A stretch of DNA of 64,000 bases. Origin: Rhizophagus irregularis (taxonomy: Eukaryota > Glomeromycota > Glomeromycetes > Glomerales > Glomeraceae). Numbering within the stretch: the first letter of the stretch is position 1; each line of letters opens with the position of its first letter. Location of the stretch: NCBI RefSeq assembly GCF_026210795.1, contig NC_089455.1, positions 1,798,001-1,862,000 of the forward strand, in the 5' to 3' direction. Of this stretch, positions 1 to 64,000 are shown one piece after another. The position numbers were made by a program, and so were the translations under genes. The notes under the pieces were generated by a model that worked only from the letters and a program-made list of their open reading frames with translations, did not search any database and was not told the DNA's origin.

Positions 1-63
1 TTTTATAAATTTTTATAAATTTTATTAAAAAAAATATTTAAAAATTTAATTTAATAATCTACT

Positions 64-1776
64 ATAGGTCAGGTCGAAAAAGATTTGTACACTGAAACAG
101 AGGACCGAAAAAAAAATTTTTTATTATGTAAATTTTTTTTATTTATTTAATTATATCAATAACATGTTGGGAAAATCAAAATATGAATATTAGATTAAAT
201 AACGCAATCTTCATCAGAATTATCATATTCGTCAAAATCTTCATCCATTAATTGCGCATTATCGTCAAATTCCTAAGTATTCCTTAGCATTTTTAAGTGC
301 TCTTCTCCAGAACCCAATGATTACCTGTGATGTAATTTTTTTTTTAAAAGCATTTAAAAGTGTATTTCGAACAGATAAAAAGTTTGGATGTGGGCCTGAA
401 TGTGCAACTTCACCCTCATAACTGACCAAATACCTTCAATTGGCTGAAGTTCGCAATGATATGGAGGGGTAAATGAAACTTCATGTTCATACTGTTTTGC
501 AATTTTAACACAAGCAAATGTCACCTTTTCTTTGTTCATTTGAACCAGCTCCAAAAGTTCTGGTCTTCTTAATTCATCAGAAAAAACAATATTGTGAGCA
601 TTTAGCCAATCAATTATTTCCTGCTTTTTTGTATTTGAAGTTGGAATATTTTCAACCCGCCGTTTATGATAACTTGCTCCATCCATATGAATATTTACAG
701 GTCCATATTTTTCATAAAGTGCTTTACAAAAAGTTGAAAAAAGGTCTTCAAAAATTTCTGCATTAAAATTTCCATGATAATCTACTTGATTTAGCATAAT
801 ATTCGTATTCGACAACATCGGGAATGTTATCCCATTCATCAGCATTGTTTCTTTTTCGTCCCCGGTTTCCAGGAGGTTTAATTGTTGGGTCCCAAATGTG
901 AACGAGTTGGGAACAAGTTCACCATGTAGTTTGTTGGAAGATCCATTTCGGAATACAATAATTGCTCCAAAAATTACTACTAATGGACCATGTCCAGGTG
1001 CTAAAACAACACCTTGATGGGGAACCCATGTATTGCGTGAAGTATGATGTAAATGACAGTAAGACTCATCAAGAAAGACTTCTGGACGATGTGGAACATC
1101 ATTTTTTCCTTCTAAATTAGCAAAACGAAATCGAAGATAATGGCAACGGTATGCAACATTATTTGGTGACTCATGGAGAATGTTTCTACGTTCTCCCCTG
1201 GCCAAAATAATAACCCAAGCGATGTAATACTCGAAGAAGCTTCCATTTAGAAAAATTATATCCTTGTTCTAGAAGATACTGTCGTAGGATAACTGTGGAA
1301 AGTTGCTCAGCCTTTTTGTTGGCATCCAAAATTTTTGTACGCAAAAGTTCTGAAACATTTTCATCGGGTTGAAATTTAGGTCTTCCGAGGACTTTATGTG
1401 GTGTAAAAGTATCATCACTGCGGTTGTACCAGTCCGACACCACACTTCCAACTGTACCCTCAGCTACACCCAATATCTCAGCAATATGCTTGTGTAATGT
1501 TAGCTTATGATGATCATTACTTGTAGAGCTATCCCCCAAAGATAGTTGTGAATGTTAATTATCATTGATTTTTCGTTATCTGTTAATGGTGCACCATTTC
1601 GTTTCAGGAAATGAGAATACATGGTATGGAAAAAAATTTTTGAGAGAATGTGTGTTTGGATATGTTCTAACAAATTCTTGAATATCAGCCCACCTTATTT
1701 AAGTCGTACGATATTTTTATTGGCGTAAATCCATCCCTTTTTTGGTGAGGTACAAATCTTTTCGCACCGGACCATA
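64..1776 (-). mobile_element. Tc1/mariner-superfamily DNA transposon, near full length
   Basis: Inverted ends lie at about 64-90 (core GAAAAAGATTTGTAC) and about 1750-1776 (GTACAAATCTTTTCGC on the + strand). They match over roughly 25 bp with a few differences, and TA lies at the outer borders. Between them is one minus-strand transposase gene. The length of about 1.7 kb, the TA target and the single DDE gene are the family standard for Tc1/mariner. Confidence 0.85.
354..1622 (-). pseudogene. Tc1/mariner-like DDE transposase, frameshifted
   Basis: This would be a cut-and-paste transposase acting in the nucleus. Translation from the ATG at 1622 opens MYSHFLKRNG and runs about 28 residues. The frame then changes near the GGGGG run (1532-1536). 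The second piece (about 1539-1186) holds a helix-turn-helix (HIAEILGVAEGTVGSVVSDW). A second frame change near 1195-1205 leads into the catalytic piece (1205-354). Catalytic residues of the DDE triad are visible: first Asp in FLDESY, second Asp in HMDGASYHK, and Glu in ELQPIEGIW. The three pieces together give about 410 residues, near the family length. No ATG supports the two inner pieces as independent genes. Both breaks are at or near short homopolymers, so true decay and sequence error are both possible. The family call is firm and activity is unlikely. Confidence 0.85.
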
Positions 1777-2210
1777 TATAATAATTGTTTTCCTGTGTGA
1801 CAGTCACGTTTAGATTACATATTTATATCTGTATTCCCGTAACGTTTAGATTACAATTTATACCTGTGTATCCGTAATGTTTAGACTACGAATTTATACC
1901 TGTGCACCTGAAAGACTGTATAAAATCACGTATAACATTTAACCGTCGTACCGATCACGTGTATGTTTATCTGACGTTGCAGAGCAACGGGTTCAACGGC
2001 TAGTTTATAATATAATATTATTAATTGCTTAATTTTTTTTTAAAAGAATTTAATAAAAAAATTATAATTAAATCATTACTATTTAATTAATAAGTTTTAT
2101 TAAATAAATTAAATAAATAATAATATAAATTATTTTATTATTATAAAATTTAATAAGTAAATTTAATCCAATAAATTAATAAATTATTAGTAATAATTTA
2201 ATTCTTATAA
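1777..2210. repeat. Short tandem repeat (about 35 bp, three copies) and AT-rich spacer
   Basis: At about 1808-1912 three diverged units follow one another, each starting (C/T)GTTTAGA(T/C)TAC and ending with a T(A/G)TNCCCGTAA-type stretch. The rest of the interval is A+T-rich with no gene. Confidence 0.6.
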
Positions 2211-2376
2211 GGGCAGTGACAGATATTACCTAATATTCTAGGGGGAGGAGGGTAATTGAAAATCTTAGGTTACATATATACTATATAAGGAAATTACATA
2301 TATAATATATCTTACCTGGAGGAGAAGAAGTAAGCTCTTATAATAAACTGATATTAGGTAATATCTGTCATTGCCC
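2211..2376. mobile_element. MITE, 166 bp, PIF/Harbinger-like
   Basis: The ends are near-perfect inverted repeats of 24 bp (GGGCAGTGACAGATATTACC at the left; one mismatch at the right). TAA borders both sides, fitting the 3-bp TWA target of PIF/Harbinger elements. There is no coding capacity. Confidence 0.7.
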
Positions 2377-3036
2377 TAATTACTTTGCAATATTTATTTA
2401 ATTTTTTATTTAATTAATAATTTAAATTAATTATGAATTTACATTTTACTACTTAATAATATTTATATTATTTATACTTATAATAGTTAATAAGTATATC
2501 TAATTGTAATATTTTAACTAATAATAATTTAATTTTTATAATTTAAATTTAAAAACTAAATATAATTTAATTATCATAATAAAAATTATTTAAAAATATC
2601 TTATCTAATATTTGAATTAATAGGAAATTTATTATTGAAATCTTGCATTTTTACATAGAAAAGTTAAAATATAAAATTTTAGTAACTTTAAATTTTACAA
2701 ACAATTTAATTAAGATTAATGTTATTAATTATTATTTTTAAAATTTATATATTATATTACATAATAAGACAATTTAATTAAAAGGAAGTATTAACCTTTT
2801 TGGTAATAATTTGTATAATTAGTATTATTGAATTTTTTTGGTTGAGTAATAATATGTCTTTTAATAATAATATTATTTTAATAAATATAAAATGTTAACT
2901 GTTTAAAGATAATATAGACCAGTTATAGACCTATATATATATATAAACAAATTAAATATTTAAATTATATTTTATCAATATAATAAATGATTAATAAATA
3001 TTAGTATATAAATATTATAAAAGTGAATTTATTTAT

Positions 3037-3170
3037 CGCACCCTGCGTTACAAAGTATCCTTCCTTTTTTGTAAATTATTTATATTGATCTTTAGTTTAT
3101 ATGCCACACCCCCCTTAAAATGGCAAATGATAAACATAAAAATATATATAAATTTGTAATGCAGGGTGCG
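3037..3170. mobile_element. MITE, 134 bp
   Basis: Inverted ends CGCACCCTGCGTTACAAA (3037) and TTTGTAATGCAGGGTGCG (ending 3170) match with one mismatch. It is non-coding. No clear target duplication was found, so the superfamily is open. Confidence 0.65.
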
Positions 3171-4829
3171 GTGAATACATTATTTCATATTATAATTATA
3201 AATTATCTATTTATTATATTAAATAATTTATAAAGAAAAAAAAATAATAATAAATAAAATTCTAATATTTTATTTAATAAATTTAATAAGTCAAAAAAAA
3301 AATAAAATCTGATTAAATAATAAAATAATATATTTTATAGTAGTGCTAAAAATTTTTTATAATGTAAATTATATTTTATCAAATATAATTTTTCAAATAT
3401 TTTATTTTTAAAAAATCAATTTATTAATATTATCATAACTAGCTGTTACAAATATCTAAAGTATTTAATTTTTCTAATTGTGTTACATTTGTTTTATTTA
3501 ATACTTTTGGCAAATTGTTTAATAAATTAATATTATTTATTATATTTAGTTCATTTATATATTTATTTTCCTGTAATCAGTTCATTTGTTTAATCTTCTA
3601 TATTTAATAAAACTTAAAAAAAATTATTATTATTATAATTATATCATTATTAAATAAATTTGAATTATTTTTTATATTTTGTAAAAAATCATTTATATTT
3701 CTATCTTTACTTTTAAAATTATTTACTTTTCCATTTACAACTTTACCATCTCTATTTTTATTATTTTTATTATTATTTTTATTATTAACAGCTAATTTTT
3801 CAAATATACTTTTAGAAACTTAAAATATAAATGTAAGAATTTTAGGCATTTTTTTAGAAATTTTATATACATTTTTAAATATTTTTATTGTTATTTTTTT
3901 TTTTTATTAATTATTTTTTAAATAAATGCAGATACTTTTAAAATAATCTTTGTATATTTATTATTTAAGATTATTTTTTATAAAATATTCATTAATTAAT
4001 ATTAAAATTACTTGTTTAAATCTTACCAAAATCCTATAATTAGTTTTTTCAAGATTTTACTATAGTTTTATTATAGTTTCAGCAAAATTTTAGCAAATTT
4101 AGTATTTACAATAAGTTTTATTAAGGTTTACTTTTTTCCAGAATTTTAACAACTTTTTAAGTAAAATTTCACTATTTTAACATTTTACCAATTTGTTAAA
4201 ACTACTCTAATTTTTCTAGCAACTTTAATTGATATTAATAAAATATATTACTACTATTATTTAACTAAAATAAAGTTGAACCTATATCTCATTTTTTTTT
4301 ATTTTTATTAAAAACTTCTAAAGATTTACTTTGGGGATTTTTTAATAATATTTTTTAATAAAATAATTTAAGAAATTTTTTGGTAAAATGGTAGAATTAA
4401 AAAAAAAAAACTATTTAACATAAATTTATTGTAACTTTTATCATATATTAAATATATTTTAATTTTAAATAAAAAAATCATTTTTAAATTTTTTTAATTA
4501 CCACTATCTATATATTTAAACTTTGCATATTAAACTTTACATATAATTTTTTAATAGTAAAAAATAATAGATAATAATATATATTCTAATATAAAAATGC
4601 AAAAAAAATATATATAAATTATTAAACTATATATTACATATTTATATTTTCAAAATAATTAATATTATATTATTATTGATTTTTTAGAAAATAATTAATT
4701 ACATATAATATTAATTTTTAAAATAATAAATTCTTTTTGAATTTTTGTATTTAAATTCTTTAAAATAATAGATTAATAAATTTATTGAAGTTACTATATT
4801 ATAATAAGTAATAATAGATAAATTCACAG
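3171..4829. other. AT-rich spacer with old repeat copy
   Basis: No intact gene. About 4010-4250 is an inverted, diverged copy of about 22330-22570; both share words such as CTATAATAAAA and GAAAAAACTAATTATAG. About 3430-3840 on the minus strand reads as a low-complexity Asn/Lys-rich decayed reading frame without a usable start. The rest shows nothing recognisable. Confidence 0.45.
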
Positions 4830-5113
4830 TAAAGCTTGGACTTGAGTTAGGATAAGCCAACTTAATTAAAATGAGTCAAGAATTTTTTTGACTTGAAGAG
4901 TATTCAAATCTAAGACTCAAGTCAATTTAGTTAAAGTTAAAGTGTGGTTATTTATAAACCATTATAAATATAGTACCTGCAGGAATTACAAATAAAGTTC
5001 AGCCAGCATTATCAACCACGTGATCCCAGTTGATTTAAATCAAAAAATTTCTAATTCAAGTGCAAATTCAACTCAAGTTAACTCAAATTATATAAGTACA
5101 AGTTCAAGCTCTA
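4830..5113. mobile_element. hAT-like non-autonomous element, ACTTGAG-word type
   Basis: The element starts TAAAGCTTGGACTTGAG and ends CAAGTTCAAGCTCTA. It is flanked by a perfect 8-bp duplication ATTCACAG (4822-4829 and 5114-5121). The inside is filled with variants of ACTTGAG/CTCAAGT in both orientations. It has no coding capacity. The 8-bp duplication is the hAT signature. Confidence 0.8.
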
Positions 5114-5960
5114 ATTCACAGTAAATAAATCATTAAAAATATATATAAAATTGAAATTAAGATGTAATCTACAGAAAATTACTATATAAATTCGATGTCA
5201 CTCACGTCTGCCACCTGTGGATAAACACATTATTCTCATAATAACATTATTTTACTTTATTACATTTGGTTTAAATTTTATCAACTTTAATTCTTTTATA
5301 AACTTAAATTTTAACTTTCAAACTTCAATAGTTTCTCTTAGATTAAATAAAATTTTCATAATAATTTCTTTTTATTTCATTCTGGACTTAATATTTTTAT
5401 AATTAAATTATTAATTATTAATCAGTTTTCACCATAATTGTTTTTCATGGTAAAATCACAATGATAACTCTTTATTAATATTAATTCTTCAGTTGAGCCA
5501 AAAGCAAGGCTCTCCTTTTAATAAAAGTCAAAAGCCAACTCTTTTATACATTTTAACGCATTATGATTCATATGATAATATGATATAATCTTTCCATTTA
5601 GTTCCATCTAATTATGCCCATCTCTGAGTAACAATTATTTCTTATTTACATAATGAATTCTTATTGATATAATCATTTTATTAATACAATAGTTTCATTA
5701 ATACAATGATAAATTATTTATAACTAAACTAATAATAACTAAACTAAATATAACTAATCTAAATATAAATAACTATAAATAACTAAACTATAAATAAATA
5801 ATTATAAATAAATATTGTGTAACTATAACATTATGTTCTTCAATTATTTTAGTTAAATATTCTTCTATCGGTTAATTATTTATCCTTTAGCTAATTGTTT
5901 ATCCATATTCCACTTGGTATATTATTCATCTAATTATGTGATTATCCTAGTTTCAAGAAT
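5114..5960. other. AT-rich spacer, part of a dispersed repeat
   Basis: No gene. The stretch starting near 5209 (GCCACCTGTGGATAAACAC) resembles about 14558 onward (GCCACCTATAGATAAATAT), followed by loosely similar AT-rich sequence, so both are probably old copies of one repeat. The 61-codon ORF here looks like chance. Confidence 0.4.
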
Positions 5961-7039
5961 TACATCAGGGAAAAAAATTAAAACCAAAAAAAGTATTATC
6001 TTATGATCTAATGATTGGATTTCAATGATTTTTTGCTAATTAATAGCTAATGGTACTCTCTTCAAAATAAAAAATATTTAAATTGGACTGATATATCACA
6101 AAATAATTGCAACCATAATTTTTTCTGGGTAATATGGTGCCAGAACTCTATACTCAAAAATAAAATTGTGATAATTATAAATCTTTCAACACTTTAATAA
6201 ATAGAATTTCAAAGAAATAAACTGGTAACTTTGTTCTACAAGACAAGTACTATTAAATTACTGGTCAGATTTTCAAAAAAATATCTACATAAAAAGTTAT
6301 AAGCGTTTGAAATTTGGTTATTTTTATATAATTGGCCCAAATTTGAAACAAAAAGTCACATAAATGCATTTATTTTATAAGAATTTACATAAATCGTATT
6401 GACATTTAATTATTTTAAGGCTTAAAATGGCTTAAAATGTCCTTAATTTACTTAAAAGTCTAAATTCAACCCCATTTTAGCTTGATTGTTCTTAAATAAA
6501 TACTACTTTCTGCTTTATTCTTTAGCCGATTTCCTTTTTTTTCCTTTTTTGTACATGCTCGTATCTGTTTTTTCTATTTTTTGTCTAAAATTGTGAGTTT
6601 TTATTGGCTATTGTACTTCTCACGTAATAAATTAAAAATTTGAAACATTTTTGAGTATAGAGTTCTAGCACCATAGAAGATTTATCTGAAACTTCAAAAG
6701 ATTTACCTGAAAAAAATCATTTTTTGTGATTATATTGTGATATATTAGCCCAATTTTAAATATTTTTTTTTTGTTTTAAAGTATACTTTTCGTCAAAATG
6801 ACAAAATACTAATTAAATTTATTTTGACAGACGTAATGTATTTTAACATACGTAATTAATTCATAGTAATTTTATAATAAATAGTGAATTGGTCCATTCA
6901 CCGAAATATGACATAATTAATTAGCGGAGAAGTATATTTTAAAAAGCGTATTGAAAGCTATAAACTCAAAAAAGGATTATTAAAATCTAATCATTAGATC
7001 ACAAAATAATATTTTTTTGGGTTTAATTTTTTTTCCTGA
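5961..7039. repeat. Long hairpin element with about 1-kb span
   Basis: The left arm begins TACATCAGGGAAAAAAATTA. The right arm ends with its imperfect complement (GGGTTTAATTTTTTTTCCTGA). Inner matches include GATCTAATGATTGGATTTCA at about 6004 against AAATCTAATCATTAGATC at about 6981, and AGAACTCTATACTCAAAAAT at about 6143 against its complement near 6650-6670. There is no coding capacity. A separate 155-bp MITE sits in the right arm only. Confidence 0.7.
6782..6936. mobile_element. Mariner-like MITE, 155 bp, copy 1
   Basis: Starts TATACTTTTCGTCAAAATGA and ends GCGGAGAAGTATA. A second copy of identical length lies at 13451-13605 with high similarity throughout. TA at the borders and inverted TATACTT(T/C)TC ends suit Tc1/mariner. 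Confidence 0.8.
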
Positions 7040-7543
7040 ATTTATATATAGTAATTTTTTGTAGTTCTTAAGCAAATTACGTCTTAAATTAATTTTGACT
7101 TTAAACTAGTTAAAATAATTAAAATAATTTTAATTTGAACCAATCAAAAGTCAAAATAGTTGAAATTATATTAAAGTTATAATTTTTATATTCAAGTTAT
7201 TATTAAAATTTAAAATTAATTATCTTATTATCTTAACATCATTCAATTTTTTTACTAAAAGAATTCAAATAACATATGTTTTATATTTGTAATTTTAATA
7301 TTGATAAAATTATTATAAACCTTCAAATAATACTAATACAATTCATATTTGAGTTTGCTTAGAGTTTATATTAAAATTTTTCAAAAGTTGTATATTACAG
7401 AAGTATTTTCAAAATTTTGTTATTCTATATATCCTATATACCTCCTGTTTTTAATATAACCAGTGATTCAATTTTAATAAAATTTATATAATTAAATTTG
7501 ACTTAATGAAAAGATTCTAATGATAGTAAAATCACATTTTTTG
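7040..7543. other. AT-rich spacer without a gene
   Basis: Only low-complexity A+T-rich sequence, with no reading frame, RNA or repeat ends that I can support. Confidence 0.5.
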
Positions 7544-8455
7544 TAGGGATGTTAAATTGCTTCAACAAAGCATATTTAAACCGAGTTTAAGCACAAGTTT
7601 TTTTCAATAAGCTTTAATATGCTTTTAAACGTGCTTTGAGCTTGCTTAACACTTTTGTTAATATGAACTTAAAAAAGTATATATATAGCGTGTTTGATCA
7701 AAATAGCTGTAGTTTCACTCATCATAATTTTTTCTAATAAATCCAAATGACTGAAAATGAAATTTTAGAATATAATACTAATGCATTTTTTCTTTTTTCT
7801 TATTATTGACGATAATACAAATCTTACAGAAATAAATTCAATAAATAATAATCACAATGTTACATTAATAAATGATGATACGCCTGATAACATAAATGAA
7901 ACTGCATTTAACTCCATCCAAATCTATTATAAAACATATGCCAAAACGGTGAAAAATTGATCCTGTTTGTGACTTTATTGATGATACTAATAATAATAAT
8001 CTTGTAAACTTTGCCACAAAGAATATTCCCAGTAAGCAAATTTTTTAGTTGCCAAACATACAATTAGTCCAACCTGGAACTGGTTATTAACAGAAAATGT
8101 TCATGCAAGCCTCTGCCTTAAAACTTGGTATGAAGCAATATTATTAAAAATTATTCGAAAAATCAATAAAACTTCAGCAAATATGTATTTAAATAATATA
8201 GATATAAAAAATTAAATATAAATAAAAATAAATCTCAAGCTCCAATATAATTTGATTAAGATTTATCATATAATGAAATAGATAAGCAGGCTTACAAACT
8301 CGCTTATGTAAATCTAATCTAACTATATAATATACTGTGTTTAACTAATATAGTAAGTTCAATCACTTGGAAGCTTATTTTCTTAAAAAAGCTTAAGCTT
8401 AAAGCTGTATTGAGTCGAACTTAAACTGAACTGGTTTAGCAAACTAATATCCCTA
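7544..8455. mobile_element. hAT-like element with decayed coding remnant
   Basis: Ends are TAGGGATGTTAAATTGCT and AGCAAACTAATATCCCTA. They are flanked by ATTTTTTG (7536-7543) and ATTTTTCG (8456-8463), an 8-bp duplication with one change. Subterminal regions repeat GCTTTAA/TTAAGC words in both orientations (for example AAAGCTTAAGCTTAAAGC near 8390). Between about 7747 and 8160 the + strand keeps short fragments that read like a decayed hAT N-terminus (for example KRSCVCDFIDDT after frame repair by eye), with several stops and shifts. Confidence 0.7.
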
Positions 8456-8646
8456 ATTTTTCGCTTCAATATTAATAGAATTATATCATAAAATACATTT
8501 TTATTTTGGTATTTAAAGTTTGTTTGTGAATTATATTAGTATTATTTAGGATCCTGTTATTATAATTTAAAGTTTTATAGTATTTTGTATTTAATTAAAA
8601 TCATATAATATAATATAATTTAATTATTTCAATTAATAATATTAGG

Positions 8647-8933
8647 GAGGAAGGAACTTTTTCCGCTGATCGCATGAACCATTTTTTCCATAAAAATTTT
8701 GAAGGAAAATTTTCTGAAATTATGGTTTCCTTGTTGACACAAAATATTTCTAAAGCCCTACCTGAGGGCGATGACCTTGAAACAGCTATGGATAAAGCTT
8801 TCTACTTTAAACTGGTTAGTCACACCTTGAAAAAATATAGCTTCTTTAGTTTAACTGAAAAAAATATTATCTGAACTGTTGAAAAAAGTACTGCGATAGC
8901 AAACAATTTACCAACTTATTTATGGAATATCAG
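8647..8933 (+). pseudogene. Coding remnant of unknown family, cut by an element
   Basis: An open stretch starts before the ATG at 8674 and continues to a TGA at 8872-8874. In-frame sequence beyond the stop still looks protein-like (TVEKSTAIANNLPTYLWN) up to the border of the next element at 8934. The encoded part is about 66-90 residues with mixed hydrophobic and charged composition, unlike chance AT-rich ORFs. I do not recognise the family. A TTAG just before GGAGGAAGG at about 8645 could be an acceptor site, so this may be one exon of a destroyed gene or TE gene. Confidence 0.4.
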
Positions 8934-9570
8934 GAGGCCCTCTTTATACATGAAGTCGAAATTAAAGTCCAAAAGTAGAAATATTTCGACTTGGGAAGGT
9001 CAAAAGTCGAAATTAAAGTTGAAATGGTCAAAATTACATTATAGTCATGTGATTTTTATAATTATAATTTAATATAAAATTTTTAACGTGAATAACTTCG
9101 TCAATATTGATGCTACAGATATGAAATACATATCATTGGAATCCTCTTGATGAGCTGAATCCAACCGCATAAAGATCATAAATATTGAATCACTGGATGC
9201 GGAGTTCGTTAACTTTGAATTTTAAAAATTATTGTTTACTATAAAAATTATAAGACTATTTAATACCAAATTTTAAACGTGAATAATTCCGTCAATATTG
9301 ATGCTACAAATATGAAATACATATCATTGGAATCCTCTCGATGAGCTGAATCCAACAGTGTAAAGATCATAAACATCGAATCACTGGATGCGGAGTTCGT
9401 TAATTTTGAATTTTAATATTATTGTTTACTATAAAATCATATGACCATGACGTGATTTCGACCATTTCAACTTTTGGAGGGGCTCAAGTCGAAATAATTT
9501 TGACCATTTCAACCATTTCGGAGGTTAAAATTAACCAATTTCAGTTTCATATATAGCCCTCTCAACCTTC
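8934..9570. mobile_element. Repeat-worded element, GTCGAAAT type
   Basis: The left side opens GAGGCCCTCTTTATACATG. The right side is loosely its complement (CATATATAGCCCTCTC). Possible 8-bp duplications are AATATCAG (left) and AGTATCAG (right), with one mismatch. Near both ends the word GTCGAAAT or its complement ATTTCGAC recurs. The boundaries are less certain than for the other word elements. Confidence 0.55.
9085..9460 (+). repeat. Tandem duplication, unit 191 bp, two copies
   Basis: AACGTGAATAA(C/T)T(T/C)CGTC starts at 9085 and again at 9276. Each unit contains CATTGGAATCCTC(T/C)(T/C)GATGAG and ends near CACTGGATGCGGAGTTCGTT. The units match over almost their whole length and lie inside the GTCGAAAT element. 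They carry words shared with the hairpin module found elsewhere in the window. Confidence 0.85.
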
Positions 9571-9595
9571 AGTATCAGTGATTTACAATCTTTAT

Positions 9596-10025
9596 ATGGT
9601 GGCTGTCACCTATAAACAACAATAGTCTGAAATTTTGAAATTTATTTATTTATATTGTGTAACTTATGTTTTAAAGTACTTTGTCAAAATATTAATTGCT
9701 GCGTGAGCGGCAAAATTTTTTTTTGCCATATTACATGGAATTCTTGTGGATTTCCATGGAATTTTTGTAAAATCCATAAAAATTACATGAAAACTAATCT
9801 GAATTTTATATTTTTATTATTGCTACTTATTAAAATTATCCAACTTTAACCCATAATATTAATTAAAATTCTTATTAAATTCTATAAAATAATCTGATAG
9901 AAATGTTCAGTACATGTTGCTATATCATTTTATCGGTTTAGTTTTTTCTTTTACTATTCAATTTACAATTTATAAAAATTTGAAGTCACTTAATATTAGT
10001 GTAGTTTATAGGTGACAGCCACCAT
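9596..10025. mobile_element. MITE, 430 bp, PIF/Harbinger-like
   Basis: Perfect 22-bp inverted ends start ATGGTGGCTGTCACCTATAA at 9596 and finish at 10025. A TTA trinucleotide lies at both outer edges if the end is taken as TATGG. The 64-codon ORF inside appears to be chance. Confidence 0.75.
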
Positions 10026-11733
10026 ATTACTTTCTTTTTATTTTTTATGAGTCTTTCAACTTTATCCAAGTAAAGTAAAGTTAGTTGCCATAAGTAATGA
10101 TTATTATATATTGAATTACAACCTTTAGCGGTTGTAATATTATAAACGTAAGCTGTAAATTGGCTGTAAATACTACACCATTGCAGCTAGCTAAAAGATG
10201 GTAATTCTAATTTACAACTGTTATATTTACTTGACTTTTGGACCTACAACTATTTATGGAGACCAACACTAATTGAAAGTACTTGCAAAAAGTTTGTGCA
10301 ATAACAGATGACATCACCAAAACAAATACTAGATACATCCGAATCTGTAGAGGATCAACTGATGGAAATAGAAATTTTAGAAATGCCCAAAACACCCAAA
10401 CACTAATCAAAAGCTGCAGTACAACAAGAGTAACCAATCAGTATTCTCTCAGCAATTTACGCCCAAAGGTAAACAAAAATGAGTTTCATATACTGGCTGA
10501 TATGGTTAAACAGAACCCGAAAGATGATGTCAGCAGACCAAACTCACTTTCACCTTTTGTGGAATAAAAGAGAAAAACTGCACCTGTTTTAAAAGCTAGT
10601 AACAGCAAAAGTCCTTTTAAGACTACCAAGAAACAATTTGCTGCATCTTCACTTAAAACTATTTGTACTGTAATGATTGGATACACGCATATGAATAAGT
10701 ACTTTGTCTAGGAAATTACAGTTTATGATATCCCCTCCACCTGGTCTCAACTTGATATGCTTAATCATCTTAAAACCTGAAGTCAAGTAGTTGCGATTAA
10801 ATTTAAATCTTAATAGAAATATGCCATTATTATAGTGTTAATTGAACTCAATCAAGAGGCTACAAGACTATGGAATAATGGAATATGGACAGATCCACTT
10901 AAAGGTTTACCTGTATGATTGTTTCTGGCTAACTGGGATCTTAAATAAAGAAAAGAATGAGAACAATTTCAAGCTGTGCTTAAAGGAATTTCTGCTTCAA
11001 TAACTATAGTTACTTTATATCCAGATAACCCTATTCAATCTATTCTTATACCCTTAGAGTGCAAAGCATTTAAATTAATTTAAGATCAGGGTACCTACAA
11101 GTTAATTACTTACTATGAATCATGGGTCAACTTGAAAAAGATCATTGGTAAGCTATTTAACTTGGACGAATTTACTGGTGATTGGACAAGATATTTTACC
11201 TTAACTTGAAGCAAAGAAGAAGATACCCTTAGAAGGTGAATCAAGAAGGTGACTTCAAGATTCAAACAACTAATACTAACACTCAGTCAAGTAAGAAGCA
11301 AAAGGTGGTCAAGGAAATTAAGAATATAGATAAGACCTTAGGTGATATTGACAAGCTTACTATTTTAGCAGAAATAAGGTTGATGCTTAGAAAACTAGGA
11401 GCATCATGATATAAGTTCAAAAGAATGGTCAGACAGTCTTAATTTTAAAAGTATAGTTGTAGTAGTGTGACTTCGTTACTGACTGTTTCCTTATTTTATA
11501 TAGTTATTTTTTGTTTTCATTTTTGTATATAAGATTTTTTTTTTGTTTTTATTTTTCCTGCATCTTTTTTCTTATGATTCATAGGTGCATTTGTACCAGA
11601 TTTATTAATGCATTTTCATTGCACTGTAGGGTGGTTGACTTATTTACTGTGTATTTTGTAGTGTAGTTCACATATATTATATAGTTTCAAGTGTCATAAT
11701 TAATAAACTTGAAATTAAAAAAAAAAAAAATTA
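10026..11733 (+). mobile_element. Decayed non-LTR retroelement copy carrying only ORF1, with poly(A) tail
   Basis: It contains an ORF1-like frame (about 10308-11223), a non-coding stretch of about 490 nt, and a final run of 13 A at about 11717-11729. I see no endonuclease or reverse transcriptase remnant between ORF1 and the tail. The left boundary is not defined; sequence from about 10100 is assigned by continuity. The copy is either internally deleted or a non-autonomous LINE derivative. Confidence 0.65.
10308..11223 (+). pseudogene. LINE ORF1-type (gag-like) protein, nonsense-riddled
   Basis: The probable start is the ATG at 10308 (MTSPKQILDTSE). An early frame change near 10400 leads into the frame that is then kept to about 11209. 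Readable blocks include ITVYDIPSTWSQLDMLNHLK, KYAIIIVLIELNQEATRLW, NNGIWTDPLKGLPV and TYKLITYYESWVNL, matching the RRM-like ORF1 style I know from LINEs of Rhizophagus. That frame has ten stops: 10565, 10709, 10778, 10811, 10814, 10916, 10946, 10958, 11081 and 11207. Most sit where the family would have Gln, Trp or Arg, so CAA/CAG/CGA to TAA/TAG/TGA or TGG to TGA explains them. The product would package LINE RNA; this copy cannot make it. Confidence 0.7.
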
Positions 11734-13233
11734 ATATTATTAAGTAAAACTAAAATATTTAGTTATTTAATGAAACTGAAATAGTTTAAATTTTAGATAT
11801 TTAAAATTAAATTTAATAATTTTTTTTACAAATTTTTACTGAATTTTTAAATATAATAATTAATCATCAATTTATGAGTAATATAATTTTATAATTTGGA
11901 AAATTTTATTTCTCATTTGGGTAATTTTCCACCTCTTTAAATTTTAATATATAAAAATAATATTATACTAATAATTTGCTGATTATTTCAAAAAAGGAAC
12001 AATGTAATTTTTAAAATAAAATTTAATATAAACTTATATAATTTGATTGCTTTGTAAATTTACTTAATACTTTAAAAAAGGTTATAAATACTATTTTTGA
12101 TATTTTTGACAATTTATAATTTAGGTGATGAGAAATATTGAATCTCATCTAGGATGAAAAATAAATTTACCCTTATAATTTATATAATTAAAATTAAAAA
12201 TTAAAAATTATTACTATATAGTTTAGTTAATAATAAAATTGAAATTAATTGGTAATGAAATTGAAATTTTTGGCAAAAAGAATAAAAAGAATTTACTAGA
12301 TAAATATCATTAATTTTAATTTTAATTTCAACTATATATTTTTCAGATTGAAATATTTAAACTTTTAAATTTTAATTTTAATTTTATATATAATTATAGA
12401 AGAACTCTAAATAATATTAATATAATTTACAAATGATTTAAATAATTTGCAAATATTTACTATTAACTTTACACATCTTTTTTTATATATAAACTTTATG
12501 CAAATCAAAATAATTTTTTACCAATTATTTAACCAAAATATACAATTTTTATACTATTGGATAAAGTAATCAAATAATAAATTTAAAATTGCATAAATTT
12601 AAATATTATATAAAAGTAAATCTTACTTTTTATTAAATTATAATAATATAAATTATGAAAGTATTAAAAAAAAATTTGCTGCAATATGAAAAATTTTTTA
12701 TAATATAAAATATTTTGCATTTATTTATATAAAAACTCTTAATTTAAATTTAGAATTAATTTATATAAATCAAAATTATGAATTTACAAATTTAATTTGT
12801 TAGTTCAAATTTTTTTTTATATATAAATTTTAAATAATTTCTTATATAAGTTATATTAATATTATTCAGAATTCTGTTATATATAGAGATATAAAAATCT
12901 ATCATGAGTTTTATTCAAATTTTTTTTTAATATTGATTGCTTTAAATTCTATAGTATAAATTTTTATATTTTTTATATTTATTATATTAAAGCAATTTAA
13001 ATAGCTGATAATTTTTTTAATAATTTATTATAACTATAAAATAAATTAAATAAATTAAAATTAATTAATTATCAAATAAAAATTTAAATATAATTAATTT
13101 TCTTTACAATAATACCTTTTAAAACCATCTAATAATATAATTATAATAAGATATGCTTATTGGTAAAGGTTTAATATATAATCATACATATATAAATTTT
13201 TAAGTAAATATAATTCATATATAAAAAAAGAAA
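11734..13233. other. AT-rich spacer without a gene
   Basis: More than 80 percent A+T by eye, with long A and T runs. There is no supported gene, RNA or terminal repeat. Confidence 0.5.
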
Positions 13234-13383
13234 ATTGCTAAAGTTCATCAATGGTGATAGTTACTATACTAGCATTATAATGTATTTTTAACTAAAATTA
13301 AAAATCTAATAAAATACTACTAATTGGTATTTACATCATAATTTCATTACCAGTAACTATTATTACTGGTAATGTTTAACAAT
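13234..13383. mobile_element. Small MITE related to the 16870-21791 MITE ends
   Basis: The left end ATTGCTAAAGTTCATCAATG and the right end (complement TTGTTAAACATTACCAGTAA) are diverged inverted repeats. Both align with the ends of the larger MITE at 16870 (GGGTATTGCTAAATATCATT). Confidence 0.55.
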
Positions 13384-13450
13384 AAATTATTAAAAAAATT
13401 TTTGTAAAAAAGTTTATATATAAAATATATTTAAAATCATCTAATTCATT

Positions 13451-13605
13451 TATACTTTTCGTCAAAATGATAAAATACTAATTAAATTTATTTTGACAGA
13501 CGTAATGTATTTTGACAGACGTAATTAATTCATAGTAATTTTATAATAAATAGTGAATTGGTCCGTCCGCCAAAATACAATGTAATTAATGAGTGGAGAA
13601 GTATA
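13451..13605. mobile_element. Mariner-like MITE, 155 bp, copy 2
   Basis: Same length and order as 6782-6936, from TATACTTTTCGTCAAAATGA to GTGGAGAAGTATA. Differences are scattered substitutions concentrated near the right end. Confidence 0.8.
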
Positions 13606-13861
13606 AATTCATTATTAAAAGAAATATTTTAATATACACTAAAAGGAAGTAATTTTACCATATTATGTAATTTATAATTATTATATTAATATTTGTTTTT
13701 GTTTTTGTTTTTTTATTTACCTTCATAGGAATCGATATTTAATTATAATAAAAAGTTTATGTAATTATAAACATTAACTTCTAAAATACCTCACTTGACC
13801 AGCAAATATCCCGATAAACTTAATATTTGTTTTTGAAAAAAATATAATTTTATTATGATAT

Positions 13862-14390
13862 TATACATCAGGAAATTTGTTTAGGCATAATTAATGTAAT
13901 ATTTTGGAGGTAGTGTAAAATTTTAAAATATTACACTAAAAACGTAATATTACAAAAGTTTACGTTCTTAAATTTGAATAATTATAGTGATTTAATAATA
14001 TCTCACTATCTACTGATCCAATTAAGATGATCTATAGCTCATTGGAATCAGCTCATCAAGACGAATTGAATGGTAGTAAAATCGCATTTTTACATTTGAT
14101 AGATAATTTTCTATTAATTTAAAACTTTATTGCATACTATAGAGTGTTCTATCAACTGTGAAAATGCAATTTTACTACCATTCGATTCGTCTTGATGAGC
14201 TGATTCCAATGAGCTATAGATCATCTTGATTGGATCAGTAGATAGTGAGATATTATTAAATTACTATAATTATTCAAATTTAAGAGTGTAAACTTTTGTA
14301 ATATTACGTTTTTAGTGTAATATTTTGAAATTTTACATCACCTCTAAAATATTACACTAAATTACACTTAAACAAATTTCCTGATGTATA
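13862..14390. repeat. Near-perfect hairpin element, 529 bp
   Basis: Arms of about 235 bp are separated by a loop of about 50 bp. The outer ends are TATACATCAGGAAATTTGTT and its complement ending at 14390, with TA at the border. Arm landmarks are TCTCACTATCTACTGATCC (about 14000), CATTGGAATCAGCTCATCAA (about 14040) and GAATGGTAGTAAAAT (about 14070), each repeated in inverse order on the right arm. There is no coding capacity. Confidence 0.85.
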
Positions 14391-15950
14391 ATTAAAAATA
14401 CAATAAAAAGTATATTATAAATGAATAAAAGTGTGTAAAATTTTTTCTTTTTTTTAATAAATTATAATTATTAAATAAAAATAATTAAGTTTTTTTAAAA
14501 GCAATAAATTAAAAGAAAAGTATTATATTGCAATATTATATATATTATTACTTATGTTTGCCACCTATAGATAAATATATACAGTTATATATTATAATTC
14601 TAAATATTCTTATCAAACATTAATTTATTCTTGCTTGGTTTAGATTTTAATATATTATTTACTTAACTTTTAAACTTCTATAAATTTCCTATAGTTTAAC
14701 TTTTTATAAATTAGAATATTCATTAAAACTTAGGTAAATTATAAGTATATTAGAAATAAATTTTAATAATTAATATTCCTTTTTATTATTATTATTCCAA
14801 ATTTAAAATTCTTTTTTTTAAAGAATTTCAACTACCAATCATATTACTCTATAATTAAATTACTTTAAAATTAAAAGTACCTCAAAAATATTTTTTGTAT
14901 AAGAAATTAATAATTTATTTTTTTTAAAAAAAATTTCCTTAATCTATTTTTTTATTTCTATTTTCTTATTTCTTGTTTCTTTAATCTAATAAATTTCTTT
15001 AATTTAATTTTTTATTTCTTACTTCTAAATAAACTATTAATAATTAACTAACTAAAAATATGAATATAAACATTAATGTACTATAAATAATTATATTATA
15101 AATAACTAAATCTTTCTATTTTTCTTCAATTAATTATTCTTCCAATCATATAATTACTTTTGTATCTAGGATTACAATGTTCATTCTAATTAAATAATAT
15201 ATAATGCAATTAGTAAATATGTATATATAAATTATTTTAATAATTATTAAATAATTAAATAATCTGATAAATTTATATTATATCATAATATCATATATTA
15301 ATTTCATATCTACTCTCTATTATTTGGATATTTTTTTTGCTTGATAATAATTTGATTCTTAATGTTATATTATTATTATTACTTTATTGAATGTTAATTT
15401 GACTTGTAATATTATATATTGCATTTCTTTTTAAAATTTATTTTTATAATACTTTATTTTTTTTTTATTTAAAGTTTCTTGAATTTTAATAACATATGAA
15501 TTTGTAATTTAATTAATCAAATTCTGTTATAAAAAAACAATTTGATTATTACTTTTTATAATTATATTATCTATATTAAAATGATTTTTTTGAGAAATAA
15601 TTTTTTGAGCATTTTCTTTATTTATAATAAGATTTTTGAAGTTGTTTTAGATATTTTGAAAGTAAAATCTATTATTTATAATATTATATTAGATTTAGCA
15701 GATAACTCTAATGACTCAAATACTGGTAAATTATTAAACATATCATTTAATTTCATTAAAATTTCATCTTTATACTATCTGATAGATATAATATTAATAT
15801 AAAATTATATAGTATTTGAATAAAGTATTACTTGTTAAAAGTAATAGTAAATAATTCCTTTTGTAATAGATTTTATATACATACAAATATAAGTCTTATT
15901 ATTAAAAAAAAACTACCAGATTTTCTTTACAAAAAATCTTTATACTTCAA
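14391..15950. other. AT-rich spacer with an old repeat copy
   Basis: About 14558-14700 resembles 5209-5350 (GCCACCTATAGATAAATAT). The ORF at 15542-15802 is A/T-biased Ile/Leu/Asn-rich sequence without conserved character and is not called a gene. Confidence 0.4.
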
Positions 15951-15952
15951 TA

Positions 15953-16248
15953 GGACCCTAGATATTACATATACAACTCAGTGGTAACTTTTTCACAGAT
16001 TGACCTAAATTTCACAAAAAAAAAATCAGTTTTTTTGCAATTATCTCGACATCCAGTAATCCAATTTGTACGAACTTTTTTTTTGTTTTGTAGCTCTCAT
16101 CGAGCTCTACAAAATAAAAAAAATTTGCATGAATTGGATCACTGGATACTGAGATAATCACAAAAAATGGAAAATAAAAAAAAGAGCAAATTGGGTCTTT
16201 TTTTGGCAAAAAGTTAGTTGTAAGTTCTATAAGAGATATCTGGGGTTC
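15953..16248. mobile_element. GGACCCC-end MITE, copy 1 (296 bp)
   Basis: Ends are GGACCCTAGATATTA and AGATATCTGGGGTTC, with TA on the left and TT on the right. The centre is an inverted repeat: TCTCGACATCCAGTAATCCA against TGGATCACTGGATACTGAGA, around TTGTAGCTCTCATCGAGCTCTACAA-type inner arms. The same architecture is present at 62683-62966 and 56469-57630. Confidence 0.75.
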
Positions 16249-16869
16249 TTTTTCAATAATATTTGATATATTTATGCCATTAAGTATAACCTTTAATATT
16301 ATTTGTAATTTATCTATTATTTTTTTTATAAAATTATTAAATTCCATAATAAAAATCTACATTGAACTCTATCTTAACTTATTAATAAATTATTTTAATA
16401 TATAATTTAATATATCTTAAATAAGTATAATATTATTAATTGTCTTTCATAAGAAAAGATTGTAAAATTTGATATTGTTATAAAGATAATATAAAAGGCA
16501 ATTAAAATATCATAATAATTATAATAATTACATTAACATTTGAAAAAAATTGAAATAAAAGATGTGGTAATTCAATTGGTATATATTTTATTTTAAGATC
16601 TATTAATTAATAGTACTTAAACTTCTTTTAAATTCTAATATCTTTTATAAATTATTTTTGCAATATTACAAAGAGTACTTATTAAACAAATTTATACTTT
16701 AGATACTTTATATAATTGGAATGATATATAAGTTTTAGTCTAATTAATTTAATTACCATATAATACTATAGTTATATAATGTTTATACTCTGAAAATTCA
16801 TTTATTATAAATTTTTAATATTGCTCAAATAATTCTATATTTAATATATTTTTACATGAATAAAAAACT
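16249..16869. other. AT-rich spacer without a gene
   Basis: Nothing supported. The 111-codon minus-strand ORF at 16012-16347 runs through the MITE and into this spacer and is a by-product of AT-rich sequence. Confidence 0.5.
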
Positions 16870-17736
16870 GGGTATTGCTAAATATCATTAGTGGTGATTG
16901 TCACCACACCACTTAATTCTGGCCGAAAATTATAATTTTGGCCAGAGTTAAAAAACACATCATAATTTTTTTTTCAAAAATTTCAATTTAAATAATAAAT
17001 GTGTAAAACAAAACTGAGTAGATACTAATCACACTAAAATTTTGAAAATTTGACTAAAAAAAATCTTTTTTAAAACAAAAAATTGTATTTTGCTTATAAA
17101 ATCAAACTTTCCTATTTTTCTCAAAAACTATCTAAACAACAGCCTTTATAATCTAAGGCAAACTTGTTCTACCCATAAATTTACATATAGTAATGATATT
17201 TATATTATAATTAGAATAATGTCACAGTTAAGGTTGCTTGCCGAAACCTGTTTGGCCTAATGCCGAAAGGTGAAACCTCTTATATAGTGCCGAAACGCCA
17301 AAACGCCAAAACTGCGAAACCTGTCAAAATTGCGAAACTGCCAAAACATGCCGAAACCTCTATAATAGGTTTCTCCGTAGTTTCGGCATAGTTGATCATA
17401 AGATTTGCATATAGTTACGCCAAGTTACACCAATTAATAATATAATTTAGATGATCAAATAATCTACAGATAAAAGATTAAACTTCAATATTTTACCGTC
17501 GTCTTAGTTCTTTTAAGCTTTATCTAGTGTTAGAATTTTCATTTCTAACTCCCATATTAATATTATGATATTACACGTTTTTACAGTTTTTTTTTAAGGG
17601 GCTTATATTCATTAAAGGAAAATGCGTAACATGCATTTAATAAACCCAATTCCATCATCTCCTTTAACACTGAACTAAAGTTTCTTTTACTTTCTTCCAT
17701 TTTCTTAATAATAATATTAATAATAAACTGTTTCAA

Positions 17737-20044
17737 ATGACTGATCACATAGAAGATTCACCCATTAAAATGAAAAATAGAGGAGGTCGGCCACCTAATA
17801 GCATTTGGGAAGATATTAATAAAGGAGAAGCTGTTGGTTCTGGCAAATTTGCCGCCTCCTGCAAGTACTGTAAGAATACATGGTCACGCGGTGAAGTTTC
17901 AAAGCTCGAAGAGCATCTTTCAAACCATTGTCCAGATGCGCCAGCAGCAGTTGTTAGAAGGTATATGACTAAAGTAATGGAACGGCAAGGGAGTAAGGTC
18001 CAAAGTTCAAATAAAAAAAGAAAATACTCTGAAGGTCAAAGTAACATGGATGATTACCATGATTCAACAGAGCTTAACGAACAAAGATGTACACGAATTA
18101 ATCGTGCATTAGTTAAATTTTTTATTGCGTGCGGAATTGCGTTTAGAGTAGTGAAACATCCCTTTTTCATCAATTTTATAAAAGAGCTTAATGCCGGGTA
18201 CAATACACCAACAAGGGAAGTATTAGTAAATCAACTACTTGAACGTGAATTAGCTCAAGTGAACTTCAAAGTTAATTCTGAGCTTGAAAAGGAAACGAAT
18301 TTAACGTTAGGTTTGTTAAATTAAATAGGCTATCATACGTCATTTTTATTTAATCTTACTTACTATATAATATTAATTTATAATTTAGCCTTTGATGGTT
18401 GGACGTCTGGTACACATCGTTCAATTTGGAACTTCATTGTAATGACTCCGTCGCGTAAAGAATATCTTTATCAACTTTCTGATTTGTCTGAAAATTCGCA
18501 CACTGCAGAATATCTAGTTACGGTAATTGAAAAGGTTATAGAAGGTATTGGAGAAGATCGAATATGTGCTGTAGTTTCCGATAATGCGGCCAATGTTCGT
18601 AATGCACGAAAAATTATACATGAGAATCATCCAAAGATTGAGAATGTGCGATGCGTTGCACATTCTATCAATTTAATTGCATGCGACATCGTCAAGGAGA
18701 AGTTTGGGGAACGTTTATTAAAACGTGTTAATATTTTCGACAACCTTTTTTAGAAGTTCTCATCAGGCTAATGCAAAACTTGCTCAAATAATTAAAGAAA
18801 AAGGAATTAGTGGAGGAGGATTAAAATTATATTGCAAGACACGCTGGACTACTGCTAGTGAATCCGTAAATTCAGTAATAAATTTGGAATCAGCACTAGA
18901 AGAAATGGCCAGCGATCACGATAAAGTGCTAACAAATGATAAAATAAAACCGATTATTCAATCGAGAAATTTTTTTTCAAATTTACGAGTTCTTGGATTT
19001 GTTCTGGATCCTCTAAGAAAAGCGGTACTTTCATTAGAATCGAGAAGAGCTACACTTGCAGATTGTTTCCTGAGCTTGGCAAGACTTGCAGCTACATTAA
19101 AAAAGTTACCCAAATCATTAAATCCTGCATTCCGAAGTCATTGTATCAAAGTAATAAATGAAAGATTTGATGAATTCGATGATGATAAGTATATTACTTG
19201 TTTTTTTATGGATCCCAGATTTAGAAACGCGCCACTTAAAAAATGCGCCCTCATGAGAATTATCAAATGTGCAGCTTCAATCGGGAAAAATTTAGGTTTC
19301 GACCGTTACGAAGCTGAAACTTTATGTGATCAAATACAGAAATATATTAATGAGCAAGAGCCATTTGACCTAGATATCGGTTTTGCTAAAGATAATCCCG
19401 TGAATTGGTGGAAATATATTAATACCGAACCAGAACCAGATGTCCTGCCAAGAATTGCAAGTTATCTATTTGCAATATGTCCTAACTCAGCAACTTGCGA
19501 ACGTGGATTTTCGACTTTAGGATGGCTATTTCATAAACGTCGCTTAAATCTTAATGTGGATAAACTAGAATCCATGTGCAAATTAATTTTGTATTGGAAA
19601 TCCAATTCAAAAACTGAACTTGGATTTTATGGAATTGATCAAAAAAAGAATACTCGTCTTAGTGATGATGAGATCAATATACGTATTGCAGAAGCTTTTG
19701 CAGAAGATGACGATGAGGAATATAATGAGGAGCAAGCTTCTACTCAGAGATTAACTACAAGCGGCGAAACAATACCCGAAGACAATTGCCGTGTAGTAAT
19801 CGAAAGTCTATGGATTGATCAATTTGTTAATTTATCACATGATTCAATTACTAGTGAAATCGGCGATATTCCAAGAGATATATTGGATGATTCAGATGAA
19901 AATAATGCGGAAGATGATGAAGTTGATGATAGTGGTAATAACAAGAGACCCGGAGAAGGTGACTATGATTATGATATAGATGATGTATTAGGTATGGATG
20001 ACGGTGATAATAATGACGATAATTATGATGATAATGAGGAATAA
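17737..20044 (+). pseudogene. hAT-family transposase with BED zinc finger, one frameshift
   Basis: This is the transposase expected to bind the element ends and move it. From the ATG at 17737, residues about 14-75 form a BED finger (RGGRPPNSIWEDI, CKYC, then LEEHLSNHC). The first exon runs to 18310. A 78-nt GT-AG intron (18311-18388) joins NLTL to AFDGWTSG, the conserved hAT catalytic-core start. VVSDNAANVRNARK, near the second catalytic Asp, follows. At about 18745-18750 a run of six T breaks the frame; with five T the reading would go from IFDNL to FRSSHQANAKL. The last piece holds the C-terminal dimerisation region (NPVNWWKYI, then SATCERGFSTLG) and an unusual acidic Asp/Glu/Asn tail of about 100 residues. 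Combined length is about 740 residues. Except for the single T-run change it looks complete, so a sequence error there would make it intact. Confidence 0.88.
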
Positions 20045-20239
20045 TAATAATGAGAAATAATTACAATAGTTAATCCAATGAGAATTAATTCTAATATCAT
20101 GTGATTTAAATAATGATACTATTTAGGAAATAAATGATGTAATTATGCAGGGCAAAATATTCACGATCAAAGTCCAGTTAACATATAATTATGCAGGCAA
20201 TGCAGGCAATTGTAATTTTATATTATATTTTAAAACATT

Positions 20240-20490
20240 GCAATTTAATTAAGGAATAAGGATAAGCATATTATATTTTAAAAATAGTGCAATTTAATTA
20301 AGGAATAAGGATAAGCATATTATATTTTAAAAATAGTGCAATTTAATTAAGGAATAAGGATAAGCATATTATATTAGAATCAATAAGTTTTAAGGACTTC
20401 GTTAATTAAATTTATTACATTAGATCAATAAATTTTAAGAACTGCGTTACAAAAAAAAATTTAGAACTGCGTTAATTAAATTTATTACAT
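20240..20490 (+). repeat. Tandem repeat, 49-bp unit, about three copies, plus a second short duplication
   Basis: Units start GCAATTTAATTAAGGAATAA at 20240, 20289 and 20338; the first two copies are nearly identical. Right after, AATTAAATTTATTACATTAG with AAGAACTGCGTTA is duplicated (about 20400-20490). It lies between the two genes of the hAT element. Confidence 0.8.
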
Positions 20491-20713
20491 TAGAATCAAA
20501 ACTGTGTTTATTTTGTTACAAATACTTTAATTATGTAGAATGTTATTATGTTCATCAGTTCATGTTTTAAACATTATAACGAATTTTAAAATTATTATAA
20601 ATATTATGAAATTTGAATTTTTTTTTCGCAATTCAAAACCAAATTGTATTTTAATTTTCAAATTGTATTTAATTTTCAAATTTCAAGTTACGAAAAAATC
20701 ATAAAAATAAAAA

Positions 20714-21383
20714 ATGGCAGCATTAGTACCTTTTGTCCCACCGCCACCACCAGTATTCCAATGGACGATTAACGCAGCTAGGCAATTAATCGCGGAGCGG
20801 AAAACTTACATCAGCAATTCGAAAGAATTGCAAACCGTCATCATGTAAATGCGTGGACAATAATAGCAAATAGGGTGTTCGTTGCAACGGGATTTGCAGC
20901 AACACCCGAGGCAATGCCAAACAAAATGGAATGCCCTCAAACGAGGTTATGAAAACCTCAGTAGGATAATAAATAATAATGATGACGACATTCCTATTAT
21001 AAGCCCAAATAGTTTCGATAGAGCGTATTTGCTGATATGAACGATGAATTCTGGTTACAAACCGGTAATTATTATTAATTATTATTTTAAATTAATTTTA
21101 TTTAGGCAATTCATTCAATTCATTAATATTTTTATTGGATTTTAGATCTGTTTAGACGAGAGTATCGACGGCAGCATGCTGCGCATGATCGACGTCGATA
21201 TGAATATAGATTGCGAAGGGAAAGAAGAAGGTCGCGATCTAGGTACCGATCGAAGTAGATCGAAGTAGAGATAGAAGACGAGATAGAAGTAGAGATAGAA
21301 GACGAGATAGAAGTAGAGATAGAAGACGGGACAGAAGTAGAGATAGAAGAAGAGGTAGAAGCAGGTCCCCACATAGAAGATAA
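20714..21383 (+). pseudogene. Second gene of the hAT element: Myb/SANT-like head with Arg-Ser-rich tail, broken
   Basis: The start is the ATG at 20714 (MAALVPFVPPPPPVFQW). Following the reading through small frame changes (near 20800, 20930 and 21030) gives TINAARQLIAERK, then FERIANRHHVNAWTIIANRV, then LKRGYENLSRII, then MNDEFWLQTG. This Trp-containing three-helix pattern resembles Myb/SANT-like (trihelix) domains. A likely GT-AG intron (about 21064 to 21145) joins to an arginine-rich tail (LFRREYRRQHAAHDRRRYE) that runs into RSRDRRRDRSRDRRRD repeats, ending at the TAA at 21381. The tail DNA is a 24-26-bp tandem repeat. No homologue is recalled with this pair of parts inside a hAT element. 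The domain call is by eye. Confidence 0.5.
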
Positions 21384-21791
21384 AGATATTATTAAATTTT
21401 AATTTTTATTATATTTTTAATCGTGTATTTTATTAGTTTAATATTAAATATTATAAAATAAATATTTACATACAAAAAATCATATTGTCTTTAATCTTTA
21501 TTCTTATAAATTGTTTAAATGCTGAAACTCTAATTAAATCATATAGAAAGTATTGCCGAAACGCCGAAACAGTTTCGGCAAGTTACGGCAGTTTCGCGAT
21601 TTTGATAGGTTTCGCAGTTTCGGCATTTCTTGATGATTTCGCGAAACTAGTTTCGGCAGTTTCGTGTACGCCATTCTGCCGAAACCCTCTAGTTTCGGCA
21701 AGCAACCTTAGTCGCAGTCAAAAATTTTTGAAAATTCAAAAAATATTTTACATGTAGTGACGATCACCACTGGTGATATTTAGCAATACCC

Positions 21792-23457
21792 TAAAAAATT
21801 TACTGAAAGCATAAAATTTTAATTTTAAATTCTATTTAAAATTCTTAATTATATTTTGCCAGATATAAAATAAATAATAAAAATATGGTGTTATAGGAAA
21901 AATTTTTAGTGTTTATAAAATTATTTAATTTTATAAAGTAAAATTTAATAATATATTACATCAGTAAGCATAAAAGAATATAATCATAATTACTAGTTAG
22001 ATTTATATTGAAACATATCATATAGTAGTATTTTTATTTCTTTATTAATATCAATAAATAATATGATATTTCCAAAAATTTTAAAATAGATAAAGACTAA
22101 TAAGTAATAACTTTTTATCTATTAAAACTAAAAATATTATTAGATGTATTTCAATAAAATGAATTTAACAAACTATTTTTTTATCTTTTATAATCATTGA
22201 ATTTGAAGATATTTTAAAATTTTACTATATATTTTTAAAGTAAAATTTTGATATTTTAAGTTTTTTATATTATTTTTTTTTTAAATAATTTATTAATATT
22301 TTAGTAATTTTTAGTTATTACTATCATATATATTAAGATTATTGCTAAAAAAATTAGAGGATTTTGGCAAATTAAAAAAATGCCAAATAGTAAAACTTTG
22401 CTAAAACTATATTAAAAAGTTGGCGAAACTCTGAAGAAAAATGAAATCTGACAAAATTTATTATAAATACTGAAATTTATTGAAACTATAATAAAATTAT
22501 AGTAAAATTTTGAAAAAACTAATTATAGAATTTTAAAAATATTTAGACAAGTAACTTTAATATATATGTATTTTTATACTAATTGACAACATTTAGAAAT
22601 TAATAGTAAAATTTTATAATAAAGCTACTTTAAATAGATAATAGATAAGATAAATTTAAAGTTTTTTTTAGTTAGATTTACTTATATAAAATACTCATAT
22701 TTGAATGAAATAACTTAATTTTTATTTGAATTATGAATTAAATAAAATTACATATATACTATCTGAACAAAAGTAGCAGGAATTTTATTTTTATTAATTA
22801 GTATTCAAAATTATATATAATGATACTTAAAATTTTAATATGTGATAATATAGATTCTATAAGAATATATATCCAAAGTTTTACAGTTCTGACCTTTATA
22901 TATGGTAATTATTTTAATTAAAAATAGAAATTTTAGTAATCATTTATATATAAAAGTAAACAAATAGTTAATACTGCCAGTTTATTTAGAATTATTTATA
23001 GTAATATTACTTGAAATTTTAGTATATGATAGTACAGGATTCTGGTTAATATATATATACAAAATTTCATTTTTTTAGTTTGTTATTATATGGATTATAA
23101 AAAAAAATCAAAAGAAAATTAATTTTAGAATAACAATACTTGTACTTTTCCATTTTCTTAAAATTTTTACATAATAAAATATATTATTTTTATATTATTT
23201 GAAGGTTATAGTTTTAGAAAATAAATATATGAATTTTTATATTTTTATTATTTTCAAAAAATTAACAATTATTTAAAAAATAAAATTTTATTCAAAAATC
23301 TTCATTTTTTTTTAATTTTAACAATCATCAGAAATTTTTAAACTTTTTTTCATTAATACAGCTGTACAAAGTTTAGTTAAAGCATGAAAATTTAATATTA
23401 TATTCTTTAAAATCTATATCATTACATATTAAAAATTTCAAGCATTATAAATTTAAT
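21792..23457. other. AT-rich spacer with old dispersed repeats
   Basis: No gene. About 22330-22570 is a reverse-oriented relative of 4010-4250. From about 22740 onward a diverged tandem array begins. Confidence 0.45.
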
Positions 23458-23850
23458 TACAGTAACACCTCCTTAAGTGCACCCCCCCCTTGGGTCCATA
23501 GTAAAAAAATAGTAGAATGTGCACTTAAAGAGGGTGCGCAGAGCTCTCATAAGTTGGACCAGGTCCACTATGACTTAAAGGGAATTTATATAGTGCATAC
23601 ACTTATAGAGGGTGCACTTATCGAGGTATCACTGTAATTAACAAAAATAGAGGGACCACTACTTTTATCTAACTAGTATAAAATTATTAAATTTCTTTTT
23701 TTAATTAATATAGTTGTATGAATGTTAGAAGTGTAAAACTTTTGAACATATATTTTATGATATCACATATTAAAATTTCAAGTATTGTTAGTAATTGACA
23801 AAAATAGGATTCCCGCTATTTTTATCCAAGTAGTGTACATTAAAAAAATA
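22740..23850. repeat. Diverged tandem array, unit a few hundred bp
   Basis: Recurring landmarks are ACTT(A/G)AAATTTTA(A/G)TATATGATA or CATATTAAAATTTCAAG(T/C)ATT, followed by ATTNACAAAAATAG and a (C/T)TATTTTTATC stretch. They are seen near 22820, 23020, 23430 plus 23640, and 23770. One unit is split by the MITE at 23460. Confidence 0.5.
23460..23634. mobile_element. pogo/Tigger-like MITE, 175 bp
   Basis: Ends are CAGTAACACCTCCTTAAGTG and CACTTATCGAGGTATCACTG. TA flanks both sides (23458-23459 and 23635-23636). CAGT ends with a TA duplication are the pogo pattern within Tc1/mariner. It has no coding capacity. Confidence 0.8.
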
Positions 23851-24000
23851 GATAAACAGCTAGGAGTATAATTTGCGGAGCGCAAATTACTTTTTGGATT
23901 CCACAAATTTTATGTGGTTCTAATCTGCGCATTGCGCGACTTTCAGTTTAGAATTTAACATATCTGTGCGCAAAATCAAATTTATTTTCCATAAATTGCA

Positions 24001-24228
24001 TGTAACTTTTCTTGCGCATTGCGTAATACTTGAATTTTATATGCTGGACTCACTCATTCGTGCGCAATACTTGAATTTCATTTGCTGGACTCGCTCGTGC
24101 ACAATACTTGAATTTCATATGCTGGACTCACTCACTCGTGCGCAATACTTGAATTTCGTATGCTGGACTCACTCGCTGGTGCGTAATACTTGAATTTCAT
24201 ATGCTGGACTCACTCATTCGTGACACTT
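24001..24228 (+). repeat. Minisatellite, about 40-bp unit, five copies
   Basis: The unit reads CAATACTTGAATTTCATATG followed by CTGGACTCACTC and a variable GTGCG junction. Five recognisable copies are present, with degenerate versions from about 23925. The short ORF across it is a repeat artefact. Confidence 0.85.
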
Positions 24229-27200
24229 TTTATTAATTAGATTTCGTACATATAAGTCCGGCCTACAAATGCGAGCATTAAAAATATTTTTTTTTAAAAA
24301 AAAATAAAATTAATTTTTTAATAAAAAAGTTTTTTTTTTTTAATGTACGCATGTGCTGGTGTGGTCAATGCTTCAATGGTGGTATTTTAATGTAAATTTG
24401 AGCACATTTTGGTAAGACATTTTTGAAAATTTTAGTAATATTTGAAGAAACTTGAAAATTAAAGTTTAATCGAGATTCGAGATCCTGTACCACGCGTACA
24501 TTAAAAAAAATAATAAAGTTTTTTACGAGATCCTCTTAATAAACTGTATCACGCGTACACTAAAAAAAATTAAGGTTATTTATTTTATTTTTAAATATAT
24601 TTTAAAACCTTTTAAATTTTAATCTATTATAATTTTACTAATTAATTATTAAAGACAAAATACAAATTTATTTTATTCTATTATAATTTTACTAACTCAA
24701 ATTTTTTCTGAATTTAATTAATGCTTTTTTTTTGAAATTCTAAATTTTTATTATAATTTACTCCTTTACTGGTTCCAACACTGTTCCAATAATTAAAGTT
24801 TATAACAGAAATTTCAGTGATACATATTAATTGAAGGGAATTCATTAGGCCGATGGAGAGTTAATTACCCGGTTTAATACAAGACGCTAACTCGGGCCAA
24901 AAAAAAAAATCCTTAATTCTAGATTTCCGATTGATTGTCTGTCAATCCAAGTACTAACTAATTCTTTATATAGTATGGAAAGTAAAAATTATGGAATATT
25001 CTAAAAATTCTTAATATGCAGAAATTACAACTGCTATACTATACCGTATTTTTGATAAATCGAAATCGCAAACTTAATTATACAGTAACCTTGAGTCCTT
25101 GAGTATATTCAAACTTATTACAACTCATTCCTCATCGGTGGTAAGCAAGATAGCTCGAATAGAAAGAAGCACAAATGTTTCTAGGATTGCAAAAAGTTTC
25201 GAAAGGAAGTTTCAAGGATATTCATTATATCATTTATACATAACGCTCAGACAAAAACTGCGGCTAATATATTGTGCTTTTATATATTTCATGTGCTCTT
25301 ATCTCGTAATTCCGTAATTCCGTAATTCCGTAATTGCCGTACGGTCATATGGATTATACCATTATACATTTATCCCATTATCCATATTCCCATATTCCCA
25401 TTATAACATTTTTAATTATTCTAAATATACTTTATATATTCACATATTAAACTTTATAAAGCAAACATATTTAAAATTCCTTATTAAGAATAATAGAAAG
25501 AAATAAATAAAAAAATATGGATAATGATAATAAATACTTTTTTCGTTTTTTCGTTTACGTTATTATTTACCCCTTATCCGTTATTATATGATCAACTTTA
25601 TAGATTGAAAGTGAAAAAATTTCCAATTTTAAAAAAAATTTCGGAGTATCTCAGAATAAAAAGATAAAATAGAATAAATGACGCAATGCAACATATCGCG
25701 TGACCGGCTTACCGGAATTTGTAACGCATGACCATCAAAATTTAATTAATGACTTTAATTACGTTTTTTCTCATGCAAAAAAAAAATAAAAAATAAAAAA
25801 AAAAAAATCTCAAAATTTTTAATTTCCCCTTGTTTATATTTATATTTGTTTGTTTGCAAGGGTTTTTTTTTTTTTTTTTTTTTAAGAAAAAAAACAAGAG
25901 ATTATAATTAAACATATGTCAAACATATTTGTGAATACATAAAATAAATTTTTTAATATTCGGTATATGCAAATGACAAAGTGAATCTTGAAAAAAATAA
26001 ATAAAGTTAATAACAAATTACAAAATTTGTTTTGATTATATTAAAAAAAAAAAAGGAGGAGTTTTTTTTTTTAAAGTTTAAAGTTGCAGAAAAAACGTGT
26101 TGAATACATGAATGATAAAAATAGTTAAATTTATTTTAAATTATTTTTTGCTAATACAAATTTGACTTTTTTTTCTTAGAAAAAAAAATTGAATGGGACA
26201 ATTAAAATGACCATAAAAAATAACAATTCAAATGGTTACAATAATAAGATAATAATAATGATAATAATGAGAAAAAAAAAAAAGATTTTTTTTTTTAACC
26301 AATACGAAAATTTTTCCCTCGCACTGCATTCAAGAAATAATAATCGTGGTAAAAAATGACAGGCTTGTCTACCAAATTTAAACTCACGCAGTAACAAATT
26401 AAGAAAATAGATTAGATATTATAAGCACAGTCCCCTTCTCTACCTTCTATTTAAATATACATTGTAAAAAAAAGAGATTATTTTATCTAAGTGCATAATA
26501 ATATGATAAATAATATATATAAAATAATACATACATTTGTACAATATAATCCTCAATAATCAAATTATATCATGGCTCGTTTTTTTTTCATCGGAACATA
26601 CCGAAGTAACCGAAAGAGTTTATTAACCGCAGAAAAAAAGTTTAATGTAAGTCTGGGTAATAACATATAATAAATACAAATATATTTAAATTAAAATTTC
26701 AATCCGCTATTGATACTCCGATAATTAAACTATTTAAGAATAGGTTAAATATGTATGAAAAAACTAAGTTATTATTTTAAGGTAAATTAAATTTATGATT
26801 TTCGCCATATTATGCATTTAATTTCCCTTGCATGTTTTTATTATATACAATTAAGGCAACCGATAAAGTTTATTTTTAAAAAAAATCAAGTTTAACTTGT
26901 AAGAATATCTTTTCATTTTGAAATAAATAAGGTTTACACATATTTTCATTCAAACTAATAAAATATGAACGCGCCAATTTTTTTTTTTTTTTCAGCCAAA
27001 ATGACGATTACATTCTATTTAAAGTAGAATTACTTTTAAAAAGATAATTATAATATTGGTAAATTAAATTATATTGGTAAATTTTAAAATTTTCATTTCC
27101 TAAAATCTTTCCCTTTTCTTTACATATTGATATGCGATTAGATAATTATTATTATTATTATTTTTTTTTTTTAAAGTAGATTAATGATGAACCTCGTTTG

Positions 27201-30200
27201 CATAATTATTTGGATTATTTGGATTGAGTGAATTTTTTTTTTTTCAAACGAATATGCTGTATATGTAAAATAAATATTCTTCTTTTGAATTTCTTGTAAA
27301 ACATCGTACAGATGGGCGACAATTAAAAAATTTTTTTATAAAATATGAAAAGTAAAGTGGATCGACATATCTTCCCTTAAGAGAGTATATATGCATAATG
27401 CATGGTGGGACCATTATTATTATGATATTCTCGAATCAAACAATCACATTTTTTTCATCGAACCACTTATTTCATTCCAAACTTAAATGCTTTGAACATT
27501 TTTAGCTTTAAAAAAAAAAATTTTTTTTTACTAAACTTTATGATTTTGAAAGATCAAACATTTAAGGAGAGCCTAATAACCGTTCCCGTAGCAAAATTTG
27601 TCGTTATTGAAATATCTAATTAAAGTATAACCCTTTGTCTATACATATGCAATGCGGAGACGATCCGTTACATCGATAGGATAAATATTTATTTATATTT
27701 ATTGAATGCCACACACGAGCGCGCAGTTAGTAATCTCATGATACACATTCTTTGTTATATGACTAATTATGAATACCAGCCAAAAAAAAACTCAAAATTC
27801 GTTCCAGCCATATTCAGTTATATTAAGTTTATCCAATAATCATTCAATGCATTTTTGTTGGGGACGAGGCTCGGCAATAAGCAAAGCAATCGGGTGATAC
27901 AACAGGGGTCATGGTATTTTTTTTTAGCCACATTGTGAAAAATTAATGATTTGGTTTTGCCACAATCATTTCTTTTAAATCATTATTGAGTTAAAATTAG
28001 AAACAAATCAAAATTTGGTAATTGTGGATAATGGGACAATGGATTATATTTACTTTAATTAGTAAAATTCTGGAAACATTGTAACAATCACCTTTGTTTG
28101 TAGGTTTAATGAAGATCATTACATCAACAATGCAAAATAATTTTTATTTTAAATTTATTGGAAGAGTAACGTAACACTATTACAAAAAGATCAATCATAA
28201 GGGTCAAGCCATTTCGTAATATGGTATTTTGATAGAATATTCTATTTGTCATATTTAAAAATAGACAATGAAAACGCTTGTATAACTATGTAAAAGGAAG
28301 TGGCGTAACGGGCATACTCCCGCCACTTTTTCTCTTATTAGGAATGAATCTTCAAGAAATTGTTTGTAACACACGTGATCATCAACATTATTAATTACGG
28401 CACATATCCTTAATAAGTAATTTGTATTTTTTAATATGTAAATATTGCATTTTTTTTTTTATCTGTATAAGGACGGAATTTAAATTATTGTCGACTAGAT
28501 CTTACTAGAAAATGTATTTTATAAAAAAAAAAAGTGTGAAATTTTTGAAAAAACCGAGAATCGGCGTAAATCCGAATAACAATTATTCTAATTAAAAACA
28601 ATAAAAATAATTTTTATTCTCGTAATCAAAAATAAAAAAAAAAAAAATTGGGCAAAAAATTCAAGATTTGATTGGTTCAAATAAAAAAAAATGATTATAA
28701 ATTATAAAATTATTATAGTAAAGTCTAAAAGAAATTCTTTGGTGTTACGCCATTTCTTATCAATTCTTACCATTCTTTTTAAATAAAAGAATAGAAACAT
28801 TATCATTTCAATCAATACCATCTAAGTATTAATATAAAAAACTTTAAAAAAAAAAATGCAACATATTTTAATTACATGCTTATTGCATTTTAACGCCAAG
28901 AGACTAAATAAGAAAGAACGTTACAAAATACGAAAGGTTGGTCATGAGCTTTTCTCTTTTGAGTGACGGTAAATCCCGCGTGGAAGACCAAAATTACTTT
29001 ATCATCGTTATTCATTCTTATTCTATAAACGAAACATAAGTGAAAATCAATTCATTTCTTTATCAGGTAAATTTATTAGAAAGTAATTTATTTTATTTAC
29101 TCCGGTTTAACATTATACAAAATAACTAAAGAGGAAATGTGATCATTTAAATGATCTTTAAGAATTTTTCATTTCGCGTTTTTTTTTTTTTATTTTCTAA
29201 ATTACGCAGTTTATTTAAAAAAAGTATAAAATAATTAGGCAATTGTTTTTTTGATTTTTAAATTAGATGCATTATTTTTTTGTCGTGCTAGTAACTTTTT
29301 CAAGACAATAAAGCTTTTAAACAATTAAACCCGCTTTACCAAGTACATCATCACGTAACAAATAAAATTAAAGAAAATAAAAAAAACTATTATTCCCAAT
29401 TATAATATGATATTAACTTTCTGATTGTTTTCAAATTAATTACTTTTTTCCCAGCCCATAATTTTTTGGGCTTAAAAAATTTTTATTAAAAATGATTTTC
29501 ATTCTTCATTTTTTTTTTCAAAAGAACAAAAAAAAAATAAATAAATAACAATGAGTTTTTACTTTTAAGGAAATCGCATGGTAATTTTCGCTAGAAATAT
29601 AAAAAATTTAGGATGAAACAATGAATGAAATGGCGCCATCTCAAACACTTTAAATTTTCTCCTTTAAAAATAATTTAGATTTTTTAAATAACAAGGGATT
29701 TTTTTTTTTAGTTTAATTTGTTTTTTTTTCATTTAAAAAAAATTTATTTTCTTGGGTAATAAGATAGATTTATAGATAATATAAAATTTTTAAATGATTA
29801 TCAAATTTTAAAATTAAAAATTTCATGTATCACCACACAACATATTTTTGGAGGTATAAGCCCCCCCTGAATTTAACAGTTTTCAGTTTAATACTTTAAT
29901 GTAAAAAAATGATGATGATGATATATATATTGTATTTATGTACGTATAAGTTATATATTTAGATATAATATATATATTATATCTATTATATAAATATATA
30001 TATAAATATACATAATTACGTTATATATATATATATTAATTATTTATGTACTCAATATAAAAAATTAAAGTATTCATCTCGGATTTCATGGTTCCATTAC
30101 TTTACAATCATTTCCTTTTTAATATTATTTTAATTATTTATACAATTTTTTTATTATAAATACCCTCGTTCGGTGCTGTGGCTAAAACTTCTTATCATCA

Positions 30201-30698
30201 ACAAAAAATTAATTCTTTTGAATTTTTTTTTTTTTTTTAGAAATATTAAATTTCTTTTAGAAAATCCCAACGTCCTAAAAAATCGCCTTTTTTTCATTTT
30301 TTCCCTTTCCTTTTTTTTTACAACTGTCAATTTTATTAATCAAACCTTTTTTTTTAATAAAATAAAAAAAAGTAACCAAAACAAAAAGGCGATAAAAATC
30401 CCAAACTAATATATAATCAAAAAATATATTTTACTCTTTCCTTCATTTAAACTTAGATCTTTTTTTGTAAGTAAAAAGCAAATTTTTTTCATTTTTCATT
30501 TTTTCATTTTTTTTCATTTTTTTTTTTTTTTTTTTTTTTATTGTTCTTTTTAAATCAATAATCAAAAAAAAAAGAGAACAAAAAAATTTCTTATAAAAGA
30601 AAACAAAAAAGATTATAATCATTATTATATAATACTTATTAAATCATTTTTATTATTATTTTCATTCAAAATAGATTAAATCATAAATAGAAACAAAA
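24229..30698. other. Long gene-free interval upstream of the HMG gene
   Basis: No gene is supported. The first 350 bp hold GCGTACATTAAAAAA words in direct and inverted positions (about 24330, 24495, 24555). CCGTAATT repeats four times at about 25311-25340. Beyond 25.4 kb the sequence changes style: many A or T runs of 9-22 nt and few inverted ends, typical of gene-flanking rather than TE sequence here. A small hairpin AGTGGCG...CGCCACTTTTT lies at about 28300-28330. A TA-rich microsatellite spans about 29920-30050. T-rich sequence with a run of about 22 T (about 30518-30539) precedes the gene. Confidence 0.5.
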
Positions 30699-31955
30699 AT
30701 GGACGTTGAAGTTAAGAACAAATATTGTGGATACATCATGTTCAACACATCTTCCACTTCTAGTAAAGGCCCCGGATCAAGAAGCAACGATCTTATACTT
30801 AATAATTATGATGCTTCCTCTTTCGCTAATTGTGATTCGGACCTTTTCCCACAAACTGGACCAACAAATAATTCAATGGCTGCTGGTGCTGCTGCTATTG
30901 ATGATCATAATATTAAAAAAGAAGATAATTCTTTTCAAATTTATGATCCTTCTAATAATGGAGGTGATAATGGTAAAAAACTACCGGGTAGTTCAAAGAT
31001 GCAACCTGAAAAACGTCCTCCAAGACCTCCGAATGCTTTCATTCTTTATAGGCGTGCTAAACAACCTGCTATACTTGCCGCTCATCGTAATCTTACGAAT
31101 GCTGAAATTTCAAGATTTATTTCAAGTTGTTGGAAGAGTGAAACTGATGAAGAACGTTTAGCTTGGGAACGTTACGCTGATCAAAAGAAACTTGAACATA
31201 TGCAAGCTTATCCTAATTACGTTTATAGACCAAATAAAAATAAAGGTAAAAATGAGAAACGTAGACAAGCTCGTAAAAATGCTGTTGCAACTTTTAACTC
31301 TCAAGATACGACTACTACTAATAATTACGAAGGTGGTGAAGCTGGTCCTATTAGAACAAAAAAAAATAAAGGTCAAAATCGTTTGAATAATCTTGTTGGA
31401 AGGATAGAAATTCCAATGAATAATAAAGTTAATGGAATTCAAAATATTCAAAATATACCAATAATGACTCCTCCTTTATCATCGCCAAGTACTCCTACCT
31501 TGATGTCTAATAATAATAATAATAATAACAATAATAATAGTAATATAATTTATACTACCATGCATTCAATGCCTTTCGCTGAACCTGAAGATATTATGAA
31601 TAATCCTTTGACTCATCATGATTTACAACTTCAACAAATGAGAATGCAAGAAGCTTTCTTACAAATTCAACAAAACAATGGTCTTTCAAGTTTATCATTT
31701 TCCGATTTATCCCCTGGTTCTTTCCACGAAGAAACTGTTGATCCTTTGATTTTCTCTTTCCCACCTGGCGATGATTTTTATCCTTCACATCATTCTTCAT
31801 TTGATTCAACCACCACCAATAATTCCGATATAAATAATATAAATATTCAAAAGATCAACACAAGCTCTTGCTATCCTGAATTTAGAGATAACGCTCATGG
31901 TCTTGCTGATATATTTACAGGAATACACAATTTTGAGTCAACTTTTCAATATTAA
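30699..31955 (+). CDS. HMG-box transcription factor, MATA_HMG type
   Basis: A nuclear sequence-specific DNA-binding protein of 418 residues, single exon. The start ATG follows AACAAAA and opens MDVEVKNKYCG. The HMG box spans about residues 104-180: KRPPRPPNAFILYRRAKQPA, then NAEISRFISSCWKSE, then AWERYADQKKLEHMQAYPNY. The PPNAFILYR motif and the Ile/Ser in EISR are typical of the MATA_HMG group, which includes fungal mating-type HMG proteins. A basic tail (KNKGKNEKRRQARK) follows. The N-terminus is Ser/Asn/Asp-rich and probably disordered. A polyasparagine tract from an AAT microsatellite lies near residues 270-280, and the C-terminal half is Gln/Ser/Asn-rich, as in activation domains. These fungi carry many such genes, so a role as the mating-type gene itself cannot be inferred. 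I see no frameshift or stop, and a normal AT-rich leader. Confidence 0.9.
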   Translation: MDVEVKNKYCGYIMFNTSSTSSKGPGSRSNDLILNNYDASSFANCDSDLFPQTGPTNNSMAAGAAAIDDHNIKKEDNSFQIYDPSNNGGDNGKKLPGSSKMQPEKRPPRPPNAFILYRRAKQPAILAAHRNLTNAEISRFISSCWKSETDEERLAWERYADQKKLEHMQAYPNYVYRPNKNKGKNEKRRQARKNAVATFNSQDTTTTNNYEGGEAGPIRTKKNKGQNRLNNLVGRIEIPMNNKVNGIQNIQNIPIMTPPLSSPSTPTLMSNNNNNNNNNNSNIIYTTMHSMPFAEPEDIMNNPLTHHDLQLQQMRMQEAFLQIQQNNGLSSLSFSDLSPGSFHEETVDPLIFSFPPGDDFYPSHHSSFDSTTTNNSDINNINIQKINTSSCYPEFRDNAHGLADIFTGIHNFESTFQY

Positions 31956-34900
31956 AAAAACAATATATATATATATATAATGATGAAATAACATAATAGA
32001 GTCCTTAGTATAAGAATCCTGGGACTTTTTTTTTTTTTTATTATATATACATATATAATATATATATATAGTATAAATATTACTTTGAAAGTAACATACA
32101 TACAAACAACGAACATTTTTTTTTTTACATATTTATAAATATTATTGGGTTTCTTTTATTTTTTTTTTTCCTTTCTTTTTTTCATTTTCTTTTATCTTAT
32201 ATTTCTTTTTAAAAAGGAGGGAAAGGTGTAAATAAATATTGATTATTGTATTTTTAGGGTTCTTGGGTTTTAAAAAAACTATTATATATAAAATTTAAGC
32301 GCGGGTTGCTAAATTTACCTTTATAGTAAAAAAAAACAAAACAAAAAAAAAAAAACATTTTTGTATAAAAATCTTTAATATAATAATACTTTTGCGCCTT
32401 TCCCTCCTTTTTATTTTATATTTACTTTTTTTTCCCACCATTTTACCGCATTATAAATTTTTTTTTCATAAAAAAAATCATAAATCTTCAACTCTTGTAA
32501 TATATCAATTTTTCCTTTTTTTTTTTTGGTTATCTTTTCCTTGTTTCAATCAATCTCTTGTACATCAGTTTCTTTTTCTTAAAAAAATAAATAAAAAATA
32601 CAAAAAAAAAACAAAAAAAAAAATACTTTTGGTATAAAAAAAAAATAAGGGGTGCTTTTTTTTTTAATGTCTTTTACAGTTTTTACTTTTTTTGATTTGT
32701 TTAAAAAAAAACGAATGATACAATGAAAGAAATCGTAAGTTTTTGAGTTATAAAGATTATTATGATTATTATATCGCATATATTATATATTTGTATATAA
32801 TAAAATCACGTTTTTTTTAAAAAAAAAAGTTTTTCCATAATCATCAAACAAAAAAAAACTTCAAAAAATTTTCAACATCAGGAGATAGATTTTTCTTAAC
32901 GAGAAAAAAAAAAGGATGAGTTACTGCGGCACATGATCTAAATTTTTTTTTATCAAATCAAGTGTGGCTGGTTTACAAGTTAAATTTTACGGAAAACGGT
33001 CATTATTTTTTTTTTTATTAACAAACTTTTTTTATATGTAAATTTTTAAAAGACATACATGCATTAATGATGAAAGAATAATAAACATTTTGACATTTTG
33101 AACATTGTGAACTATTATAATTTATTATTTAAAAAAAAACTTTAAACATTGTAAAACATCATAACAAAGATAAAACAGATATATAATAAAAAAAAAATCA
33201 ACATATATAATATATATATATATCAGTATATATTATATATTTAATGAATGAAGCTTTATAAATTCACAATTGATATACATTATTATCATATATATATAAT
33301 AAAACAAACAAATAATCTTTTTGGAATTACTTTTTCATCGAAAAAATAATATATTTTTAATTGAAACTTATTATAATCAAAAAAACCCATGTAAAAATGT
33401 AAAAAAATCGCACACGTATAAACATGGTTTTTGATCTTAATTAGATCTAACTAAATCTATATATATTAATCAATTAATATCATGTAATGTTTCTCTGAAA
33501 ATTATTTTGAAAGTCATAAGACGTAATCACATTGACCATATTGACGTTAACCGGCAGGGTTTGTTTATTCACAAACCCTGTAAATCCCCTTTTTTAAATG
33601 TATTACTAACCGCATGAGATAATTTTCTCGAATTAATAGAAATTTTCTAATTATAGAATAGGTGCATAATGATGAACGCATAGAAAGTTATACGATGAGA
33701 TCTAGAAACGATATACAGTTAATATACCCTATTCGGGCGTTCATCGGTTAATCAGAAAATTCTCCTATTTAGGTAAAAACCCTTGTTAACAAGGGATTGT
33801 TGTTTTTTTTTGTGTAATCATTGGGCTGGCTAATTAAAGCCAAGCATTTTAATTAATCACAAAAAAAAAAAAGAGGGGGGGCACCAGAAAAAATAATATG
33901 TCATCTGCCACACTTTTAATTATTTTTGTGAAACGGAAATATTTTTTAGAAAAAAAAAAATTAGTAAAATGTTGTGGCTTTTTTTTTCTTCTATTTTTAA
34001 AAAGAAAATGATTATATGATTGTTGTTTAAACCCCATGCTTTGATAATATTGGGGTTACGCAACACAAAAAATGTGTATCACTACCTATTATTATATTTT
34101 GGTTATTATATTCGATTTATTTATACGATACAATAAATAAATATATATATATATAATAATAATAATAAAGTAAATAATTATATTACAAATATATATATAT
34201 TTTTTTATTTCATTTCGAGAAAGAAAAAAAAAAAAAAAAAAAAATTTTTAATGAACACTTTAATTTAATAAAGTGATACATCGAAAAAATAAATATTTCG
34301 GATATTAAGAGTTTTATATAATCTCTTTTTTAAACACGTTTCTTCTCTAAATTTGTAAATAACCGGTCATCAAATATCGAAAATCCGAATTCCGATATAA
34401 TAGAGAAAATATATATAAAATAAATTAAAACAATAAAAATATAAAAAGTAAATTAAAAAAACAATATAAAGAAATATTAAAGTAAATTAAAAATTATATA
34501 TTTTTTTTTTGATAAATTTGATAACAACATTCAACTCAATTACTTTATATTCTATACAATCAATTACTTTATTCATTCAATTGCTCTATTACAATCAGTT
34601 ACTTATCAGTTACTCTATTCATTCAATTTACTCTATTCAATCAATTTATTTTTTATTCTATTTATCAATTTACTCTATTCAATTATTCTATTTCATCGAT
34701 TTACTCTATTTCAATCTATTAAATCAATTTTACTCTATTCTATATTCAAAGTAGAAGTATAAAAAAAAATGATGGTAATAACGACGTATAGTAATTATAA
34801 CATTTAGATCATAAAAACCCTTGCCAAGTTTTTAAAAGTTTAGGTTAATTTATAATTCTGGCTAAATTATATAGTGTTGACCTGCGGATATCATACATGA

Positions 34901-35613
34901 TGTTGTACTTCTCTCATTAGCATTCGAGGTGAGTTCTTTTCCGGGTATTATAAATTAAGAAAATAGTCTCATTGGTCTCTTAATAACTTTCATTGTTTAC
35001 CTTACTCAACGACGACAATGCAAAAAAAAAAACGATTAGAAAAGATTTCATACTCAATTTTATTATATTTTATCGAAATGTATTAAATAAATGTATTGCA
35101 TTAGTACTGAGAAATCGATAGTACTAGTACGGTAGTACCCAGTACCTTCCAATACACCGATACATGGAATATGACCAGAATTATGCTTAGTACATGCGAT
35201 ATTGTCGATTTTAAAAAAGTTTTTATTACCTTTATTATATGATACTAACTTCATTTTTTGTTTCTCGGAAAACTAAGTATTGTAGCGCAGTATTATTTTA
35301 TTTACGATAAAAAATATATATATATTCTCCCGTTGTCAACATTATCAACTTTAAAAAATAAATATATATTCATAATTTTAAACAAAACGAAATATTCTCT
35401 CCCGTTGTCAACATTGTCAACATTATCAACTTCTTTAAAAAATAAATATATACGTAATTTTAAACAAAATGAAATATTCTCTCCCGTTATCAACATTATC
35501 AACTTCAGTTCTTTAATTCTTCTTCTCTCTTCTTCTCTTATTACGATATGGAATGGATGAAGTTACTAATTTTACAAAATATATTTATATTTTTAAATAA
35601 GATTTAACTTTTT
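31956..35613. other. Gene-free interval downstream of the HMG gene
   Basis: A/T homopolymer-rich. Small perfect palindromes occur at 33555-33580 (CAGGGTTTGT, 6-nt loop, complement) and 33780-33795 (CCCTTGTTAACAAGGG). About 34530-34740 is a degenerate (TTACTCTATTCAATCAA)-like repeat. About 35105-35150 is rich in GTAC words (TACTAGTAC, TAGTACCCAGTACC). No gene is supported; ORFs here are homopolymer artefacts. Confidence 0.5.
35328..35510 (+). repeat. Tandem repeat, about 70-75-bp unit, three copies
   Basis: Each unit begins ATTCTC(TC)CCGTTGTCAAC, continues ATTATCAACTT and then AAAAAATAAATATATA. The middle copy has an extra ATTGTCAAC. It lies just beyond the 3' end of the minus-strand gene ending at 35614. 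Confidence 0.8.
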
Positions 35614-36552
35614 TTAAACAGGATTATGATTATAACGATTAACTAATATCTTACCTAAAATTTTCGAATTGTTATCATTCTCTTCTTCTTCCAAAAATCT
35701 TCGTTTTTTTCTGATTGGGAACGTTTCTTTTTTAATAACTTTGTTTGAACGTTTGATATGTTTGTTTGAATATTTGCTTGAACGATAATAATGATTATTA
35801 TTATTATTTAATAAATTGAACCATGAAGTTGATCTATAATGAATATGTAAAACTGCGATAGGTTCATAAGATTTTAAATTAGAACTTTCATTCCAAAATA
35901 ATTCATTATAATTTTTTGAACTAATTTTTAAATTTTTAACTATAGGAAATTTTTTCTTTTCAATTTCATAAAAATAAACTGAAATTGTATTAGGTCCACC
36001 AAATTGATAATGATTTGTAATTATATTTGATATTGAACTTAATTTAGTTGGAAATTTAAAAGGTTGATATTTTTTTTTAAACCAAAATCCATTAACTATT
36101 TGAAATGATTTATTATACATTTCAATACAAGTTTGATCTGTTTCTCCATTAATAGCTACATCTCCACGTATTATTTTTGTCTTGTTTACTTGTAATGATC
36201 GAAATCTTATTTGAAATTTGGTTTTTGGTTTAACTTCTACGATATGATGCATATCGCTAAAAAAAACAAAAAAAAATAATGATTATAAACATAAAATAAT
36301 AATAATCATGTATATTAAATATATTTCTCGTACCAGAAAATTTTTTGTTTACTTATATCATCAACATAATAACTTGGTTCAAATTTAATGTGCTATATAA
36401 TGAATATTAGATTATTAGATTTTACTAATTTTTTTTTTATTTATTTTTTAATAAATTGATTATTTTCTTACTTCTGTTTCGACTTTTACGATCCTTTCAG
36501 GTAACAGTACGTCGTTAACCAAAACTTCAAGAATATAACCACCAAATCTCAT
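35614..36552 (-). CDS. Conserved-looking three-exon protein, function unknown (DUF7918-like pattern)
   Basis: Exons are 36552-36472, 36392-36334 and 36256-35614. The introns of 79 and 77 nt are GT-AG (donors GTAAGA and GTACGA), and phases 0 and 2 are kept, giving 260 residues. The start MRFGGYILEVLVNDVLLPER only appears once the upstream exons are included. Residues 47 onward read CDMHHIVEVKPKTKFQIRFR. A GGPNTISVYFYEIEK strand lies in the middle, and the C-terminus is a basic Asn/Arg/Lys/Glu-rich tail (KKRRFLEEEENDNN). The order 'beta strand with LPER, short loop, KFQIRFR strand, later single beta strand' resembles DUF7918 proteins of fungi; this is a pattern match only. The basic tail suggests a nuclear protein. 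I see no breaks. Confidence 0.65.
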
Positions 36553-36795
36553 AATTATAGAAAAGTTTTTTTTTTTGCACCAAAAAAAAATAAAAAATTT
36601 TGAATCAAAAAGAATAATAAATCGAGTTGAATATAAATCAATTTTTTTTTGTCTTGCTTAGCTTTTGAAGGTGAAGGTTTAAAACCTGTTTAATATTTTT
36701 AATGTGAAATTATTTTGATTTTTTTTTTATGATGCGTTTAAGGATTCTTTAAAATTATAAGGAGAATTATTATAATAATTGTTTTTACCCTTACC

Positions 36796-36872
36796 TTAAT
36801 TCATACACTGAGTAATATCATACAACTGAGTAATATCTTACATTGAGTAATTCATACATTGAGTAATATCAT
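36796..36872 (+). repeat. Short tandem repeat (ACTGAGTAATATC-type), four copies
   Basis: CATAC(A/T)(C/A)TGAGTAATATC-like units repeat with small changes upstream of the three-exon gene. It is an ordinary microsatellite-like array. Confidence 0.6.
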
Positions 36873-37506
36873 TAAAATCAAAGTTATCATAATTATCCTA
36901 ATACTTGAAAACTGTCGTTTTGATTAATCATTATTGATTTATCTTTTGAATTTCATAGCAAACACGCAATTATGTATCCATATTTAAGCATTCATAATTT
37001 ATTTTTAGAAAACTAAATCACTTAAAATGATCTCTCCTGATAATACGTATCTTTTTGTGACTATGTACTTATTTGTATTGGAATTTTTAAAAGTTTTATA
37101 AAAATCATGATTATGCAAAGAATACTGGATAATCAGGACAATTGAAAGAAGGACAATTGAAACCAAATTGAAGGAAGAATCAATTAATACTCAAATAAAA
37201 TAATGTATAATGATAATTAATCACGAAAGGAAAAAGTTTGAAGTAGAAAAATCGCGAAATATATTTAAATATTTTTAATAATCATCATCATCACACGTTA
37301 TCTTCTAGTCGATTATTCGACAAAAATCTATTTTTAACCGGATGACCAAGTTATTTTGACACTGATTTTTTAGAATAAGGTACAAATAAATTATTATTGC
37401 ATAAAACATTTGATTTTTTTGCGCATTACATCTTTTAGTGATTAAATATCACATATATTAAACTTTATGCCTATGGTTTATTAAATAGTTATTGGATTCC
37501 CCATCG
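36873..37506. other. Spacer without a gene
   Basis: A+T-rich unique-looking sequence, with no supported feature. Confidence 0.45.
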
Positions 37507-37746
37507 TTATAGTTCGATATTGTGGTGACCAATAGGACCTATGGGACCAATAGGAATTAATGCTACTATTCTACTAATACTGATTTCAATATTGGATGTC
37601 TCATAAAAAATATCAGCAGTTCCATAAAGTGTATCATACATGATCTTTTCATCAAGAAGATTCATCCAAAGGTCTTCCTTTTCTTTATCAATAGTACATT
37701 GGTAAACAACATTTCCTTCTTGTATCATTTGTGAGCATTCTTCCAT
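37507..37746 (-). CDS. Small hypothetical protein, 79 residues
   Basis: From the ATG at 37746: MEECSQMIQEGNVVYQCTID, continuing Glu/Asp/Lys-rich and ending PIGPIGPIGHHNIEL. Amino-acid use is less AT-biased than in chance ORFs of this window. Upstream in another frame (about 37840-37690) is a second short open stretch (MHINHIVVQSIKNMQDFTEP), so an unrecognised intron or frame change may link the two. I do not recognise a family. It lies 437 bp beyond the stop of the HECT ligase gene, on the same strand. Confidence 0.35.
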   Translation of the reverse strand: MEECSQMIQEGNVVYQCTIDKEKEDLWMNLLDEKIMYDTLYGTADIFYETSNIEISISRIVALIPIGPIGPIGHHNIEL

Positions 37747-38182
37747 CGTGAAACTTATCGGCAACGATAAATGGTTCAGTAAAATCCTGCATATTCTTAA
37801 TCGACTGAACAACAATATGATTTATATGCATAATAACAGAGTTATTGGAATATCATCCGAACTGTGAATATCAATAAGCTTAATTAAAAAATCGTTTAAA
37901 CAATCTTTGATATATCATAAAAATTACTTGTCCAATTCTCTAATAGTTGTATATACTTTGGCAAAACTTCGTATTAAGTAAATACCAGTGATAATATACT
38001 AGTTATTTAAATAAGCTTAGCAAATATGCAAACCAAATTTTAATATATACGTTAATTAAGGTCACATATCATATCACATGATTTAAATTCTATCATGTGT
38101 CACGTGACAATAAATTGTTTTTTTTTTTCTTAATTTAAAATTACATTCTTCCACCTCTTTAATTAATAATTAAAAAAATATA

Positions 38183-41100
38183 TTAAGATAAGTCAAACCC
38201 AACATCTGCATTGATAGCGTATAATAATTTCCTAAAACATAAAAATATATTTATAAACAATTTAGTAACCAATCATTAATAAATAATAAAACTCATTTAA
38301 AAATAACATACTCTCTCAAAGTATCTTCATCGGGATAAGCTGGCAATTTTAATAAATTAACACAAGTACTAGAAGAAGGCAATCGCGTTCCGGATCCAGC
38401 ATTACGTATACTAAACTTTGGATTAAGTTCCTTAAACCCAAGTATAGGAGGTCGAGAACAGGATGTAACAAATTTTATTAATTTTTGCTTTTGTTCTTCA
38501 GAAAACTCAGATACAACTTTCCAGAAATTAATAATAACTAGATCATCCTCCTTATAATCAGAATATACTGTATTTTGTTTTAAATCTTCAATATTTATTG
38601 GAATATATGCACCCCCAACTAATATTTGAAGTTCTTCCTATTAAAAGGATATGAAAGATTAAAAAAAGAATATTCAACGTATATAAATAAGTATAATCTA
38701 CTTTTAATACCTGATTAAACATTCTTAACCACTTCTCGTCAATCAAATCCGATAACCCTCGAAAGAATGCCTTACATTGACGATCTATTTGTCTGTTTAG
38801 TCGATAATGTGCCATCATATATATATAGCGTATACGATTATCATTATTAACCGGTATGTCACTTCCCCCAGGGATTAATTCAATAGTTTGAGATTCACCA
38901 AACTCTGAAATGATAAATTAAGTTGAAAAAAAGATTCGATATCAGCAATTAATCAGATTTAGGGAAACTCATTACCATTGTCAACAACGGTGAAATTAAG
39001 TGATAAATCCGATTCAACATCGCCTTTATAGTTTTTCAAGTATATTAAGCCATGGTATAATTCTGGATCAAGTGTAGGCAAATCATCCACTAAAATTCAT
39101 ATTCCAAAAATTATAACCGAAATAAAAATTTTTTTAGATCATCTATAAAATTCATCACAATTTACGAGACCATTTTAGATGAAAGATTAAAAGATACAAT
39201 TTCATGAAACTTACAATATGATGATCTTCCTAGCCATTTGCTTAAAAAGAACCCGGCAAATGCTGCATCAACTAAAATTCCTTCATATAAAGCTTTGCCT
39301 AATATACGACCTATGAACTCATAATATTCGAGTTGGGTTTCTAAACAATTTAAGAAAAAAATAAATATAAAATAATTACATAATATTATTACAATAGTGA
39401 TATTTTAAATACCTTGTTTTGCGTAGCTATGCGGATTAGGGTATAAAAGTTGTTCCTTCGTGCTGAGGAACAACCCATAATTCGTATCAAATGCAACACG
39501 TGTTAACCTAAAAGATTAAAAATAAAACACATAAAATTAAATATATGGAAGAGAAGGTTTAATATTAAGTAAGACTATTAATAATCTCACGTACGATGTC
39601 AAAAATTCTTTAAATAAACCGCCCCCATCAATACCGGCTTCTGGCATTCCAAATTCATCAATGAATTGAATAGCAACCGGACTTTTCAGTCCGGCGCCTA
39701 ATGCATTAAGATGGGTGAAACCATCCTCAAACACGGAATTTCGTCTAATTGTAACACGTGTACGTGGATGCGGAAAGACATCGAAATGGCTAAAATAATA
39801 AAAAAAAATAAAATGTTAAAATCGTCATCATAATGAATGAGATTGATATATTAGATATAAATACCGGTCTCGTTTTTTATCATTATATACATATTCTCTA
39901 AAGATTTTAATCCGAACTTCGAAAGGTATTACGAAGGGAATATTATCCAAAATTCCAAGTCTCGGGCTGAAATTCACTAATTGTTTCTTATTTAAATGAA
40001 TTTTATCATTATCTCGTTCAAGCTCTTGTTCCTCACGAACTACAGCCTCCACAAAAACATTCATATCAATTTCTGAAGTCATTAACCAATGATCTGATGG
40101 TGTGAATTGACGACGAGAACTAGAATATAAATTATAATGATAATAATTGTAAACATATTAGAATTTTTTTCTAAAAAACAAAAAACAAAAGTAGTTATAT
40201 TAAACAACAATAATCACTCTCTCGCATGAATTTGCCGTAATAACTTAGTAACAATCTCTCTTAAATTATTAAGCAAGCTTCCTTCAATCGTACTATCCAA
40301 CTTTAACAAAGTACTATTGCTCCAATATAACGAGAATCCCACATGCTATAATATAAAAAACAATAAATTATCAATATAACAACTTTGATAAAGAAATAAT
40401 TAAAATTTATTATTAATACCTTCATACAAATAGACATATTAATAATTTCTGATAATTTTAACGGATTTTTACTCTCATCAAAGAATTCGTCATCTCCCAT
40501 AGTAAACAAAACTCTACTAAATAACTCACAAAGCAAAGTAAATAGACCCCATTGCTCGGAAAAGGCAGTATCTAGATATACAAAAAACTAAATAAATTCA
40601 AATTTATATCTTAAAATAGAGACAATATTAGTAAATAATACCTGTCATTATGCCATTTGGAATTGATTGACTATTTAATAATAATCGTGCCAATTCTGTT
40701 ACTTTAAATGTATCCCACATTAAAGTAATCGCTGAACGGTTATCAGATGCAGAATAAATTCCAAAAATCATACTGTTTAATAGTTCTATTTTTTTTGTCG
40801 GCCAGCGAATCATTAAAGTTACAAAAAAATTCGAAATCTTTATAAGAGCTGAAGAATTTGCAGTTTTCATAAGCGCAAAAAATGAAGCCAAATGTTGCTT
40901 ATCAAATAAAACAGAAATCCCCTCCAAAATTTGTGGATCAATTTTTGGCATGTTAGCTAATTCTGGACGACTAGACATAATTATGTCTTCATCGTCCTCA
41001 TCATCCTCGTCGGCATCATTATTAGACACTAGAATTAAAAAAAAAAAAATTATTACGCTAATATAAAACTTTGTAATAAAGTTTATAATTCACTAAATAC

Positions 41101-42688
41101 CGTCGGATTTGTCAACTAATAGATGAGTTGGAATTTGTAATGCTAAATTTTGGAGTACTTCCATATAAGCCAGCTGTCGAATTTTGATGGAATAATTTAG
41201 TTTGTTACCAAATTCAATATAAACTAGGATAAAGGAAGACAACACCAAATCCTTTTAGACTATAAAAACTCTTAAAAATTAGCATACCTTATTGATCATA
41301 GAAAAATTTTTGTATGCAAATGCCAGCAAATTTCCTAACAGTACAATTCTTTGCTCCATATCTGATATGATTCCGACTATTTCTGATAATTTTAAAATAA
41401 TTTCATTCAATGGTAACCGGGAAGAAAATTTGTTTAGGGTTTCATTACTCATCCGATTTGATAATAACGGAATTGTAAAAATATGCGTGGTAAAATTATA
41501 TAAAGATAATTTATAGGCTTTATGTTCAGAAGGTAGGATTTGAAAAGGACGTAAAGAGAGTGTTACTGATAGTAATATCACATGATTATTTTTATCTTCT
41601 ACTTGCTAATTAAAATCAAAGAAAAAACTAATAAATGTATAATACATTATTGAAAAAAATATAAGAGTTAAAGCCAGAAATTTACCAAATTAATCAAACA
41701 ATTTCTTAATTCTATATATAGGCCATTTTCAACTAGAGATTCTATAATTCCTTGATAAATTTCCCTGTAAATCAAAATAATGTCAGAAAAATTTAGGAGA
41801 AAACATCCATTGCTAATTTTCTATTTGTTATGTGATTTAAGAGATACAAACATTCTATTAGTATCCTGGATTTTTTGATATTTTGAAACATCCATGGGTA
41901 GGAGCACCGTTTTTAAATAATTAATATTATGGATATATTGATCTGGTTTTCTACATGATAAAAATTCGGCATAAAGAATTTAGATTTCGCGCAAAAAAAA
42001 AAAAAGATTGTCTCATATTTAGTGTTACATTATATTAATTCCGATATTTTTGAGAAATATAATTAAGGTTCGTTTTAATTGTAAAGTCCACATAACTCGT
42101 AAATCATCGTAATAAAATGGGATAAACATTGTTTCTGAATCTATCAAGATAAAATAAACATACAACAATTAATTAATTGGTAAAAACAAAATTCATTAAT
42201 ATAAAAAATTAACCTTGTATTTGTTTCCATAAGATTTGATATAAATACAATTTTCTTTGACTATCATGCTGTGGACGATAGAAAAAGAGGAAACTACGCG
42301 CAATATTGATCAAATTAATAGCAACATCACGTTCAGATTGTGCATTATTCAACATGAATTTAGCTTGTTGGTCCCAGGAATCGCGCTCATTATCGCGTAA
42401 TTTTCCAGCAATAGTTCTTCCGCGATAAAAAGCCTACAATTAGAGAAAGAAAGAATTAACGATAAAATATTAATTCAAACTCTTAAACCTTTATTTATAA
42501 TCATATTAAATATATATTTTTCAAACCTGAATTATAATAGCAGACTTTTCTTTCAAACGTTCATTTTCTCTAGCTTTGCGTCGATCTTGATTCTTTTTCA
42601 AGAGTTCTTCCTTAGTTTCTTGTTGTCTTTTTCCTCCAAGGTTGATAGCTCGACGTGTCTTGTAGTTACCTTCGAATGTACTATACAT
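38183..42688 (-). CDS. HUL5: HECT E3 ubiquitin ligase, UBE3C/Hul5 orthologue
   Basis: Adds ubiquitin, with chain-extending activity at proteasomes in known family members. I find 18 exons: 42688-42527, 42433-42214, 42140-about 42028, 41950-41848, 41764-41686, 41605-41288, 41173-41101, 41028-40642, 40571-40420, 40345-40218, 40119-39865, 39789-39595, 39507-39413, 39340-39215, 39089-38976, 38904-38711, 38637-38312 and 38231-38183. Introns are GT-AG. The product is about 1,040 residues, close to human UBE3C (1,083). The N-terminus [20 protein letters not shown] and an IQ motif ([18 protein letters not shown]) are the UBE3C signature. HECT landmarks are [33 protein letters not shown]-like (here [13 protein letters not shown]), [30 protein letters not shown] and the catalytic Cys in [12 protein letters not shown] (codon 38362-38364). 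It ends NADVGFDLS. Exon 4 to 5 does not keep phase with the obvious sites, so that junction needs transcript data. Otherwise it is intact. Confidence 0.92.
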
Positions 42689-43717
42689 TAGGACAATATG
42701 CCGATTTTTTTACGAGTTGTAATTGAAAAAAGTTTTGAGGTAATCCCTGGGCAACCTAATTAAAAAAAAAGAAGTATGATTCATTTGAATTTTTATGTTA
42801 ATATGTAATAGATGTAGATCGCAACATCTATAGAACTTGTAATTGTTAAATCACTGGAACAATCAAGAGTTTGTCCGGCTAATAGAATTAATCGCATGGC
42901 AAACTCCGTATCACATAATTTTTACTATGTATCACATAATCTGCATAAAATTCACTTGTCAGTTGTTTTATAAGCCTTCTATAAAGTTCCTTTACTTTTA
43001 TTTGATTTTCTTATACCATCCATCTTTTATCCTTTGTTTGAATCTGTAAGTACGAGAATTTTTTTCATTTATGTCATCTTTCGAAGCTTAATATTACTAA
43101 AAAAGGTTAGGAACTTTTCGATACATATATTATATTCAAAGTAAAAATCCGTCCATCCGTTCGTTTTTTATACCAAGTAAGTTTTTTTTTCTTACCAATA
43201 AATATTGAAGTAATGCTTAAATCTTGATTTTTTTTTTGATCCTTGATTTACTTTTTTTTTTTAAAAAAAAACAGAAATTAACAAATTATTAAAGTTAAAA
43301 AGAATCAAATAATATTAAATTTAGTTATTGGTGAGTTATTTTTAATATTAATAATTTTATTTTAAAACTAACCTACAATATAAAAATATTCCTAAATTGT
43401 AACGATTTCAGATTTAAACGTAATTAATAAATAAAATAAATTATCTTTTAAAATTTTGAATATTTTTTTTTTTAAAAAAATTTTTTAAAAGAAAATTTAA
43501 AAAATTGTAATCACTGGGTGGTCTTATATGTGTACTTATATATTTTATGTGCTTCAATATTGCAGCAAACTGTAATATTGATGCATTATTTGATCAACTT
43601 TAGATAATTTATTGAGATTTGTGTTACTATAATAAACTATAAAAAAATATGTATATATTCTATATTATTATAAAATATTCAAGAAAATTTTTTTGTTAAT
43701 TTATTTTGTTAATAGAA
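42689..43717. promoter_or_regulatory. Divergent promoter region between UBE3C-like and F-box genes
   Basis: About 1 kb separates two start codons on opposite strands. It is A+T-rich with T-tracts near 43180-43270 and 43460-43490. No TATA or factor site can be named with confidence. The 68-codon ORF at 42843 looks like chance. Confidence 0.4.
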
Positions 43718-45250
43718 ATGGGATCAAGACTTCCAGCAGATTGTCTACGCGTAATATTCGAATTTCTACAAGATCATACCAAATCATTACATTCTTTCCT
43801 ACTTGTAAACCGACTTTGGTGCGAAACTACGGTTCCTATTCTTTGGAGAAATACGAAAAATTGGTTATTATCTGATAAATCAACTCAAACACTTTTTACA
43901 ACATTATTATCTTGCCTTCCGGAAGATTCGAAAAAACTCTTATCTGATAACGGGATTATAATTCCTCCTCCAACTGCGCAACCTCTATTATTTGAATATG
44001 CGGCATTTTGTCGTCGTTTATCTTATAATGATATAAATTATGTTATTGATGGGGCAATTGGAGATCGACGATTAAGCAATTCAAGAAAATTATATAGCAA
44101 ACATCTTATCAAACAAGAAATGTTTCGAATGTTTTTAACTCGATGTTCGACGATCGAATTTCTTGATATTTCGGATCGAAAAAATACCGATGTACCTTTA
44201 CCATATTTTACAGGAGCCGAAACAAGTTTTTTGCATTTATGTGAATTACGATGTAATACGGAAATTCCATCATCGATATTTTATCGTATGGCACAAATTT
44301 GTAGGAATATTGAAACTTTATTTATCGGATATTATCCCTTTGATAATGAAGGTTTAGCAACGCTAATTGAAGTTCAAGAAAAATTAAAAAATTTTGAATG
44401 TCAATCTCAAATACGTAATACAGAATATACAGAATATACAGAATATGCAGAATATACAACACTTGAAAGGCCACCAAAGCCACCATGTAAAAATATAGCA
44501 TCCGCTTTATCAACATGTTCTAATAAATTAATAAACTTAGCTTTCGGAGGAGATATAATAATTATTCCGTCATCCACAATAGCAGAAATTGCTAATTTAC
44601 AAGTATTAAGATTGGATTTTAATCGAAATTTGAATGAGGAAATTTTGGAAAGTTTAGAATTTACAGCACTTCCAAATCTTAAAATATTAAAAATGGGTGG
44701 TATATTAGCTCCTTTAATAATGTTGGGAAGATTAATAAGAAGGACAAGAAATAATCTTGAAAAAATTTCATTATATGGTTGGGCAACACCTGAAACAAAA
44801 TCAATTGGAATTTTTAATAAAGTTGTGGCTCAATATGCACCAAAATTAAAATATCTTACAACTTGGTGTTACGAAAATAATTTTACTGATATTGAATTAA
44901 TATTAAATTCTTGTGATCAATTGGAAGGTTTAACGATTAGAACTCTTGATAATCAACTTGATGGCGATATTTTGTTTGAAATGTTGGGTAATTTAAATAA
45001 TGAAAGCTTTTCTAAATTACGAATAGCAGGTGTATGGGCTTTTACTCATGAAGGATTAAAAAAATTTTTTGAAAAAAGAAAGGAAAAGAAAAAGAAAAAA
45101 TCTTTCTCTTTATATATATGTGATTGTTACGATGAGGTTGATAGTTGTATTGAAATCACAAAAAGTCACATGAAAATTATCGATAAATATAAAGCTGATG
45201 GTGTTTTGAAAAATTTTAAAATAGAATATGATTTTACTGGGGACTTTTAA
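43718..45250 (+). CDS. F-box protein with leucine-rich C-terminal part
   Basis: Predicted substrate receptor of an SCF (Skp1-cullin-F-box) ubiquitin ligase, 510 residues, single exon. The ATG at 43718 is chosen because it opens directly into the F-box (MGSRLPADCLRVIFEFLQDH ... FLLVNRLWCETTVPILWRN, residues 1-50). The upstream codons TTG-TTA-ATA-GAA in frame lack an ATG. The remainder has irregular leucine-rich stretches (EFLDISDR, LRCNTEIPSS, NLQVLRLDFNRNLNEEILES, LPNLKILKMGG) typical of the large F-box family of these fungi. A short TEYTEYTEYAEYT stretch (about residue 235-250) comes from an ACAGAATAT-type repeat. A Lys/Glu-rich helix (KRKEKKKKKS) lies near the C-terminus. Neighbouring on a HECT ligase gene, divergently, is probably coincidence. 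Confidence 0.88.
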   Translation: MGSRLPADCLRVIFEFLQDHTKSLHSFLLVNRLWCETTVPILWRNTKNWLLSDKSTQTLFTTLLSCLPEDSKKLLSDNGIIIPPPTAQPLLFEYAAFCRRLSYNDINYVIDGAIGDRRLSNSRKLYSKHLIKQEMFRMFLTRCSTIEFLDISDRKNTDVPLPYFTGAETSFLHLCELRCNTEIPSSIFYRMAQICRNIETLFIGYYPFDNEGLATLIEVQEKLKNFECQSQIRNTEYTEYTEYAEYTTLERPPKPPCKNIASALSTCSNKLINLAFGGDIIIIPSSTIAEIANLQVLRLDFNRNLNEEILESLEFTALPNLKILKMGGILAPLIMLGRLIRRTRNNLEKISLYGWATPETKSIGIFNKVVAQYAPKLKYLTTWCYENNFTDIELILNSCDQLEGLTIRTLDNQLDGDILFEMLGNLNNESFSKLRIAGVWAFTHEGLKKFFEKRKEKKKKKSFSLYICDCYDEVDSCIEITKSHMKIIDKYKADGVLKNFKIEYDFTGDF

Positions 45251-47082
45251 TTATTAATACTTAAATGTAGATTCTGATCATTAATTCTTGTAATTTTTGT
45301 AATATTTTGAAAGGAGTTATTCAAAAGTACAGTTCTAAGTTTCTTTTAATATACAATAGATTTTGTAAATTCACGTCATTTATTTTGTACATAGATGCAG
45401 AAATGTACTGTAATTCAAAGGTATTTATATTTTTTTTGAAATTAGTACGCAACCAATTAAGGAGCGCCACATTATGATCGACTTACGTTCCCTTCTAATT
45501 TTAATACGGATAAAAAACAAAATACGGTAAAATCTTAATAAAAGAGAAGAATTATCCAATTTGATTGCGTGTGCTGCGAAAGCATGTCCCTTTCTTTTCC
45601 AACGAAAAAAATGATATATCGTAACAGTAAGTGTACTATAATCTTAGTAAATTTTTCGCGCAATAACTTCATAGAAAAAAAAATGAACAAAATTTTATTA
45701 AAAGTTTTTTTTGTGATCAAACTATAGCATCAAGAATACTTGCGGATCTATAAAAAAATATTTCAAGTTTTACAATTGAATTTAAAAAGCAATTAATGTG
45801 TGATATAGATAATCAAAATTATATACATTTAATGAAACTATATAATTTATAAATATTATAATTTAATTAATTATTAAGTTTAATAAGAAAATAAAATAAA
45901 ATAAGTTTATAATAAACTAAATATTATATTATATATATAAATTTTTTAATTAATACTATATTTTTAAAATTAAAACAAGTTATAATTTGAAATTCAACTA
46001 AATTTAAAAATTTAAAATCAGTCTTTTGCAATTATTTTATTTTTATAGTTTAATTTAGCCTTTTATTTAATTGTAGCTATTAATAAATTAATAAAATTAT
46101 TTAAATTTAATAAAATAATTGTAAAAAATTAAAGAATAGAAAACATCAATTTTAAAAATTAATTCGCAAATCAGTGAAATCTACTAATACATTTTGGGGA
46201 ATTATTTTGCAAATTAATTTAGTGGGAAATTCAGATAAAAGCAATAGATATAAATGTGAAATGAACTTACAAATTATTAGAGAAAAGTAGTTTAGAAGAA
46301 CTGACATTCCAAAAGTATCAACTATTCAAATTACTAAATACACCACAAAATATAGTATGATAAATTAGACAACCTATATTTAATAGAAATAAATAATTTT
46401 AATACTTTTTTTTTGTTTTTTCTTGTTTATAACCTTTAAATAAATTATTTACCAGCATATAAATAATATTTTAATAAAAAAATATCAATTTTGTGATTAT
46501 CCCACCTCTTGTATTGAATAATTATGGCATTTTTAAAGGCTGAAATCCAGCATCACTAAAGAAAAAATTTTTTTTTTTATGAATTTTGATTCCCTCAGTT
46601 TTAAGCAATTGGTTATACTATTTTTTAGCTAAGTTGTAATACAAATTTGGCTAGTTACTTTTTAGGCAATATCACCAATTTGTATAATAACGTAACCTTA
46701 AATGGCAAGTATATATTGATCAAACTTGTGATATTAATATTTGATGATGCAAATTTATCATTCAATATACTTAGAATATTATTATATAACACTTTAAAAA
46801 AAAAATTCTAGGTAAATCAGCTCAAAAGCCATTTAAGAGATAATTAATTTATAAAACCAGTTTATTAGTGGTTTTCACTGGTTCAGAGACAGATCATGAA
46901 TTAATTATAAATTATATATATTAAATATCTGAAATTTTTTTTTTTTTTAAACTCTAATAGCTCATTAGTTCAAATTTATGAATATTTGCAAATAATATAA
47001 AACTAATTTTAACCCAGAATGATTTAACTAAGATGATTTAATCTGATAATTTTTAGGATAATTTAACTAGGGTGATTTAACC
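45251..47082. other. Spacer without a gene
   Basis: A+T-rich. ATGATTTAACTA-type words repeat at about 47020-47080, right at the insertion site of the next element. Nothing else is supported. Confidence 0.45.
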
Positions 47083-47728
47083 TAGAGTTCTAAATGGGTC
47101 AGGTCAGGTCAGGTTAATTGATAAATCTGACCTGAAATTTTTTTTCAGGTCAGGTCAGGTCAGGTTATTTGTTTGACCTGATCTAAACTGAAACCTGAAA
47201 ATTTTCAGGATTTTTATTAAAATATCAAAAAAAAATGATGCAAAACATTTTTTTTGAAAATATTGCGATTCACTTTTTATATTAAAATCATATAAAAAGG
47301 TGAATCACAATATTGCAACTAGCTTTTTTTATATAAAATCAATATAAAAAAGTGAATTCCGATACCGCAATTCACTTTTTTTATATAAAGTCAATATAAA
47401 AAAGTGAATTCCGATACTGCAATTCACTTTTTATATATAAAATCAATATAAAAAAGTGAATTCTGATACCGCAATTCACTTTTATTATATAAAATCAAAT
47501 ATAAAAAAGTGAATCCCAATATTGCAACTCACTTTTATTATATAAAATCAAAATTATAATACCATCACTTATATTATATAAAATTATAATTTCAGGTCAA
47601 CAGATCATTCAGGTTATATTAATGTTACAACCTGAACTGATGCTGAATTGCAATTGCTAAACCTGACCTGATAAATTCAGGTTAACCTGTCAGGTTACCT
47701 GAATTTGGTCAACCTGTTCGGAACTCTA
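47083..47728. mobile_element. hAT-like non-autonomous element, CAGGT-word type, copy 1 (646 bp)
   Basis: Starts TAGAGTTCTAAATGGGTCAG and ends GTTCGGAACTCTA. A perfect 8-bp duplication ATTTAACC flanks it (47075-47082 and 47729-47736). Both subterminal zones are made of CAGGT/ACCTG words. The centre (about 47262-47560) is a tandem array of hairpin units. Confidence 0.88.
47262..47560. repeat. Tandem hairpin array, about 60-bp unit, four to five copies
   Basis: Each unit is AAAAAAGTGAATTCCGATAC followed by CGCAATTCACTTTTT, itself an inverted repeat, joined by ATATAAAATCAATAT. Related units reappear at about 60045-60095 and 61040-61165, inside the second CAGGT element. Confidence 0.85.
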
Positions 47729-48014
47729 ATTTAACCTAATAATGTAATATTTCACGAGTTATTTATTTGTTTATCTACTATATTAAACAATACATTTCTT
47801 TTCTTTTTCCTTTCCTTCCTTTTTTATTTTCATTACTATTTTTTCTTTTTCTCTAGATGGATTTCTCATATATCTTTTCATTTTTCTTTCGATACTTCCT
47901 TCTTCCCTTCATTTCCGATCTTCTACTCTTCTTTTGCCATTAACATTTTGAACTTTAACCTTTTAATATGACATATTTTTTTTAGCTTTATTTATTTGTT
48001 TTTATTTTTTACTA

Positions 48015-48431
48015 CAGTGCATACAACTTAGTCCCAGCAATTAAATTTGATGAAATTTAAATCACTACTATTCATTCAAAAAAAAAGATAAACATAAAGT
48101 ATAAACGTACAATGATAAACCAGATTAAGCTTAATAAAACTATGTTTTTAAATTTCCTGTAAGGTATTTTTTAATAAAGTAGTAGCAATTCAAAGTTGAA
48201 ATATTTTACTATTGAATTAAATATTTGGCCATTTTATTCTAACCAGAATTACATGTAAATCTGGCCAAAATTACTTTCGTTTGTTAAAATTATATATAAT
48301 TCTGGCTAGAATTAAGAATTATAACTTAAATTAATAAATCTGACCAATAAAATTACAGGGTTAAGTATTACATAATATAAAAAATTTGGCCGCTTAAAAA
48401 TTTTTTTATTGGGACTAGGTTGTATGCACTG
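48015..48431. mobile_element. pogo-like MITE, 417 bp
   Basis: Ends are CAGTGCATACAACTTAGTCC and GGACTAGGTTGTATGCACTG. TA flanks both sides (48013-48014 and 48432-48433). Inside, TCTGGCCA/TCTGGCTAGAATT words recur. Confidence 0.8.
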
Positions 48432-48683
48432 TAATTAACTATTTTTTTCTTTTTTTTGTAAGTTCTTTAACATCTTACTAAGTAGTAAATTTTAGGTTTT
48501 TTTTAGAATTCTATAAATCTATTTTCTTTATAGAACTAATCAATTCTTTTTCTTTTTTTTTTGTTAGTGTTTCTTCTTGTGTTTTTTCTTGAATTTCTTT
48601 TTGGATTTTCTCTTATGTTTTTCTTGGATTTCTTTGGAACGTGCCAGAAATCAACTGATTTGAAAGGGGTGTGGATGTCAAGG

Positions 48684-49194
48684 TCATGCTCGCAACGATT
48701 CAGCTCAAATCAAATCAATTCAAATTCAATTTGGATTTGGTTTGATTCGATTCAATAATTTTTGATTTGCGAATCAAACTCAAATCTGAAATTTTGATTC
48801 GAACTCGAATCTGAATCAAGTCTGATTTGATTCGATCATGTAACATTACAAAAAAGGAAATTTTTATTACCGCAAAAATGGAAAAAAATGTTGCACATGA
48901 TTGTACAAGTTTTTAAAAAAGGAAATTTATTTTTGCTGATTCTCGGAATTTCCTTTTTGGGCGATACCCATTTCACAAAAATAATTTTTTATGAACCACG
49001 CAGATATCTTTTTTAGATCTTATGTAACATTCAACCTAAAAGGAAAAGATTAGTGATTCATCGAATTGAATTGAATCTCAAATCTAGCCTGATTTGATTT
49101 GATCAAATCCAAATCTAAAATTTTATGATTCGAGTTTGATCATCAAATCCAAATCTAACCTGATTCGATTCAATTTGATTCGTACAGAACACTA
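48684..49194. mobile_element. Repeat-worded element, GATTC/AAATC type
   Basis: Ends TCATGCTCGCAACGATTC and (complement) TAGTGTTCTGTACGAATC are related to the TAGAGTTC termini. Both subterminal zones are chains of GATTTGATTC/GAATCAAATC. I find no clear target duplication, so it may be old. Confidence 0.6.
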
Positions 49195-49852
49195 GGGAAG
49201 TTAAGCTTTATATCAGGTCTATATATATTATGTGACATTTATATATTTAAATATAAATGTAAGTAATTTAATTTGTAATTTAGCAATCATGTGTAGTATT
49301 TTTATAATTAATTTTCAGGGGATTTTTACTATTTATAAATGCAAATGATCGTCAAATACAAGAAATACCATACTATTAAAAATTTTTTTAGAATAATCCA
49401 ATTGTACTAAAAATCACATGTGTTGTTTGTGAAATGTGTATCAGACAAAAAAAAATTTTTTTGTTTATATGTTTGTTTTTATATTTTATTTGGGGCACCT
49501 GTGAATTCCAGTAATAATGCTATATATAATATTTTAACAATTGAACTCTTTCCTGTACCGTTCACGTCCATTTTTCATACAAGAAATATTACGCTTTTTC
49601 TCGTTAAATTACTAGAAAAATAGCACTTCAGTATTAAGACAAAAGTGTTCCTTGGTTTAAACAACACACTTTTTATTATTACTCTTTTCAGTTCAAACCA
49701 GTTCACAAGGGCTTAATAGTCCTTTAAAGACATAAAAGTTTTGTTTTCTTGCGAAATTTTTTCAAAAGAAGGCGTAAATACGGTGCACCAATCAGATAAA
49801 AGATGCCGAATAAAGAAAGTTTTATCAGCTATACTTTTTTCCGTCCAGAAAA
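49195..49852. other. Spacer without a supported gene
   Basis: Contains one 67-codon ORF without conserved character and possible leader sequence for the following decayed gene. Confidence 0.4.
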
Positions 49853-51117
49853 GTGAAATGGTACACGGGGGCTGATACGATATACTCCACCCGAAAAGGA
49901 AAGTCCTATATCCTTTTACATGTGGATTCGTTACAGAAAGAGAAAGATATGTTGACGATTGTTACCAACAATAGACATATAATAAAGAAATATGATAAGC
50001 CTTTTTCGATTAATTCAGATCGGCCTATGATGAATACTAAATACAGGATTTCAAAATACTTGACGAGTGTATTTTGTGGGTTACCTATTGACATAGAAAC
50101 TAGAAACAAGTATTTTTTAAGAATACGTCAATTATTATTGGATAAACTTGTAGTTATTGAAAATAGATTGAAGAAACAAGAAAAGAACAGGCAAACTACA
50201 ACTTATATTAAATTTAGTCATGGTAGACGTACATGGTATTTGGGGTTCTACATTCCATGCTCGTTTTGTAGTAACGTCTGTGCTTACGTAATGTCAAGAA
50301 ATAGAAAAGTTTGTCAAAATTGTCGTTCGAAGGTAATAGTAACTCCTACACCTCCGCCGCAAAATGTGTTTAAGAATTTTAGTAAAGTTAAATAAGTAAT
50401 AAGTAAACGCGTTGGCGTGTCTTATACAAAAAAAGTTTTGATGAATGGTAGAGCACGTAAATATGCAGTTACGTATTCAAATTTGCAGATAAACAAGCAA
50501 TTTAAGACGTTGAAAGAACAAGAGAAGTATAAAAAGAGTTTAAAAACAGCCTCAAGAGTAATAAAAATAAATGGCAGGTCACAAATAATGGAATTGGATC
50601 AAAGGTACTTATTTCCAAACATAAGTTGAAATGTAGACATGATATCCTTAAGAAACAATACATATCAGAAAAAGAAATGGAGTTTCTGGTAGATCAAGTT
50701 ACAAGTGAAGTTGGATATAAAATGTTAATAGATGATATTTTTATTAATCATTCTTTTAACGAAGAACATTTTCTCGAATTAAGAAAGAAAAAAGACGCTT
50801 CTTTTGAACGAAAAGATAGTAAGTTAGCAGAACAGTCAAGTAGTGCTGGTCAAAGTGCTACGATAGACAATATTTTTACGGACCTTCAAGAAATGGAAAT
50901 TAGTGGACAGGATAATGTCGCTCCTTGGCAAGAAATACTCAATAGATGAGAACCTATTACAAGGGCAGAATTTCATCGGGGTTTGAATAGTATTAGAGAT
51001 AAAAGTCTTTTAACGACATATTGTAATGGGGTTAGAAGAGGGAGGCGTGCACGTGGTGTTACTCATGACTACGTGATTAATCAGTGTGCAATTAAAGCTC
51101 GTAAATTAGAGCAAGGT
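49853..51117 (+). pseudogene. Retroelement-like gene of unknown family with a four-Cys zinc ribbon, broken
   Basis: From the ATG at 49853 (MKWYTGADTIYSTRKGKSYI) the frame reaches a TAA at 50393 and continues beyond it in the same frame (RVGVSYTKKVLMNGRARKYA), so the stop is a point nonsense change. A frame change near 50575 leads to a third piece (about 50590-50949, with a TGA at 50947 and open sequence after it). Residues about 136-158 have CSFCSNVCAYVMSRNRKVCQ, with a further Cys two residues on: a likely zinc-binding knuckle. The C-terminal part is Lys/Glu-rich. It ends at a good donor-like GTATGT (51117). I do not recognise the family. Its place next to a LINE 3' end suggests a TE gene, but this is inference. 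Confidence 0.45.
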
Positions 51118-51540
51118 ATGTTATATTAAGGGGACATAAATATATAATTAGTTATTCTTGTTTTGTTTTTCTATTTTCTTTTGTGGGATGGCTAATTATT
51201 AAGAAACAAATTATCAAAGGGAAAACATGAATAATTATTTTAGCATTTTAGATCATTCCTTATCTGATAATATTTACATAAGGCTATTTGGTTAGAAAGA
51301 AAAATATATAGTCATTTTTGTCTATTGAATTTATTTTTAGTTTCACATCATTCCATATTTGATTATATTTACATATGGCAAATTTTATTTGAAAGAAAAA
51401 TATATAGACTTCTTCAGTAGTTTTATCGAATTATTTAGAAAAGTTTTCGTTTATTTCATCATTCTGTATCTGATAGTATGTACATACAGCTTTTTTAATA
51501 AAGAAAGAATCATACATGCACGTTATTTATAACGTGTAGG
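51118..51540. repeat. Non-coding stretch with three diverged units of about 100 bp (possible intron)
   Basis: TCATTCC-TATNTGAT(A/T)ATATTTACATA-like blocks recur near 51253, 51345 and 51457, each followed by GAAAGAAAAATATATAGA or similar. The interval starts GTATGT and ends GTGTAG directly before GCGGAATTAATG, so it could be a 424-nt intron. Confidence 0.45.
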
Positions 51541-52712
51541 CGGAATTAATGGCAGTGATTTTAAGTTTAATGACCTATCCTAAAACTGCAAATGTCAAAA
51601 TATATAGCGATTCTCAATGGGTAGTGAATATATTTGATGATTTAAACTTTTTGACGATTAAAGATATAGAAAGATCAAAAGTTAATTATAAGGTTTTATG
51701 GTTATGTTTATTCAAGATAATTAGGATTTATAGTCTCAAAGTAAAAATAACTAAAGTTAAAGCACATAGTGATTGTGATCATAATAAAGAAGCAGATAAG
51801 CTCGCTAAATTTGGTGCTGAGAAAAACGTATTAATAATAGAGGATAAATTGTTATTACACAATGGTACAGTTTGTTGGAGAGATATGCCTATAGAACGTA
51901 ACCCTATCCTTATGATAAAGGAAATAAAGGACGCTCAATTTATAGAAGAATTCCTAATGTTACGCCGTAATGAAGTCTATAGACAATCAGATCTATTAAG
52001 GTTGATAGATTGGAAAATATCTTTAAAGTTAAATAACATAAATCAATATGATACATTGTTTGAGGATCATTATTTACAATCATTTAGGATTAAAATTTGC
52101 TGTAATGAATTACCAACTTGTGCTAATTTAAAGAAGCGAAAGCCAGATCTATATGATGAAAATTGGAAATGTAATTTTATTAAAATAGAAGAAGAAACCT
52201 TTGACCATTTTTGGAAATGTGGTAAGATTCAAAATGTGGTGCAAGATATACTCACACGATTAAAAATTTTCTTAGTTAAAATCATACAAGAATATTCAAG
52301 AGATGATATAGATATACATGAATTAAAAATTAAAATTAATGAGCTCAGTATGTGGGATATTGGACGCTTATATGATTTTACATTTTTAATGAAGAATCAA
52401 ATTAGTTGTCAGTTAATGGAATTATTAAGGTGCTATAAAATAACTGAAGAAAAATTGTTGTATAAGGTATTGAAACAAATAACTGGTAGAGTTTTATTAG
52501 AATTCAAAGTGCTTATTTGGGAACCAAGGAACGAATTACAAATAAAGGAAGAAAAGCGGTGCGGTATTAGCAGTAAAGATAAAAAAGCTAAGTCACATAG
52601 TAAACGCACTGAAGTTGGTGTTAAAAATGTTGACTGTAATATGTTAGAAAGTAATTGGAATAAATGGAATAATTTGTCATTCCATCGTGGCGGTCACTGG
52701 GCAAATTTTTAG
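51541..52712 (+). pseudogene. LINE ORF2 C-terminal fragment: RNase H domain and zinc-knuckle tail
   Basis: RNase H removes RNA from RNA:DNA hybrids during LINE copying. Visible motifs are AELMAVILSLM (catalytic Glu), KIYSDSQWVV (Asp), VKAHSDCDHNKEADKLAKFG (His and Asp). The first catalytic Asp block is missing because the upstream reverse transcriptase and endonuclease are absent. Downstream, KICCNELPTCANLKKRKPDL and a Cys...His...Cys pattern ending ETFDHFWKC are the usual C-terminal knuckle of this LINE type. The frame is open for 387 codons, so the fragment is better preserved than its neighbours. It is followed by about 220 nt of 3' leader and a poly(A) run. Confidence 0.8.
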
Positions 52713-52946
52713 GTAGATCATGACAGTCACCTTTGAATTTGAGGTCGCATCATGGTTTTTAACAATGATGTGATCGTTTAGGTGACAGGTCGACTTGTTC
52801 TTTATGAAAAGTAGTCTTGTTTCATAATGCTTAATTCTTATATGTATTTGTTTATCTTATATTTTATAAGTTTATATATGTAAGTAAGTGTGATTATAAT
52901 AAGACATGATCGCATCTATAATAAAGTTTTAAAAAAAAAAAAAAAA
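52713..52946 (+). other. LINE 3' untranslated region and poly(A) tail
   Basis: Inverted words GACAGTCACC (about 52729) and GGTGACAGGTC (about 52782) make a hairpin. An ATAATAAAG signal-like sequence precedes 16 A (52931-52946). This is the 3' end expected of target-primed LINE insertion. Confidence 0.65.
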
Positions 52947-53057
52947 TAATATTTTAACAATTTCGCTCTGAATAAACTGAAAATTAATTTACTTAACTTC
53001 TATTTATAATTTATAAGTTTATAACCATTTTTTTGTATATAAATTTGTATTTTTGAA

Positions 53058-54825
53058 AGGATCATTTTAACGCTCACCGGAGGTTAAATTCACCGGAGGA
53101 CTCCGGAAGGTGAATTTCACCATATCACGTGATATTTATTATTATATTAAAATTTTGCTAAGATCAGTAATTACGTAACTTCAAATTTTTATGTTAGATT
53201 AAATGGTTAGTGGATGGGTGTAATAGTTTAATTAAAGTTATGTATATTCTTGTAATTTAAAAAGAAACTTTTCGTTAATAAAACTTTATAAGTTTATGCT
53301 AAATGGTCAATAGAAAAACTTTTTTACACGTTTTTATTCAAAGTTTTTTATTAATTTAAAACCTATAGTAATGCATAAGATATATAATCCTTTATAATTC
53401 AGTTAACAATTAATAATTTTATGACGGAAAAGAAATGAATATGTAAAAAAGGGATGAAGTGGATGATGAAATTAAAAAGACAATGTGAAAAATGAAATTG
53501 GAGTAAAGGGATAATGAAAAACAAAATGGGAGTGAAATAGGATGATGTAAATGAAATGGAATGTTGCAAAACGAAATGGAGTGATAAAAAACGATATGGA
53601 GATGATGGAAAATGATATGGAGCGATATGAAATGATGAAAACCGATATGGAGCGATATGGAATGATGAAAGATGACATGGAGCGATATGGAGTGATGAAA
53701 AATGATATGGAGTGATATGGAGCGATATAGAACGATATGGAACGATATGGAGTGATGAAAAATGATATGGAACGATATGGAGCGATATGGAGTGATGAAA
53801 AATGATATGGAGTATATAGAATGATATGGAGCGATATGGCGTGATGAAAAATGATATGGAACGATATGGAGCGATATGGAGTGATGAAAGATGATATAGA
53901 GCGATATGGAGTGATGAAAAACAATATGGAACGATATGGGAAGATATGGCGTGATGAAAAACGATATGGAGCGATATGGAATGATGAAAAATGATATGGG
54001 TGATGAAAAACGATAACGGAATATGGAGTGATGAAAAATGATATGAAGAAATATGGAGCAATGAAAAATGATATGGGGCAATATGGAGTGATGAAAAATG
54101 ATATGGAGTATATATAGAATGATATGGAGCGATATGGCGTGATAAAAAACGATATGGAATGATATGGAGTAATGAAAAACGATATGGAGCAATCAGCAAT
54201 ATGGAGTGATGAAAAATGATATGGAGCGATATGGAGTGATGAAAAATGATATGGGAGCGAAAGGGACGATGATAAATGAAAAGGATAATTAAAAACAAAA
54301 TGGGAGCAAAGGGAATGATAGAAAAATAAAATGGAGGCGAAGGGAATAATGAAATAATAAAAAACAAAAGGAGCGAAAAAAATAATAGCAAATAAATGAA
54401 AAGGGAGTGAAATGGATATAGAAAATAAAAAGGGAATAAAGTGATGATAGAAAATAAAAGAAACTGTTAGTATTATTTTCAATAAAGAAAACAATAAAAT
54501 AGCAAAATACTAGCAATAAAAGTGAGTCTTTTACCTTAAACCTCTTGAAGTTATTTGAAATTGTTTTCTGAAAAATAAGTTAACAAGTTAGCATAAGAGA
54601 AAAAGAACATTAAACTAGCGAAGTAATAAGAAAATAAAAAAAATCTTACCTTAAAGAAGTTCCAGCCATTTTGGAAATAATACTACAAGAAAGTAAAAAA
54701 CAAAATATGCGCTACGCGTTTGTGTAATATGAAATCACCTGGTGAATTTCACCGGGGTAAATTTAAAATTTTAATGCATTGCAGATCAAGGTGAAATTCA
54801 CCGGAGGTGAATGTAAAATTAATCC
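53058..54825. mobile_element. Repeat-worded element, TTCACCGG type, filled with a minisatellite
   Basis: Left AGGATCATTTTAACGCTCACC and right (complement GGATTAATTTTACATTCACC) are diverged inverted ends. An 8-bp direct repeat TTTTTGAA flanks them (53050-53057 and 54826-54833). The TTCACCGGAGG word or its complement repeats at both ends (53075-53125 and 54735-54810). There is no gene; long minus-strand ORFs here are minisatellite artefacts. Confidence 0.72.
53540..54260 (+). repeat. Minisatellite of GATATGGAG(C/T)GATAT words
   Basis: Alternating 12-bp (ACGATATGGAGC-like) and about 30-bp (TGATGAAAAATGATATGGAG-like) units fill about 720 bp, with looser copies to about 54450. All three minus-strand frames are open because the repeat lacks stops on that strand. 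Confidence 0.88.
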
Positions 54826-54874
54826 TTTTTGAAATATTGTTTTATTCAAAACTTATGTATTATTAACGTAAGTA

Positions 54875-57800
54875 CTATGGCTGATTTTGCATTTGACGCT
54901 CTAAAGCTATAGCCGCCATTTTATGTTTACAAGTTGCAGAATATCTACTAATCCAATTTTCAATTGTTTCTATTTTTGGTATTATTTCAGGATCCAACTC
55001 TCCATTATTTACCATATGGATAAGTTCTGATAACATATCATTAGCTGAGTATCGATCACTTTTATCAGCATTACCTGCATAAAAAAAACCTTGCAATAAT
55101 GCAATAACCTTTTTTGATATTCTTGCTCCACCTCTTTTTCTAAACTTTTGATTTGCTTTTAACACCCATCCAGATGTAAGTTGAAATTCTGTATTAACAC
55201 TATAATATAAGCAGAAGTCAATCTAATTATTTTATAACTCAGTTTAAAAACAAGTAATATAAAATAAGGTTGGTTTTCTTACTTGAAATTATTTTCTGTA
55301 TCTACAATTCCATTGTTAATTTGCACTAAATTTTTATTAGATGTATTTATTCGTAGATGCTTAAAAGAGGTATCTAAAAATTGAATAATTTAGCAATTAT
55401 TGGATTTATAGAGTAACAAATTAAAAAAAAATTACCAGAATTCGGCACTGGTATGGTCTACAAAGATTTTGGCACAGAAGGTGTAGAAATCATTGGATTT
55501 GGTTTTGTTATTTCAATTTTTGATGAATTTCGTGTTTGTATAGGAGAATAATTGGTAAAACTACCTATATTTGGTAAGGTACGTGCTTATATAGACTCTG
55601 CAAATGGCCCATTGATTGGCTATTTCCATTCATTCATATTAGATATCCCAATCAATGATTTATCTTTTTATCAGTTTTTTCATGATTAGGATTTATTTCC
55701 TCTACTGATGTACCACATAGATCTTTGATTGAATTTTTTATATCACTGCCTTCTCTAATTTCAAACCCAATTCTAACATATCTTTTAATGGCATGCGCAA
55801 TCTATGTGAAGTGTGAACCATTTTTAGTACTCTAAAAAAATAATAATTGTTATGTATTTATTAGATCTGACCTGTGCATGGTGAGAATCTATAGCTGTTT
55901 TTGCCTCTCTAGCTTCCAAAAAAATCCAACTCTTTACTTCAATATCGTACCAATCCTTCCAATGTGCCATTATAATCCATAACTTCAAATATTGCGTGAA
56001 GTGAAGAAGCAGTAAACCATATGTCCTGTCTTGTATCTGCTGACCAGTAGTCAAATGCGGCTACATTTAGTTTTTCATTTTCCAATTTGGTATACATCAA
56101 TATAGAATGTAAAGTCCAACCCTTTTTCCAAAAAATTCAGACTTGGATTTTTGTGCTGATTTTGGTAAGATACATATCTTATAGTCAACAATAAGTATAG
56201 CCTCATCATTATCTAATTCTAATAAATTTGCTTGAACCTGTGCATTAAGATATACTTTTCACGTTTGATGTGCCAAATAATGAAGTAATTTTTCTTTTTT
56301 ATCGTCTATAAGTTGTATTTCTTCAGCTAGGAGAATTGATTCTAATTTATCAAAAAATGAATAAAGTTTTGGACAATGCGAACACCTTATACTATGCATC
56401 TTATTACATTCACCAAATGCATAAGGTAAGCAGTGATCAATACATTCATCATGTTCAGCATGACCATAGGACCCCGAAGAATACATATACAACTCAGATC
56501 CAGACCCAAAATTTTAATATAACTTTATACGCCTAATTTTATTAGAAGCTTTATACAAAATCATCACATAAGTTCAAATTTTATTATAAATTATACAATT
56601 ATAAATCTGAGTTTATATAAAAAAAAATTTTTAAAGAAAAATTTCAAATAAATTTTATTGAAAATTTTAATAAATATTATTAAAAACTATTTAAAAATTC
56701 TAACAAATACTTAAAAAATTTTTTTTAAAAAAAATTATTAAAAAAAATTATTAAAAAATAACTTAAATAAAATTTTTAAACAAAATTGCATGTTAAAATT
56801 TTAAATACCCGATAGATATTGATGCCCAATATGTATAATATAGTAAGTTTTATGCAAAAATTTGGGTGTATACTACAAAATAAAAGAAAATACATTTTGT
56901 TATATATCTCACCACCCAGTGATCGTAAAAAGATGAAACACAGCTCGTTGGATTCGTCTTGACAAGACGAATCGAATGGTAGTAGTTTCGTGTTTCTAGG
57001 TGTGATAGATGATGAGCTATACCACACATCGGCACTTTGTATTTTCGTCTACTATGCATTTTTACATTTTATCACATAACTCGGCATCTATCGTGCCTAG
57101 AAATATATGATACTACTACCATTCGACTCATCGTATTGAGACGAATCTAATAAGCTGTGTTTCATTTCTCTATGATCACTGGATGCTGAGATATATAATA
57201 AAATGTATTTTTTTTTAATTTTGTAAATGAATTTTAAAAAAATTTCTTCATTTTTATTAAAAAAATGTCTTTAAACGAACCCTTAAAAACTTCTTAAACA
57301 AAAAACAATTTCCATTAAAAAATATTTCAAGTGTTTTTTAAAACAAATAAAAAAACTCTTTATTAAAAAATATCTTAAAAATTTCTTAAACAAAAAATAA
57401 AAAAAAACTTTAAAAAATTTTAAACGTATATAAAAAAAAATTCTAATATCCGTTATACAAAATGAAAATCTTACTTATTGTAAAAATCATTATTGTTATA
57501 CAAATAAAAATCTGACTTTTTGTGTAACTGCTATTTGGTTATACAATTTCAAATATATGACTTATTAAGAAATTACATAGTAAGTTTATACAAAATTGGA
57601 TCCCAGTATTATATGTATTCTTCGGGGTCCTATGACCATTACTTTCAATGCTAATTTTACGTATATATTCTCTTTTCATATGACGTTTAATTAGTTCTAC
57701 ATCTATATTTTTTTTTTAAAAAAAAAAATGTAAAAAATAATTTATGAATAAAGTACAGAAATTATGTAAATTACATACTTGAACTGAAAGATTTTCAACA

Positions 57801-58474
57801 TGCAATCTTATAATTTTAGCTAAATCATCAAATACTTCATATTCGTATTCTGCACAAATTGAACACAACCCTCCCAAGTCTTCACGATACCTATATGGAC
57901 CATCTTCAATCCGACCTATAAATGCCATTCTTTTCATACCATTAAGATAAATTTCTGAAAATCTTTTTCATAATGATTCTTTTTGATCAAGCAGGTAAAG
58001 AATCGGACGATTAGTTCTTGGATCAACCTTATACGAACTCATATTAACATTTGCTTTGTCTGAAAAAAAAGCTTTAAATTGGTCTTCTATTTCTTTAGTA
58101 AAAGGTGAGATACGTATAATTATAGGTTTTTTTATTTGTCGGTATCCTAAACCATTAAGTGTAGCATATTTTCTTGCCGCATTAATAGTTGTAGATGAAA
58201 CCTAAATTAATATCATCAAATTTATTTAGAATATTTCATAAAGATATATAAGAATATAGTTCATATTATTATATTTACTCCAAGTCTATTTTGTAATTCC
58301 TGATAAGAAAATTAATGTGCAATAAGCCAATAATGGATAAAATTCGTCGTATTCTATCAGGACCTTTTGGATTTTGTGTTAAACTTTTCGCAAAACAATC
58401 CTAAAATATTTGTGATGGATTTTGAATACTTGATGGATATGAATTTAAAAAGCCTAGTTGAAAGAGATTCTTCA
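54875..58474 (-). pseudogene. Broken gene of a multicopy Rhizophagus-type family, interrupted by a MITE and cut at its 5' end
   Basis: Pieces in order on the minus strand: a helix-turn-helix-like start (about 58330-58150, SYQELQNRLGV then SSTTINAARKYATLNGLGYR), then about 58140-57720 (GMKRMAFIGRIEDGPYRYRE, with a Cys-x2-Cys in GLCSICAEYEYEVFDDL). The MITE at 56469-57630 follows, then HDECIDHCLPYAFGECNKMH with RCSHC (56490-56259), ILIVDYKICILPK-like sequence (about 56190), KDWYDIEVKSWIFLEAREAK with TAIDSHHAQ (about 55960-55870), and the end piece (55165-54875, KFRKRGGARISKKVIALLQG). Stops and frame changes separate most pieces and some gaps may be introns. The HTH, Cys/His clusters and the Asp/Glu/His-bearing core would suit a mobile-element protein, but I cannot name a function. 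The 5' end is lost where the element starting at 58475 inserted. Confidence 0.6.
56469..57630. mobile_element. GGACCCC-end MITE, copy 2 (1,162 bp), inserted in the broken gene
   Basis: Inverted ends GGACCCCGAAGAATACATAT (56469) and its complement (ending 57630) match over at least 20 bp. TA flanks both sides (56467-56468 and 57631-57632). Gene sequence NGH continues across the insertion. The centre (about 56880-57205) is a hairpin with TCTCACCACCCAGTGATCGT and its complement, plus GGATTCGTCTTGACAAGACG. Confidence 0.88.
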
Positions 58475-58774
58475 TAGAGTTCTGAATAAGTCAGGTCAAG
58501 TCAGGTTAATTGATAAATCTGACCTGAAATTTTTTTTCAGGTCAAGTCAGGTCAGGTTATATCAGGTTGTCTATTTGACCTGACCTGACCTGAAACCTGA
58601 AAAATTTCAGAACTATTTTTATTAAAGTATTGAAAAAAAATGGTACAAAACTTTTTTTTTTAATATAATATTATAAAAAAAATGTTTTTGCACCGTTTTT
58701 TATTAAAATATTGAAAAAAAATATTGCAAAATGTTTTTTTTAATATAATATTATGAAAAAAATGTTTTCGCAAC

Positions 58775-59937
58775 TAAAGCTCCGAACAGATCAGTTTGGT
58801 CCAGATTATAGACGGTTCGAATTAAAGCTGAAATCCGTAAGAACTGAACTGAAAAACTGGCGGTTCAGTTTGGTTTAATCTGATTTTTATAAAAATGCGA
58901 AAAATTGAATAGCCGTCAATCTAGTAATCGTAAAAAGTCGAGCCATATATCATTGGATTCGTTTCAACGAGACGCGTCGAATGGTGGTAAGATCATGTCT
59001 CTAGCATCAATAGATCACACGTTAATCCACGCTAAATGATTTGTCAATAATTGGAATTATTAAGCTATCTATCAATGCTAGAGACATGATCTTAGTGTTA
59101 TTCGACGTGTCTCAGTAAGACGAATCCAATGAATATAAATTCGTCCATGTACGACCACTAGATGGCGAATAATATCAAGTTTTGCATTTTTTTAAAATTT
59201 TCAAGCGTTAAAAAATTAAAAATTCCGATACATGAATTTATTCATCGTCCAATGGTCGTACAAATATGAATTAGGACTCATTGGATTCGTCTCGATGAGA
59301 TGAGTCAAATGGTGGTAAGATCACGTCTCTAGCATCGATAAATAGCTTGATAATGCCAATTTTTTATAAATTATTTAGTGTGAATTAACTTACGATCTAT
59401 TAATACTAGAGACATGATCTCACCACCATTCGACTCATCTCATCGAGACGAATCCAATGAGTCCTAATTCATATTTATATGACCATTGGACGATGAATAA
59501 ATTCATGTATCAGAATTTTTAATTTTAACGCTTGAAAATTTTAAAAAAATGCGAAACTTGACATTATTCGCCATCCGGTGGTCAGACACAGACGAATTTA
59601 TATTCATTGGATTCGTCTCATTGAGATGCATCGAATGACGCTAAGATCATGTCTTTAGCATTGATAGATAGCTTAATAATTCCAATTATTGATAAATCAT
59701 TTAGTGTGGATTAACGTGTGATCTATTGATGCTAGAGACATGATCAATGATATATAGATCGACTTTATACGATCACTAGATGAACGGCTATTCAATTTTT
59801 CACATTTTTATAAAAAATTGGATTAAACCAAACTAAACCGCTGGTTTTTCAGTTCTAATACCCGAACCGAACCAAACTGAATTTTGAGCCAGTTTCAGAT
59901 CAGTTCTCCGGTTTAGCCTGAACCATTAGGAGCTTTA
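58775..59937. mobile_element. hAT-like element, CGGTTC/AGTTTGG-word type, nested (1,163 bp)
   Basis: Starts TAAAGCTCCGAACAGATCAG and ends CATTAGGAGCTTTA. Flanked by TTCGCAAC (58767-58774) and TTCACAAC (59938-59945), an 8-bp duplication with one change. Subterminal zones use GTTCGGTT/AACTGAAC-like words. The interior (58905-59800) is a triple set of hairpins: outer arms 58905-59200 and 59545-59800, inner hairpin about 59225-59525. Confidence 0.85.
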
Positions 59938-60098
59938 TTCACAACGTTATTATTGAAATATCAAAAAAAAATGTTACAAAACATTTTTTTAATATAATAT
60001 TATGAAAAAAATATTTTCATAATGTTTTTTCTCAAAATATTGCAATTCAACATTTTTATATTAAAATCATATAAAAAAGTGAATCACAATACCGCAAC

Positions 60099-61035
60099 TA
60101 AAGCTTCGCATGAGCCGAGCTGGCTCACGAGCTGGCCCGAGCTAAGCTACGATTAAATTTTGCTCATGGCAGTGGAGTACTTGAATGAATTTCAGCCATG
60201 ATATGGCCGCTAAAAGAAAACTCAAGCCAGTAATAAACTCGGCTCAAAAAGCTCGAGCTGGCTTGAGTTATCATACAAAAAATGTTGCGAAAACGTTTTT
60301 TATATAATATTATATTAAAAAAAACGTTTCGCAACGTTTTTTTAATTCTTTAGTAAAAAACGTTGCGAAAACGTTTTTTTCACTATATTATTTTAAAAAA
60401 AAACGTTTCGCAACGGTTTTTTAAATTCTTTAGTAAAAAAATGTTGCGAAAACGTTTTTTTCATTATCTAATATTAGAAAAAAACGTTTTGCAACATTTT
60501 TCTAAATTCTTTAATAAAAACGTTCTGAAAACGTTTTTCTACATATTATATTGGAAAAAAAACGTTTTGCAACGTTTTTGTTCTTTAATAAAAAACGTTT
60601 GCGAAAACATTTTTTCTTATATATTATATTGGAAAAAAACGTTTTGCAACATTTTTTTAATTCTTTAGTAAAAACGTTGCGAAAACGTTTTTTTCACTAT
60701 ATTATTTTAGAAAAAAACATTTTCGCAATGTTTTTTTAAATTCTTTAGTAAAAAAATGTTGCGAAAACGTTTTTTTCACAATATTATATTAGAAAAAAAT
60801 GTTGCGAAAACGTTTTTTTCACAATATTATTTTAGAAAAAATGTTGCGAAACATTTTTCTGAAGATAAACTCAGCTATGGCAGAGCCATGAAAATCATGG
60901 CTACATTTCCATTTCACTTTTAAACGAGCCGAAATTTTTATGGCTCGGCTTATTCTGGCTCAGGCCAGAATTTTTTTTTCGAGCTGAGCTGAGCTAGACT
61001 GTGGCTCGGCTCAAGCCAGCTCATGCGGAGCTTTA
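60099..61035. mobile_element. hAT-like element, GAGCTGGC-word type, nested (937 bp)
   Basis: Starts TAAAGCTTCGCATGAGCCGA and ends CTCATGCGGAGCTTTA. Flanked by a perfect 8-bp duplication ACCGCAAC (60091-60098 and 61036-61043). Subterminal zones repeat GAGCTGGCTC/GCTCGGCTC. The interior is a tandem hairpin array. There is no gene. Confidence 0.88.
60285..60860. repeat. Tandem hairpin array with GTTGCGAAAACG words, seven to eight units
   Basis: Each unit of about 75 bp reads GTTGCGAAAACGTTTTTTTC, an AT-rich spacer ATATTAT, then AAAAAAACGTTT(C/T)GCAAC and TTTTTTAAATTCTTTAGTAA. The two halves are complementary, so each unit is a hairpin. ORFs across it are artefacts. Confidence 0.88.
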
Positions 61036-61275
61036 ACCGCAACTCTCTTTTTTTTATATAGAATCTATATAAAAAAGTGAATCGCAATACTGCAACTCAC
61101 TTTTATTATATAAAATCAATATAAAAAAGTGAATCACAATACTGCAACTCACTTTTATTATATAGTAGAATCAATAGTTTCAGGTCAACAGGTCAATCAG
61201 GTCAGGTCAATCTTCATACCTGACCTGAATTTCAGGTTAGATCTGGTCAGGTTACCTGAATTTGGCTGAGCTCTA

Positions 61276-61592
61276 GTAGCACGTAGTATTTTTAATTATT
61301 TTAACCGTGATACTATTAAAAATAGCATTATTAATATGATACAATAATGTCAATTTGTCAATAAAGTAATAATATAAATAATTAAAATTAGCAAAAAATT
61401 TTTTTTAATTTTACAAAGTTATAAAATAAATTGCTTAGTAGTGCAAACAATTTTAATGTTACAATTTGAGTTTGCTTAGCAGAATGAAAATAATTTGCTT
61501 ATTGATCTTAGTAAATTTTGAAATTTTCATCTGACCTATATATATATTGTTTGGGATCCTGGTAATATTTCCAAATTTCTTGAAATAGGCCA
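61276..61592. other. Spacer without a gene
   Basis: A+T-rich and leads into the 3' side of the LINE ORF1 fragment. Nothing else is supported. Confidence 0.4.
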
Positions 61593-62371
61593 TTAGGTTA
61601 TCTTTTTTAATAAAGAACGGAATATAGTAACTTGAATAATCTGAAGATCTTTATTGGATCGGAGTTGGTGAGGATCATGTGCATGGAATACAAGGTCAGG
61701 GAGTTCAGGATGAAAAGAACTAGCATATAGGTCACGTGCTTTAGCAGTATGGAAATAAATAACGAGACGCTTAGCATTACCAGAACCAGTCATACGCGCT
61801 TTTCCAATGTATGACTCATAGGTTTCTAAAAAGAGATTATTGACAGCTTCAATAAGAGCCTTATTAGTGGTAAATTTTTTAAGAGTTTTAGGGGCAGCAT
61901 TCAGTGCAGCTGCAGCCTGGAAATTATCTCTGGTTATAGATAGAATCACCACTGGATCAGGGATTTGATTGCCAGAAGGAGCACTATTGATGGATCCATA
62001 TTGGGAGAACGCTAAGTTAATTCGGGTTCTTCGTCGTCATTTCGTTCAAGACGCATGCATAAACGCGTTCACATTACTAGAAGACGCGATGTGACTGGAC
62101 GCAGTTGGCGTAGCAGATTTTTTTGGGAGGAGGTCAAAGTATTTTCATCAGAAATATTTTGTTGAGAAGAAGAAGAAGAACTATCTTTTCCAACGTCAGC
62201 CGTCTGGACGTCGGCAACGTAATCTTCATCCATAGAGTTTTTGGTAATCATACGATTACGCTTTTGCTGGACAGTGTTTTCACTATCAGAACTTGAATTA
62301 TCAGAGTCTTTTTTATGTTTATTTTCGTGATGGACAGTTTTCCTACTGTTAGGGTTATAACTGCACGCCAC
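61593..62371 (-). pseudogene. LINE ORF1 N-terminal fragment, broken
   Basis: Two pieces on the minus strand. The first (62371-62069) is Ser/Asn/Lys-rich (KKDSDNSSSDSENTVQQKRN). After stops near 62069 and 61960, a second frame (61952-61593) reads FTTNKALIEAVNNLFLETYE, SYIGKARMTGSGNAKRLVIY and LPDLVFHAHDPHQL. Acidic/Ser-rich start followed by 'KAR.TGS.N.KR...YF' is the style of ORF1 of the Rhizophagus LINEs I know, a nucleic-acid-binding gag-like protein. The C-terminal half and ORF2 are absent here. Confidence 0.55.
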
Positions 62372-62520
62372 TCTGGCAGATTACACGTATTATTGAGGAC
62401 TTTGAGTTGGGAATATAAAATTTTATTAGTAGTTTGTATTATTTTTTAAAAATAATAAAAAATTATTTTCGTCAGAAATTTTTATTTTTGAAAAATTCAG
62501 AAAAGAGTTTATGATATATA

Positions 62521-63027
62521 CCGTATAGCACTGCCTAAAATACCCTGGGTATATATCAATTTTACCAACTTAAAAATTGAATTATACCCAGGGGTATCTT
62601 GTATGAAATATGAAAAAATTGGCCAGAATTAGCTGAATTCTCACCAGAATTAAGATTTTTTAACCACATATCAACCCAGGTAGGACCCCGGATATCTAAT
62701 ATAAAGGTCATAATGGACTTTTGGCCAAAAACACCCCTTTTTGCTGAAACTCAAAAAATCGTTTTTTGTAAATATCTCAGCATCCAGTAATGTAATTTTA
62801 ATGAACTTTTTTTTATTTTGTAGCCCTCATTTAGCTCTACAAGTTCATCAAAATTGGACCACTGGATGCCGAGATATTTACAAAAAACGATTTTTTGAGC
62901 CCCTGAAAAATGGGCCAATCTGCCGAAAGTGTGACTTATGACCTGTTTTGGAGATATCCGGGGTCCTACCCAGGTATATTATAATAGGATACGTGGATAG
63001 GGAGGTCTCTTAGGCAGTGCTATATGG
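62521..63027. mobile_element. MITE with GCACTGCC ends, hosting a second MITE (507 bp)
   Basis: Ends CCGTATAGCACTGCCTAA and TTAGGCAGTGCTATATGG are inverted repeats with one difference. TA flanks both sides (62519-62520 and 63028-63029). Inner words TACCCTGGGTATA and TATACCCAGGGGTA form a further inverted pair (about 62550-62600). Confidence 0.75.
62683..62966. mobile_element. GGACCCC-end MITE, copy 3 (284 bp), nested
   Basis: Ends GGACCCCGGATATCTAATAT and GAGATATCCGGGGTCC, with TA at both sides (62681-62682 and 62967-62968). The core is a hairpin: ATATCTCAGCATCCAGTAAT against CCACTGGATGCCGAGATATT, around a TTTTGTAGCCCTC/TAGCTCTACAAG centre. It is close in length and design to 15953-16248. Confidence 0.85.
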
Positions 63028-63660
63028 TATTATAGGCAAATGCGGCATAGTAACCTTTATCTTTATTAAATTTATTCGAACATTACAATTTATAATCAAT
63101 AAAAAGAAAAATATAAAAATAAAACTAACTAAAAACAAAGCTAAATAGTCTCCTAAGAAAAAATAAAGTAAAAAATTAATCTAAAAAAGAAAAATCGCAT
63201 TACACTAAATTTTCCCAGATCTTTCCCCTTGATATATTCCAACCAAAATAGAAGTAACTATGCTAACAAAATAATCAATAACACGCCCACTATAAAAATT
63301 GACACTCCATCCTGCAAAAGCTGTTATTAAATAGCACCATTAGATGATCCATAAAACCCGAAAAGTGATTAAACTAAGGCAAACCATATTTTATCAAGTT
63401 TGATATATATTATAATATATCGGGTACCCAATAAGCCTATGATATGTGACCGATATTTAACTACCTGATATGTATAAGATGTATATGTGATATTTACATA
63501 ATGTGTCACCATTTTTCTGCATTTCTACTACACATATCAGGTACCCGATATGTGTAGTATTGTTAAATATCATACATTTATACTATGGTTCCTAATCATT
63601 CATCCATGGCTTTTTTTACTGATATTTTCACGGGCCCAACAATTATTATAATTTTTTTTA
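63028..63660. repeat. Spacer with GGTACCCGATATGTG words
   Basis: At about 63418-63565 the words ATATCGGGTACCC, GATATGTG and ACACATATCAGGTACCCGAT occur in both orientations, a possible remnant of another repeat-worded element. No gene. Confidence 0.4.
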
Positions 63661-63731
63661 CTTACCTCAAGATCCGAACCCAATACCTTCTTAAATCATA
63701 TTTCACATTCTAACCACTACACTACTTGATC
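63661..63731 (-). ncRNA. tRNA-derived SINE head or tRNA pseudogene
   Basis: On the minus strand TAGTGTAGTGGTTAGAA fits a Pol III A box and GGGTTCGGATCTTG a B box, about 40 nt apart as in tRNAs. TCAAG and CTTGA could close a short acceptor stem, but the seven-base stem and T stem are poor, so a functional tRNA is unlikely. Confidence 0.45.
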
Positions 63732-64000
63732 TTTTTTATAATTAATTAATTATTTAACTTATACTTAAATTTATAATAATTATGCGTATAGTTAATTATT
63801 ATAATAATAAAGGCTAATTAATTGATAATGTAAATTACCTTCACATAGTTCAATGTTATTATTGTGATACTCTCTTCAGATATGATTAAAATTTTATTTT
63901 AATTATATGAATTAAGCTTTATATTTAATATTGCATTAATTATTACATTATAATATTGAATTATTTTTGAATATTAAAAGTAACATTTGAAAAAGTACAA
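63732..64000. other. AT-rich end of window
   Basis: No supported feature. Confidence 0.4.

Follow-up and report, generated by a model that had tools for sequence, protein, structure and literature searches.

The terminal inverted repeats (TIRs) of hAT transposons are short, with A at position 2 and G at position 5; in Ac, the tip TAGGGATG is followed by ...ACGG at about bases 12-15. The Ac/Ds system has an 11-bp TIR, an 8-bp target site duplication (TSD) and AAACGG hexamers in its 200-bp ends, and its many derivatives are described as having little in common beyond the tip and these hexamers (PMC3260210). In Hermes, the BED finger is reported to contact subterminal repeats, the first two of which are rigidly phased (PMC10368747). 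On binding arrays, hAT BED proteins have yielded motifs that vary from protein to protein and correspond to each protein's own subterminal DNA; those of the CGGBP and hAT-19 BED-Hermes proteins are diverse, often with CGG, and the one Rhizophagus irregularis protein described there has an AT-rich motif (PMC8097297). hAT families have been recorded in R. irregularis, in a catalogue whose main text does not contain the word 'subterminal' (PMC11075540).

These systems bear on an old question, namely what lets a transposase tell its own ends from those of its relatives. Here we describe elements from a 64,000-nucleotide stretch of the AT-rich R. irregularis genome (the window; contig NC_089455.1, positions 1,798,001 to 1,862,000) and their relatives elsewhere in that genome. 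The hAT kind itself is known; in the variant described here, near-identical tips are followed by differing words within one genome. Judged from sequence, it is most likely at these words that the zinc finger of each transposase docks, in which case the genome would be a natural catalogue of how fingers choose DNA.

Elements in the window

A scan of the window for TARNG tips with a TIR of at least 11/14 and a TSD with at most one mismatch gave eight matches, against 0-2 per shuffle in 20 dinucleotide shuffles. Five of these are word-bearing elements (starting at 4830, 7544, 17229, 58775 and 60099), and the remaining three look like AT-rich chance matches.

An earlier note on this DNA had named five hAT-like elements with shared termini, each with a private word. 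Four of them have inverted repeats and 8-bp TSDs, and the fifth, at 58475, turned out to be an outer element rather than an independent case. All are on the + strand. The first, a non-autonomous hAT-like element (4830..5113; tips TAAAGCTTGG/TAGAGCTTGA), is flanked by ATTCACAG at 4822-4829 and 5114-5121, and its word ACTTGAG is, when family copies are compared, a decayed ACTCGAG. The second non-autonomous element (47083..47728; TSD ATTTAACC) has a TIR match of 10/14, carries 18 copies of CAGGT(C)/ACCTGA in its ends and contains a 52-bp tandem array (47260-47551). The outer element (58475..61275) is a second copy of this CAGGT family, and comparison of its flanks gave no matching 8-bp duplication. 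It holds two nested non-autonomous elements, 58775..59937 (tip TAAAGCTCC; TSD TTCGCAAC/TTCACAAC) and 60099..61035 (tips TAAAGCTTCGCATG/TAAAGCTCCGCATG; TSD ACCGCAAC; word GAGCTGGC/GAGCC). The word of the former, CGGTTC/AACCGA, has largely decayed to AACTGA in this copy and is mostly AACCGA/CGGTTC in five of seven other family copies.

Four further candidates, also on the + strand, had been proposed with less certainty. That at 7544 stands, as a non-autonomous hAT-like element (7544..8455; tips TAGGGATGTT/TAGGGATATT; TSD ATTTTTTG/ATTTTTCG with one mismatch) whose word, GCTTAA, stays within chance expectation when only this copy is scored. That at 48684 stands in part, as a probable decayed hAT-like element (48685..49194) with GATTC/CAAATC words, whose only clear tip is TAGTGTTC, at 49194, and whose flanks showed no TSD when read by eye. 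The other two are rejected as TARNG-tip members: the candidate at 8934 (8945..9555; word GTCGAAAT) has an 8-bp duplication by eye, GCCCTCTT/GCCCTCTC with one mismatch, and the tips TATACATGAA/TATATATGAA, and that at 53058 is an inverted-repeat element (about 53056..54828) with TTCACCGG words and, by eye, AAAGGATYA tips.

The window also contains a full-length BED-hAT element (17229..21710, + strand; TIR 14/14, TAAGGTTGCTTGCC; TSD GTCACAGT/GTCGCAGT). Its word is GCCGAAAC, with 15 copies of CGAAAC in both ends together. One open reading frame (17737..18324, +) encodes a BED zinc finger just under the Pfam cut-off (zf-BED, E 8e-4; contact-helix residues SK-EE) and another (18725..20044, +) the hAT dimerisation domain (Dimer_Tnp_hAT, E 1.7e-5).

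Enrichment and position of the words

Words were scored as the commonest 6-mer of the two ends pooled and compared with the highest count among 100 Markov-resampled controls. ACCTGA (CAGGT) reached 18 copies versus 5 in the 47083 element and 19 versus 5 in that at 58475, CAAATC 13 versus 6 at 48685, AACTGA 7 versus 4 at 58775 and AGCTCG 6 versus 5 at 60099. In single copies at 4830 (4 versus 4), 7544 (4 versus 6) and 8944 (5 versus 5) the word was no higher than chance. Each of the 19 transposase-bearing elements that were scored first had a commonest end word above all of its 100 controls, and in 16 of the 19 this word exceeded every interior window; interior windows of the other three (L010, L017 and L058) match or surpass the ends in repetitiveness.

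The words are also fixed in position. Among 50 ends, 56-70% had positions 13-18 covered by the end's own word as learned at positions 31-190; when the words were permuted (300 times), the share was 11-13% and at most 36%. Coverage by the own word then falls to a trough at 20-24 and rises from 26. Words learned deeper inside thus reappear at a fixed site, at about bases 12-19 from the tip. The repeats read in the window are largely real, and some of their letters are products of CpG decay. The idea of a word private to each element needs a similar correction: words differ between families, but they belong to families rather than copies, and CGGTCC, AATCGA, AACCGG and ATCCGG are each common to several transposase families.

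Transposases and their BED fingers

The hAT identity proposed earlier is borne out by Pfam Dimer_Tnp_hAT and BED matches and by Hermes as the best solved relative (8edg, E 4.6e-14 for the L001 protein); hAT-like_RNase-H was matched only below cut-off. A BED-like finger is present, by pattern and by eye, in all 19 scored elements, with that of L016 broken and several under the Pfam cut-off. Of 47 transposase loci, 22 have a TIR with a TSD, compared with 34 of 2162 cross-paired controls, and one of the 22 (L045) may be a chance match, its pair in earlier scans having been AT-rich only. By the same uniform criterion no such pair was found at the other 25, including L046, one of the 19 word-scored elements. 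A reversed-sequence control of the earlier pair scan (one score of 28, 17 others at or below 18.3) was replaced by the cross-pair control because reversal preserves inverted repeats. The transposases fall into 22 families at <60% core identity.

For the window's own four tip-and-word families, no transposase-bearing copy was found among the 40 places scored of 451, 386, 43 and 42 candidates, the tips examined being the 100 listed of 300. Several promising loci were rejected. L059, in which two TARAGCTCCGAAC tips enclose 3 kb, and L062, a 2.85-kb GAGC element with the perfect TSD TTCAGTAT, have longest reading frames of 93 and 103 amino acids, respectively, and no transposase, nor does L062 have a BED match. 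L061 is not an autonomous CAGGT copy but an L012-like element adjoining a CAGGT end; another element splits its transposase gene, and the locus has an ST-KR finger, the word AGGAC and the TSD ACTTCAAC. The TAAGGTTGC ends taken for those of L048 apparently come from two small elements that flank it.

Outside the window's families, words mostly follow lineages. It is possible, if somewhat doubtful, that there is a readable BED code, in which the residues equivalent to Hermes S66/N67 fix the word independently of lineage; the pairs this would suggest, GN with GGAT, SS with AATCGA and TT-ER with GGTCC, are equally tentative. Across the 22 families (one representative each, four of them single-ended, and L007 and L056 two-ended but lacking a TSD), the partial correlation given core identity is 0.30 (permutation p 0.0003-0.0005), by partial Mantel tests that are lenient with related sequences. 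GGAT/ATCC reaches 50-75 per kb in all six GN families and at most 17 in 15 of the 16 others, SS goes with AATCGA in both L008 and L042 at 35% core identity, and offsets -5 and -4 rank among the four best BED columns. However, offsets -10 and -12 score equally high, and without the GN group the partial correlation drops to 0.05 (p 0.30). GN may be a single clade (support 72/59, in a tree built without named hAT sequences), so that its association with one word is possibly one event. L019 and L058 have identical residues yet CGGTTC and CGGTCC, respectively, L009 shares TT with L001 but has another word, L043 (SN-AV) has ATCCGG and L047 (GN-IN) has AACGG. The last two were the disagreements in a check that had not been pre-registered and in which L006, L012, L053 and L056 agreed. 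The 66/67 rule was fixed before eight held-out loci were seen, of which L079 and L084 agree, both being relatives of known families; L086 (GT-KK) falls outside the rule and the remainder have no usable end or finger. L016, given the finger letters of L013, collapses into that family. BED contact residues and words do correlate, but not demonstrably beyond common descent, as the correlation is carried by one group that is perhaps a single clade.

One tip, several words

At the tip, R at position 3 is present in 57/57 ends and T at position 7 in 55/57, positions 1, 2 and 5 being imposed by the search; the count covers 57 of 60 ends (both 8944 ends and the 48685 5' end were dropped) and includes near-identical relatives. 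Without the 12 ends chosen on their tip (those of the five elements first named and of L060), the figures are 45/45 and 43/45. T-A-R-N-G-N-T is largely a superfamily signature and no proof of one family. A 13-bp tip is found at 279 places and its reversed pattern at three. Behind TARAGCTCCGAAC stand the words CGGTTC, CGGGTC, CAGGTC and GTCGAGT. The 100 ends listed of the 279 matches form four word classes behind TARAGYTCCGAAC, of 43 (CAGGT), 36, 10 (CGGGT) and 10, with one other; these are counts of ends read from printed bases, of which one element may give two, and classes, like BED fingers, were partly assigned by eye.

An alternative that we consider rather unlikely is that these are unrelated hAT families sharing a superfamily tip, their words being ordinary family sequence and forming no series. 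Tips do vary by lineage (TAGGGAT, TAGTGGT, TAAAGAT, TAGAGTT), the 22 families lie below 60% core identity, and a second tip (TAGGGATGGGGACGG, in L019) is followed by CGGTTC as well. However, four word classes at an identical 13-bp tip go beyond what the superfamily requires, and the word phase is fixed across all lineages pooled. The earlier picture of constant tips with differing words thus survives in its core, given word enrichment, fixed word position and the four classes; what it missed is that the tip is largely superfamily-wide, that 22 families are involved and that switching looks slow, since words are mostly kept inside families.

It is improbable that words switch in order to avoid host CpG methylation, with CAGGT as a CpG-free version of CGGGT that evaded silencing and grew into the largest class. 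The excess of CAGGT over CGGGT ends fits, as do five of eight CAGGT copies with a TSD of 0-1 mismatch, which have 16-25 ACCTGA and no ACCCGA, and R. irregularis mCG is described as bimodal, with recently expanded hATs that include low-methylated copies (PMC8647823). Yet CpG is kept in the three other word classes and in the words of most autonomous families, and CpG decay in a founder would give the same letters without selection.

It is very improbable that the words play no part in binding and are just expansions of a satellite-like or microsatellite kind, or products of CpG decay: CAGGT and GTCGAGT do run in tandem and CpG decay clearly changes words in old copies, but words occur in both orientations at both ends with the first position fixed, CpG observed/expected in the 19 elements is 1.76 in the ends versus 0.79 inside, and growth after insertion is rejected because identical words recur in different family copies with intact duplications (perfect in all seven CGGTTC copies, chosen because both tips were listed).

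Proposed mechanism of end recognition

The reading that we favour, with a probability of roughly 0.85, is that these are cut-and-paste hAT elements and their non-autonomous derivatives, in which the transposase core reads the tip and the BED finger reads the word. From the anatomy, duplications, enrichment, phasing, one-tip word classes and BED and hAT domains observed, we infer the following course of binding, avidity, isolation and change. The core most likely recognises T-A-R-N-G-N-T and cleaves at this site, with 8-bp duplications as the result, while the word, which occupies the adjoining 60-200 bp in both orientations, is most likely read by the N-terminal BED finger. The first word copy would dock at a set spacing (about bases 12-19), a second zone would start at base 26, and a multimeric transposase would gain avidity from the further copies. 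Which transposase moves which element would then depend on the word, and not on the tip, and words would diverge slowly along with the transposase lineage. CGGTTC, CGGGTC, CAGGTC and GTCGAGT, a few letters apart at one tip, may form one series, and a plausible way from one word to the next is the loss of a CpG, as from CGGGT to CAGGT.

A bolder version, which we regard as distinctly unlikely, is a radiating hAT series within this one genome, with a frozen tip and an evolving BED-docking word. Small changes in the word, some of which remove a CpG, would divide a single mobilisation pool into several that no longer respond to one another, and two or three BED-helix residues would suffice to predict the word.

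Comparison with known systems

Many families within one genome, each with a BED finger and a dense, phased word, provide ready pairs for work on BED specificity, and the same pairs allow it to be tested whether a change of word isolates families. The work on CGGBP and hAT-19 proteins concerns proteins and binding arrays, and tip constancy or word classes within one genome do not figure in its account as consulted (PMC8097297). As in Ac/Ds, the elements described here combine a short TIR, an 8-bp TSD and a repeated subterminal word. Unlike Ac, for which one word is described, this genome has at least a dozen different words (counted by eye), with four classes behind a single 13-bp tip. The word of Hermes, AAGT, is arranged differently at its two ends, whereas here most elements have their word densely repeated at either end, and the word differs by family.

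A single tip is followed by several subterminal words

The earlier note proposed a hAT-like family in which the terminal inverted bases, or tip, stay constant while the short repeat next to them, present in both orientations and termed the word, switches. In the genome searched (146.7 Mb, 32 contigs) the tip pattern TARAGYTCCGAAC occurs 300 times versus 36 for the reversed pattern, and followed by 18 more bases and then a non-A it occurs 279 times versus 3. Four word classes are directly visible behind this one tip among the 100 ends listed of those 279, which bears out the proposal: CAGGT (43), CGGTTC (36), GTCGAGT (10) and CGGGT (10), with one other. All seven fetched CGGTTC copies (L071-L077), chosen since both of their tips were listed, have perfect 8-bp target duplications. 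Five of the eight fetched CAGGT copies have duplications with at most one mismatch, and each of these carries 16-25 occurrences of ACCTGA (CAGGT) and none of ACCCGA; the true second end was not found in two of the eight, nor any end in one. A further copy, L078, has the same tip as the CAGGT copies, a perfect duplication and ACCCGA 18 times, and the GTCGAGT class is represented among fetched copies by one end of L059. CGGTTC also lies behind a different tip, in L019 (TAGGGATGGGG), and ACTCGA, common to GTCGAGT, lies behind the tip of the 4830 family (TAGAGCTTGG). No transposase of their own was found in L059, L061 and L062, the best long-copy candidates for the tip-and-word series.

Elements and words in the window

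A scan of the window (25% G+C; terminal inverted repeats matching at least 11/14, duplications with at most one mismatch) gave eight tip pairs versus 0-2 in each of 20 dinucleotide shuffles; three of the eight are AT-rich and look like chance matches. Inverted TARAG tips together with 8-bp duplications are confirmed for four of the five elements originally named, at 4830-5113, 47083-47728, 58775-59937 and 60099-61035. The last two are nested in the fifth, 58475-61275, which belongs to the 47083 family as its second copy and whose own flanks do not match. As for the additional candidates, 7544-8455 fits and 48684 retains a single good tip, whereas the tips of 8934 and 53058 are of another kind. 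The most useful element in the window was missing from that list: 17229-21710 is a full BED-hAT transposon with a perfect 14-bp inverted repeat (TAAGGTTGCTTGCC), the duplication GTCACAGT/GTCGCAGT, the word GCCGAAAC at both ends, and one ORF each for a BED finger and a hAT dimerisation domain.

Against 100 Markov-resampled controls, the ends of the two CAGGT elements contain ACCTGA 18 and 19 times (controls at most 5), and CAAATC occurs 13 times in 48685 (control best 6), AACTGA seven times in 58775 (best 4) and AGCTCG six times in 60099 (best 5); the words of 4830, 7544 and 8944, each copy taken by itself, do not exceed such controls. Aligned copies show the 4830-family word elsewhere in the genome to be ACTCGAGT, of which the window copy is a CpG-decayed form; perfect duplications flank 5 of 14 fetched copies of this family (L024, L025, L028, L030, L031). 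AACCGA/CGGTTC likewise predominates in five of seven copies of the 58775 family, and in the other two (L074, L077) it has decayed towards AACTGA/CAGTTC. Mutation thus explains part of the apparent word diversity in old copies.

The nested elements of the CAGGT copy occupy ...GCAAC sites (58767-58774, 60091-60098) in internal repeat arrays, which the target duplications of L038 (GTTTTGCG) and L060 (GTTTTCGC) resemble, hinting that these two also inserted into such arrays. Internal arrays of units resembling GTTGCGAAAACGTTTTTT (58616-58772, 60277-60858; also L036, L037, L039) are common to CAGGT- and GAGC-type non-autonomous elements. The window also holds a retroposon-like insertion at 49525-52960 (RNase H-domain ORF at 51549-52712, A-rich tail near 52932-52950 and, by eye, direct repeat ATAATATTTTAACAATT on both sides); another inverted-repeat family with perfect 14-bp tips AGGACCCCG... 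and identical 8-bp flanks within each copy (56468-57631, ATGACCAT; 62682-62967, ACCCAGGT); a 30-bp repeat (GATATGGAG...) present about 22 times at 53592-54260 within the non-hAT element 53056-54828; and a DDE_3 transposase ORF of another superfamily at 354-1205 on the minus strand.

Element ends and word phasing across the genome

Pfam PF05699 gave 836 candidates, of which 150 were scored; 46 transposase loci were fetched (20 + 18 + 8) and, with L061 beside a tip, 47 were sampled. Under a uniform criterion (inverted repeat at least 10/14, duplication with at most one mismatch) ends were found in 22 of the 47, versus 34 of 2162 when the left side of one locus was paired with the right side of another; the ends of L045, one of the 22, are an AT-rich pair that could be a chance match. 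The tip consensus is T-A-R-N-G-N-T, in which positions 1, 2 and 5 were fixed by search design; R3 occurs in 57/57 ends and T7 in 55/57, or 45/45 and 43/45 where neither was imposed. In 19 elements (18 fetched plus 17229), both ends were pooled and the most frequent 6-mer containing two or more G/C was scored; it beats all 100 resampled controls in every case and exceeds every interior window in 16. Nesting of a transposase-bearing hAT within another hAT element occurs at L016, L019 and L061, in L061 inside the transposase gene of the other hAT.

Words were learned from bases 31-190 alone, using both ends, and then placed on the first 60 bases of 50 ends (25 elements). None maps to bases 1-6; the share of ends covered is 56-70% at bases 13-18, as against 11-13% for permuted words, whose maximum over 300 permutations was 36%, and coverage drops to 24% at bases 22-24 and is 52-64% across bases 26-40. 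This agrees with the placement reported for Hermes, in which a pair of repeats lying within bases 11-27 is occupied by two BED domains and cleavage is impaired by a shift of one base (PMC10368747).

BED fingers and words

A BED-like finger is present in all 19 scored elements, broken in L016. The L001 helix STTTLERH aligns onto Hermes T65-S66-N67-L-C-R70-H71, a region described as base-contacting in Hermes (PMC10368747). Across 22 families with core identity below 60%, those that agree more at the 66/67 equivalents also tend to have more similar words (partial r 0.30 with core identity taken into account, p 0.0003-0.0005). GGAT/ATCC density is 50-75 per kb in all six families with GN at these positions and at most 17 in 15 of the 16 others, the exception being L043 (67 per kb). 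The partial correlation falls to 0.05 (p 0.30) once the GN families are removed, and these form one side of a weakly supported tree branch (72/59), so that the association could reflect a single event. The word varies between AACCGG and ATCCGG within the well-supported clade L017/L051/L043, and L019 and L058 both have STRK with words one letter apart. For these reasons a BED-residue code for words is a hypothesis and not a result. Word switching looks slow, since some words are common to several families and words are mostly kept within families, with departures in L047 versus L056 and L052 versus L055.

Methylation and relation to known systems

For the 19 elements, CpG observed/expected is 1.76 at the ends and 0.79 inside, and it is 1.06 in the window, yet the word of the largest tip class, CAGGT, is CpG-free. 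A possible methylation effect, at most hinted at here by the letters of the words, is worth testing given that CpG methylation is reported for R. irregularis (PMC8647823).

Among hATs, repeats near the ends, their binding by BED domains and a variety of motifs are already known; for the CGGBP/hAT-19 group, binding arrays show diverse BED motifs, often CGG, matching the elements' own subterminal DNA (PMC8097297). Titles and abstract openings from open-access literature searches gave no account of word classes behind one tip, nor of family words that share a phase among the families of a single genome. Most likely, the catalytic core of the transposase would sit on the tip and its BED fingers on the words, the first word would dock at a fixed distance from the tip, and the many word copies would supply avidity, the same division of labour as is argued for Hermes and Ac (PMC10368747, PMC3260210).
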